This document shows positions 1-64,000 of a stretch of 64,000 nt of DNA, piece by piece. Source of the DNA: Antedon mediterranea (Eukaryota > Echinodermata > Crinoidea > Comatulida > Antedonidae); NCBI RefSeq assembly GCF_964355755.1, contig NC_092677.1, positions 14,840,601 through 14,904,600 on the forward strand. Direction: 5' to 3'. The position numbers and the translations under genes are program-made. Each line of letters opens with the position of its first letter. Within the stretch, counting starts at the first letter, position 1. The notes under the pieces are model-generated. The model searched no databases. It was not told where the DNA came from and saw only the letters and a program-made list of their open reading frames with translations.

Positions 1-1212
1 AAACAGGACGACCCAAATACATTATTCATAGGCCAACAATATTTCCTTTATTTATTTATTCTGTTTTTTTTAAAAAAGACATTGCAGTACAAAACTGAAT
101 TGCGTCCAATAACATCAATAGAAAAATAGTAATATACAACCATGAAAATAATTATAAAAAAACGATACATACATAGAATCCAGCAAAACTGGACACAAAC
201 ATCAACTATTAAAAATATAAAACTCATTAAAAAAAAATAAAGCATAACATTTACAAGGAAAATCAGGCCTTTTTCCATAGTAGATTTGGTCCCCAGTAGC
301 ACCGGGAATAACAGTTACCGTATGCCTATGCCTATTAGCTAATACAACTGATTATAATGCAATTATATATTGGATTATAGAATATTGGCCTTTGATTTAT
401 TTAAAAAAATACAACGTACGTGCGAGTATTTGTTTTTACGTGTATACTAGCCGAGCCTACTATACGCCTACAGGTACAGCAGACTTATAATACAAATTTA
501 TAGATTATGTTTGACAAAAGTAAGGGTTGGTGATTCCTTGCTATCTATAAAAGTCATATCCATTAATGGAAATGACATTGAGTCCTCCTGTAATTTGAAC
601 ATAAAATTCACGGAGCTTGGGTAATTCCACTTTTCTTGTAGTAGGCCTATTTGGTTCCTCTACTGTAATCGCATATAATCAGTTTATTGAAGGAATGTAC
701 AATAATGTTTTATTAATCACCCAGCTGATTGAAATGATATTGAAATCAATCAAGTGTGCAGTATCATACGTCACTTGCTTACTGAGGTATATCAAATAAT
801 GGGAGCGAAAAGGGACTTTTATCCCTTCCCATTTACGCGTGTTAAAATGTCTTAAAATCATGATTTTAAGATCTACATGAGATTTTAAAAAATGGGTATG
901 ACCTTGAAAATAACAAAAAATAAAATGTGAACGTGGAGAAGGATGGTACAAATATAGATAGTCCGGTAGACCTACTAAACATGAATGAGGATTTGATAAT
1001 TATTGCACTATAGATACAATCAAGTGCGGTCACGCATATTGTTTCAAACACATTTTGGAAAGTAATTCTTCATACGTCGCCACATGCCTACCGACATCTT
1101 ATATATGTACAGTGATACCGGGTGTCTATAGCATGTCTTAAGTAGGATATTTCCATCACAGTAATTAATGAGATGTACTTTTACATTATGATAATTGTAA
1201 CACTGTAAACTT

Positions 1213-1271
1213 ACCTCAGCCTTCTGCTTTTCTGAACCGGGTGGTGTCTCCGACATCTTCCTAGTTACCTG
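1213..1271 (-). CDS. Possible 5' coding exon of an unidentified gene leaving the window to the left
   Basis: On the minus strand a sequence ending in TATTTCAG precedes GTAACTAGGAAG-ATG. The frame from that ATG (about 1257) reads MSETPPGSEKQKAE and runs straight into a good donor, GAG/GTAAGTTTAC, at about 1212. The composition is that of a hydrophilic N-terminus. I could not find the next exon between 1 and 1200. AATAAA motifs on the minus strand near 44-58 could be its 3' end, but nothing links them. I do not recognise the product. Confidence 0.22.
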
Positions 1272-1283
1272 AAATACTACCAA

Positions 1284-3104
1284 ACCTGTCTGAATAGATG
1301 GGCGTGTGCACTAGGCATACAATCTCTGCTAGACTTTCCCTATTATAATTTATTTAGTATAGATTGTGCATAGAGCGCTCGTATTAGACACGGTTGAGCT
1401 TGACTCGCTGAGCTAACTGTCAAAACAACCGGCTTGCTGTGCAGTTTTACTGTGTTCACCAGGTCTCCCACAAGGTCATTTCCTAATTGAATATCTTCAT
1501 TCGAAATAAAGGAAAAACAAGGGTCACCAAATTGTTAACGATATGAGTGGGATATCCGTTATTGCATAATGTCATGGATCTTTGATTTTTAAATGTCCAT
1601 AATCCCGATTAAAAGCCACAGATGACGAAATACTGTAACCTCCGTCCGTGACAATTAAAGTAATTTTTAAAACTGCTGAAAATGAAAATCTCATAGGTAT
1701 GAGCGCAGATACTGTACTTTTTACGTGATCGGAAAAACTCATAATTCAGATTTCTTCCCTATCTGTTTAAAAAATATATACTGTAGTTTAACAGTAAACC
1801 CCTACTTTGAGACACTACCCTATTCTGGTTACATACTTTATTAAGGAGGAAAAATATATTGTTTACCCTCCAGCCCCTATTAAGTGGACACCCCTATTAA
1901 GAAAACACGTTGTTGGGTCCCAAAGGTGTCCCTTTAATAGCAGTTCGACTGTTAAACAGTCAATAGTTCGACTGTTAAACAGTTAATAGCAGTTCGACTG
2001 TTAAACAACAATCGAGATACAATAAATATCCTGATTATTGTAGTTAAACCGTGGGTGTAAATAATCAAATACTTGTCGTTCCTATAGAAAAATTATGTTT
2101 CAAGGTTACGTTAAACAATACAATCATTTTACAAGTTGTAAATTCAAACATTGTAGACACGATTAGAGTTTAAAGAACAGGATAAAGCTTTGATTAGCAG
2201 GTTGAACAATTTTAAAGAAAAAAGATTGAAACTCTTAATATGTGAAGGACAGATTCAGGAGGTTTCAGTTTCATTTTTCTATTCTATTGCACTTATTGTT
2301 TGTTTTTAAGTACACTTACTTATATTGAAATCGTCAACAAATCTAACAAAATAAATCTGAGGCCGAAAACTTTTTAAACGATGTAAAGGAAAACTTACCT
2401 AATATGCTTAATTGCATAATAGTTTAATGGAAAAAAACAATGATTATGTTTTCAAATATTTTAATATTTTTCAACCAATAGGTGGAGGTTCAATTACTGT
2501 AGACTTTACACGGAGATGACACATCTTTTGTATATATTACCATGTGTTGTGCAATCCTGATGAGTAATTTAGACTGAAAAGGTAGTGGAGGGGTTGTTAG
2601 AAAGCAAGTTTGAGTAATTACGACTGTTAAATCATCATTTTTGTAATAAATAAATTGAAAGTGAAACGGACAAAAACAACTTTCATGCAGTAGACACTGT
2701 TGCTCTTTGAACTGTACGAACATTAAAGCTTTAACAAAATTCAATCAAATTTCTTCATTAGAAATACAATTCGAAAAACACAATAAGGAACGATATAATA
2801 TGCTAAAAATCTCAATTTTTATTTTGTATGAAATCCAATAATGCTTGTTCTTAGATTATGAACAAGTAAGTTATAATAATAATAGAAAATGTCAAGTAAA
2901 CTTATATGAATGTTGTTTTAAAGAAGACACAATTCATCAAGTGAAGCAATGGTGTAGCTCTATACACATTTTCCGATGCCGTTCCTTTAGCAGTAATTAT
3001 TTACACATCACATTATTGCTAATGATTATCATGACATCATCGCTTTACTAAACATTTAAATAGAATGTAGGCTAATTTCCAGTCGCAATATTTCGTCGCG
3101 GGCA
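1284..3104. other. Non-coding, AT-rich intergenic stretch
   Basis: I see no convincing exon here. The only structure is a short tandem repeat at about 1937-2010, where the phrase AGTTCGACTGTTAAACA occurs three times. Just upstream (about 1855-1935) lies a low-copy phrase with CTATTAAG and GTCCC. Open frames at 2490-2744 and 2845-3051 have no recognisable domain and are probably chance. Confidence 0.5.
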
Positions 3105-3119
3105 TTTATTTTATTTATT
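3105..3119 (-). terminator. Cluster of three AATAAA polyadenylation signals
   Basis: Read on the minus strand, three AATAAA hexamers lie at 3105-3110, 3110-3115 and 3114-3119, about 50 bases after the TAA stop at 3165-3167 of the acidic-tail Ig gene. Position and strand fit the 3' end of that gene. Confidence 0.6.
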
Positions 3120-3164
3120 ATATATTTGTTTCCAATTTACAATCGTAGTATTTTCAATATTGTC

Positions 3165-6100
3165 TTATACTATAGAAATATCAACTTCTTCTATATCTTT
3201 AATTTGATATTCTTCATTGTCGTCTTGGTCTTCATTAAGTGTACTGTGTTCTTCTGCAGCTTCTGTCGTCTTGTTCTGCGGGCCGTTTGTCTCTAGAACC
3301 ACACTATGGTCATTAACAAACGATCTGTTCACTTCGGTATCACTTTGTTCAAGTTTACCTCCGTTAGCATGTTCATCTTTGCTGACGTCACAGTTGTTAG
3401 ATATACTTCTAGTTACATCCTTCTTACCTTCTGTATTATCAATATCAGTTCTTTTTATATTTACCACTTTCTCTTCTGAGTTCATACCAGAACTTCTATT
3501 CTCATCAGCGGTGTTACTTTCTTCCTTGTGTTCACACTTATCTCCGTCTACCTGTTCATGTCTGCTGACGTCACAATTACCAATTTTATCTTTATCTTTT
3601 GCATTTTTCGTATCATCAATAGTTGTCTCTTGCGAATCAATATCAAAACTGTCATTTTCATCAGCGATGTTAGTTTCTTTATTTTGTTCATACTCATTTT
3701 CGTTTGTCTGTACATCACGTATGACGTCACAATTATCAATTTTATCCGTCTTAGAATCTTCTGTATTATTCGTAGCATCATTATCAGTTTTCTCGTGGAA
3801 GTCCACATTATTTGAATGTCCATTCTCTTCGGTTGTATGCCCACCTTCTTTCGTTTGTTCGCAATTATCTCCATCTGCCTCTAAATCTTTGCTGACGTTA
3901 CTGTTACCAATGTCTTTATTAGAGTCTAATACGTCGTTGATTGTTTTTATACTTACAATTTTGTCGTTTAAATCAATATCGCTGGAATTAATATTGCTAA
4001 ATTGAGTTTCTAGATTTCCATCGTCATTATTAGAAATAACAGCAACGGAATTATCACAACCGTTGGTTGTAACTTTCTCTTGTGAGCTCTCAGCTGTTTC
4101 GTCTTCTATAAAAGAATCCATGCTAATTACCTTCTGATTATCTTTCGTTGGAGAAGAGTCTTCGAGTTGAAACTGGTTTATTTTCCATTCAAGAGTATGT
4201 CCCTGTTAAAAGAAATGTTTATAGAATCTTATGAATATATAAACATATTGAAAATTTACAGATCAGAAATGGTGTTTTATGATTCGTTGTATAGAGGGCA
4301 CCAAACACTAACAGTTTAGTAGGTACTTTACTGAAGTCTTGAATCCTGCCCGGTGGTGAAAAATGTGAAAAATGTATGGGTGACGATCGCACTACATACT
4401 ACGGCCCATGGACTTATTGTGGGCACTGAAAGGTATACCTCTCCCTGCTGTGAACGTAGCTTTATAAAATTACATAAGAAAAATGTTAAAATTGTTTACG
4501 AATTTGAAAGATGTTGTCTTACGTCTTTTTCCAAGACAATGACACCTTGAAACGGTATATTATCGTATTTACGGATAACTTTGCATTGATAGTTTCCGGC
4601 ATCCTCGTCAGTCGGTCGGCTTATTTTAAAAAAACTAGTACTGCCATCACGTTCGCAGCTATACCGCCCTCTAGCCGCATTATCTGTAGATGAAGCCAAT
4701 GCATTTCCGTGACCTTGTTTGACTTCACCAGTTTCATCAGCGTGGAACCAGATAAATGAATCTACTTGCTCATTCAACGGTAATGCCATACACGAGAAGA
4801 TTAGCGAGTCAGCGTTAGAGAAGATATCACCAGCAACAACAAGAAGTTTACCTGTTATACAACAAAATGTATTATTGGATTTACAAAATAGTATATTAAA
4901 CATTATGTGGAAAGTAGATAGACCTACCTATTAGGGCATGAGGAAAATGACAAACCGTGTCCGTGACGAGTCGGTATAGGTTGTAAACAAAACTTTAGTT
5001 TAAATATATAAATATGCCCCAATGGTGTATTATGATTCTACCCAATACCCAAAATCGTATAATATAATCGTATAACTATAACAAATGCAATTCAAGTCTA
5101 TTATAAAACTGCTAATCAAAAGTGTGTTTACTTCCGTAACCAATAAACTCAGAAATAAATGACTAAGAAGTTCAGCTCAAAATGTACCGATATGGTGCGT
5201 GAATACAAACGAAAAGACAACGTTGATCATGACAACGATACAGTTGTTTAAAGTTGGCAATACAAATTCGCTATTTATAGCTACTCTTTTGTTGAAATCG
5301 ACATTATGGATATTCCATATTTAGCAGTAATATTAATAAGAGTAGTTATTTGTCATAATTTGAAGGAGATGTCTGGCGTGTACAGGTATCCGATGGAGTA
5401 CCACCGCTGTATTCCAATGACGATATTTTTATTCGTTGTAGTGATATTCGTTGTATATTTAGAAGAGTGGTACACGATTGATTTGATCGAAAGCGAATGC
5501 ACAGTGGTTAATCACAAAACGGATTATCAGGAAACCTGTAACGGTGACGCTAAAAAGACATGCAAAGGCAAAGAAAAATGTCTAAAGATTTTTGTCTCAT
5601 TCAAAGACCATGACTGGAACGACAGAATGGCAAAATTGTTTTTTAGCGAAGAATACCTTTCTGAAAATGACGAGGTAAGAAATGGCAATCTTTTTGTTTC
5701 TATATCGCAGTTAATCCAGGAGCGAAAACGAATTCACTTCCTGATATAACAGCAAGAATGATTGTTTGACCGATTAAGAGGAACACAATAAAAAACGAGT
5801 GACGTTATAATTGAATATCAAGTATGCATTTTTCTTAAATAAAACAAAAGAAACTAGACACCGTCGAAATTCATAATTGACGAATAAACGCAATACAAGC
5901 CGACGTAACATACACGTTAATACCCATTCACACACTAGGACAGTAACGATCGACGATAAATAAATGAATGCCAATTTTTTACTACATAAAACAAGAGAAA
6001 TCTAAAAATGTTTCATCATTAAACCGTAGGATAACCCTATGCTGCCTTTGAAAAATACACACGTCCAATCAAATGACGTGATAATTGTAAGATAAATAAT

Positions 6101-8743
6101 ATCGTGATGCTTTTATTGATCTTACGTCATTAGACTGGATTAAAAAAATGTTTTTATCAAGAAGACAGCAACATGGTTATTCTATAGTTTTAGAATTAAC
6201 ACTTTTATAATTTCTTTTGTTAAATAAAAATAAATTCAAGTTTACCTATATCGTCGATCGTTATCGTCCTAGTTTGTAGCACATTTAACAGTAACTCTTT
6301 AACAATAAATATCTGATCTGACATGATACGGGTATCAAAAGAATAGATATATTGACATTTTGACATTACTTTTTACAATTTTATTCCAGTGCTCTTTTTC
6401 AGAGTGTGAGACTCGAATGAAGGAAGAATCCACAGAAAATGATTATTTTGACTTCCGAAATACCTACACGAAAACAGGAACAACTTTCCGATGTTTCTAT
6501 CATCCTAAAAACGAACAAGCAGTTTTATCGCGAAAGCACAAACGAAAAGTCGCTTGGAAAGCTATTGTGATACCAATTATTTACTTTGTGATTGAAATTT
6601 GTTTGTATAGTAGAAAACGTCAAAATACACGACCAACTGACATAGTTACCCCATTGTAAACATTATGTACCCAGGTCAAGAGAAGAAGTGGACAAATAAA
6701 CTTTGTTTTTTTTAAAAATAAGCCATTGTCAAATTTCCTTGGGTAAATTTGTTTCTACTTTTAACTGAAGCGGGATTCCCCGATAGTTTGAGTATTAGTT
6801 TTACCATGAAAAGTATAATATTGTAGTGCCTGTTATTATGTACAAGGCAACCGCATTAAAGATATTTTCTTTAGTACACAAAATACATTGTTTTGATGTA
6901 TTGATTGAATGAAAAGAGAAATCAACCATGCAAGAAAGTATAAATAATAACGTAACCCGATTCTCTGTACTGTACACGTGGCCTGTCTAGTAGTAGGATC
7001 CGATCATAGGCAAATTCGGCAATACAGTCTCACATATCGTGGCGGCTGTATTATTTTATGGTTAGGTTAGGCTTATGAAAGATGACGCAACGCAAGCGGT
7101 CACATATTATACATTAATTAATGTTTTCTATTTAAAAACATATTAAATTGTATAAACTTACTGTGTATCGTAATCAGAGAAGTGTGCGATGAAGCCCTCT
7201 TGGCGTTGCGCCTGCGCACAAGACATGTGTATTCGCCAGAATCGAATGCGGTGATGTTGTTGATTTCAAGCCAAATTCTGCCTCTGCTATTGGATGTTAC
7301 GTTCATGCGATCTAAAATAGATAATAAGAGATAACATTTAATTATTCAAATGTTGTAGGCCTAAGGTAGAGGATATGCTTGTAGTGTGGTTATGCTAATG
7401 CTACCGAAGCTGTCCATTAAAAGTATCCGCTTTTAAACTTGTAATTATTTTGAAAAAAAAAAGCTGTATTCATCAGCTCAAAATGGAGTGTTAAATCAAA
7501 AGATGTAAGTCATGTAAATACCTTGATTTGTTTTATGAAGATCGATATTTCTAGAAAATAAAAAAATTGAAAATAATGCTTTTATTTCACAATATAAATT
7601 ATAATAATTATTGTAAGTATTGTGAAATGGGCTTTGAGGAGTAGGATCAAACAAACAAAATACGAATAGTCGTCAAGGAGAAATTAGATTGGTAAGTTAG
7701 GACGATAAATCTTAATTATCTTATCTTAATTTTAGTAGTTAATTGTAGTTAAAAGTTATATATAACTTACTCATCTGTTGATGGCATTTCCTTTAAACTG
7801 ATTCGTTCTGTAAAAATATAAAATTTGAATCATTAAATCAAATTGTACTTTGCACAGTGAAAGGAGAAATCGCGCTTTGCTCATAATGATCTAACAACCA
7901 TGTATTGGTACCAACGGTGTTAACAACCATGTATTGGTACCAACGGTGTTAACAACCATGTATTGGTACCAACGGTGTTAACAACCATGTATTGGTACCA
8001 ACGGTGTTAACAACCATGTATTGGTACCAACGGTGTTAACAACCATGTATTGGTACCAACGGTGTTAACAACCATGTATTGGTACCAACGGTGTTAACAA
8101 CCATGTATTGGTACCAACGGTGTTAACAACCATGTATTGGTACCAACGGTGTTAACAACCATGTATTGGTACCAACGGTGTTAACATTTCTTTTATTCAT
8201 TATTTTTTCAATTGTGTATATTTTCTATCTTATATTCTTCTACATTATAAATCACAACTTCCTGTCAACAAATAATTGAGGTTATTATCAAAGTTTATAT
8301 TTTATGGAAACCAGGACCTACCCTTTAAGTTATTTCACAACTAGAATTTAGGCCTATTGCTGAATACATGCAGTGCATAATCAGAATCAATTGAGTTCAA
8401 AACAACTTTCTAATCTAGAAAAGTCTACAGGCCACACGGTAAAGGATGTTTTTATCGTAAAATTAGTAATTAGTAGGCCTAACTGTCTTCTTAAGATTCT
8501 TCTCAACTGACCTGTCAAACTACTGATGCAACTCGGAAATTTCATTAACGGCAACGCACCATTAGGCGTAATCCACTGGACATAATCAGCACGGGCTAGT
8601 CGAGGTCTGTATTTACATTCGATAATAACTGATTTCTTAGAATCTGTCAACTGTTGCTCTGGTACAAGCAGGCGTATCGATTTGAAACAACAGATATATA
8701 CTAAATAATAATAAAAGCCACAAACAAATTGTTAAAATTTCAT
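3165..8743 (-). CDS. Two-Ig-domain protein with long acidic repeat tail (start uncertain, stop at codon 4)
   Basis: Minus-strand exons: 8512-8700 (or from an ATG at 8743), 7162-7311, 4523-4851 and 3165-4202; intron phases 1, 1 and 0 all agree. The first two exons together form one Ig fold (IIECKY, then VQWI, then DSGEYTC). The third holds a second Ig fold (LIFSC, FIWF, DAGNYQC). The last exon codes 345 residues, very rich in Asp, Glu, Asn, Ser and Thr, with about four imperfect 55-residue repeats marked by NCDV-type starts. There is no transmembrane segment downstream of the Ig domains, so the product may be secreted. The start is a problem. An ATG at 8743 gives a signal-peptide-like run (YYYLVYICCF), but codon 4 is TAA. 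Alternatively the exon 8512-8700 has its own TTTAG acceptor (phase 1) and could be spliced from the upstream Ig-receptor gene. A BK-beta-like gene lies on the opposite strand in the intron 4852-7161. The name and function are unknown. Confidence 0.55.
5306..6659 (+). CDS. BK channel beta-subunit-like two-pass membrane protein
   Basis: There are two plus-strand exons, 5306-5674 and 6390-6659, joined in phase 0 (GAG/GTAAGA and TTCCAG/TGC), giving 212 residues; vertebrate KCNMB4 is about 210. TM1 spans about residues 36-54 (IPMTIFLFVVVIFVVYLEEW). A Cys-rich extracellular loop follows: SECTVV, ETCNG, KTCKGKEKC, CSFSEC, FRCFYHP. TM2 is about residues 178-197 (WKAIVIPIIYFVIEICLY), with a basic tail. 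This order matches the Kv/BK beta (KCNMB) family, including the second-exon CSY/CSF..C motif, the C-Y/F-x pair near RCFYHPKNE and VL-x-RK before TM2. In that family the protein tunes gating of the Slowpoke (BK) channel; here that role is inference from architecture. The start at 5306 is the first ATG of the open frame. The gene lies inside an intron of the opposite-strand two-Ig gene, and a MITE occupies its own intron. Confidence 0.72.
5934..6273. mobile_element. Foldback MITE, copy 1
   Basis: The ends are inverted copies: ACTAGGACAGTAACGATCGA on the left, and its near reverse complement (TCGTCGATCGTTATCGTCCTAGT) on the right. The interior also folds on itself (ATCAAATGACG against CGTCATTAGA). 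A second copy of the family is at 53645-54498. It has no coding capacity and lies in the intron of the BK-beta-like gene. Confidence 0.75.
6695..6700 (+). terminator. AATAAA polyadenylation signal
   Basis: AATAAA lies 36 bases after the TAA stop of the BK-beta-like gene, on the same strand. Confidence 0.6.
7581..7586 (-). terminator. AATAAA signal downstream of the Ig-receptor tail exon
   Basis: AATAAA on the minus strand lies about 180 bases after the TAA at 7767-7769. It supports ending the Ig-receptor gene there rather than splicing on into the two-Ig gene. Confidence 0.4.
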
Positions 8744-11700
8744 TATTTTTCCTAGTTACATATAATATCTAGCCTTGCCCAAAGCTTTTAATCATCTTTC
8801 CAGTAATGACTTTCTCTCATACATTTACTGTACATTGGTAACAGATGTATTTATTTTATGAAATGAGCCACAAAGAGAATATTTTACGTCATGTTCTTCT
8901 TTTGTAATAGGGAGCTTTAGGTTTAAGATGACCCATGACCTACTCAGAGATGTGTCTTCTAGACCTAGAAATAACTGTCGAGAAATAGAGTGAAGAAGCT
9001 CGTGCTAACTCCTATCATGCGGACAAGAAGTATGACCTTAACTTGTTCCTATGTTGTCGGTCGTCACAAATAGAAAAACTTTCTATTGTTAACGCCAAAA
9101 TATAATTAATGTTCTGTTCTTACTCAGGACGATGAATAGTAGCAAGCCAATTAAAGCAGAAGCAACTCCGATGATGAGATATATTTTCAGTGAGTTATCA
9201 TCTTTCCATATTCCTTGTGTTTCTGAAATATTAACAACATTTTTTTCGTTTTTAACACATTATATACACATTCCAATCATATCTCCAATATTTTATTCTA
9301 TTTCACAATGTAAAATTTCAAAAAATATTAAAAAATTAAATCTATTAAATCAAAAATATTTTAATGTTAGCTACTGTAAGAGAATATTTCGTTATTTTTA
9401 TTCTATGATAGCTTTAAATATATTCCTCATACTTTCTTTTGTATCTAAACAAATATACATTTTTGTTTTTTAATACATCAAGCTCGTACACTAGGTTAAT
9501 TGTATGAGCATCAAGTGCTAATTTTGTATTTAAGTATTTTCTGCCAAACATCTGTAATTTTCAAGAAATTAGTTTCAAAGAAGCTGTTTTATTTGCGATT
9601 AGAAAGAAATGTATAACTAATTAAATGCTTAAATATGTAAATAAGTTTTAAAAAAAATTGCTAATGTGAAATAAAAAGTATTGAATAGGTATATTTCTTA
9701 CAATTCAAGTGTAAGGTGTTTTTTTTTAGGTCTATAAAAACTATATTTTATAGGTATTTGCTATGATATTATAGAAATTTTTAAATTAAAACCTGTAAAC
9801 TGAAATTTCAAATGAAATGAAAGAGCTCCAACGAAAGAAAAAACTAGTGCTTGTTTGTGGTTTTGTTTTGTTTAAATAATTGTATCGATAGCAGAATAGC
9901 AATGATACCTGATGTTGAGATCTTGCTAGCGATAGTTGTAGGGTCATTGTCATTAAAAGTAGGCCTAGTATTTGCTGCTGTAGTTGACTCTGTAATTAAG
10001 TGAGTGTAATGCAAATGGTAAGAAATATCAATACAACTTTAAGTAATGCTTGTTTGTGAGTTTGTTTTGTTTCAATAATTGCATCGATAACAGAATGGCA
10101 ATGATACCTGATGTTGAGATCTTGTTTGCGATAGTTGTATGGCCATTGTCATTAAAAGTAGGCCTAGTATTTGCTGCTGTAGTTGACTCTGTAATTAAGT
10201 GAGTTCAATGCAAATGGTAAGAAATATCAATACAACTTTAAGTAATGCTTGTTTGTAAGTTTGTTTTGTTTCAATAATTGCATCGATAACAGAATGGCAA
10301 TGATACCTGATGTTGAGATCTTGTTTGCGATAGTTGTATGGCCATTGTCATTAAAAGTAGGCCTAGTATTTGCTGCTGTAGTTGACTCTGTAATTAAGTG
10401 AGTGTAATGCATATGGTTAGCAATATCAATACAACTTTTACTGTTAATATTTGGTTCTTTGGATATCATATTTTATTTAAATTTTTATATTTATTGATTT
10501 TTTTTATACCATCCGACATAATAGCAAATACATTACATAATAACCTTTTGGTGTCTTATTTTGAGGCTTCTTAAATGAATATTGTCGGTGATGAAATTGC
10601 ATGGATAAAACTTTTATCGGTAATGAAAATGTTATCCATGTAATTGTCATCATCACTAATGAGTAAACGGAGTTCCATACGGAACTGATTTTTTCACCAA
10701 TGGCCCTGATTGGTAACCAAGTATCATCCACCGAGTCAGTGCCACTATGGACTATAGGATATGTAAGATAGATGCTATTTATATTTATAGCTTGTAAGGT
10801 GTTGTGAGCAATAACTAATATTTAGGCTCATCATCATCATCGATGAAATAACAGATACAGACACCATTACCTGTATAAAATATACCTGATGTTGAACTCC
10901 TATTAGGGACAGGAGTTGTATTATTAGTATGGTTAAATTTAGTAATATTTTCACTAACTGTAGTTGTCTCTGTAATTAATTGAATTAATTAATATTAGTA
11001 ATATATTTCTAATTATTAATACTAATTCCAAACTTTTGCTTTCGAATTAATTGAAACTGTTTTGTAATCAGATTAAAACAATGAATACCCGAATATATAA
11101 ATATAGAACGTTAAGATATTTCCAAGCTTTTAATCATTATAATCCAACATTAATAGTAGGCCTATTGCAGTGACGAAATACGCACCATAGCCACACACTA
11201 TTCTCTGTTATATTGAAATTTATACAGTTCGTACAATCATTATTATTTACAATATTACCACACTCAAGATAATATGATTATTAAAGATAGTACTTTAGTT
11301 TAATATGTTTGTAAGAAATTTCTTTTAGAACAACCAAAAAAAAGATGATTAATACGGAGAATTATTTCAGCAACATGATTTATTTTATATAGAAATAGTT
11401 TTCTATCACCCCTGTACTTTATGAATAATGATTTATGACGTTTTATTATTGCATTGTACTGTTCATGTGCTGAAAAACACAAATTACTTACCTATAAGAG
11501 TTATGTTAACTACCATTATGTTACTCGTCTGGTCAGTTTCCAGCTGTTGATAAGCTGAGCTTCGAACAGCACATGTATACTTTCTATCAGTTCCGGAATC
11601 AGTTGCTATACCAACTGTATGGCGTAACTTTACTTCTCCTTTCTTTATTTCGTCTTCAGTAATATTTGTAGAGTTTATTTCTGTCTTATTCTCGAACCAT

Positions 11701-14700
11701 GTGACTTCTTCTGGGGATGGATTGCCTTCTGGTAGGATACATGTCAATTCTACATCTTCTCCGGCATTAACTTTGTTTTGTGATACTTTTATCTGCGGTT
11801 TGTCCAAAACTTTGAAAAAAAATACCCCTTTTTTATACTTTCATGTCAATTAGAATCTAACTTTACCATAAAGCAACACTTAATACATTATATTTTGATA
11901 TAAAATATCTTTCATAAAAGATGATAAAATTACTTACAGTTTACATCAAGCTGAACATCTTTTGTAAAGTTGTAACCATCTACACAAATATTACATTGGT
12001 ATGTACCGCTATCGTTGCGATACACATTGTTGAAAGTCAGGTCGTTCTTGTTCTGGTGTAGTGCTATGTTGCCTTCTGCAGTGGAATGTTTTGTCCACCA
12101 CCAATTTGTATTATTTAAATTATCGATAGAATCCGGTTTTATTTTACACGTCAAAGTCACACTGTCTTCACCTTCTTTAATCGTTTGATTTTGAGTTAGA
12201 ACTAAATGATAGAAAAATAAAAAATAAGTAAGAAAAATCAGTCAGGACAGTTTCTTTAATATTGATGTGACGATAATTTTAACAGAGATTCATTAACGTT
12301 CACATCGGTGATGCTTCCTTCTCTAAAGCTCTGTCTACACTACCAAAAAGTGTGATGTGCGCAAATATGGTAGTGATATGACGTCATCGTGTCCATATAT
12401 GGGAACATCACATGTTTTGTAACATACTGTTTGATAGTGTAGATAGAGCTTAAGAGAGTAAAACGGATTTTGCTCCCATTTTAAATTTTAACAACGAAAT
12501 GCATTTGAATCATTTATCCCATACAAGTGAAAGCGGCAACACAGGCTAATCATAATCATTATTTTCACACAAAACATCATTTTCTTGATTCCATTTTCGT
12601 ATTTTATGTTTCGAATCATTGTTTCAAAGTAGTGGCTATACTTAGTTAGGTAATATTATGACATTGAATATTGCATCCAAATCTGTGACCTTTTCTCGCT
12701 TAGAATGATATATAGATAATATAATTTAAAAAAACACAAAATAAATGAATATAATGGCCTAAAATAAAACCAAATCAAGGTATATAATATAGATAAATAA
12801 CTCTTTTAAAATCAGTTTTTCTTAGACCAATTTACAGTAAGTTTCATGCATCGGTATTAACATAGGTGAATATCTAACCTTCAAGTACATGAATGTCAAC
12901 AGTATTACTGTAAATCCCATCATTTCCGTCGTAGATTTTGCTCTCAGCTCTGCATTTGTACCTGCCAGAATCATTAAAACTATCAATCCGTAGTGTAGTG
13001 GATATAATGTCGTCAACTGTCCTATTTGATTGAAACTGAGATCCATCCTTAAACCAAGTATAGTTGATAGGTGGCGGATTTCCTGGAGGTTTGTGGCACT
13101 TCAGATCAATCGTGTCCCCAATTGAACAGTAACGCCGGCTTGGTATTAATTCCGGTTCTTTTAGATCTGAAATTGGTAAAATTAAAAAATCACTATGAAT
13201 GAATGTTGCTTGCACAGCATTGATTATCAAATATAAAAATATTTAAAGTTAATTTGTTGTTTGTACACAGACAAAGCTTCCGGAAGAAAAAAACATAACA
13301 AAACACGATAATTAATAAACACATTAAAGATACAAAAAGCTACACCTACGAAACAGAAAACAATATGTACATTGAATTAATAATGTGGTTGGTTGGTTTA
13401 AAGGTACACCGCAGATAAGCAACGATACAAAACATGTGAGATGACGAGATACTATACCCTTCGTTTGTCTACACTAAAAATAATTAGCTTCCAAACTGAG
13501 CAGTTAACAAACTCGAAAAAAATGTTATGTTGTCTGCGTAGTATCGGCAACTTAATATATTTTTTGTGAATTCAAGCTTTTTGAAAACATTTAAAATCAA
13601 TAGACATAATTGCCAAATCACAAAGGGTTCAAATTATAATGAAATATTCCTATTTATATAACTGTAAAGTTTTGTCTCTTTTCAGATGTTTTCTATTTTT
13701 GCTTTTATATAAATTGAAATGGTCAAAATATAGTCACAGATTCCCATGGTTGTAATCTGTAATTAAAAAAAAACAATAAAAAAAACTCTTAGTCTGGTCA
13801 TGACCATGGTTGAATTAGTTCAAAAACTGTTAAAATGAAAAACAATAAAGAGAACATAAAACAATCGTATAATGAGTTGATGTGTACTGTTACTATCATA
13901 TAACACTAATAACACGATTATAAACCGAAACTTAGTTTACGGAAACAAATATTAAATCAAGTATCCGTGTTAGTATACTTTTAAAACAATAATGTTATTT
14001 GATTGTTTCACAGATATTGACTGTTGACAATTACAATACAAAACTATCGTTAATAGATTAATAAATGATTTGATTTGATTTGAATAGGCTAATTATATTA
14101 TTCTATTCTCAACATATTTGAGGTTAAGGTTTGTAATCAAGTTTAGGCCTACTTGAATGTTATTAATTTCGGCAATTAGCCATTTGTTTGTATACATATT
14201 CATAAAGAACAAAACATACAGGAAATAGGTCAAACATTGGAAATGCAGAGCAGAGGTACTGATTACTTCCTTTGAAGTGTACTGTTACAAGATGATTAAC
14301 ATTTTCAATAACAAGGAAATTGAGAATGAATGATCTTGACAAACATTTTACAGTATACCACATTCAATAACTTTACCATAAATAAAATTATAAAAATATT
14401 TTTAAAATATTTTTTTTATTCAACTTTATTACGTACATAGGCTATTAGGCCTATTATTAGTAGGTCTAATGGTTGTGAGAAACGGTGAAGGCAAGTCAAC
14501 TTGTTTTTAGATAATTGTTACAATAGGCTTAGAGTATCCATAACATCGGCAAGGGTTTGAGGCTCACTTTTTCCATGGTTGTGGTGGTAGGACGAGTCTT
14601 TTCGGATAAGGACTATAAACCGTAGGCACAGTGTACACATCTAGTTCATGTGCACTTTAAAGAACCTAGTACATCTTTCAAGACGAGTAGGAGGTTACCC

Positions 14701-17092
14701 CGGTGTACTTCTTGTACATCACAGCCAATGATTATAACTAGGCCCTCTTGGATCCCAGTCTTTGAGTGAAAAGGTCGTCCAGTATAAATAAATATTTCAA
14801 TTCAATCAAAATCCAATCGATATTAGCTAGGCCTAAAGTAGTTTTGTGTAAAAAGTATTCAGTGCATCATACCTTAAAAATTAGGAGAATCGTGCACGAG
14901 AAAACCAATTGGTCGATAGGCCTACAAGTGGATGATATTATAGTTTGGTCTTATAAATGCCCATAGCGCATGTGCGAATTAAAAAAATGGGGTTTTAGAG
15001 TTGCACTTTAGGCATTTCCGTGGTCCACATCCATCTGTACTTAAACCTTGATTTATTGATGACAATCATATTATTAAATCATCTTGGCGACACTCATGGT
15101 TGACCGTGTGTATAGTTTGGCTTTCTTGATATCTAATTTAATTCCATACAATATTGTAGGCTTACTTACATGCTACTGATAAGTTGACTAAAGTTGAATT
15201 CATGGTTAAATTTGAATCCAGAATAATCTGACACATGTAGGAACCTTCATCATCAGTATTGACATTTAGTATACTGAACTGATTATCAGTACCAATTTCG
15301 CTGTCATTTTCCCTCATCACCAAATCCCCATTAACCTCTATCTCATAAAGGATTACTGTCCCATTTGACATGTCAGTTGTTCTGCAATTGAAAGTCACGT
15401 TTTCACCAGTCCGAACAGCACCTTCATGGTTCAATGTCAGGTTTACATCTGTGAACAAAAAAATGACAAGTTGTTCTTAATCAATATTGTACCATATACA
15501 GCAAAACAGATACTTGGTTGTTTTATCATGTTTAGACATAGGGATTGTTTTAACACAATACCAACATATTATCTATACTCTATTAATATATTGACCTCAG
15601 CACTCAGACTGTGTAATATCATTTAAATAGCCATTCTTTATCATATGTGCAAACTAGTAAGCTGTCCCCAGAATAGACTTTTTTTGATTTTGAGTAAGAA
15701 AATATCGCGTGAAAAGTAATTAAGCAAGTTAAGACAGCAAAAGATAAGCACTTAAGATAACAATTTGAAGGAAAATACACGATAAAAGATTAGTTTATAC
15801 AATAGGATGACACGGAAAGTTTAGTAACTATAAATTCAAAGGCAGTTTACTGAAAACAAATATCAGTGCCATGAATGTAAGATTTTAAATCGTGATTTGT
15901 TATCGTTAAATTGTTATTGTTTTGAATAAATATTAAAAATGGAATAACCTGCATACAAAAGAAGAACCATACTGTCAATAACAGCAACTCTGTACTTCCG
16001 ATAGGCCCACTGACAAATTAGTAACATTTCCAAGAACGTTGAACCATGGAGGAATTATTTCAATTCATCCATGGTTATTAGACAAACTTCCTGTTTCTGG
16101 TGTTTTATTTATGATCCTTTAAAAGTACGCAATCTACAATTTCCTCCCGATTGTTAAAAAAAATAAAGGTGTTTGTAGTCGGTTCTTTTGTACAGAGTGT
16201 TCCAAATGCATTTTACCGTATACCGTATGTATAATTTCAGTTTAACTTAAAGATTTTAAAACTCACGATATAAACGCACGGACGCAATTCGAGAGGGAAT
16301 ATCAGAAGTGCCCGAGTTAAAAAAGAAAGAAATATAAAACATCAACAAAACATTATTTTTCAAGCATTATTGAGTCTCTAGCCCGTATGGAAAACTCGGA
16401 AGAAAGAATAGTGTACACTTTGACTCTACGTAGTAGATAGGCTTACACATCTATCTCCATTCCCCTCCTAACACACAGCGTATTGAGGATACTATATACG
16501 ATGATAATACACACACATATATATATATATATTTACTACATACTTAACCATAGATAACATTCCTGTCAGGCATGTAGGCTGTAGACCGGTAATTAATATT
16601 GTGTCTAAGCAAGAGGCCTAAGCCAGTTTCGAAATAGATTTTCGATTTTTGTATGTTTATGTTGTTATATGCCTACTTGTTGAGTGTACCTGTTAACATG
16701 ATGCCACATGAACCGTCTTAAAGTATTTACCCAGTTTAACATCGACTACTACAACAATACTTCGAATTTATTGATCCAATCAAAAGATGAATCAAAACTC
16801 AACAAGTAAGAAACATTTCATACTTCAGAATCATGATATTTTGTATGAATACAAAACACGTTCTTTAGATACCGTAGCTATTATTCAGACACATGCAAAC
16901 TAATACTTAATGTATGTACTGTACGTAAACCTAACGGACGTGAGCCTATACATGTCCTTGAGTTGAACCTCTATGAAGACGCTAATATTGCTGTTAAGAA
17001 AATAACAAATCTATTTAAACCTACTTACCATTTGCAAACACCGAATGAAACACAAATAGAGCAAACATGACTTTTAGGTGTAACACACCCAT
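7767..17092 (-). CDS. Ig-superfamily receptor: signal peptide, 4 Ig domains, Thr/Ser stalk, TM, short tail
   Basis: Minus-strand exons: 17029-17092 (signal peptide MGVLHLKVMFALFVFHSVFA), 15170-15448, 12879-13166, 11938-12201, 11492-11809 (one Ig domain each), 10886-10969, 10307-10387, 10108-10188, 9909-9989 (stalk), 9124-9222 (TM) and 7767-7807 (tail). All joins are phase 1, giving 559 residues. Ig landmarks are VTFNC..DEGSYMC, IDLKC..YTWF..DSGRYKC, VTLTC..WWW..DSGTYQC and VELTC..VTWF..RKYTC. The stalk is rich in Thr, Ser and Asn. The TM is about IYLIIGVASALIGLLLFIVL, followed by KRISLKEMPSTDE and a stop. The tail exon is the least certain part; the TM exon can also splice in phase to 8700, which would place Ig domains after the membrane. 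The signal exon and upstream motif match those of the ROBO-like gene. I do not recognise an orthologue; a surface recognition or adhesion receptor is inferred. Confidence 0.68.
7893..8182. repeat. Ten perfect copies of a 29-bp tandem repeat
   Basis: The unit is 29 bases (AACAACCATGTATTGGTACC plus AACGGTGTT), present exactly ten times with no visible substitutions. Each unit carries the 10-bp palindrome TTGGTACCAA. It lies in the last intron of the Ig-receptor gene. Confidence 0.95.
9844..10440. repeat. Tandem triplication (199-bp period) containing a stalk exon
   Basis: Three consecutive copies of a 199-bp unit each contain an 81-nt exon (9909-9989, 10108-10188, 10307-10387) plus flanking intron. 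Exon translations are nearly identical (ESTTAANTRPTFNDNGHTT, then IANKISTSG). The more diverged exon 10886-10969 has the same ends (ETTT...SSTSG) and is an older relative. Each copy is 27 codons, phase 1 to 1, so adding or losing copies keeps the frame. Confidence 0.85.
12326..12451. mobile_element. Short MITE with inverted ends
   Basis: The left end AAGCTCTGTCTACACTACCA and the right end (reverse complement AAGCTCTATCTACACTATCA) form inverted repeats of about 22 bp around a core with ATGACGTCAT. There is no coding capacity. It lies in an intron of the Ig-receptor gene. Confidence 0.7.
13167..14529. other. Intron sequence, no gene seen
   Basis: This is intron of the minus-strand Ig-receptor gene. 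I see no exon here. A short (TTTGA)n run after AATAAATGA at about 14063-14085 may be the tail of a plus-strand retrotransposon fragment. Confidence 0.45.
14530..14810 (+). mobile_element. tRNA-derived SINE, 5'-damaged copy
   Basis: This stretch shares its body with 55692-55990 (AAGAACCTAGTACATCTTTC, GGTTACCCCGGTGTACT, GGTCG-CCAGTATAAA). It keeps a Pol III box-B-like GGTTTGAGGCTC at 14553-14564, but the 5' part of the head is not recognisable. It lies in an intron of the Ig-receptor gene. Confidence 0.65.
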
Positions 17093-17680
17093 TCTCTTGG
17101 GACGAGTCTCTCGAGACGAAAACACCTTAGAATCTTCTCTAGCTGTTTTTTAGGCCAGTGTGCACATACTCCAGAAGGATACCAATGGCTTAATCTGTTT
17201 AATATGTCACTACTAACTAGTTTCCGCGAACAACTTCCGCAAAAAAACGTCATATCATTTTCATTGTGTTTCGAAATCGAAACATGCAGCGGCATGTATA
17301 TCAAGATGTGATTAAATTCAGAACTAATGTGCAATTTATTATACAAAATAATGATTGCTTATCAGTTGAAAGGTTGACTATTTAACAAGTCAATTTTTCA
17401 ACGATTTAAATATTCTGTCCATTCAACAGATAATAAACTTTCATTATCAAGCCTATACACAACTACCCAACGTATTTTTAAAAAAGTTTTATACAATTAA
17501 TAATTCCCTGCTTCCATCTTGGGAATTAGGAGCACTGCAGGCTGGTTTTCGAACATGGCATCGCGCGAAACAACATTTAAAACAGACCTCAGCGTGTAAT
17601 AGTATATAATAATTAAACATCACGATTAAAGACAATTCTCTTTAAGTAGAACGTTGCCACGTGGTACAAAATTAACCAAT
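16957..17680. repeat. Segmental duplication, block A start
   Basis: This stretch, with the Ig-receptor signal exon and promoter, is repeated in the same orientation at 41934-42616. Block A continues beyond the transposon at 26163 and through the ROBO-like gene to about 40836. Confidence 0.85.
17221..17240 (-). promoter_or_regulatory. Shared promoter-proximal motif, Ig-receptor gene
   Basis: TTTCCGCGAACAACTTCCGC lies about 130 bases upstream of the ATG at 17092. Related forms stand upstream of the ROBO-like first exon (40728-40744) and of both duplicate first exons (42196-42214, 47533-47549). On the coding strand it reads GCGGAAG...CGCGGAAA, resembling paired ETS-type GGAA cores; TTTCCGCG also resembles an E2F-type site. 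Which factor binds is unknown. Confidence 0.5.
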
Positions 17681-18419
17681 TAGTCCAGTCAATCTAATGA
17701 TATACCCACCACAAATTGCAATAGTAACAAAGCTAGTATTTTTTAATTCGATATAATTTGTAGAACGACATACTAAAAGTCACCGAAAATCCAAGCATTG
17801 GGTCAAGGGGTCAGAGGTCAATAAAGGTCATTTTAAGTCAAAATTAATATGCCCCATTAATTACATATATTTAACCATTTAAAATACATTATATACAAGT
17901 GGGATTTATGTCATCCGAAAGCTTATTAAATTTCCTATTCAGTGATATCAAACTTATAGTCATAACATTTTATTTAGAATGTCAATTTTGCGGAAAAACA
18001 CAACATAATGTGTCAATTTTGGCTAAAAATGTTGTTTTCGCTGTAAACAACAATGGTATACACACAGGGATTCCCTGGGGTGAACATTTCAGTCCAACGC
18101 GATACACATGACCAGTTCAAGATGCAGATGAGTGACATCTCCGTTTCTGTTGCTTCTGGATGATCTACATTCCATTTTTTCCAGTTGGCATTTGTGTTGC
18201 CATGGTTACAGTATTTATATTGGAATGTATAAGTATTTTTTAACCAGTAGAAATACAAAGATATTCAACAGCAGTTTGACAATGACCTCCATGTTGTATG
18301 ACGTTCGGACCATCTGGGCTGGATTGTCAACAGACCTGCAGGTGATTGAAAAAGTTTCTATGAGAAGCCTCAAAGAAAACAAGAGGTTTGACAAGAAAAT
18401 ATAGGAATGCGTACATCCA

Positions 18420-21400
18420 GACCATGAAGAAAGAGCCGGTTATAAGGGACATATTTCCTTAACCGGTAGTACTGACTGGACAAGTCAACAACAAAACAGG
18501 TATTTTTTGCTTAGTAATGAATATAACAATGAACATAAGTGTAATATCTCAAGAGAAAGTTCTGTTATAAACCAAAGTAATGAAAAAGTTAAATCAAGTA
18601 AAAGACATAGACGTGGTAAAAAGAAAAGTCGTAATGATAAGAATAATGAATGTTCTAACATTAAGATTGCATTTAATAACGTAAACAGGGTAAAATCTAA
18701 GATCTATGAGATTGATCATTTCTTAAAAGACAATAGTATCCAAATATTAGGTTTAGCTGAAACATTTCTACAAAATGATCAAACAATTGACATTAACAGC
18801 TATAAATGGATTGGCAAAAATAGAAAATCTAAAAATGGGGGTGGTATAGGTTTTCTAATATCGGAGGCGATTACAATCATGGATGATAATTATTTCGACC
18901 CGCACGATGATTATGAAAGACTATGGATAAAAGTTAAGTTAAACAATAATATTATATATATAGCAGTAGCTTACTTTCCTGTCGAAGGAACTGATGCTTG
19001 TCTCTCTGATGAATTATATAATCAACTCCTATCAGAAATTTTACAAATTGAAAATGAAAAAGCTGCACACATTTTAATTATGGGAGACTTTAACGCCAGA
19101 ATTGGTAATGCAATCCCATATGGAGACCCTGTTCTTAATACGAATGGCAAACGTTTTCTTAATTTTTGTGAAAATTCGGCACTTACAGTTCTCAACTGTA
19201 CAAAACTATGCCACGGAAAGACAACATGGATGAGGAATAATCAATCCTCAACCATTGATTATATGTTAACCTCAGACGACCTAATAGAATATGTAGAAAC
19301 ATTTATTGTGGATGAAGACCACCGCTTTCATTTAGGCAGTGATCACAATACATTAATAACAAATTTTAAACAAAGCTTTGGTCAATTAAATAAAAAGAAA
19401 AAGAATAAAACTCCACAAATATTTGGAATATTTTACCACATCAAGACTGGTCCAATTACCAAAAAGAATTAAAAGATACTTTTGAAGAATGGAACGCCAA
19501 TGAATTTGACTGCCCAAATATGCTATGGTCCTCATGGCGATCAAAATTACTACAAGCAGCAAATAAAACAATAGGATTCAAAAATAAGAAATGTAAACAC
19601 AAACGATGGTGGGACTCAAACATTGATCATTTGATCAAAGATAGAAAAGCTGCCAGTAAAGAACACCGACATTGGGTGAAGAGTAATAAAAACACAGTAC
19701 ATGGCAACGAGCTATGGCAAAATTACCAACATAAAAGGAAAGCTGTCAAACACGCAATCAACAAGAAAATAATGCAAGTTCGCATTGATAAAAGCGCACA
19801 AATCTCAGAAAACGGTGGAGTAAGCAGTAAGAATTTTTGGACAAACTTACGAGGTTGTAACCGCAAAAAAGTTGAAACTACTTCAATTAAACTGCCTAAC
19901 TCTGATAAGACAACAACAGATAAATGTAAAATAAAAGAGACAATATGTCAATATTGGAAGACATTAGGACAAAGTAACTTAGGTACTCACGATTATTCAA
20001 TTAAACAAACAAAAGAAGAAATAAACAATCTAAGAAATAAAAGTGATGAATGTAATATCGGAACTCAAAATTCCCCTCAGCTTTGCAATATATATATCTC
20101 TATGTTAGATATTAAATGGGCTTTAGGCCAATGTAAAAATCACAAAGCACCTGGCATTGATTCCATTCCTAATGAACTTCTCAAATTTGGAGGAGATAAA
20201 CTTATCCAATCTCTCTCTCAACTATTTAATCGCCTGTTAGAACTTCAAACTATCCCCGATGAATGGAACAAAGGTATAATAATCCCGGTTCACAAGAAAG
20301 GTCCAAAAAATGACTTAAACAATTATAGAGGTATAACTCTCAACTCATGTGTGTCCAAGGTATTCACGCGTATTATATCTAATAATATCTCAAAGTTTCT
20401 TGAAAGCAACAACATATTGTCTGAAATCCAAGGTGGATTCAGAAAAGACCATCGCTGTGATGATCATATTTTCACACTTAAATGTATAGCCTCAACCAGA
20501 CAGGCAGAGGGTAAAAATACATATATGGCTTTTCTTGATTTTCGAAAGGCCTTCGATACTGTATGGAGAGACAAATTGTTAACCACAGCATGGGATATTG
20601 GTATTAAAGGAAATGTATGGAAAATGTTATTTAATATATATAATAATGTTCACTGTAAAGTAAAATTTGGAGAAATCGAAACAGAATATTTCGAAATTGA
20701 AGAAGGTGTTAAACAAGGTTATGCATTATCACCTATTTTATTTTGTATATACATAAATGAATTTGCCAAACTTCTAAGGGAAAACAAAATGGGCATAGAA
20801 ATATGTAATGTTCAATTAAGTGGTCTATTCTGGGCAGATGATGTTGTTCTGCTAGCTAACGATGAAAGGGAGTTACAAGAAATGCTTGATCTAGCTACAA
20901 AATTTAGTAATGACTACAAATTAAAATTCAACTATGAGAAATCCAATGTTTTAATTACTGGAAAAAGAACAGACAAACAGAGATTATGGCCATTAAGTGA
21001 TCATTATATTTCAGAAGTTAATAGTTACAAATATTTAGGATCCCATATTACAAGATCTCTTTCCGATCACTGTCATATTGAAGAGGTTATTAAGAAGGGA
21101 TATAGAATTATAGCGTATATAAAGTCAATTATTAATGATCAAGATGATTATAACAGAGTGTTTTATGGAGATTTGTTGTGGAAGACTCTGGGTCTTCCTT
21201 CAATTAACTATGCGTGCTCTACATATGTCTGTGGTGGTATAAGTGATATTCAAAATCTTGAAAAATTACAAACCCAAATGGCAAAGGCAATACTCAAAGC
21301 ACCACGTACAACTTGTAAGGAAGCTTTGTACGGTGATCTAGGTTGGAAGTCTATTTCAACTATTCAAGACATGCAACGAATTTACTTCTTAAATCGTTTA

Positions 21401-22407
21401 GTAAAGATGGATATGAGTCGATGGCCCAAATTGGCTTTTAGTGCAATGCTATTCATTGGTCATACGTCTACATTTAAGTGGAAATGGTACAACCATATGC
21501 AAAATACTCTAGACTCGTGTGGAATGAGCCACAGGTTTAAATTAACGACAGATACTAACAATCAATGGGTAATCATTTCAAAAAGTATAATTAAAAGTAT
21601 TGATGGTATCCAAATTTTTGATCAAGCCAGAAAGAAAACTTCATTGATGAATTATGTCACACTTAAATCCACACCATATATAGAACCGTATCTTTTAGAT
21701 AAATTGGATTTCTTAGGGGCAAGTCTTAAATTTAAGGCAAGATCAAATACACTTGCACTTAACCTTAAGAAATCTATATGGGAAGAAGATAATGATGGTA
21801 CATGTCCTATATGTAAAAATGATAAAGAAGACATTATACATTTTATGTTCAAATGCAAATATTTTGATGATCTACGCTCAACGGAATATTGTAAACTTGA
21901 GCATAACCTATATAATAGTAATCTATATACATTCTGGTTGTACTTTCTACTAGGTAACCCAGTATTAAAACTAAAACTAACCCTAGGAAGTGACACTAGC
22001 CTTCCTACTGGGACGCAACCAGTAATTGTTAATAAAGTAAATGAAATATTTGACATGTTTTGCAAAAGCTATATAAAACAAGCATGGGCTTCACGTACCA
22101 AAATGTTAAAGATTTAAATACCAGTCTGGTACTACTAATGTATAACTGTAAATAGAGTAACGAAATAAAGAATTTTTTTAGTTAAGTATAGTATACTTAA
22201 GTTTTTTTTGTGAATGTGAATGTATTTATATATATATTATTTTGTATCATGTATTAATAATTATTGTTATCACTAAACTGTAGTAGTCTGGTACTACTAA
22301 TGTATAACTATAAATACAGTAATGATTAACAGGCTATACCTTACATTAAATATATTTACTTACCAACGTTTTCTTTTGGCTTTTTTAGTTAAGTATAGTA
22401 GTATAGT

Positions 22408-22443
<36 letters not shown>

Positions 22444-22824
22444 CGTATTAACTTATGATTTTATGTGAATGTATTTTTTATATATTATTTTGTATCACTA
22501 TGTATAATTGTTATTACTATACTGTATATGAAACCATTTCAATATTAACTATCATGATAATTTTAATATCCTCATCAACAAATATTTTTGTTACTACTTC
22601 CTCTTTATGTATATATATATAAATATATTTAACTAAAATGTATCAACTCATGTCAGACAAATATTGCTACAGTATAGAGTACTAATTTTAATTCAAATTA
22701 GCTTAAGTATCCGTATCCGTCATTTTATGTTAATTGTGTTCAATATGGATGCACCACTTCCTGTGTGTGCCACCGATGTAAAGGTGCAATTTCCAAATAA
22801 ATTGATTGATTGATTGATTGATTG
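18420..22824 (+). mobile_element. Non-LTR retrotransposon (LINE), nearly full length, nested in the DNA transposon
   Basis: Coding part is 18507-22117; a 3' UTR follows with a twice-used phrase (GTCTGGTACTACTAATGTAT at about 22123 and 22287) and a 33-base T tract at 22411-22443. It ends in a (TTGA)n tail at about 22800-22824, typical of a LINE 3' end. The 5' boundary is not defined; 18420 is a guess from where the open frame's upstream region begins. Beyond 22824 the host element's relic gene resumes. Confidence 0.75.
18507..22117 (+). pseudogene. LINE endonuclease-reverse transcriptase with one frameshift
   Basis: The first frame (18507-19472) holds an apurinic-type endonuclease: AFNNVNRVKSK, GLAETFLQND, MGDFNARIG and LGSDHNTL near its end. 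The second frame (19520-22117, entered at about 19420-19440) holds the reverse transcriptase: KAPGIDSIPNELL, NYRGITLNS, FLDFRKAFDTVW, GVKQGYALSPILF and the active site FWADDVVLLA. A C-terminal zinc-knuckle-like CPICKNDKEDIIHFMFKC follows. Switching frames near 19430 gives an uninterrupted match (WNILPHQDW), so a single 1-base indel separates this copy from one long frame. I cannot assign the clade with confidence. Confidence 0.85.
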
Positions 22825-24270
22825 TATGTAATGCCTTGTAATAGTACCAGGGCGTTACTCCAGAGCAGCAGCGGCCAACATAAGACCTTATGGCCACACG
22901 TCAGGAACACAATGGCAATTGAAAAATCCATTTGGTTACGACTCAGAGACTTCATACCATTGACACGGGAGTTACTGCAGGTGACTCGGAATATTAGCAA
23001 TGTGGTATTAAGCATTGAATATTTTGGCCAGAAAGTCTTCCAATGTATTCAAGATCCTGGCAATAAAGTCATATGTGTGCATCAATCCTACAGTTCCAGA
23101 GGAGACTCGAGGTGACTTTGTTATCCACCACCACTTTTTGAAACTACCAACTTACAATACTTTCAGCTAATAAACCAACATGATGCCACGTGGAAACAAC
23201 TTCTTCTGAAAAGTCTAATACATCCAACTCACTGAATGATGTCCAGTAGGCCTACATTTTAGATGGTAGTGCTCTACTGCACAGCATTCATATGGAATAG
23301 TGTAGAGATCTGTAAAAAATATTGCTCTGCATAGTCTTTGATAATTATGAAAGCGGCTCGTCCACCAAAGACGGCGCACATGGTAAGGCGGGTCAGGTGG
23401 TAGTGTCCCTGTACATTTTACCAGTGACATGTTCCACAAAATAGGATCACTTTCTGTAACAAACAACAATTTATAAATCTTCGTAACTAGTATTTGAACA
23501 ACATGGCAATGAGTGAATGCAGCTGCTGATGCAGATGTTCTTTCGGATAGTACAAAAAACCATTGAATCAGCAAACAGGAAAACAGATGTCATTATCCGA
23601 TGACACGGATCTACTAGTGCTCCTCTGCAGTCAAGCATTTAAAACATCTTGTGATATTCTTTAGACTGGAGCTGAGATGCTGGACTATCAAACTGGTTCA
23701 AACAGTACATTTGAGAGACATCTGTGATAACCTTCTGTTTGCTCATGCGATACTGGTGACACAACATCCAGAGTTTTCTGAATTGGAAAACAAGTGGCTC
23801 TAAAAAAAGCTTGTCATTGCACTTATTTCTGACATTATGCTGTAGACTTCAAATGCAAACAAGCTACAAAGGATGACATTGTGGTTGCTAGAGAAAATGG
23901 TTTAGTGCGTCTGTACAATGGACTACCTGGACAACGTGGAATGCCTTTGACTCCATCCCATCTACAAGTACAACCTCGCATATCGCCAACTTCATAATCG
24001 TACCACAACCAAGGTACTTAACATCAGGTTCAAGTTCAAGTTATCTTTTAGCAATGGAGTGGGGTTGATATGTGTACCGAGGATTGGGGATGGAAGATCA
24101 GATGATGGAAACATGGTTCCTCTACACACAGACTTAAAGCCAGAGCCTGAGTATCTCCTTGAAGCATTCAGGGGTAACTAGAACTACATGTGGTGAATGC
24201 AATGGCATTGCACTGTACTAATACCCGAACAAGAAAGTGATACTGATGACATATAAGTTGTGAGTGCTTT
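22825..24270 (+). pseudogene. Relic of a repetitive invertebrate gene family with XPG/PIN-like motifs
   Basis: Scattered over three frames, with stops and frameshifts, are motifs in the order of a protein family common in invertebrate genomes: VFDNYESGSSTKD-AH (about 23335-23375), ADADVL (about 23520), SDDTDLLVLLC (about 23590-23625), HAIL then DTTSRVF-IGKQVALKK (about 23745-23815), LVRLYNG, LQVQP...SPTS, and MVPLHTDLKPEPEYLLEAF (about 24112-24170). VFDG and DDTDLLV resemble the two halves of XPG/FEN (PIN-like) nucleases. It is clearly dead. It probably belonged to the host DNA transposon, though an independently inserted element cannot be excluded. Confidence 0.65.
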
Positions 24271-24329
24271 TCTATTTGAAGGATTAAACAATATCATCCC
24301 ACACGGAGCAATTCAAATAAAAAGGTCTG

Positions 24330-25190
24330 GATTAAAATGATCTTACAAAATATACAAAAATATCACAATATACAGTACAATATAACAAGAGTCAAAGTTC
24401 AAGAATTTAAGAGTCGGATGGCAACTGGCAAAAACAATTTCTTTTCCAGTTTGTTCTACACGCCGGGCATTGAAAGCGACGCCCATGAGGCATGAGCTCG
24501 AAATCACTGAACAAGGCATGGTTAACATTTTTTAGAATAGCTCTACTTTTTTTCTAGAGTTTGCATGTCACAGAAGGAAGACAAGCTACGAAGTTGACAA
24601 CCTATTAATTTAGAACTTAAGTTAACAACTTTGTAGTGAGTTTCTCTCTTTGACCCTAAGACTAAAAAACCAGCATATAAAGGAAAAAAGTTAAAACGTT
24701 CTCAATAAAGGAATTATAAAAAACCATGAGAATTACTTTATTGACATTAAAATGGTTCAGCTTCCTTAACAGATAAAGTCTCTGGTGTCCTTTCTTTACT
24801 ATTGCCTCTGTATTTAATTCCCAGCTGAGATTGTCCTCAAATATAGTACCTAGGTATTTAAAGGAATGGACAATATCGCTGGTTCGTCATTTGTGGGGGA
24901 TACCAGAGGGCTGCGTCCTTTCTCCTTCCTAAAATCTACAATTATCTCCTTGGTTTTGGTGACATTGAGTTCCAAGTAGGAGTTTCCACAAAATTGGATA
25001 AAACCATCTAATGCGGAACCATGACCGTCCTGTGAATTTTGAAGGAGAGACAGCAAGACAGTGTCGTTAGCAAATTTGAAAAGATTGTCCTGTTTGCTCC
25101 GACAGTCATCCGTGTATATAATATACAAGAGAGGAGAGAAGACGCAACCCTGCGAAGATAAAATACTTCTCATTACGTACATTCGTTGAT
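24330..25190 (-). mobile_element. 5'-truncated LINE reverse-transcriptase fragment
   Basis: The minus strand reads the C-terminal half of a CR1/Rex1-like reverse transcriptase: SQGCVFSPLLYIIYTDDC, KFANDTVLLSLL (the usual FADD is FAND), NSYLELNVTKTKEIIVDFRK. Near 24430-24530 comes HALFSDFELMPHGRRF...CRTNW, the usual end of such proteins. Frames are broken between these blocks. It is nested in the 17.68-26.16 kb DNA transposon. Confidence 0.75.
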
Positions 25191-26343
25191 ACTAAAATTA
25201 TCAAAAATCTATCTATAGTAAATCATGAGTTGATTCCAAATTATCAAGACTCATTAATTAATCATCAATAGTACATACCGCTAATGAATTTAAATTTTCT
25301 TCTAGCTAGTATCATTTTTCCTATTTCATGACGATACAATAGTTACAAGAAAAACATTATTTGCACCAAATACTTCCAAAATATAAATATAATATATATA
25401 AACATAATTTAGTTTTACGCTATTTTAAGAACATTTGAGTTTTTGTAAAAGGTCAATGACCTTTTGACCTCTAGTTACGTATAACTGTTATTAATTGTTT
25501 TTTTAATGTATATTATTAGTAGGATATATATACTCTACACATTGGTACTAAAGCTATTTAGATATGATTATAAAACAATGGATTATAGGCATAAACGCTA
25601 CCCCCTACCCCAAAATTGTTTACATTACATTTGATCAAGAATCAATTTCAATAAGAATAGTACATCATTACTTTTAAAATTCTTCTAGTTAACATCATGT
25701 TTGCTATTTTATATATCGATAGGTACAGATAAAACACAATGTTGATTAAATGCATATACAATTATGGCACAATATTACAGTTAATTATTTTGAGTTTTTG
25801 TAAAAGGTCAATAACATTTTGACCTCTAGTTATATAAATAAATGTTGTATTTTGTTTTTGTAAATTGCATATTAGAAAAAAATATATATTCTACACATTG
25901 ATATCAAGATTATTGAGATTGGATTATAAAACCACAAGTTATGGGCATAAATGTTACCCCCTACCCCAAAATATTTATGGAATAAAATCACTATATAGTT
26001 GTTGAGATTACGTAAAAAATAATGTGTTCCAATGCTTCAATTTTTGGTGACTTTTAATATGTCATTATAAACTACATTTTGAATGAAAAAATTAATGTTT
26101 CGTTACTATTGCAATTTGTGGTGGGTTTACCTCTAAATATCACTAGATTGACTGGACTAAATGGAATGGCAAGGACACAATGGATTTTTGTTTACATTTT
26201 AGATATTAGTTTTTGTGTGATTCTATAACTGTATGCATAGTCCAAAAACATATTGTAGTTTTTATATAGAAAACAATAATAGAGTTAAAGCAATTTTACG
26301 TAACTTTTACAACCTGAATTTAGCTTTAAGTTTCATATTAATA

Positions 26344-26349
26344 TTTATT
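26344..26349 (-). terminator. AATAAA signal downstream of the ROBO-like gene
   Basis: Minus-strand AATAAA lies about 190 bases past the TAG stop at 26539-26541. Confidence 0.4.
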
Positions 26350-26538
26350 ATTAATTTGATTATCTACTAAAGCAATATATAAAGCTTGCTTCTTTTCTGT
26401 TTTTTTCTAAAAACGTTCTATGCATTACAATTTAGTAATTGTACATTAATACTGATTTAATTCAATCTTTAGTCAAACGTTCATGATTTTTTCTTCTTAT
26501 TCTTATTCCAATATTTGCATTAACATGACCTGGTGCCT

Positions 26539-29500
26539 CTACTTTATGTTGCTATATATGACAAGTTTGGTTCCCTGAAAAAGAAAATATATTTCAAAGA
26601 TTTGAATTTACAGCATTCTCCTATAGGTAATTGTTCAAATTGTAAAATCTTATTCTATTATATAGTTAAAATACTAATTAATAACTTACATCAGGCTTGT
26701 CTACATTCGTCTTATCTGGTCGTCGTTTCTAAACAAAATTTAAAAAAGGGAAAATCCAAAGTTAAATATTTTAGTCCGTGTGCCGGAAATTCTATTACTA
26801 GTTTTACATTTTCATATATTAACTAGTAACTGTTTGTGTTTTATATAGAAATTTTGAACAGTAATGTAGCAGTACTTATTATTGTTATTATTATTATTAT
26901 TATTATTATTGTTCAAAATTGTATCGTATTTGTTTTTGTTTTCTCATCTTACATTTCCCAACAAAACCTGTTTCATGTTTTTGTAGATAACAAATCCAAT
27001 ACCCACTCCAACGGCACCAACCAACATGCCACGAATGCACACACCGATGACGATGACCGTACCTACGCTATTACCACTTTCTGCATTACGATAATTATCT
27101 GAAAGTTCTAAAGTTGGAAATGGATACGAATATAAAAGGCCTATATATATTGACACATTAAATAGAATTGTACTAAAATAAGGAAGCATACATTCAATCT
27201 GGAGTTATAATTTGATGTTTGTTTTTTTAGTTTTATTTTGGATTTACGTGATTCGTCCTCAGGACTTAACACATGCTTCCCACAAATAATGCTCTTGGAT
27301 CTATAAAAATAATCTACAACTATCACCTTAAAAACATGTCAATTTGTATCATCAGGTCCATCAAATTATTTAAAACAATATCTTATGGCAATGCATAATG
27401 ACAATTGTCTTAACCTAAAAAGAGTTTATTTAATACTTTACCGTTAATGCTAACAGAAGAACTGACTGGTCCTGCACCAGTTTCTGTGGAAGCCATCACT
27501 TGAACATGATACTCGACTCCTGGTTGCAGACCAGTTATTAAGACAGAGATTTTTTCACCACCAACTGTTATGTTTCTATTATACTTGGGATTTTCGGCAA
27601 TGCACATCACAAGATATTCGGTTATTAATCCAGGAACCTCCCAGGATTGGATCTGTTGCCAGCCTACTAAAATCGTAGTGGCGTTCTGATGCATAGCGTA
27701 CACATCTTGTGGAGCAATTGCTGGAACTAAATACAGAGACCAACGAAATATTGTAAAGCTTACTTAATTTACAAATTTTAGCATGTAGTGTTGGAGAGGA
27801 TCTGCTTGATGTTGAGGTACAGTTTGAGTACAGGTAAGAGTAACACTCAATACAATTTTAGTATAAATAAGAGTAAACTCAACACAATTTGAGTAAAAGT
27901 AAGAGTAAAACTCCTCACAATTTGAATAGAGGTGAGATACAACTGAACATAACACAGTTTTAATTACTTTCATTACAAATTATCAATTGTAGTTTCTTAA
28001 TTTGTATATAAAAATTTTACCTCCAGCTTTAGTTTTAACTTGTTCTTCGTTGCTTGCCTCACCCAGCGTGTTACCATGAAATGGTATCAGAGAAATTGAG
28101 TATTCTGTGTAAGGTTTCAAATTTTTAAGTGTGATGTTTTCCTGTAATCTGGTTGCTGTTTCTATCATGTATTTTTCCTCTTCATCAGTGGAATAATAAC
28201 GAATATGAGCACCATCGACGTAATGAAGGTTTTTGCCAATCTGTGTGAATAGAAATAACAATAGATAATTTAAAATTACAATTTTATTTCAGATAATTTC
28301 TGCAGACTTTTTTTCTTGGCAATTGTACTTTTTTCTCGCTCTCTCTTTTGTAGGAGCAATTGTACTTAACATTGTTTTAAATATGTCGGTGTTGATACAT
28401 ATTGTCACTCCTGTACAGCTTCCATTGTCATAGTAAAGCAAATAAAAATAATAAACTGCAACGCTGCTAAATTGAATATTATTGATTAACCACATGCAGT
28501 TATATAAAAACTATATTAGTAACTAAAATTGACTTCATTGTGGGATTATGAGATTTCATTGTAATGAACAGCTCAACGCAAATCTTGTTGATTTCTGTTG
28601 AATAATTTCAATAACACCGACCTTCCATTCAACTTGGACAGTGGTGGGGCTCGCTGGTGTCAAACTTTTAATCTGTATGTTACAATCGTCAAGCAGGTCT
28701 TTTATGTTGCTACTTGGTATTTGTTCAGTTTCTAGATCTTGACCTGAAACAGAAAAAAATGGTTAAACATTGCCAAAAATATCCATACACCATGTAACAA
28801 CGATTTTTAAAGGCTCAGATTATAAAGAGTTAATACCATCTTAAGTGGCATTTATAGAATTGAAAAAGTTCCATAGCACTGAAGTCAATCGGAATAAAAA
28901 GACATGATTTTCCTTCCAAATATATAGGCTTGGTACTTTATTGTTAACAGAATAAAGAATATAAATTATTTGATAATTTAGTTTGATTCTCAATCACAAT
29001 ACCTTAAGAATAATATTTCTGTTTAAAATGTTTTAACACAAGCTTACCTTGCTCCAATGTACTATTGGTAACTTCATCACTTTCTAACCCATGAACTGAG
29101 TTGTATACAGGCTGTAAAGTAATAGTGTATGATGTTCCTGGTTCAAGTCCTGTCACAAGCTTGATAGATTTCTCAGCAGTTACTTGCATTACGTCACCTT
29201 CGCCGTTGGATTTTTTGTATTTGACATTGTACGTACAGCTAGGCTGAGGACAGTTGGACTGTTAAAAACATGACAAAACAATTTAATAATAATCTTATAT
29301 TTTTGCATTTAAAAAAGTATTTTATTCTATTTATTTTCACCCTTATAATAATTTATTTTCATATCTTAGAAATAATGTACTAACCTCCCACTCCACTTGT
29401 AAAGCTGTTGGACTAAGAACCTTTACACTAGTAATAATGACACGTCGATTAGAATGATCAAATCCATGAATTGGATTGGTTTCTGTAAAAAAAATTAAAA

Positions 29501-32500
29501 TAAAATTTAATTTCTTTTTCAAAAGATATAATGACAATTGGTCTTGATTTCAATCAACTGCAATTCCCTAATCATTGACAAATCTATTATTTTCTCCTCT
29601 CACCTCCAGTTGTGAATGAATTTGAAACCAAGCTTGGTTGTCCAACTCCGACAGAGTTAATGGCACGAACGTAGAATACATACGTGGTTGTTGAACGGAG
29701 GTTCTGTAGTATGTAAGTGGTTCCTCGGATGTTATTGACTAAAATCTCCCAAGCTGTAAAACAAAATGAGAAACATACTTTTTAATACTGTATAACCCAA
29801 CCATTCAATTTTTTATTGTTTTAAACAAATGTTGCCCTATTATTACAACATTAATACAGCAATATCGTAGTATATTATGTTATAGGGGCTGGACACGATA
29901 AGTATTTTACTTTTTTTTAGATCTTTCTATGTTCATGTCATTTACCATTATTGTTATAAATTTAGAAGAAAAAGAAGAAAAGAAAATAAATTTAAATTTA
30001 ATTAATTGTAATATGTGGAGTGGATATTTTCGACTTACTTGCATTAATTTCATGATTGTAGGCTTCTATTCTGTATGAAAGAGTTGACCTTGATGTTGAC
30101 TCAGGAGGAGACCACGACAAGATAACATTACCATTTGTAGTATTCTGTGCTGTAGGGATTCCTGGGATCCCAGGAAACTCACTATCTGCTGGCCTACGGC
30201 GCTGGGTACCATCACGACCTACAATGGAAAAAGTAACTGATCATACAAAGTAACAACATCCGTACAACAACTGTTCAAAGGTTTAGTAGTGAAATGTTTT
30301 TTTTTTTTTTTTTTTTTTTTTTCTTTATTCTGATATAAAAATCAAATAGGATAAATACACAAAAAAGTACCGAGACGGCAAACTTATTTCCATTGTGGTC
30401 CTAAACAAATATAACAGAATAAACAAGGAAAACCACAATTACTTAAACATAATACACAAACAAATAGCAAATTAAATTTCTCTTAATCTAAGAATTTCAC
30501 AAAAATAACCTTTTGATCTCTGTTTAAATAATTGTAATGAAGAGGAGCTTTGAACAAAATAGGGGAGTGAATTCCATAACTGAATGCTTGTTATTAAGAA
30601 AGTTGACCTGTTGTGAGTTCCTATGACTGGAATTTGGATCGAAATGCGGTCTCTAGCAAATCTTGTATTGTGATTGTGACGTTGTCTCGTCAGGGTAATT
30701 GTATCCAGGTAAGATGGAGCACTTTTATTAATTATTTTATACATAATACATAGTTTCCTCTCTTGTACTCTTAGGTCAACTGGCAACCAATTTAAGTTTA
30801 CAAACTCATGTATACCTATATGAGATCGTGGTCCTAGGTTCGAAATGCACCTAATAATTTTGTTTTGAGACGTCTGTAGCCTATTTTTAATATATTTATT
30901 TGTACACTAGTACCATACACAGCACCCATAGTCATAATGACATTGTGTCAGAGAAGATGCAATTAATTTAAGAGCATATTTAGTAATATATTTTTTATTT
31001 CTATTAAGAAATTTAAGTATACAATGAATTTTATTGATTACTTTCATACCTGTAGCTGTACCAGTAAGGTTCTGGTCAAGATCAATTCCAAGGTATGTGA
31101 TTGAAGATTTAGCAGTTATGTTTTTATTATTACAGGTAATTTTCATTTCTGACTGTTTTCTACACATGGTTTTTGTACCAAATAAAATTGACTCCGTCTT
31201 ACCAAAATGAAGGGATAATCTATTGTCAGAAAGCCACAGATTCAACGCTTGCAATTCATTACTTAGTCTGTTTTCAATATACTCTCGGTCTTTATTTGTG
31301 ACCAAAAGGGCTGCATCGTCTGCATATAGCAACAACTCACAACCAACGGCCGATTCCATGTCGTTGACATATAGCAAAAATAGTAAGGGACCCAGAATAG
31401 ATCCCTGGGGTACTCCACATTTGACGTCAAGAAATGTTGATTTAGTACCTTTTATGTCAACAACCTGGGATCTACCGTGGAGGTATGATTGCATCCATGA
31501 CAGAGATAGACTAGTAAAAAACCCATGGCCTTTAATTTATACAATAATATGTCGTGGTCTACTGTGTCGAACGCCTTTTGAAGGTCAATTATTATCATAC
31601 CAGTCATTTTCCCTTTATCCCATCCATTTCTAACAGAATCCGATAGATGTATTAGACATGTTTCTGTAGAAAATGAAGGTCTAAAACCTGATTGATAGGT
31701 ATAAAGAAGTGATTGGTCGTTTAAGTAACTCATTAATTGATTATACATAATACGTTCTACAATTTTAGACACTGCAGATAGAATAGAAACGGGTCTATAG
31801 TTTCCAGCATATAATCGATCTTTCTTTTTGTAAATAGGCACTACCTTAGCAGATTTCCAATCAGAAGGGATATAACCGGTTGAAATGGATATATTTATAA
31901 TATGGCTCAGTGGATGTAAGATAGCCAGAGCCCCATCTTTGAAAAATCTGGCAGGTAAGGAATCTAAACCCGCACCTTTCTTACTATTTAAGTTGTTTAT
32001 TATCGTTAGTACGGTTTGTTCATTTACTTCTTTAAAGGCAAATACACCTTTTTTATCTGCATAGTAATGTTTAACGTGGTTTTCATTGTAAGTATTAGAT
32101 GAAGGAGGGAGTTTGTTGACTAAATTTTCAGGAGTATTAATGAAAAAGGAATTTAAATAGTCAGCAATCGAGCTTTTGTCATAAATTATTTTATCTTCAC
32201 ATTTTAGAGCAATGTTTTCAGATTTATTTTCTGTTCCGGTACCTAAACTTGTTAAAACATTCCATAATTTGTTGGGGTTATTTTTATTTTCATTTAGTTT
32301 GTCCGAAAAATAAGATGACTTAGCTCTTTTTATTTTATATTTTACAGAATTTCTTAAATTTTTAAAGACAGTAAATATGTGCTCATTACGAGTTCTCTTA
32401 AATTTAGCTAAGCATTTATCACGTTTAATGATCAGATCTCTACTTGGTTGATGGCATTCATCATTTTTAGTTTGAACCAGTCCCATGCAGTGCAGACATT

Positions 32501-33144
32501 TGTGCAATTTGTGATATCGGACCAATCTAATTCATTTAATTTAGAAGTAAGTAGTTCTGATGAGTATGATTTCATAGATCGTATTTTAATCGTCTTATGC
32601 CTCTTAATCGGGATTTTAACTATCTTTCTGGTGCAGTAAGTTATAAAATGATCACTGACACCGTAAGGGATAACTCCGTATTGGAAAATGTTAAGAGGTT
32701 CGGATGAGAAAATAAGATCTATGATGGTAGAGGTAGTGCAAGTAATACGTGTTGGGTCCTTAATAAGTTGGGTGAGATTAAACATATTACAAAATTGGGA
32801 CACCCATTTATTTTTACTTAAATTATTAGATGATACATCTACATTAAAGTCACCTAAAATAATAACTTCTTGACCTTGTAAAATATCTCCACAGATTGTC
32901 TCAAGTAAGGTAAAAAACGATCGCTGCTTTTCAGGTCGGTAACAGGTTCCGATTAGAATAGGTTTGGTTTTAGGTAATAGTATATTTATCCATAAAGATT
33001 CAATATCATCGTTTTGGAGATCATCTCTCACGTTGTAGGTAAGATCATTTCGTATATAGAGGCATACGCCTCCTCCAACACTATTCGTACATCTATCTTT
33101 TCTTTCAATTGAATAATTTTCGATACTTATTTCACTGTTATTTA

Positions 33145-33181
<37 letters not shown>

Positions 33182-36100
33182 AATAGACCGAATTTCATCG
33201 ATTTTTGGAAGAAGGCTTCTGGTGTTCAGGTGTAAGCAATGGAGACCTTTGCATCTGAAGATTTCAGATAACAATGTATCGGGGTCATCACACGAATCGT
33301 TTGTAAGAGTTGATGTATCGATATCGCGGTGGTCATTTGAAGTATCGTTAACATCAGCGTTGCTAAACGGCATGTTACTGTAGTGTCTGTACTTAGAAGT
33401 GTCTAATGGAAGTCTAAAGTCTTTTTTCAAGGCTCATACGATGGTAGAATTCTGATTTCTCAATGTGGAATGTTTGATCAGGATTTAGGACATTTAAAAG
33501 AAAGAAATATTCGATTTACTTACCAGTTACAGAGAGCTCTGCAGAGCATCTAGTCTCTCCACGTTCACTGGTGGCTACACAGGTATAGCGGCCTGCATCA
33601 CCATATTGTAAGTCAGTTATTTGCAAAGACCCTGGAAGGGCATTTATCCTAAAAATGTTGAAGGTGTCATAATATTATTATAATTAAATATGAAAATTTT
33701 GATAACAATGAGATTTATTAAATGAAATGCAAGAATACTGTATAATGCACGGATTAAATAATGATATTATTATATAAAATAAAAATGATGTGATTATAGA
33801 AATACCTGATCACTTTTGAGATTGGTTCTCCATCTTTTAACCATCTAACTTCTGGCTGTGGAGTGCCTTCCATTTCACATCTGAGCCAAGCGATTGTATC
33901 GACAAACAATGTTTGATTATATGGACAAACTTTGATGATAGGTGGAAGTTCAACTGAGTCTTAAAAATAAGAGAAAAATATAAATAAAATCAAATGTTTT
34001 TATGCACGGCCTTACTATCACAGTAAATCAAGCAAAGGCGCACCATTGTACATTAAAACAAATATTGTATTGCTATTATTTCTATGATGTGAGCATGGCG
34101 GACCAAGCTGCGCCTCGGGACCACTCAAGATATAATTTTGCAAAGTCAACGACCTTACATAATAATGTTTAATCATGCTATGGCGTACTAAGTTTAAAAC
34201 AACGTGTCTTAAGAGTTTATTAGGATGCGAAAGTTAAAAATCCTCAGAAATAAGCGAGATTATCATCGTGTTATGAATGTGGAAAATGACAAGTTTTGGT
34301 TTTAAGGGGATTTCCTTAATCATTGACAAACCTACTTATCTATAGATACTCACACTACTGATCAATAGAACTGGTATTGTAAATTGCCAGCCCTTTTAAT
34401 CCAAGTTTTGACCTTGTGGCAATGACTTAAAGGGAAGGTGCACAACAATGGTAGCTTATATCATTCAAGACAACTTGTTCAATAATCTCAGTGATTTTGT
34501 CCACTTGTTTAAAATAAATTACAGAACTTTTGAGTAACAAATGAACATTATGAGATGACACTGAAACTCATTTAAATTCATTTTATGAGTAGCTGTTATT
34601 CTTTAATTTATATTTGATCTTATGACACAATCAATGCCTATTGATTGTCACACAATTCCAATCATGCCCTGTAATCCATTTCAGGGAACTCACAGTCATA
34701 CAAACATCAATAGACGGACAATAAGTATGAGTAAACATTCTATTCATATACAGTATCATTAAAAAAAATATTAATTTTGACCAACCTTGATATATTAATT
34801 TTAAATGATTTATACACAATGTCATGCATGGATGGAGAACATATTGATATAGATTATTAGTAGTAGTGTACTTATTTGAAGTAATATGAACAGACTGATC
34901 GTAATAAAAAGTAAACATTTCATCTCAAATGTGATGATGTATTGTTAAATATGGTATTTTTTAATGTTGAGGTTGAAAGCCCCTACTGTAAAGAAATTAA
35001 GCGTACAGTGGTCAATTATTCATGAACATCCCAATCTACATTAATTCACATACAGTAATTATTAAGGAACCCAGCAAAGTGTCTCCTTAATAGGAGTTAA
35101 CCAAAATTGGTTTTAAAATATATATTGCTCCTATTTTGTTTCAAAGTGTGCCTTGAATAGGGTTGTCGCAAATGAGGAGTTCTACTCTAACTCTATGCCA
35201 TAATATTAATTATTATATTATATATATACACATACAATAAACCATGAATCAAAGATCTAGTGTTGTGATGTAATAAAATATGGATTTTGCATTTGAGCAA
35301 GTAGGTTCCGAACGCCTGTGGTTCCTCGTAAAACTATCAACCCAATGGCAGTTCATTAGTAACGTGCTCCGTTACGAGAATTTGATTGAAACGCCCTTAA
35401 TGTTCACAGATCTAATGCTCCACTTTTCCACTTTCGTGAACTAATAGTTCAGGTATTGATTTCTACATTACTGTTGCTTTTGAAATTAAAGGAATAGAAA
35501 AGGTTATTTTAGAAGTTCTACCATGAATTTGTTTGAACTACATCAGCTAAAAGAGGAATATCTGAATTGAAATTTAGATATTTGAAGAGGGTGCGAAAAA
35601 CTTATATTGGAAAAAATAAATGTTTAACTTCTTCTGGATAGGTGTGTTAATATATCTGCGATTTAATGGATGCATGCCACTTTGATAGCAGTATTGACAC
35701 GAACAAAATGATTTGTGGTTTTGCATGTTCAATAAATATGACATAATGTAAAAATTATCAAGCGAAATCAATGAATAAAGAATGATAAGATATAAATGAA
35801 GCATACATCATTTCAGTAAAAACTTCTCAACAGAAATAGCATAAATGTAATGTAGTTCTTTTAAAATACCAATTTGTATTATTTCTATCAATAGTATACT
35901 ATTAGTTATTATTTATTCCACAAAACTAATATCATAATGAAACTGTTTTATCGTAAATGTTCACACTGTATTACATACGATCTTCTTTATATCTATCTAT
36001 ACTGTTCATGCCTTGTGGCCTCCTAAAGGTTTCAGTAAACTTGTCCAAAAGTTTGATGTTTATAGTGGATAATCTATTAGCAGCAACATTAATTGTCAAA

Positions 36101-39100
36101 GTGTCGTTATATTAACCCTATTAACAAATTATAGTAAACTATCTACTGAAAATAAAATTTAAAATAGCTTACCAACTACTCGTAGATTTGCCTGTGCTGA
36201 AATGGCTTGTCTACCATCCACAGTGCAAAGATATAGTCCTTCGTCGCCTTTTGTCACATCTCGGATTTGGAGACTACCATCCTCCAACACGCTCCGTCTT
36301 CCATTTTCAACACCAGGATAAAGTGGCTAGTATAATATAAAAATCATGAAAATGAGTAAGGTCAGATTTTAAAGCTCTTTGTGGGGAAACACAGAGATCT
36401 GACCGATAATACTGATATCTGTTTATTTCTTTTGATACTTACAGCTTGGTTTGCTTTGCGCCAGTAAATTGAAGGCTGTGTGGCACCTGGAATAGGATCT
36501 AATTGGCAGCAAAATGTGACTGTGTCTCCGATATGTGCCATCTTGCTGACTGGTGAACAACTAAAGATTGATCCTTGTTCTGGAAGACCTGAAAGAAAAT
36601 CAAACACAAAATGAAGTTTAATCAAAGGAATAGGAGAGGATAGAGGTAGCTACTAAACATTGTTTAACTATTTTCAATTGTAATGAATAAGAAGAATAAG
36701 AATACCATTGATTTTTTATTTGTCATCTGAAATTGATACATTATGCATACTGAAGCCTATTCTTCAACAATATACACTATACATACATTTTGTCATCTTA
36801 GTAGCCACAATGAAAATGTAAGTCTACTTTTTTGAGATTCTTGATAATCACCTTAGAGAACCATCAAAGTTAAACTTTCTTTAACTATTTTATTAAAACA
36901 ATTTCAATTTGAAAATACATACTAAGCACTGACAGAACACCTGGGTCACTTTTTCTCCTATTCGCAAAGTTTTCAGCGATACATCTATAGCTTCCAGCAT
37001 CTTCTTCACGTACCTTTAATAAAGACATACATTTATTATTCTAAACTTTATATACACTTCATGAAGAAAGGGAAAATGAGGTATGTTGAATATATAGATG
37101 AGTGTCAGCCAAGAAAAACAAACAAATGAATCAGAGGCATAGTCTACAAACAGGAAGAGTTGAATATTGTAAAGGCTTCTTTAGATGGCAGCTAGGTAAG
37201 AAATATGCTTAGAAAGAAGTTGTTTGATAGAAAACAGAAGAAAAGGCTAATCATTTTAATATGTTCTTTACATGTCTGATCATAAGATTGCCATCCTGAA
37301 CTATCTCTACTCTTTCATCACTAACAATGGAGTCTCCGTTTTTCTCCCACTTGATATCTGGTACAGGAAACGCCCGTGGTGGTGTACATTCCAGAACATA
37401 GGTTCCACCAGCAATCGCTTCTACATCCTGTGGATTCTTCTTGAACTCATTTTTTAAATCTGTAGGAAAGATAAAATATAGAAATAACTAAAGAGCGAAT
37501 GAGTTCTGAATTTTATTTATTTCTAGCCCTGCTATCCAATTGTTTTTCAACAACGTAATAATATAAAATGCCTTTATATCATAAAGAAATAGCTTGCGGG
37601 TTCGAACATGAGTTGTAGTGAAACCGGAATAAGTATCACTTTCTTGTGTTACTAAAATAAACTCACATGCTACTTCTAATGTGGCATTGTTACTTCTTGC
37701 AGACCCAAGGTAGTTTGTGGCCTCACAGTAATACACCCCTGTATTCTGGTTATTTGTCACCTTCAGAAAAAATAGATCACCTTCATCTACATTGGTACCT
37801 TGATAAGGCTCCCCATCCTTGTACCACTGTGAAGAGAAGAGAAATAAAAATACATGATTATTTTATTCGGCATAAACAAATGCTTTTACAAAACATAATT
37901 ATTGTACGGTTCCGTGAATAACAAACACAAAACATTCCGTTTGGACTTTATGAATACAATTGTAACAGTATTTTATTGTGTATTATTATTCTGTATCTTT
38001 TATTTTTTGAGTTCTATTGTTACAAGATAGTAAAAAGAGTCAAATACAATGCTTAAAGAATGTTTAAAGATGTATTGTCCCCCAAAAACATGAAAAAATA
38101 GATTAATTAAATTTAAAAGACTAGTCCAGATAGTCATATTTCCACTCTAATAAGATGCGAAGCGAAAAAACATGTGTTTTAGGGTAATTTTGGGGTGCTG
38201 AATTTAAATCTGCTGTTTACCCGGCTCAATTTTTAGGTCTTCACCCTTAAAATGTAAAAAACAAAATGGCCGCCATTTCAGACTTATTGGCTGGCAGCCA
38301 ATTTGAATATTTCTTGCTTCAAATTGCAGTTTTTCAGGTAGAACAAAATTAGTTTCCGATCCTATTTTTTTTATCAAAATAGGTCACTATTATGTGACAA
38401 TAAAAGACATATTTAAAAAAACGTTTGTAAGAATTCAGGGAGACAATACATAATTAACGTATAGTGTTACATAGAAATAAATAAACAATGACATATTGTC
38501 AGGCTTTCAGTTTCAGTTTCTGTCCCCTTTGCACGGGGAATTTATTATTCACATATATAGGCCCAGAATAACGTACATAATTTATTAGTACATCATTATT
38601 TGTAATATAACCTAGTGATGTCTTCTTCATCCAAAAGCAAAATATACATATTTATGTAATATGTTTGATAATGAAACGTAATTTAATAATAGACGGGTAT
38701 GTAAAATTCAATAAAAATTTGATGAAATGAATTGTTTTAACTAATAATAATAATGACCAAATTAAAAGAGTAGGCCTAATACAATTCACCGTTACTCAAT
38801 CAGAGTTAGTAGGCCTATTACATATTAGGCCTAATTCGTAAAAAGTTGACGCCTTAAAAGTGGTTGCATGGAATGAGATTACTTACACGTATAGTGGCTA
38901 CTGGTCGAGCATCAGCCCTACACCTGAATGATGCTGGGTTGTTCCTCACCACAACCAATGCGGATGGATGCTCCGTAATTTTAGGTGGAAAATTGTCTTT
39001 CTTACCAACAACTGAAAAAATAAAAGAAAGCAGACTTAATAAAAACTCGTATCCACAGCTAACAACAGGCTTAATTGATAGCGGATTAGCAAAACATTAT

Positions 39101-40663
39101 CTATATATAAATTTACGTAAGGGCAAAATTCGGTAAATCGCGCCTTACTTCTAGAATTTTTACTCGATGGTATATAAAGTTGGTTCGTACTTTCGGTACT
39201 GATTTTAACCACCTGATGTAACCCTGTTTACTAATTAAATTAAGTTAGATAATTCGTTATTGACGATTAAAACGAATTTAGGTTCAACGATTTGCCCCAA
39301 ATAGGGGTGTTTTCCGATCGTGGTATACACTGTCTGATGGATGTCCATCTTTAAAAATACCCGCCACAAAAATGCGAGGAGGCTTCGCATTTTCCTATCT
39401 CCTCCTACGATAATTGTTTTTAATAGCTGAAAACCGGTTGAACAGCTAGAGTACACCATCATAATGTTGAAGACAGGCCGATTTTCTTTAAAAAATACTA
39501 TTTTGATAGATTTAATATACGATTATACAAATGTATTGATTTGCGATGAATGGAACATTCCAATCTCTGTGTCGTTCCACAAGTGTCTATTCCCTCAGGC
39601 GTCGTAAAGGAAAGTACTGTATACTCATAACAGAAATTCGATCCATTTTTTTTTTCAATCTGTGCTGCAGAGGTTGGATATAATTTTTTTTTAAACGGAT
39701 AATGAGCTAGTGCTAGCGTTTTCAGTCGCCGTATATTATGTACAAATCTTTATTATTGCATTTAAACCACCCACATCATCACCCTTCTCTCACTAGCATG
39801 AGTAGCGTTGTAAAGCCATAGTAGAGCCTGATAGGCCTATACGGTGCATCATATGCCCTAAACGCAAAACAACTTTGGTGGGTAGGGTAGGAACCAACTT
39901 AAGTATGACTTGGCTCTAAGAAACAATTGAAAACCATTAGGCCTACTAATTAAGTTGAGTTAGATAATTTAATATTTATTGACGATTAAATCGAATTTAT
40001 GATTTTCCCCGAATAGAGGTGGTTTTCACAAATTGTTTTACATTATATAAACATACACGTCGTAGTGATGTATCGTTACCTGTACTGCTATTTCAATCTA
40101 CTAGGACGGTGATACTGATAGTTTCAACAAAGTATTATATCGCAATGTTTTACTGTGTTTAGTGGTATATTATTTGTAAAACATGAAAACAATTAATATT
40201 TTGTTACTAAATGGATAAAGCATATATTTAAAAATTGTTCCTCTTTGCACCCATCCTCTTCCCCATCCTTCAACCCTAATGTTACATACAAAACACAAAG
40301 TTAAGTTTGTTTAAATTTGACTTTAATAAACAATTGGTCTCATTTTGTGACAAGTTTCTCTTTCGGAAGTAATTCCCAGTGTGCTAATGTTAGTTGAGTA
40401 CATAAATCAGTGTCTATTTATTCGTTCCTGTATTGTACGTACATTTGAAATCGTCAGTTTTTTAACGCTGAAATTATTATGTATTCGAGAACCATCTGTG
40501 GGCACGACCTAGATGGTACGCGAGCGAAGCTCAATTTTCTTTTTCTTTACGAAGACATATAATGTTAACGGTAACAATTGTTCTAAGAATACTTACACTG
40601 CGGGAGCGTCGAGTGTAAACAAATAAGAATAGTAAACACGACTGTTACGTATAACACACCCAT
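26539..40663 (-). CDS. Roundabout-like receptor with short tail: 4 Ig, 4 FN3, TM, ITIM-like end
   Basis: There are 19 minus-strand exons: 40597-40663, 38887-39011, 37667-37826, 37272-37459, 36923-37013, 36443-36588, 36173-36326, 33806-33959, 33524-33648, 30039-30218, 29604-29753, 29385-29482, 29048-29258, 28622-28743, 28021-28240, 27442-27726, 26953-27107, 26690-26728 and 26539-26574. All phases close: 901 residues and a stop. The signal peptide is MGVLYVTVVFTILICLHSTL. Ig1 opens PPKITEHPSALVVV, the ROBO Ig1 hallmark (usually PPRIVEHPSDL), and includes WYKDGEPY and YYCEATNYLGSARSNNA. Ig2 has NPQDVEAIAGGTYVLECTPP. Two more Ig domains resemble ROBO Ig4 and Ig5; an Ig3 equivalent is missing. Four FN3 domains follow instead of three. 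The TM (VGTVIVIGVCIRGMLVGAVG...) has a buried Arg. The tail is about 35 residues with no ROBO CC motifs and ends KLVIYSNIK. ROBO receptors bind Slit; whether this one does is unknown. Confidence 0.85.
26873..26911. repeat. (TTA/ATT)n microsatellite
   Basis: A run of ATT units with a few interruptions, in the intron between the TM and tail exons of the ROBO-like gene. Confidence 0.85.
30297..33450 (-). mobile_element. LINE (CR1/L2-like), decayed, in a ROBO-like intron
   Basis: Minus-strand element with endonuclease (HLNTRSLLPKIDEIRS, IGTCYRP, LGDFNVD, YGVSDHF) and reverse transcriptase (GLDSLPARFFKD, NYRPVSILSAVSKIVERI, DLQKAFDTVDHDIL, GVPQGSILGPLLF, LLLYADDAALL), ending in a T tract (poly-A on the minus strand) at about 30297-30322. 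Frames change near 32450-32520 and 31450-31490, and an in-frame TAG lies at 30907-30909 before the C-terminal block. In the endonuclease a poly-A run (33151-33178) coding poly-Lys replaces the usual ETW catalytic block. It lies in the intron between 30218 and 33524. Confidence 0.85.
33960..36172. other. Large ROBO-like intron, no gene seen
   Basis: AT-rich intron with no recognisable exon or RNA gene. The part at about 34145-34310 has a relative at 44860-45020 in the degenerate tandem copy. Confidence 0.5.
38069..38455. mobile_element. Probable MITE predating the duplication
   Basis: GATGTATTGTCCCCC near 38069 and its approximate inverse CAGGGAGACAATACAT near 38440 bound a non-coding stretch in a ROBO-like intron. 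The degenerate copy B holds the eroded counterpart (about 46400-46715), so the insertion is older than the block duplication. Confidence 0.45.
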
Positions 40664-40727
40664 TATTTTGCAAGACAACCTTGGAATATCTCCTGCAGTT
40701 TGTTTGGAGGTTTGTAATACTAAATAG

Positions 40728-40744
40728 TTTCCGCGAACTTCCGC
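40728..40744 (-). promoter_or_regulatory. Shared promoter-proximal motif, ROBO-like gene
   Basis: TTTCCGCGAACTTCCGC lies 65 bases upstream of the ATG at 40663. Compared with the Ig-receptor copy it lacks the central AA. The two half-sites are otherwise identical. Confidence 0.5.
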
Positions 40745-41039
40745 AAATAAAATAAATCGATTGTTGCGTAGAAATTGAAACAGGTGTATGATGCATGTAA
40801 TATATCAAAGATGGATTATTTTCTTCGACTAAAGTGTACACCTTTGGCTAAAACGTTTCGAATTAAGACAGCACATCCTCCTCTGTGGCGGTTGGTGCCA
40901 CCACTTGTAAAGGTTTCGTTGCCAGCTATAGAAAAAGGAAGATTAGTTTTTATCTCATTCAAGAAAATAATATCAGAACTTTTTAAGATAATTCAACACA
41001 GATTCTTTTTCTAATTTATTTTTTACCGAGTTAATGTTC

Positions 41040-41693
41040 CATGATGTAATTGTCAGCGTGTTATCCCCAGCATCTGAAAAACGGAAGATTTCCAGCTATC
41101 AACTACTTTGCCGTTAACCAACAACAGGTCTGGCCTTCTCAGTTTCTAGCGCTTTAAAAAGACGATACCATTCACGGCGTACGGCCGGGTGCCTATACTT
41201 CTTAATAAATACAGATTTCCAAGAATCTTTAGACTTTAGCTGTTTTGCCGAGTTTAGTACCGCATTACAAACGTCTGGGTTCTTAAGGGCGAATTTTGCT
41301 TGGAATTTGCTTACCGATACGTTTGGTGGTAAAGTCTACGTTTCCGTTAATATCCAACATCTGCAATACTAACTCGACCTTTCCTTCGTCGGTAGTGGCA
41401 ATATAAGCACTATGCTCCTTTCTTTCATCACCTTCCCATTGGTAATTCATATTTTCATCCAAGCCGGTAATAATCAAAATTTCTATGCGATTTTTCGCAT
41501 CTAACTGCTCAATAAATAGTTGCTGTGACTCTAAAATCAATGCCTGTTTATTGACGACTTCTTTTATTGAAGCAAATTCGGTTTCTACTTGTACAATTCT
41601 AGACATAAATTTGTTTACATCTTCTCGGACACCTTTTATTTCTTTAATCAGCACGTCGTGTGGGCTTCTATCTATGGCGCGCCAAGCTGTCAT
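41040..41693 (-). pseudogene. LINE ORF1-like protein fragment
   Basis: A minus-strand frame from ATG 41693 to 41283 starts MTAWRAIDRSPHDVLIKEIK and has a heptad-like coiled-coil (VETEFASIKEVVNKQALILE), then KNRIEILIITGLDE, the N-terminal motif of the RNA-binding domain of LINE first-ORF proteins. After a frame change near 41290 the C-terminal part continues (NAVLNSAKQLKSKDSWKSVF, RHPAVRREWYRLF). It is a broken piece and sits at the junction between the two duplicated blocks. A2-A3 palindromic ATATCTCTATTA repeats lie at 41725-41790 just upstream. Confidence 0.65.
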
Positions 41694-42012
41694 TTATTCG
41701 GAAATAAACATATCTTAGTTTAAAACTAAGATATCTCTATTAATAGAGATATCTCTATTAAAAACTAAGATATCTCTATTAAAAACTAACTAACCGCTTA
41801 TAGATCATATTGCATTCGACAGTTGATTGTAAAAAACATTCAAAATTACCAATAAAGAGTATAAAATTGGTCAGCGCATCTATGCTTGTATCACGCTTGC
41901 CATGCAAGCACATACATACACGACATTCAAGTTCTTGAGTTGAACCTCTATGAAGACACTAATATTAGGCCTACTGTTAAGAAAATAACAAATCTATTTA
42001 AAACCTACTTAC

Positions 42013-42076
42013 CATTTGCAAACACCGAATGAAAAACAAATAGAGCAAACATGACTTTTAGGTGTAACTCACTCAT
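42013..42076 (-). CDS. Duplicate signal-peptide exon of the Ig receptor (orphan first exon)
   Basis: It is 64 nt, like its source at 17029-17092. The frame is open: MSELHLKVMFALFVFHSVFA then N, with donor AATG/GTAAGT intact. The shared upstream motif is present at 42196-42214 in shortened form. No copy of the following Ig exons lies next to it; the next minus-strand exons downstream are those of the ROBO-like gene. Its phase-1 donor is compatible with the phase-1 acceptor at 39011. Confidence 0.55.
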
Positions 42077-42729
42077 TCTCTTGGGACGAGTCTCTCGGGA
42101 CGAAAACACCTCATAGAATTTTTTCTTGTAGTTTTTTAGGCGACAGTGCGCACATACTCCAGACTTAATCTGTTTAATATGTCACCACTAACTAGTTTCC
42201 GCGAACAACTTCCGTCATATCATTTTCATCGAAACATGCAGCGGCATGTATATCAAGATGTGATTAAATTCAGAACTAATGTGCAATTTATTATACAAAA
42301 TAATGATTATCAGTTGAAAGGTTGACTATTTAACAAGTAAATCTTTCGAAGATTGAAATATTCTCTCCATTCAACAGATAATATCAACATTCCTTATTAG
42401 GTCTATACACACCTACCCAAATTATATTTATATTATTAAATTAATTCCCTGTTTCCATCTTTGATAAATGTAGTACTGCAAGTTAGTTTTCAAACATGGC
42501 ATCGCGCGGCACAATTCTCAACTTTTAAAAATCTCAACGTGTAATAGTATACTAAATATCACGATTAAAAATTCTCATTAAGTAGAACGGTGTAACGTGG
42601 TACGAAATTAACCAATGAAATGGCAAGGATGCACTCGGGTGTTTTTTCTCCCTTTCAGATGATGTTAGTTTTGGCTATTTATACTCTATTTATAGTCATT
42701 TTGAGCATAGTCCAGAAACAAATTGGGAA

Positions 42730-44150
42730 TTTTGTCTACATCTAAAACCATGACATGCGGGGTCCCACAAGGTACCTTACTCGGACCTTTGCTGTTTTCG
42801 GTAATGGTTAATGATGCGGCAGAAGATACCGAAAATAGATGGAAATACGTAGACGACCTTACAATCGCGAGCATCACATCGGTAGTAAATCCTTCTCAAG
42901 TCAGTCTACAGAGTGTCCTGCAAAATCTTGCTACCTGGTGTATGTCAAATGATATGAAACCTAAACCCACCAAGTGCAATACGTTACGTGTTGGGTTTAC
43001 CGTTTACCCGAAACAAACCAGACTTACCGGAATTAATAATACACAATGCTGCCATTAAGGAAACAATGTAAAATTATTGGGAGTAACACTGCAAAGTAAC
43101 CTGCAATGGGATATCCATATTAGTGCCATTGTTGGGCGTGCTGTCAAAAGATTATACATGCTTTATAGACTGCAACAATTTGGTGCTCCGAAAAAGGATT
43201 TAATCTACACGTATCCAACCTATGTGAGACTTGTTGTTGAGTACTGCTGCCTAGCCTGGCACTCCTCCATATTACAACATCAGACCAAGCAGCTAGAATA
43301 TATACAGAAAAGATCAGTGCGCATCATAAATGGAGGTTATGAATCGTATACTGCAGCATGTAATCACTAAGCTTGAAGACAGGAGAGACTCACTTGCGAT
43401 CAAATTCGGAAAAAAGCTTTTGACATCTGAAAGACATCGGCACTTCTTACCAGAATTCAATAATACTGGGGAAAAAATGAAACTACGTAACTCTGAAAAC
43501 TTAAGGATTCCAAAATGCAAAACATCTCGCTACCAAAAAAGTACAATTCCATTCTTGGTTATCAAAGTGAACGCCATAAAATAACAATAAAATAAATATA
43601 AATATAATTTTTAATGTATATCAGCTAAATAATGGACAATTGAAATATTTTAACCACTTCTTTAATCTTGTGAAATTGTATATATATATCCAAAAAATAA
43701 TTATAACTATATTAATTCTAATATAAATTGTATATTAGTTTTTTAAATTTAAATTTTGATAATAAATAGTTTGTTTGTATTAACATTTGAAAATTTTTAT
43801 AATTGTAATATTTTTCTATTGTTTATTATGTAGTTTTTCCTGTACTCCAAAGATGTAGACAAGTAAAAGGATAGGCTTATTTGAATTTCTATATAATATT
43901 AATAAATAATTGCGAAACTTTAATATGGAAAATAATCATAATAATTTAGTATATTTTTATAACCTCCGTTCGTTTTTCGTTTTTTATATGCTCCCGTTCA
44001 TATGTAATTAAGATTGTTTGCTTGCTTTTTTCATTGTGTTCTTCTTTTATATTTGTTTTACATTTTTGTAAATCACAGGTTTGCCAGCTGGGATTGTTGT
44101 AATTTTTTTATACCGAATAAATAAAAAAAAAATTAAAAAAAAACAATATA
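42730..44150 (+). mobile_element. 5'-truncated LINE in block B
   Basis: It begins inside a reverse transcriptase (TCGVPQGTLLGPLLFSVMVN, WKYVDDLTIA, NNVKLLGVTLQSNLQWDIHI, AWHSSILQHQTKQLEYIQKR) and ends in a stop at 43584, an AT-rich 3' UTR and an A-rich tail near 44130-44145. Two stops interrupt the frame (at about 43056 and 43368). Block A lacks it at the matching site (about 26235-26255), so it inserted after the duplication. Confidence 0.8.
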
Positions 44151-44420
44151 ATTTATGAAAACAATAATAGAGTTAAAGCCATTTTATTTTTATTTTACAT
44201 CCCGAGTTTAGTTTTAAAAGATTCATAATATTATTATTTGTATGTTTTAACTATCTACTAAAGCAGTTTATAAAACTTGCTTCTTGACTGGTTTTTTTTT
44301 CTAAAAACATTCTACGCATTACAATTAATTAATTAATTTTATATTAATACTGATTTCATTCATTCTTGTAGTCAAACTTTCATGCTTTTTCCTTCTGGTT
44401 CTTATTCCAATACTTAACAT

Positions 44421-47400
44421 AACCTGGTGCCTCTTCGTTCCCTGAGAAAAAAAAATATTTCAATGATTTGAATTTACATTCTCAAGGCACCAAAGAATGT
44501 GTGCAATTGCTCACTCCAACTTGAGTAGGCCATTTCAGTATATGTAATTGTTCAAGTTGTAAAATGATATTCTGCCAATGATTTATCTAGTCAAAATACT
44601 AATTAATAACTTACCTCAGGATTGTCTACATTCGTCTTATCTGGTCATCGTTTCTAAACAAAATTTTAAAAAGGGAAAATCCAAAGATAAATATTTTAGT
44701 GCGTGTGCAGGAAATTCTATTGTTATTTTTACATTATCATATAGTAACAAGTTACTGTTAAAACATTTGTGTGAATTGGTAAAGATTGGGTAATTGTGTT
44801 TTATATAGACATTTTGAACAGTAATGTAGAAGTACTTTACTGTAGTACTCAACTGTAGTAAGTCAACGACTTTACATAATAATGTTTAATCATGCTATGG
44901 CGCGCTAATTTTAAAGCAGAATGTCTTGAGTTTAGCTGGATGCGAAAGCTAAAAATCCTCAGAAATAAGAGAGATTATCACCGTGTTATGAATGTAGGAA
45001 AACTACAGATTTTAGTTTCAGAATCGCTATATTAACCTTGTGATATGTGAACGACCAATAGAAAACTAGCTGATAAAATTAAATTAAAAATAGCTTACCA
45101 ACTACTCGTAGATTTGCCTGTTTTTTTTTTTTTTTTTTTTTTTTTTCCAACACCAGGATAAAGTGGCTAGTATTTTTTAAATTATTAATAATCAACTAAG
45201 AGAAGTATTTTATTAAAACAATTTAAATTTTAAAAAGTGATTGCAAAATACTTACTAAGCACTGACAGAACACCTGGGTCACTTCTTCTCCTATTCGCAA
45301 TGTTTTCAGCGATACATTATCTATAGCTTCCAGCATCTTCTTCACGTACCTTTAATAAAGACATACATTTATTATTTTAAACTTTATATACACTTCATGA
45401 AAAAAGGGAACATGAGGTATGTTGAATATGGATGAGTGTCAGCCAAGAAAAACAAGCAAATGAATCAGAGGCATAGTCTACAAACAGGAACAGTTGAATA
45501 TTGTAAAGGCTTCTTTAGATGGCATAGTATGCTTGGAAAGAGGTTGTTTGATGGAAAACAGAAGAAAATGCTAATTATTTTAATATGTACTTTACCTGTC
45601 TGATCATAAGATTGCCATCCTGCACTATCTCTACCCTTTCATCACTAACAATGGAGTCTCCGTTTTTCTCCCATGTGATTTCTGGTACAGGAAACACCCG
45701 TGGTGGTGTACATTCCAGAACATAGGTTCCACCAGCAATGCCTTCTACATCTTGTGGATTATTCTTGAACTCATTTTTTAAATCTGTAGGAAAGATAGAA
45801 AATAACGAAAGAAAGAATGAGTTCTGAATTTGATTTATTTCTAGCCCTGGTATCCAATTTTTGTTCAACAACGTAATAATATAAAATGCCTTTATATCAT
45901 AAAGAAATAGTTTGCGGGTTTGAGCATGAGTTGTAGTGAATAATAATAATTATCACTTTCTTGTACATACTTATGTAATAAAATGTTGCTTTATAAACAA
46001 AAACAAACTCACATGCTACTTCTAATGTTGCCTCACAGTAATACCAGGGAGTAATACACACCTGTATTCTGGTTATTTGTCACCTTCAAAAAAAATAGGT
46101 CACCATCACCTACATTGGTACCTTGGTAAGGTTCTCCATCCTTGTACCACTGTAAAGAGAAGAGAAATAAAAATACATGATTATTGTATTCGGCATAAAT
46201 AAATATGCTTTTACAAAACATAATTATTGTACAAACGCAAAACATTCCGTTTGGACTTTATGGATACAATTGGAACAGTATTTTATTGTGTATTATTATT
46301 TCTGTATCTTTTTCAAAGTGTGAAACTTTGTTTGCTTTTTTGTAAGTTTGTTTGTTTGTTGTGTTCTATTGTTACAAAGTGAAGATTCAAATACAATGTT
46401 AAAAGATGTATTTATTTTCCACAAAAAAAACATGAAAAATGAAGATAATTATTAAATCAGACTTTCAAAAGGTAAATTTTAATAAAGTTAATAAATGAAT
46501 AATAGTAATGTTTTCACACACTTATAAATTACAAAGTGGTTAAATTTAACCAATAACCCATTTGACTATTTCTTGGTTCAAATTGCAGTTTTTCAAGTAA
46601 GACAAAAAAATTAGTTTTCGATCCAATTTTTGATCAAAATAGATAACTATTATGTGACAATAAAATGGCATATTAAACAAAAATGTTTGTAAGAATCCAG
46701 TGAGACAATACATCATTAACGTATAGTGTTCCATAGAAATAAATAAACAATGACATTTTCAGGTTTTCAGTTTCAGTCCCCTTTGCACGGGGAATTTATT
46801 CACATATATAGCCTATAGGCTCAGAATAACGTACATGATTTATTAGTGCATCATTATTTGTGTATCTATAAATAGTGATGTCTTCTTCTTCCCAAAGCAA
46901 AATATACATATTTATATAATACGTTTGATAAATTAATATTTGACATGAGTAAACACAATTTAATAATAAACGGGTATGTAAAACTCACTCAATCAGTGTT
47001 AGCATGACATATTAGGCCTAATTCGTAAAAAGTAGGCGCCTTAAAAGTGGTTGCATGGAATGAGATTACTAACACGTATAGTGGCTACTGGTCGAGCATC
47101 AGCCCTACACCTGAATGATGCTGGGTTGTCCCTCACCACAACCAATGCTTGTGGATGCTCCGTAATTTTAGGTGGAAAATTGTCAACAACTGAAAAATAA
47201 GAAAGCAGACTTCCACACTTTTAATTGTGGATGCTTAGTAATTTGTGGTGCAATTAGGCCTACAATATAATTCGTATTTGTATCAACAGCTAACATTAAT
47301 AAGACATGCTTAATTGTTAGCGGATTAGCAAAACATTCATTTTTACCATTTTAATTTTCTTTACGAAGACATATAATGTTAACGGTAACAATTGTTCTAA

Positions 47401-47477
47401 GAGTACTTACACTGCGGGAGCGTCGAGTGTAAACAAATAAGAATAGTAAACACGACTGTTACGTATAACACACCCAT
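44421..47477 (-). pseudogene. Truncated tandem copy of the ROBO-like gene
   Basis: Surviving exons: signal exon 47411-47477 (intact), Ig1a about 47088-47190 (open, donor GTTAGT), Ig1b about 46020-46150 (stop after VYYSLVLL, loss of the NYLGSARS block), Ig2a 45598-45785 (open), Ig2b about 45262-45352 (in-frame TAA insertion after SYR), and a remnant of the second half of the third Ig domain (45100-45175) whose middle is replaced by poly-T. All FN3 and TM exons are gone. Remnants of the two tail exons at 44605-44650 (TGA inside) and about 44425-44450 (end deleted, ITIM-like motif lost) remain. It cannot make the full receptor; a short Ig1-only product is conceivable. Confidence 0.82.
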
Positions 47478-47699
47478 TATTTTGCAAGACAAATTGCAGT
47501 TTGTTAGGAGGTTGGTAATCTGGACTAAATATTTTCCGCGAACTTCCGCAAATAAAATAAGTAAATCGATTGTTGCGTAGAAATTGAAACAGGTGTATGA
47601 TGCATGTAATATATCAAAGATGGATTATTTTCTTCGACTAAAGTGTAATTTATTGTAGCATTATTATAAATTAAAGGTCTAGCCTATTTGTTAATGTTA

Positions 47700-48347
47700 T
47701 ACAATAATTATCTTCAACCAAACAGCCTTTTTATTACCACGACGTTCCGCCGTTTTTTATAAGTTATTCATCCTATAGAGGGCGATAACATTTTTTTTTT
47801 ATGTGGAAAAAACGTGTGGAGCACGGCGTGGAGAAGAAAATTCGCCTAGGCCTAGCCTACTAAAAAATGAAAACTAAATAGTAATGCGGAAACTGTAACG
47901 GTATATTTCATCTAGGCCTGTTTTGTTATTATACAATTTTAAAGAATTCACATCAATAACAATGGTAAGACAGGCCTTGGCCTGCTTAAGTAGCCTAGGC
48001 CAGATAGAAAGTCCTTTTCTGTCAGTGTTAGGCCTATCGTGTATCGGTAGCGGGGAAAATTCGGTCCTGAAGAGACCATTCGGTCTGGCCCCTGCTGAGA
48101 CGATTCGGCCCACTTACATATATCAGCTTTGATATGCATTTTATAAGCATAAATAAGCCTTTTTTTCCAAACTTTCTTTTCAGAGAGACTTTAGAATTTT
48201 ATTTATTTTATTTTTAAGTTAGGCCTATAATAGCCTCTAGGCCTACTAGCCTAGTTATAGTAGGCCTAGAATTAGAATATATAGAATAGGCTAGGCCTAC
48301 CCTAGTAGTAGTAGTAGGCTAGCCTATAATCATATACATTCATTGTT
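47700..48347. other. Intergenic stretch upstream of MRPL37
   Basis: No confident exon. Many TAGGCCTA and related CTAGCCTA palindromes cluster at 47845-48310. AACAATG/GTAAGA at 47962-47970 would serve as the donor of a 5' exon of MRPL37, but this is speculative. Confidence 0.4.
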
Positions 48348-48355
48348 GGATGGCA

Positions 48356-50412
48356 GGTCACAGTGCATATCGGCCGCCAGTCATTTCGGCCGCCGGTTAT
48401 GGAATGCCTAAAATCATGAAACGCCAAAAAGGACAAAATATGTATTGTTCATTTCGGCCGCCACAATCGTCAATATTGTTAATGTATGGCACGCCTCAAT
48501 TATAAAAAATGGTGTATACACATGTGCCTATCGCCTGAATAGACGTGCGTATTCAAACAGCAAGCAGCAGCAATCAACAAAAATCATACTTTTTGATTTG
48601 TATAGAGTTGCGCTATTTTACTATCATTCGCCGGCTTCTTCTTGACTGAGCCCAACCCCAACGAATTAGGTATAATATTATATCAGGCATATAATAATTT
48701 ACCTCTATTTATATGTATTGTAATTAATATATTATATAGGGAATATACGTCTGTCCTTTATTATGCAAACAATTACGTAAAAGAGAACAATTTATTTAAA
48801 AACAATAATTGCCATGTATAGCCCGTAAAGCCAGCGTATCCATTTTTATACTTATGCATACTGTGTGGCAGATTATATCATGTCGTTAACAACATAACCT
48901 ACTATTCGATCACCTAATTTTTATTTTTTTATTTTATTTACATCCGTTATGTAGGATAATATTAAGTGTATAATAATAATTGTTGAGACAAATCACGTGT
49001 ATACTTTTATTTCTAATGTTATGTTTTTAAAATAGTTGTTAGTAAAAATGATCATTATATGCGGATGGTTAAAAGGCGAGTTACTGAAATAAACCCCCGA
49101 ATAAGCCGTATTGGGGGAGATGCGCTTTCTATGATCGTGCAGCTGTTTCCTCTAACAATGCGTTATTTTGCTGACGGGGTTTCCCCTTTTTAAAAAGCAC
49201 GCACTTGTTAGCGTGTCAAATCATGGACAAAACACGTACGATCGTAGTCCATGGCCAGCAGGTAAAGATGACGTCTATTACCAATAACCATACTTTTAAA
49301 ACGTCTATAGGCCTCCTGCACGTGTTTTTGTGAAACGATGTATATAATTTACGTATACTGTACGTCGATACTACAGATTTTAATTTGAAAAATATCTTTT
49401 ATTTCTTTATTTACAATAATCATTTAATGTAAATAATTAAGTAAGTAGTCTCACATAACATCCATACGACGTTCGTAAATCTAAATGTTTAAATATCAGT
49501 ACCTCTTTGAGAATCGTGTCCACCTTTATTATCCATACATTATTCTCACATCTATCATTGTACATCATAGACCTACTGTAGGGCTGGTAGATTGATTTAT
49601 AACGGAATATTATCTATATATTTTATTATTATCCTAAACCATGCTCACGTCAGAGTGGCGGATATCGGATGCAAAAATCATCATCATGCATCAAATTCCT
49701 TTATTGCATAAACCTCATTGAGCTGGTATCCACTTGCAGGTATAAAACGAGTTTTGTAATTAACTGTGATTAAAAAATACGCAATAAGCACGTCTACTTG
49801 TTTAACTATTAAATTATTATTTATTTTCAAAACCTTAAACAACGTCATGCTAAAAGAACACATTACATTAAAACCTGTAAGATAAAATGGAAACACAAAT
49901 TATTTATAAATAGGCTAATGAGATAAATATTTATATTTACTGTACTTAAAAAATAACGATCGAGGTTTAAAAAAATGTCAAACAGTATTATTAGAAATTC
50001 CAATATTCAAAATTAACTAAAAACATAATGAACGTTTTCATTAAAAATGTATCTAATGCGCCATATACAAATTAGCGCGACCAAAATAAAACGCGACCGA
50101 TATCAAACGTAACTAATAGGATAAAAAGCGTATCTAGCGGCGCTCCATACCAAATACCGGATGTTTATTTTATCGCGACCGATTTCAAACGCGATCGATT
50201 TCATCTGACACCATTTACACACGTCTATTCAGGCGATAGGCACATGTATACACCCTTTTTGACAATTAAGGCGTGCCATACGTTATTAACAATATTGACG
50301 ATTCTGGCAGCCGAAATGAACAATACATATTTTGTCTTTTTTGGCGTTTTATGATTTTGGGCGTTCCATAACCGGCGGCCGAAATGACTGGCGGCCGAAA
50401 TGATCAGACACC
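48356..50412. mobile_element. 2.06-kb DNA transposon with about 190-bp inverted repeats and 8-bp target duplication
   Basis: GGATGGCA flanks both sides (48348-48355 and 50413-50420). The ends begin GGT and form imperfect inverted repeats of about 190 bp (48356-48546 against 50220-50412), each holding several TTTCGGCCGCC motifs. The interior has no convincing transposase, so the element is non-autonomous. An 8-bp duplication occurs in hAT, P and Merlin elements among others; I do not assign it. It lies just upstream of the MRPL37 coding start. Confidence 0.85.
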
Positions 50413-50537
50413 GGATGGCATGCATGCTGTTTAATTTAATTGTCTAAAGTTTAATTCAGTCCAATATACCAATATAAAGATGAAGTTTAAAATAATTAAA
50501 TAAATTAAATGAAAATTTATTAAATTTACTCCTACAG

Positions 50538-53500
50538 ATGGCAAGCAGAATTTTAGGCCTACAAGTGCAGGCTGGAAACCGTAACCTCTGTAGAAGTGAC
50601 CTTCCTATTGTTACTATAATACGAGGCTACAAGAAGGAGTATCTTAAGGTAATGCGTGAACGCAACCGATTGAGAAAACGAACATTGTCACGTGTCATTG
50701 AAGATAAGTTGAATTTACAAAGAACAGTTCCACTTGCGTACGACATGGAAAAAAAGATAGAGTTAAATGTACATCCAAAGTATGCTGTACGGTAGGTATT
50801 TTTATTTGCTGTTTATAAAGTTCCGCGATCGAGGGTAACAAATAGTACATGCCTGCACATTTTCACAGTAGTCTTGTACAAAATTTATCAATAGAGATAT
50901 TATAAGGCCAAAAAAAAAAAATAGTTTGTTTGCTGTCATCCGCCGCCCCTAATTTCGCCAAAAATTTGGGACGGAAATAAGAAAAAGTTTTTTTTTTACG
51001 TTGAGGGCGCTTTTAAAAAAAAAGTTTTTTTTATGATTTTTTTTGGCCGAAAAGGTGTAAAAATCGAGTGTGCGAGAATGAAACAATAAAAATAATAACG
51101 TAGCGTATATTTCGGTGTATAATCGCACTTTTGACACGCAAATTTAACCTCTAAATTAAGGGTGCGTCTTATACACCGAACAGAAATGCCTCAACACACA
51201 GATATCGCCACCTCGTTGGCTAGGCCTGGGCTTTATAAGGTAAGGCCTAGGCCTATTAGTATTACTAAAGTCTAAAGAGTAGGCCTAGCTACAGTGTACT
51301 AGCGTAACAGCAACCTGCTAGTTTTCAAGGCATTTTAGCGTGATTTTCTACTAAATATGATGAAAAGATTTGTTCATTATAGAGCTGTTTTAGGCGCTCC
51401 GATAAAATTTCATTTAAAAACGTTTACGATTGGAATAGTATTATAGTTATACGCACGACCGTCGTACCCCCAGCGCGAGCGAGCCCTCCTTGGCAACCAC
51501 ATTGTGTACACAGTATTCGACTAGTATATTCTCCAGTTGATTATAGCATAGACCAAGCGTACACACTTCTAGGATACATAGATACTAATCGAATACGATT
51601 GTCCGTGAAAACGTGCGCCTCTCGATAAAAGGATCGAGCGAGGCTAGCCCACACACACGTGCGGTCATGCACTCGATGTTGCGGGTGCGAAACTCATTCA
51701 TAACAAGTTAGAAAGAACTGACGGAATGGGAGACTTCCCTTCTTGTTGAGGCTGGCCGCGGCCGTCTTATAGGCCTACATCGACGATATACAAAATACCG
51801 ATATTTTACTCTCAGTTAGGGGTCGGGTGCGTCTTATTATACACAGGTGCGACTTATACACCGAAATATACGGTACACTAACTTCTAAAAATTAAAATAT
51901 TTAATTAGGCCTGCTAACAACGACCTACTGTGTAGTAGTAGGCCTAGCCTAGGCTAGGCTAGTTTAGACACGGGGCCTAACGCGCCCAAAACAGAATTAA
52001 AGTGTGAAACAAATTATGAATAGATGTTTGAGCTCGTTGTTTTATTCAGTGTGTTTTGTTACTCTCAAATTCGCGAGCAATTAACAGAGAAATTAACATT
52101 AAAAAAAAAAAAAACAAAAAAAAAACAAAAAAAACTTTTTTCCACCTGCCTCCCCTACCAAAAAAAAAAACTTGACAGCATTAGGCCTAATCTATGGTTT
52201 AACACTGACCGTAGTGGTGTAGTATTGTTAATAGAGATTGAGTGGTTCTGTAGGTTCAATTACAGGATGATTTTTTTATACCTTTACTCCCCATCATCTT
52301 TACTTACCATTACCTAGAGAGATGTTATTTTTTTTTTTCGAAGACCAGTGACTTTATCTACTCTCGCGTATAGTTAGCGCTACAGTGAGTCGGTTCTTTA
52401 ACGATGGACATTTGACCACAACGATTGATTATACTGTACAGTATGCTTTTTAAATACATGTTCAACTCTTGAAATATTCTTCCCTGTTCTACCCTTAAAC
52501 ATTCATTATTTTTATATTTATTTTGAACTAAATATTAATATTTTTAGAGTGACCCATGATGATAGCAACATTCATTTTAAGAAGACTCAAGTGAACATCT
52601 TCAATCAAATATGTGTACTAGAAGAAGGAGTCAATCAAGCATTATGGTTAACCAATAGTAAACTGATGGACGAAGGATGTGTATGTACAGTAACTTATGC
52701 AAGATTTGATTCATATTTATATGCAACAGTATATTTCATTGCAACAGTTTAAGAATGCAAACTGTCCCTTTCAGTGGGTGTCCCCCTCAATAAACATGGG
52801 CCATAATGTCAATAAAATTTATTTTCCCTTGATTTTTTCAGTGAAAAGTGACTCTGTGTGCATTGAATAGAGCGGACCCAAAGAAGGGGCTGTACTGGTG
52901 GTCAATCTGTGTTATATTCCCTGCTAGCCAGTCAATAGTCTCTATTTTTCCTTTGTGTATAATAATGATGTGAACAGTATGATGATTTCTTTATTAAGCC
53001 TATACACCCCTCCATGCATCTCAACATATATTTTACAGTAATTTATATTGCTACCAGATTTTTTTTTTCATTTTTCTAACCATACATTATTCATTGAATA
53101 ATTCAAAGGTGCTTAATAATCTTACATATTGATTGAATCTCCATCAGCTGCCAGAGAGACTTCAAAAGCTAGGAGTAGAAGCTGAGAAAGAAGGCATGAC
53201 TGATCAAGTACACCATGCAATTAAGAAAAGTAGACACTATGATACCATGGAGAAAGTAATCCGTATGCCTAGATACAGGTACAGTATATAAATAAGGATA
53301 TAAGTATATTATGCTCACATACATCAATGGGCATTAAACTATGTACACAATGTTTATAATATATGTTTATAAAAAAAAATATGCCAGGCCTTTAGGCCAA
53401 ATATTCTGAAATCATAATTTATTCATTTTTTATGCAGAACATAAGTAAAAGTAATTGGTTTTGAACATGGGTAAATGCCTGCACACAGCATAATCTATTT

Positions 53501-56500
53501 ACAGTAGGTAGAAGGACAGCTCACACCACTGCTTAAATCATGTATCTTTCAAAAAAGTAATGATAAAGTCTGTCTGGGTGTACTTTTTAGTCAATGACGA
53601 TTTGGGACAAATGCAAAAAATGAAGTAATGCATAAGTTTAACAGTTTAAAGGCCCATTTACACTAGGACGATAACGATCGATGATAAATAGACAAATGTG
53701 CATTTTTTTTACATAAAACAAAAGAAAAGAAAAGGTTTTCGTTCTAGAACTATAGGATAATCATTTATGCTGTCTTTGATGATAGTAATATGTTTCAAAA
53801 TTCCGATCAAATGACGCCATGATAAATAAAAACAATAAATCGTTGTATTGTCACAATATTATTGCTCTTACTAATCATGAAGTCATTTGATTGGACGTGT
53901 GAAAATATCATTTTCATCAAAGGAAGCATAGATGGTTATTCTATAGTTCTATAGAAAAGTTTTTAAATTTCTTTTATTTTATGTATGGAAAATGCACATT
54001 TGTCTATTTATCGTCGATCGTTATTGTCCTTTTCATTCATTCATAATAACATTTATTTCTTATCATTTCAAAGTAAACAAAATAACAAATTAAATATAAA
54101 TAATTAAGAGGCAACACCCAGAAAGTAATAACATTTGAAGGTTTCCCTCCAAAAAAACTTGTGACGGGTAGCCAGTTAAGAAATTGTAATCATATTGGAG
54201 TTTAAACAAACAGAAACAAGACAAACAAACGTAAAGCAAGACAACGACAAATTAATAATAATAAAATACTATGGAAGCACAGAAAACCCAGAATAAACAT
54301 GTTGTTTTATTATTATTAGTTATTTATGGAGTAGAATTTGTTTAAGTTTAAAAGAAAATGTACTTTTTGAAGGTGCCAATTTAATTTCGTCGGGGAGATC
54401 ATTAAATAATTTGGTGCCACTATAATGGATATTATGTTGCATTAATGTTAATTTGGTAAGGGGAGGGTGGAGATTACAGGAGTGTAAATGGGCCTTTAGT
54501 CCTAGGTTGTCAAAAATTGAAAGCTCATTAATAATTACATTACTAATTATTTGAATACAGTAGTATCAGCATTACCCAAGGCGTTGAGTTTGTGACAATT
54601 TCTCCATAATAGTCATAATTATTAAGTCTTGGAACATCAAGAAGTACAATCAAGATTCTATTGCTATTATTGTAAACCAACATTCTTGGCATAAGATCTT
54701 TTGTACTACAAAGAACTTGCCTATTGCTATTATTTTAAACCAACATTCTTGGCATAAGATCTTTTGTACTACAAAGAACTTGCCTATTGCTATTATTGTA
54801 AACCAACATTCTTGGCATAAGATCTTTTGTACTACAAAGAACATGCCTAACATTATGGATATGAATATATCATTCATTTATTAGTCTAAATCTGATAATC
54901 TATTTTTTTTTCTCCTTTGTTGTGCCATACTTGTATGAATGAGTAAAGTGCTGTGTGATACTGTAAATGAATGAATAACAATTTGCATATAAACAAAACA
55001 TTATCTTCCTACTTAAGTGTTGGTGTGCTTATTTGTATAAGTATAGTACTTGCTTTGTTTATTTGTTAGCACGATAGCATCCATAATTTTTAAGTTATCG
55101 TCCTGAATGTATGTTTGGTTGATAATGGGTATATTTTCAGGAAAATTAATTTATTGGTCACGTCACAAAAGCTTATTATATTAAAATCTGGTTTAACTGT
55201 ATATTTCACATGAGATATTAATTAGCACGCCCTCTGTATTCTTTTAACATGGACCGAAATATCAAGAAGTGAGCCTTCTCTCTTCGAATATAGCTTTCCC
55301 TGATATATTTTGCCAAGTACTTCACTCAGTTTCTGAGTGCTTTAACTTTTCTTATTTTCACAGTCGAAATGTTGTACAGTCGCTAATAACTGTGTGTAGC
55401 TCTGTTGCTGATAAGTATCCTAAAATACTACAACGTTCTGAAACCGACAAACATTACGTTGCTGCTTCATGGAGAAGAGGTATTTATTTGTCAAGGCAGT
55501 CCATGACTGATTTGTAAATGTAATACTGTTGTACCCAAGGTGTTGAGTTTGTGACAATTTTTAAATAATAGTGACAATTATTAAGCCTTGGAAAATAATT
55601 TGTTACAATAGATCTCAATGTGGCTAAGATTGCAATCTAACAATCCTAGCATATGATCATATGTAATTACAAGTTTACATTTTCTGCTTCAGTGAGTGAG
55701 TGGCCAACGATTAAGACAGTGGAACCGTCTTTACGTATCCATAACATCGGCAATGGTTTGAGGCTCACTCACTCCATGGTTGTAGAACGAGTCTTCTCGG
55801 ATAACAACTATAAACCATAGGTCCAGTGTACATATCTAGCTCATTTGCATTTTAAAGAACCTAGTACATCTTTCAAGATGAGCTAAGGGTTACCCCGGTG
55901 TACTATAACATCACAGCCACTGATCACAACTGGACCCTCTGGGAAACCAGTCTTTGACTGAAGAGGTCGGCCAGTATAAAAAATAAATAACAAACAAAAT
56001 ATCTTAGTTAGTGTGTGCATTGTCAAAATATATTTGGATTTTAGCAGATTCTTATAAATCATAATAATAATTAACTTCTAGGTAATGACCCAATCCAGGT
56101 AAGAGGGCATGCTGGTACTATGCTATCATCAGCATATCCGATCGCACCACTGGTTGGTAGTGAAGTGATTGAAGAAACAAGAACGCATCAATTACCGACC
56201 TTTCACCCCATATCACCATTGATTGATCTACTTCGGTATAGTGTCTATAAAGAGAGTCATAACTTTCCAGGTACGTAATTTAGTCTTCGCCTGCTATTCC
56301 ATCTACCAATTATAATACAGATGATCTTCTGTAATTGGTGATGGGACAGAGAAATGTTTCCATGGTGGTGACCGCTTACAGAGGGCAGTGGTTTTTTTAA
56401 AACTTACACCATTCTCAAAACACATACTTGAATTGATCCGACAGTACCTTTTTTACTCAAGAAAAACAATTGTTATAATACATTTTTCTAAAATTATTTC

Positions 56501-57132
56501 GTAGGTTTCTTTGAGGGCTGTGCACATCCACATGCTCATACACTGTATATATTTGATGACCATTTGTGGACAAGGAAACGCATTTCAAAAGGTCTCCACA
56601 GTAAAGCAATCATGTTTGCCTTTGGAAACGCCCTCTCTCGTGCTCGACTTCAGTATGGTGTAAGTTACAAATTATTTTATATGGGAGCTTCAAGTTGCTG
56701 AAAATGTGTCATCTGCACCATCTTCCTTAAAAATAAAATAAATAGAAAATATAAATTATCTGTTTACAAATTTATATTATATTTAACATTTAGGTAGATG
56801 CTGATATTGATTTGGAGACTCCAATAGTCAGCCAAGGTGTGGCTACAGATGGCGCGAGTTTTAGCTTTGCGGTGGTACAGCTTAATACACTACGACTCGC
56901 ATCGGATGATGGAATCAAGAATATGGTATGGCTGGATGCAGACAATCTTCTCTATGACGATCAGTATCCACAAGATATTAAGATTGTGAAATCTAACAAG
57001 CGCAAGAAGACTCGAAAATGGTACATCAAAAAGATGATTACCAAACGTGACCCAGAGGTCGGATGTCAAGAGCTTAATATGGACATTTTTAGAAAGTTTT
57101 TAGCATTGTATGTCCATGGTGCAGAACATTAA
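50538..57132 (+). CDS. MRPL37: Mitochondrial large ribosomal subunit protein mL37
   Basis: Seven plus-strand exons: 50538-50791, 52548-52680, 53148-53278, 55364-55479, 56082-56270, 56505-56659 and 56794-57132. All phases close to 438 residues and TAA; human MRPL37 is 423. Landmarks shared with vertebrate MRPL37 in order: EEGVNQALWLTNSKL, then LPERL, TFHPISPLIDL, CAHPHAHTLYIFD, AIMFAFGNALSRARLQYG, VATDGASFSFAVVQLNT, KNMVWLDADNLLYDD, and the C-terminus FRKFLALYVHGAEH. The protein belongs to the mitochondrial 39S subunit, in a region specific to animal mitoribosomes. The basic N-terminus (MASRILGLQVQ...) fits an import sequence. The ATG follows a TCCTACAG acceptor-like sequence directly, so a 5' non-coding exon is likely. 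Introns carry MITEs, a LINE 3' end, a SINE and a 63-bp repeat. Confidence 0.93.
51103..51874. mobile_element. MITE-like element in MRPL37 intron 1
   Basis: CGTATATTTCGGTGTATAA at about 51108 and its inverse TTATACACCGAAATATACGG at about 51852 bound the stretch. Extra internal copies of GTGCGTCTTAT occur near both ends (51161, 51829). There is no coding capacity. Confidence 0.6.
53645..54498. mobile_element. Foldback MITE, copy 2, split by a LINE 3' end
   Basis: The left end TTTAAAGGCCCATTTACACT is mirrored at 54481-54498 (AGTGTAAATGGGCCTTTA). Inner arms match copy 1 (GATAACGATCGATGATAAAT and inverse). The right arm is cut after GTCCT at 54030 and resumes at 54481. Confidence 0.75.
54031..54480 (-). 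mobile_element. LINE 3'-end fragment nested in the MITE
   Basis: The minus strand reads HYSGTKLFNDLPDEIKLAPS then STFSFKLKQILL and a stop, the common C-terminus of CR1/L2-type LINE proteins, followed by a 3' UTR and a (GAAT)n tail at 54031-54043. It is 5'-truncated and inserted inside the MITE. Confidence 0.7.
54656..54850. repeat. 63-bp tandem repeat, about three copies
   Basis: The unit contains TTGTAAACCAACATTCTTGG, CATAAGATCTTTTGTACTAC and AAAGAACTTGCC. Because 63 is a multiple of three it leaves an open frame on the minus strand, which I regard as chance. It lies in MRPL37 intron 3. Confidence 0.85.
55692..55990 (+). mobile_element. tRNA-derived SINE, fuller copy
   Basis: The head folds like a tRNA: GTGAGTG at 55696 can pair with CACTCAC at about 55767, with an A-box-like TGGCCAACGATT and a B box GGTTTGAGGCTC (55755-55766). 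The body is shared with 14530-14810. It ends with an A/T-rich AATAAATAACAAAC tail. It lies in MRPL37 intron 4. Confidence 0.7.
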
Positions 57133-57229
57133 TACAGTATGTTCATTGAATTTGAGGTTGTTGTAGAGATAACAAGAATAGAGAACATAAATACGCGATA
57201 CCAGCAACAAATGATTTGAACGAAAGTCT

Positions 57230-58280
57230 TGCTTTTTATTCTATTTGATGTAATATACATAATAATACAGAATATTTTTTTCGAAAAATGGCCAAAATAT
57301 GCGCTTTTCAAAATACTATTACTATGCAATAATATTGCTATATATGCGCATATTTTGTTTTATTATCATCATATAGACGTATAGTAACCATTTATGTCAA
57401 AAAATAAAAGGTCGAAATTTTGGCATTTTTCGAACAAATCCCTGTACTATAGTACAGGGATTTTTTTTTGAAAAATGACCAAAATACGCACTTTTTAAAA
57501 TACGGTTATTATGCAATATTATTGCTATATAAAAAAAATCCCTGTACTATATTAAGGGATTTTTTCAAAAAATGACCAAAATATGCACTTTTTAAAACAC
57601 GGTTATTATGCAATATTATTGCTATATATTGCGTTATAAGCATCTTATAGACGTTTAGTAACCACTTATGTCAAAAAATAAAAAGGTCGAAATATGGTTA
57701 TTTTTTGAAAAAATCCCTGCACTATAGTAAAGGATTTTTTCGAAAAATGGCGAAAATACGCACTTTTTAAAATACTGTTATTATGCAATAATATTGCTAT
57801 ATATGTGCATATATTGCGTTATAAGCATCTTATAGACGTATAGTAACCATTTATGTCAAAAAATAAAAAGGTCGAAATATGGCAATTTTTCGAAAAAAAA
57901 CCTGTACTATAGTAAGGGATTTTTTTTCGAAAAATGACCAAAATACGCACTTTTTAAAATACTGTTATTATGCAATAAGATTGCTATATATGTGCATATA
58001 TTGCGTTATAAGGATCTTATAGACGTATAGTAACCACTTATGTCAAAAAATAAAAAGGTCGAAATATGGCAATTTTTCGAAAAAAAAACCTGTACTGTAG
58101 TATGGGATTTTTTTTCGAAAAATGACCAAAATACTCACTTTTTAAAATACTGTTATTATGCGATAATATTGCTATATATGTGCATATATTGCGTTATAAA
58201 CATCTTATAGACGTATAGTAACCATTTATGTCAAAAAATAAAAAGGTCGAAATATGGCCATTTAAAAAAAAAATCCCAGT
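57230..58280. repeat. Tandem array, unit about 187 bp, five to six copies
   Basis: The repeated landmarks are TTATAGACGTATAGTAACCA (about 57374, 57648, 57832, 58019, 58208), GTCAAAAAATAAAAAGGTCG, and ACTTTTTAAAATACTGTTAT. The spacing is close to 187 between later copies and irregular in the first. Several copies carry a CCTGTACTATAGTA-type palindrome. It begins about 100 bases after the MRPL37 stop. Confidence 0.85.
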
Positions 58281-58284
58281 ACTA

Positions 58285-61200
58285 TAGTAAGCACTCATAA
58301 GTCAGCTCTCCTTAATTGCCTAAGTCACACAGCTGACTTTGGCAGAAACACAAAAAATATAGTATATTGATATAAGCAGTGAGTTAGGCAGATCATAATC
58401 CAGCTCTCCTTAATTGCCTAAGTCACACAGCTGACTTGGGCAGAAACACAAAAAATATAGTATATTGATATATGATATCAATAGTTAGATAGTGAGATAG
58501 TGAGTTAGGCAGAAAAAAAAAAAATTATGTCTTAGACACTTTTGTTATGAGGCTGTTGATATCATCTATATTATACAAAAAATGCTACATTTAAGTAACA
58601 AAATTTAATAGCATCAGCTCTTCAGATTAAAATTAACACTGATGAATTTAGAAAAGGAAAGTAGCAATAAAAGAGAAAGAATTGGTAAAAAATGGGTTAA
58701 AAAATACACTATAAAAATGTATTTCTTATTTTATTTTAAAAATCATGAGTCTCCTCTCCTTAATTGCCTAAGTCACACAGCTGACTTAGGCAGAAACACA
58801 AAAAACGATCTGAGCATGTGCAAATGTATATAAAAGCACTAAGATAATGTACAGAAGGCAGTATAATGATATAAGCAGTGAGTTAGGCAGATCATAAATC
58901 AGCTCCCCTTAATTGCCTAAGTCACACAGCTGACTTAGGCAGAATATTGATATAAGCAGTGAGTTAGGCAGATCATAAGTCAGCTCTTCTTAATTGCCTA
59001 AGTCACACAGCTGACTTGGGCAGAAACACAAAAAATATAGTATATTGATATAAGCAGTGAGTTAGGCAGATCATAAGTCAGCTCTCCTTAATTGCCTAAG
59101 TCACACAGCTGACTTGGGCAGAAACACAAAAAATATAGTATATTGATATAAGAAGTGAGTTAGGCAGAAAAACAAAAACAAAATTATGTCTTAGACACTT
59201 TTGTTATGAGGCTGTCGATATCATCTATATACAAAAAATGCTACCTTTATTTAACAAAATTTAATAGCATCAGCTCTTCAGATTAAAATTAACACTGATG
59301 AATTTAGAAAAGGAAAGTAGCAATAAAAGAAAAAGAATTTGTAACAAATGGGTTAAAAAATATACTATAAAAATGTATTTCTTATTTTATTTAAAAAATC
59401 ATGAGTCTCCTCTCCTTAATTGCCTAAGTCACACAGCTGACTTAGGCAGAAACACAAAAAACGATCTGAGCATGTGCAAATGTATATAAAAGCACTCAGA
59501 TAATGTACAGAGGGCAGTATAATGATATAAGCAGTGAGTTAGGCAGATCATAAGTCAGCTCCCCTTAATTGCCTAAGTCACACAGCTGACTTAGGCAGAA
59601 ACACAAAAAATATAGTATATTGATATAAGCAGTGAGTTAGGCAGATCATAAGTCAGCTCTTCTTAATTGCCTAAGTCACACAGCTGACTTGGGCAGAAAC
59701 ACAAAAAATATAGTATATTGATATAAGCAGTGAGTTAGGCAGAAAAAAAAAATTATGTCTTAGACACTTTTGTTATGAGGCTGTCGATATCATCTATATT
59801 ATACAAAAAATGCTACATTTAAGTAACAAAATTTAATAGCATCAGCTCTTCAGATTAAAATTAACACTGATGAATTTAGAAAAGGAAAGTAGCAATAAAA
59901 GAGAAAGAATTTGTAACAAATGGGATAAAAAATACACTATAAAAATGTATTTCTTATTTTATTTAAAAAATCATGAGTCTCCTCTCCTTAATTGCCTAAG
60001 TCACACAGCTGACTTAGGCAGAAAGTCACACAGCTGACTTAGGCAGAAACACAAAAAACGATCTGAGCATGTGCAAATGTATATAAAAGCACTCCGATAA
60101 TGTACAAAAAAATATAGTATATTGATATAAGCAGTGAGTTAGGCAGAAAAACAAAACAAAATTATGTCTTAGACACTTTTGTTATGAGGCTGTCGATATC
60201 ATCTATATACAAAAAATGCAACCTTTAAGTAACAAAATGTAAAAGCATCAGCTCTTCAGATTAAAATTAACACTGATGAATTTAGAAAAGGAAAGTAGCA
60301 ATAAAAGAGAAAGAATTTGTAACAAATGGGTTAAAAAATATACTATAAAAATGTATTTCTTATCTTATTTAAAAAATCATGAGTCCTTAATTGCCTAAGT
60401 CACACAGCTGACTTAGGCAGAAACACAAAAAATGATCTGAGCATGTGCAAATGTATATAAAAGCACTCAGATAATGTACAGAGGGCAGTATAAGGATATA
60501 AGCAGTGAGTTAGGCAGATCATAAATCAGCTCCCCTTAATTGCCTAAGCCACACAGCTGACTTAGGCAGAAACACAAAAAATATAGTATATTGATATAAG
60601 CAGTGAGTTAGGCAGATCATAAGTCTGCTCTTCTTAATTGCCTAAGTCACACAGCTGACTTGGGCAGAAACACAAAATATATAGTATATTGATATAAGCA
60701 GTGAGTTAGGCAGAAAAACAAACAAAAATTATGTCTTAGACAATTTTGTTATGAGGCTGTCAATATCATCTATATACAAAAAATCCTACTTTTAAGTAAC
60801 AAAATTTAATAGCATCAGCTCTTCAGATTAAAATTAACATTGATGAATTTAGAAAAGGATCGGAAAGTAGCAATAAAAGAGAAAAAATTTGTAACAAATG
60901 GGTTAAAAACTATACTATAAAAATGTATTTCTTATTTTATTTAAAAAATCATGAGTCCTTAATTGCCTAAGTCACACAGCTGACTTAGGCAGAAACACAA
61001 AAAAACGATCTGAGCATGTGCAAATGTATATAAAAGCACTCAGATAATGTACAGAGGGCAGTATAATGATATAAGCAGTGAGTTAGGCAGATCATAAATC
61101 AGCTCCCCTTAATTGCCTAAGCCACACAGCTGACTTAGGCAGAAACACAAAAAATATAGTATATTGATATAAGCAGTGAGTAAGGCAGATCATAAGTCTG

Positions 61201-64000
61201 CTCTTCTTAATTGCCTAAGTCACACAGCTGACTTGGGCAGAAACACAAAATATATAGTATATTGATATAAGCAGTGAGTTAGGCAGAAAAACAAACAAAA
61301 ATTATGTCTTAGACAATTTTGTTATGAGGCTGTCAATATCATCTATATACAAAAAATCCTACTTTTAAGTAACAAAATTTAATAGCATCAGCTCTTCAGA
61401 TTAAAATTAACATTGATGAATTTAGAAAAGGATCGGAAAGTAGCAATAAAAGAGAAAAAATTTGTAACAAATGGGTTAAAAACTATACTATAAAAATGTA
61501 TTTCTTATTTTATTTAAAAAATCATGAGTCCTTAATTGCCTAAGTCACACAGCTGACTTAGGCAGAAACACAAAAAAACGATCTGAGCATGTGCAAATGT
61601 ATATAAAAGCACTCAGATAATGTACAGAGGGCAGTATAATGATATAAGCAGTGAGTTAGGCAGATCATAAGTCAGCTCTCCTTAATTGCCTAAGTCACAC
61701 AGCTGACTTAGGCAGAAACACAAAAAATATAGTATATTGATATAAGCAGTGAGTTAGGCAGATCATAAGTCAGCTCCCCTTAATTGCCTAAGTCACACAG
61801 CTGACTTAGGCAGAAACACAACAAATATAGTATATTGATATAAGCAGTGAGTTAGGCAGATCATAAGTCAGCTCTTCTTAATTGCCTAAGTCACACAGCT
61901 GACTTGGGCAGAAACACAAAAAATATAGTATATTGATATAAGCAGTGAGTTAGGCAGAAAAAAAAAATTATGTCTTAGACACTTTTGTTATGAGGCTGTC
62001 GATATCATCTATATACAAAAAATGCTACCTTTAAGTAACAAAATGTAACAGCATCAGCTCTTCAGATTAAAATTAACACTGATGAATTTAGAAAAGGAAA
62101 GTAGCAATAAAAGAGAAAGAATTTTTAACAAATGGGTTAAAAAATATACTATAAAAATGTATTTCTTATTTTATTTAAAAATCATGAGTCCTTAATTGCC
62201 TAAGTCACACAGCTGACTTGGGCAGAAACACAAAAAACGATCTGAGCATGTGCAAATGTATATAAAAGCACTCAGATAATGTACAGAGGGCAGTATAATG
62301 ATATAAGCAGTGAGTTAGGAGTAGATCATAAATCAGCTCCCCTTAATTGCCTAAGTCACACAGCTGACTTAGGCAGAAACACAAAAAATATAGTATATTG
62401 ATATAAGCAGTGAGTTAGGCAGATCATAAGTCAGCTCTTCTTAAGTCACACAGCTGACTTGGGCAGAAACACAAAAAATATAGTATATTGATATAAGCAG
62501 TGAGTTAGGCAGAAAAACAAAAAAAAAATTATGTCTTAGACAATTTTGTTATGAGGCTGTCGATATCATCTATATACAAAAAATCCTACCTTTAAGTAAC
62601 AAAATTTAATAACATCAGCTCTTCAGATTAAAATTAACACTGATGAATTTAGAAAAGGATCGGAAAGTAGCAATAAAAGAGAAAAAATTGGTAACAAATG
62701 GATTAAAAAATATACTATAAAAATGTATTTCTTATTTTATTTAAAAAATCATGAGTCCTTAATTGCCTAAGTCACACAGCTGACTTAGGCAGAAACACAA
62801 AAAAACGATCTGAGCATGTGCACATGTATATAAACGCACTCAGATAATGTACAGAGGGCAGTATAATGATATAAGCAGTGAGTTAGGCAGATCATAAGTC
62901 AGCTCTCCTTAATTGCCTAAGTCACACAGCTGACTTAGGCAGAAACACAAAAAATATAGTATATTGATATAAGCAGTGAGTTAGGCAGATCATAAGTCAG
63001 CTCTCCTTAATTGCCTAAGTCACACAGCTGACTTGGGCAGAAACACAAAAAATATAGTATATTGATATAAGCAGTGAGTTAGGCAGATCATAAGTCCTCT
63101 CTCCTTAATTGCCTAAGTCACACAGCTGACTTGGGCAGAAACACAAAAAATATAGTATATTGATATAAGAAGTGAGTTAGGCAGAAAAACAAAAACAAAA
63201 TTATGTCTTAGACACCTTTGTTATGAGGCTGTCGATATCATCTATATACAAAAAATGCTACCTTTATTTAACAAAATTTAATAGCATCAGCTCTTCAGAT
63301 TAAAATTAACACTGATGAATTTAGAAAAGGAAAGTAGCAATAAAAGAGAAAGAATTTGTAAAAAATGGGTTAAAAAATATACTATAAAAATGTATTTCTT
63401 ATTTTATTTAAAAAATCATGAGTCTCCTCTCCTTAATTGCCTAAGTCACACAGCTGACTTAGGCAGAAACACAAAAAAACGATCTGAGCATGTGCAAATG
63501 TAAATAAAAGCACTCAGATAATGTACAGAGGGCAGTATAATGATATAAGCAGTGAGTTAGGCAGATCATAAAACAGCTCCCCTTAATTGCCTAAGTCACA
63601 CAGTTGACTTAGGCAGAAACACAAAAAATATAGTATATTGATATAAGCAGTGAGTTAGGCAGATCATAAGTCAGCTCCCCTTAATTGCCTAAGTCACACA
63701 GCTGACTTAGGCAGAAACACAAAAAATATAGTATATTGATATAAGCAGTGAGTTAGGCAGATCATAAGTCAGCTCTTCTTAATTGCCTAAGTCACACAGC
63801 TGACTTGGGCAGAAACACAAAAAATATAGTATATTGATATAAGCAGTGAGTTAGGCAGAAAAAAAAATTATGTCTTAGACACTTTTGTTATGAGGCTGTC
63901 GATATCATCTATATTATACAAAAAATGCTACATTTAAGTAACAAAATTTAATAGCATCAGCTCTTCAGATTAAAATTAACACTGATGAATTTAGAAAAGG
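58285..64000. repeat. Higher-order satellite array with hairpin motif, continues beyond the window
   Basis: A 98-bp monomer (GCAGTGAGTTAGGCAGATCA...ATTGATATAA) alternates with a segment of about 330 bp (TTATGTCTTAGACACTTTTG...AGAGGGCAGTATAATGATAT). GATGAATTTAGAAAAGG recurs at about 58640, 59296, 59868, 60282, 60841, 61409, 62080, 62640, 63313 and 63978, so higher-order units are about 410-670 bp. Every unit bears TGCCTAAGTCA-CACAGC-TGACTTAGGCA, an 11-bp stem. No gene is supported inside. Confidence 0.93.

Follow-up and report, generated by a model that had tools for sequence, protein, structure and literature searches.

Guidance receptors form one class and immune Ig receptors another, each with tails of its own. 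What, then, is a gene that seems to place a ROBO ectodomain on a short, tyrosine-bearing tail of the immune type? Such a gene, here called gene A, is found in the window, by which we mean the whole 64,000-nucleotide stretch of Antedon mediterranea DNA that was analyzed. A preliminary description took it to be a ROBO-derived receptor of a non-canonical type, with an ITIM-like motif in its tail and a charged transmembrane (TM) residue. The ROBO origin and the absence of a CC tail stand, but the ITIM reading is not supported. In our view, gene A is a genuine ROBO/Ig-receptor fusion gene whose product is now probably a signaling-poor, membrane-anchored competitor of a nearby, full-tailed ROBO. We assign this reading, which is based on sequence, a probability of about one half.

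When the exons of gene A are rebuilt, all 19 join in phase across AG/GT borders, as had been described, giving 901 residues with no stop up to the end at 26539 (Table 1). The tail had been put at about 35 residues ending in KLVIYSNIK; we count 34 after the TM segment, and the gene has no CC-bearing tail, as had also been noted. The best match to gene A in the PDB is Roundabout homolog 2 (6iaa; E = 1.2e-134). The Ig1-Ig2 block is likewise ROBO-like, with Roundabout homologs 2 and 1 as its top PDB matches (E = 6.1e-68 and 1.1e-63). The ROBO ectodomain is typically described as five Ig and three FN3 domains (PMC7580999), an arrangement that gene A does not have; Pfam finds four Ig and four FN3 stretches.

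Table 1. Features of the gene A locus, in window positions.
Feature	Position	Strand	Evidence or remark
Gene A, putative 19-exon ROBO-ectodomain fusion gene, 901 aa	26539..40663	-	In-phase exons, domains, PDB match
Exon 1, signal peptide MGVLYVTVVFTILICLHSTLPQ	40597..40663	-	22/22 residues identical in A'
Exons 2-16, ROBO ectodomain, copy of gene B	27442..39011	-	15/15 exons with B's length and splice sites
Exon 17, TM exon; Arg codon 27033-27031	26953..27107	-	Derived from Ig-receptor family (nhmmer)
Exon 18, KRRPDKTNVDKPD	26690..26728	-	Place, phase and splice sites of the family's 42-45 bp exon; positional match only
Exon 19 as translated, GTKLVIYSNIK-stop	26539..26574	-	VIYSNI at 26562-26545; out of frame relative to family exon
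DNA homologous to the family's last exon (lacking its 5' half) and to the beginning of the 3' UTR	26471..26572	-	nhmmer E = 1.2e-7
End of similarity to gene B, fusion point region	27435..27441	-	A few bases into intron 16; blastn similarity stops at 27435
Non-LTR retroelement in intron 9 of A, limits approximate	30300..33433	-	RVT_1; missing from B
A', decayed tandem copy	44157..47477	-	Exons 1-5, then remnants of intron 7, exons 18/19 and 3' region

Gene A could have been the animal's sole ROBO, with a long tail overlooked past 26539. This explanation was rejected: a search for other full-tailed ROBO genes in the genome, a check named in the preliminary description, found two, and the 3' exons of gene A come from another source. 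Gene B (C8:14754097-14794479, plus strand) lies 64 kb away on the same chromosome, inverted relative to A. Downstream of its ectodomain, it has its own TM segment and about 590 tail residues encoded in ten in-frame exons, with the CC-like motifs YAVV, PYASTTLV and LLPPPPEHPPP. Gene C, a third and more canonical ROBO located 1.25 Mb off, also has a long tail with CC-like motifs, and its pieces suggest five Ig and four FN3 domains. Over exons 2-16, A and B are identical at 763/802 amino acids (95%) and 2325/2406 nucleotides; intron 9 is 3305 bp long in A and 223 bp in B. The DNA of exon 1 of gene A matches A' (99% of 129 nt) and C8:14912715-14912800 (85%). Used as a query, it had no match at gene B, whose first exon was not found by this means. 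Compared with ROBO1-3, fly Robo and SAX-3, gene A is alike in ectodomain homology, and nearby B retains the long tail with CC-like motifs, whereas A has the 4 Ig + 4 FN3 composition, a shortened Ig1 and no CC tail. Slit may not be the ligand of A or B, since Ig1 in both is 13 residues (9 + 4) shorter than in ROBO1/2, with the missing residues located around the Slit and heparin sites.

The TM and tail exons of gene A match a different group of genes, an Ig-receptor family on the same chromosome. Exon 17 has an nhmmer E value of 3.6e-12 against a DNA profile of 14 family copies, and the family TM profile had no hit in the B or C loci supplied to the search. The proposal that exon 17 had diverged from a ROBO TM exon was rejected, as its match to the DNA profile of the family is clear. 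At the protein level, the family profile gives 21.5 bits for the TM exon of A and 9.4 for that of B, but is weak by itself because shuffling A 1000 times produced scores of up to 20.0. For the last exon, a profile of 14 close family members hits A with E = 1.2e-7 over 392 kb, and an all-family profile does so with E = 0.001 over the window. A genome DNA search with the 3' end of A reached family genes at E = 2.3e-7 and 5.2e-6; besides A and A' themselves, the matches to this end (two by DNA and three by protein) fall without exception within the family array, at C8:0.70-1.04 Mb. Homology to 3' exons in a second gene family thus supports exons 17 and 19 as real. The family order of TM exon, linker exon and last exon recurs in gene A in the same phase, with exon 18 assigned by position only; the family profile for that exon had no hit on A. 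Intron 16 of A, compared with four family loci, did not score above shuffles in three and reached 34 against 28 in the fourth. The family ectodomain is not found in A: of the three Ig-type domains, the sole match was a weak one to C2 (E = 0.009).

The family's last exon has 54 matches in the genome, 53 of which fall within C8:0.62-1.63 Mb; eight of the 54 contain stops, and only 14 have E values below 0.001, so that the donor family is not a simple one. A tyrosine pair, TYQDL...YVNV, is present in the tails of 38 of the 40 copies read and is absent from gene A. A V-set query found matches at L022-L024, upstream loci around 1.0 Mb, and none at L066-L069 (0.62-0.66 Mb), where C2-type matches were obtained in three of four upstream loci and third-domain matches in all four. 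A V-type label for the whole family was dropped, as L066-L069 lack a V-set match. No sushi domain was seen in the one family member scanned. The claim of an immune-receptor-type tail therefore holds as a statement of origin, since it is an expanded Ig-receptor family, with tyrosine motifs in its tails, that the TM and tail exons match; it does not extend to a functional ITIM.

We propose that a copy of B's ectodomain exons 2-16 was joined, immediately past the donor of exon 16, to the TM, linker and last exons of a member of this tandem array, 13-14 Mb away. The fused frame fits because both sides are in phase 1. Similar copies (A, A' and B) all occur within about 134 kb, a circumstance that could favor an assembly artefact, with no link between the ROBO copy and the family tail in the animal itself. 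However, the intron at the join, 334 bp long, has matching phases, A' also has ROBO exons together with the same tail and 3' region, and tail blocks that diverge by 15% between A and A' rule out a simple duplicate made in assembly. We consider such an artefact very unlikely.

A' itself is a pseudogene, with stops in exons 3, 5 and 18, that retains a near-identical copy of exon 1 at 47477-47411 (that of gene A being at 40663-40597). Its relationship to A and B gives conflicting signals: the tail is common to A and A' only, yet the ectodomain of A is closer to that of B than to that of A'. In a three-way comparison, A and B agree at 50 sites, A and A' at 25 and B and A' at 18; nine of the 25 sites are in the exon 2 block, mostly at one flank. 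Further, identity between A and B is uneven, at 96.6-98.0% around introns 5-7, 94.9% in exon 2 and 91.3% from intron 15 to exon 16. The proximity of A to B despite the shared tail of A and A', along with this unevenness, suggests that A and B later underwent gene conversion.

Such conversion could hold the ectodomain of A intact without selection on A, and it is central to an alternative that we find somewhat unlikely, namely that A is a pseudogene in which a duplicated piece of ROBO adjoins a dead Ig-receptor 3' relic and the frame stays open through conversion from B and by chance. The tail of A looks degenerate and its nearest copy, A', has decayed, which counts against a working fusion gene. 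Both family tyrosine motifs are gone through truncation, substitution and frame change, as is the 5' half of the last exon, and a TM Val has become Arg. The splice sites of A, on the other hand, are intact, and its ectodomain exons show no length change relative to B, whereas the introns are full of indels; there are no frameshifts in 2406 exon nucleotides versus 54 non-multiple-of-three indels in 4513 intron nucleotides of the same tract, and 14.4 frameshifts would be expected on A alone under neutrality. The exon differences between A and B (40 synonymous, 41 nonsynonymous) yield a pN/pS of 0.30 (P = 0.016 against an omega of 0.5), and exon 16 alone yields 0.19 (P = 0.019). Stops (P = 0.066) and amino-acid changes (P = 0.0625) speak only weakly against neutral evolution of A. 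In Ig1 and FN1 taken singly, dN is at or above dS, with five nonsynonymous changes to one synonymous in FN1.

The tail of A does contain the consensus [SIVL]xYxx[IVL], in the form of VIYSNI. Yet 5.1% of 100,000 shuffled A tails contain it also, so that the hexamer alone is weak evidence, in keeping with the caution originally attached to it. Read in the family frame, the last exon of A gives NQTCHI-stop, with Cys and His in place of the family tyrosines. VIYSNI comes from another frame of this 5'-truncated exon; the family tyrosine motif is not its source, and A' lacks the hexamer. The identification of VIYSNI as an ITIM is not supported by these data, and the apparent motif probably arose by chance through the shift in reading frame. 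The Arg in the TM segment is present as described but is private to A: it occurs in none of the 40 family copies read, 38 of which have Val at that position.

Paired immune receptors (CEACAM, LILR, SIRP) have a short tail, a hexamer and a basic TM residue. Gene A resembles them in all three respects; unlike theirs, its motif stems from a shifted frame, and no intact partner gene was identified. An active immune-type receptor, in which a ROBO ligand would be coupled to immunoreceptor signaling by VIYSNI acting as an ITIM or by the TM Arg pairing with an ITAM-like adaptor, accords with the presence of hexamer and Arg and with an anchor and tail drawn from a family with conserved tyrosine tails. 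We nonetheless judge it quite improbable, given a hexamer that is outside the family frame, within reach of shuffled tails and missing from A', and given the loss of the family tyrosines. Also improbable is the wider reading in which the natural exon fusion of a ROBO ligand-binding part to an immunoreceptor-type anchor and tail yields a product that is still made and that lets a ROBO ligand drive immune-cell-type signaling, through adaptor pairing of the TM Arg or through a re-evolved VIYSNI tyrosine.

In the reading that we favor, gene A would make a protein whose ectodomain, held on the membrane, could bind B's ligand or B itself and damp B as a decoy or dominant-negative co-receptor. Fly Robo2 without its cytoplasmic domain is reported still to promote crossing and to bind Robo1, and truncated Robo1 and Robo2 to be weakly dominant-negative (PMC4505356); fly Robo3 without its cytoplasmic domain is reported to retain part of its function (PMC11179118). 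As these papers present them, the Robo2 and Robo3 truncations are, like A, membrane-held ROBO ectodomains lacking the ROBO signaling tail, and are able to act there. They are engineered, whereas A occurs naturally as a gene in its own right and has a foreign tail. Another parallel is amphioxus FrLRR, for which it is proposed that the LRR module of Slit2-N was joined to an unrelated receptor gene via exon shuffling, and for which an immune role is described (PMC10199209). By that account, FrLRR resembles A in having a guidance-pathway module on an unrelated receptor gene; it concerns the ligand side, has a predicted GPI anchor and has a function demonstrated by experiment, whereas A concerns the receptor side and is known from sequence.

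Multigene Ig receptors with tyrosine-motif tails are described in Botryllus (FcoR; PMC12065747) and Hydractinia (Alr; PMC11999971). The tail-donor family resembles them as they are described, and differs in its near-fixed TYQDL...YVNV and in the lack of a sushi domain in the member scanned. In a limited check of literature titles and abstracts, we did not find a ROBO ectodomain on such a tail. The tail-donor array appears to be a receptor family of its own, of considerable size and putatively of immune type. A natural gene uniting guidance and immune Ig receptors would represent one route by which recognition modules may pass between these classes, and gene A would be a natural test of how a ROBO ectodomain behaves without ROBO signaling.

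Gene A, a minus-strand gene of the window, is very likely a fusion between a ROBO gene and an Ig-receptor gene (probability about 0.93). The preliminary description gave it 19 in-phase exons and a short tail ending in KLVIYSNIK, and this was accurate: with standard borders, the exons form a single open frame of 901 amino acids, and 34 residues (KNMKQVLLGN-KRRPDKTNVDKPD-GTKLVIYSNIK) follow the transmembrane (TM) segment. Pfam recognizes four Ig and four FN3 stretches, and the top PDB match (phmmer) is Roundabout homolog 2 (6iaa; E 1.2e-134), which we take to be the human protein.

A search of the genome (354 Mb, 18 contigs) with the protein of A located gene B, a second ROBO gene. The two genes have their 3' ends facing, with 64 kb between them. 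All 15 of exons 2-16 are equal in length and splice sites, and 763 of 802 residues (2325 of 2406 nt) are identical. The similarity ends a few bases past the exon 16 donor, where B continues into its own TM exon and then about 590 tail residues across ten in-frame exons. This tail contains PEYAVV, QPYASTTLV and LLPPPPEHPPP, the latter two resembling CC1 and CC2, respectively. PEYAVV conforms to YAx-hydrophobic, the pattern that excerpts of PMC8045725 give for CC0. The tail of gene C, a third ROBO gene, contains PEYAVV and EPYASTSLI. Given these long CC-like tails, the genome holds at least two full-tailed ROBO genes, B and C.

Features of the window (bare positions; the window is C8:14840601-14904600) and of contig C8 (NC_092677.1)
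Feature	Position	Strand	Remarks
Gene A	40663-26539	minus	19 exons
Gene A, exon 1	40663-40597	minus	near-identical copy at 47477-47411
Relic A'	47477-44157	minus	copies of exons 1-5; remnants of exons 18, 19 and 3' region
Further exon 1 copy	C8:14912715-14912800		85%; upstream of window
Gene B	C8:14754097-14803175	plus	exon 2 to last coding exon
Gene C	C8:16.129-16.179 Mb		pieces read as five Ig + four FN3; exons not joined
Ig-receptor array	C8:620000-1630000 and C7:15.70 Mb		L016-L024, L026-L069; tandem, TYQDL...YVNV tail nearly fixed
Other Ig cluster	C8:4.7-5.8 Mb	both	about 20 of 150 scored I-set matches
Other Ig exons	3165-15476	minus	one or more genes; weak likeness to array V domain (E 0.004); also a 346-aa acidic low-complexity frame
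Non-LTR retroelement	33433-30300		intron 9 of A; absent from intron 9 of B
Second reverse-transcriptase element	18405-22117	plus	902-aa frame
Mitochondrial ribosomal protein S30 (PDCD9)	56794-57132		C-terminus; just before repeat array
Repeat array	57262-64000		long, tandem; 98-bp and 188-bp units

The other partner lies far off on the same contig. Apart from A and its decayed tandem copy A', 701 nt of the 3' end of A found two matches in the whole genome, both close to C8:1.0 Mb (E values 2.3e-7 and 5.2e-6), and the tail protein found, besides itself, three weak ones (E 0.027 to 2.2), all at C8:0.70-1.03 Mb. The genes there have three 3' exons: a TM exon, one of 42-45 bp, and a last exon, for example TYMDYVGESSGPNQTYQDLQHKVEESAYVNVKAGNKKKKAKI. 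Further upstream, the single scanned member has exons for three Ig-type domains: one V-set, one C2-type and a third, Ig-like block that has no Pfam match. Family loci near 1.0 Mb (L022-L024) are matched by the V-set query; four that lie upstream, at 0.62-0.66 Mb (L066-L069), gave no such match and show C2-type matches in three and third-domain matches in all four. With one member's exons as queries (E up to 1), the genome yielded 54 last exons (53 at C8:0.62-1.63 Mb, one on C7) and 61 TM exons (59 and two, respectively); neither figure is a tally of intact genes, since only 14 of the 54 have E < 0.001 and eight carry stops. TYQDL-type and YVNV-type motifs are both present in 38 of the 40 loci read (exceptions, L032 and L046). 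The family has the look of an array of immune-type receptors that is so far uncharacterised.

DNA profiles built from 14 close family copies, searched against the window and the B and C loci, matched the TM exon (E 3.6e-12) and last exon (E 1.2e-7) of A; the next last-exon matches were in A' (0.013) and the gene C locus (0.079). The exon 18 profile matched nothing in these sequences, so that this exon is assigned by its place, phase and borders. In the family, the TM exon stops 15 nt short of the donor modelled in A, where A reads CAG-GTTTTG; the frame is kept either way. Taken together, the anchor and tail of A do derive from this immune-receptor-like family.

That origin upholds one part of the earlier likening of A to paired immune receptors; the two hints behind it, VIYSNI and the TM arginine, are private to A. 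Its copy of the family last exon lacks the 5' half, a new acceptor lies directly before the remainder, and this remainder is read in a different frame. Read in the family frame it gives NQTCHI-stop, with the YQDL tyrosine changed to Cys and the YVNV tyrosine to His; VIYSNI thus does not descend from the family tyrosine motifs. At the position of the arginine, Val is present in 38 of 40 family copies, Phe in one and Leu in another. An ITIM hexamer occurs in 5.1% of shuffles of the tail, and VIYSNI is very unlikely to be a working ITIM.

A' carries stops in exons 3, 5 and 18 and has lost the VIYSNI stretch. Because A and A' share the ROBO-tail fusion, the fusion is older than their split. Their tail blocks now differ at 15% of ungapped sites. 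Despite the shared fusion, the ectodomain of A is nearer B than A': the pattern A=B occurs at 50 sites, A=A' at 25 and B=A' at 18. A-B identity is also uneven: 94.9% in exon 2, 96.6-98.0% around introns 5-7, and 91.3% from intron 15 to exon 16. Gene conversion between A and B would be the simplest account of both observations. Around the further exon 1 copy upstream of the window, 10 kb (L025) gave no ROBO protein match.

Is A itself intact? Over 4513 aligned nt of introns 4-15 (11 introns, without intron 9, which has a retroelement in A), A and B differ by 54 indels that are not multiples of three, whereas exons 2-16 (2406 nt) show no length change, against 14.4 such indels expected on a neutral A branch; this contrast overstates the case for A, as introns are richer in simple sequence. 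The 40 synonymous and 41 nonsynonymous differences give pN/pS 0.30 (P 0.016 against omega 0.5, about what a dead copy paired with a fully constrained one would give), and the ratio is 0.19 (P 0.019) for exon 16, one of the most diverged exons. Ig1 (dN 0.018, dS 0.016) and FN1 (five nonsynonymous, one synonymous) trend oppositely. Under neutrality, the absence of stops has P 0.066 and the number of amino-acid changes P 0.0625, neither decisive. On these patterns A probably makes a functional protein.

Our limited literature search (titles and abstracts) found no natural ROBO ectodomain on an ITIM/ITAM-type tail. Multigene Ig receptors with such tails are described for Botryllus and Hydractinia in excerpts of PMC12065747, and the Hydractinia Alr gene number in part of PMC11999971. 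That an immune-type receptor may gain a guidance-pathway module by shuffling was proposed earlier for amphioxus FrLRR, in which a Slit2-N-type LRR is joined to a folate-receptor gene (PMC10199209).

Ig1 of A (exon 3, 37826-37667) lacks 9 + 4 (= 13) residues of ROBO1/2, and B has the same short exon. By our own count, the missing residues belong to a stretch that contains the heparin-binding bE-bF loop and partly coincides with surfaces reported to be close to the site for Slit2 D2 (excerpts of PMC5807052). In the more canonical gene C, most of it is retained. The shortening suggests that the ligand common to A and B may not be Slit. Lacking both a ROBO tail and the family tyrosines, A would be expected to display a B-type ectodomain at the membrane while signalling little itself. 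Such a protein could still act, as truncated fly receptors do: according to portions of PMC4505356, Robo2 can bind Robo1 and promote crossing even when the cytoplasmic domain is removed, and truncation makes Robo1 or Robo2 weakly dominant-negative; Robo3 so truncated retains its role in part (abstract of PMC11179118). We tentatively suggest, at somewhat less than even odds, that A may serve as a decoy or damper rather than a signalling receptor.
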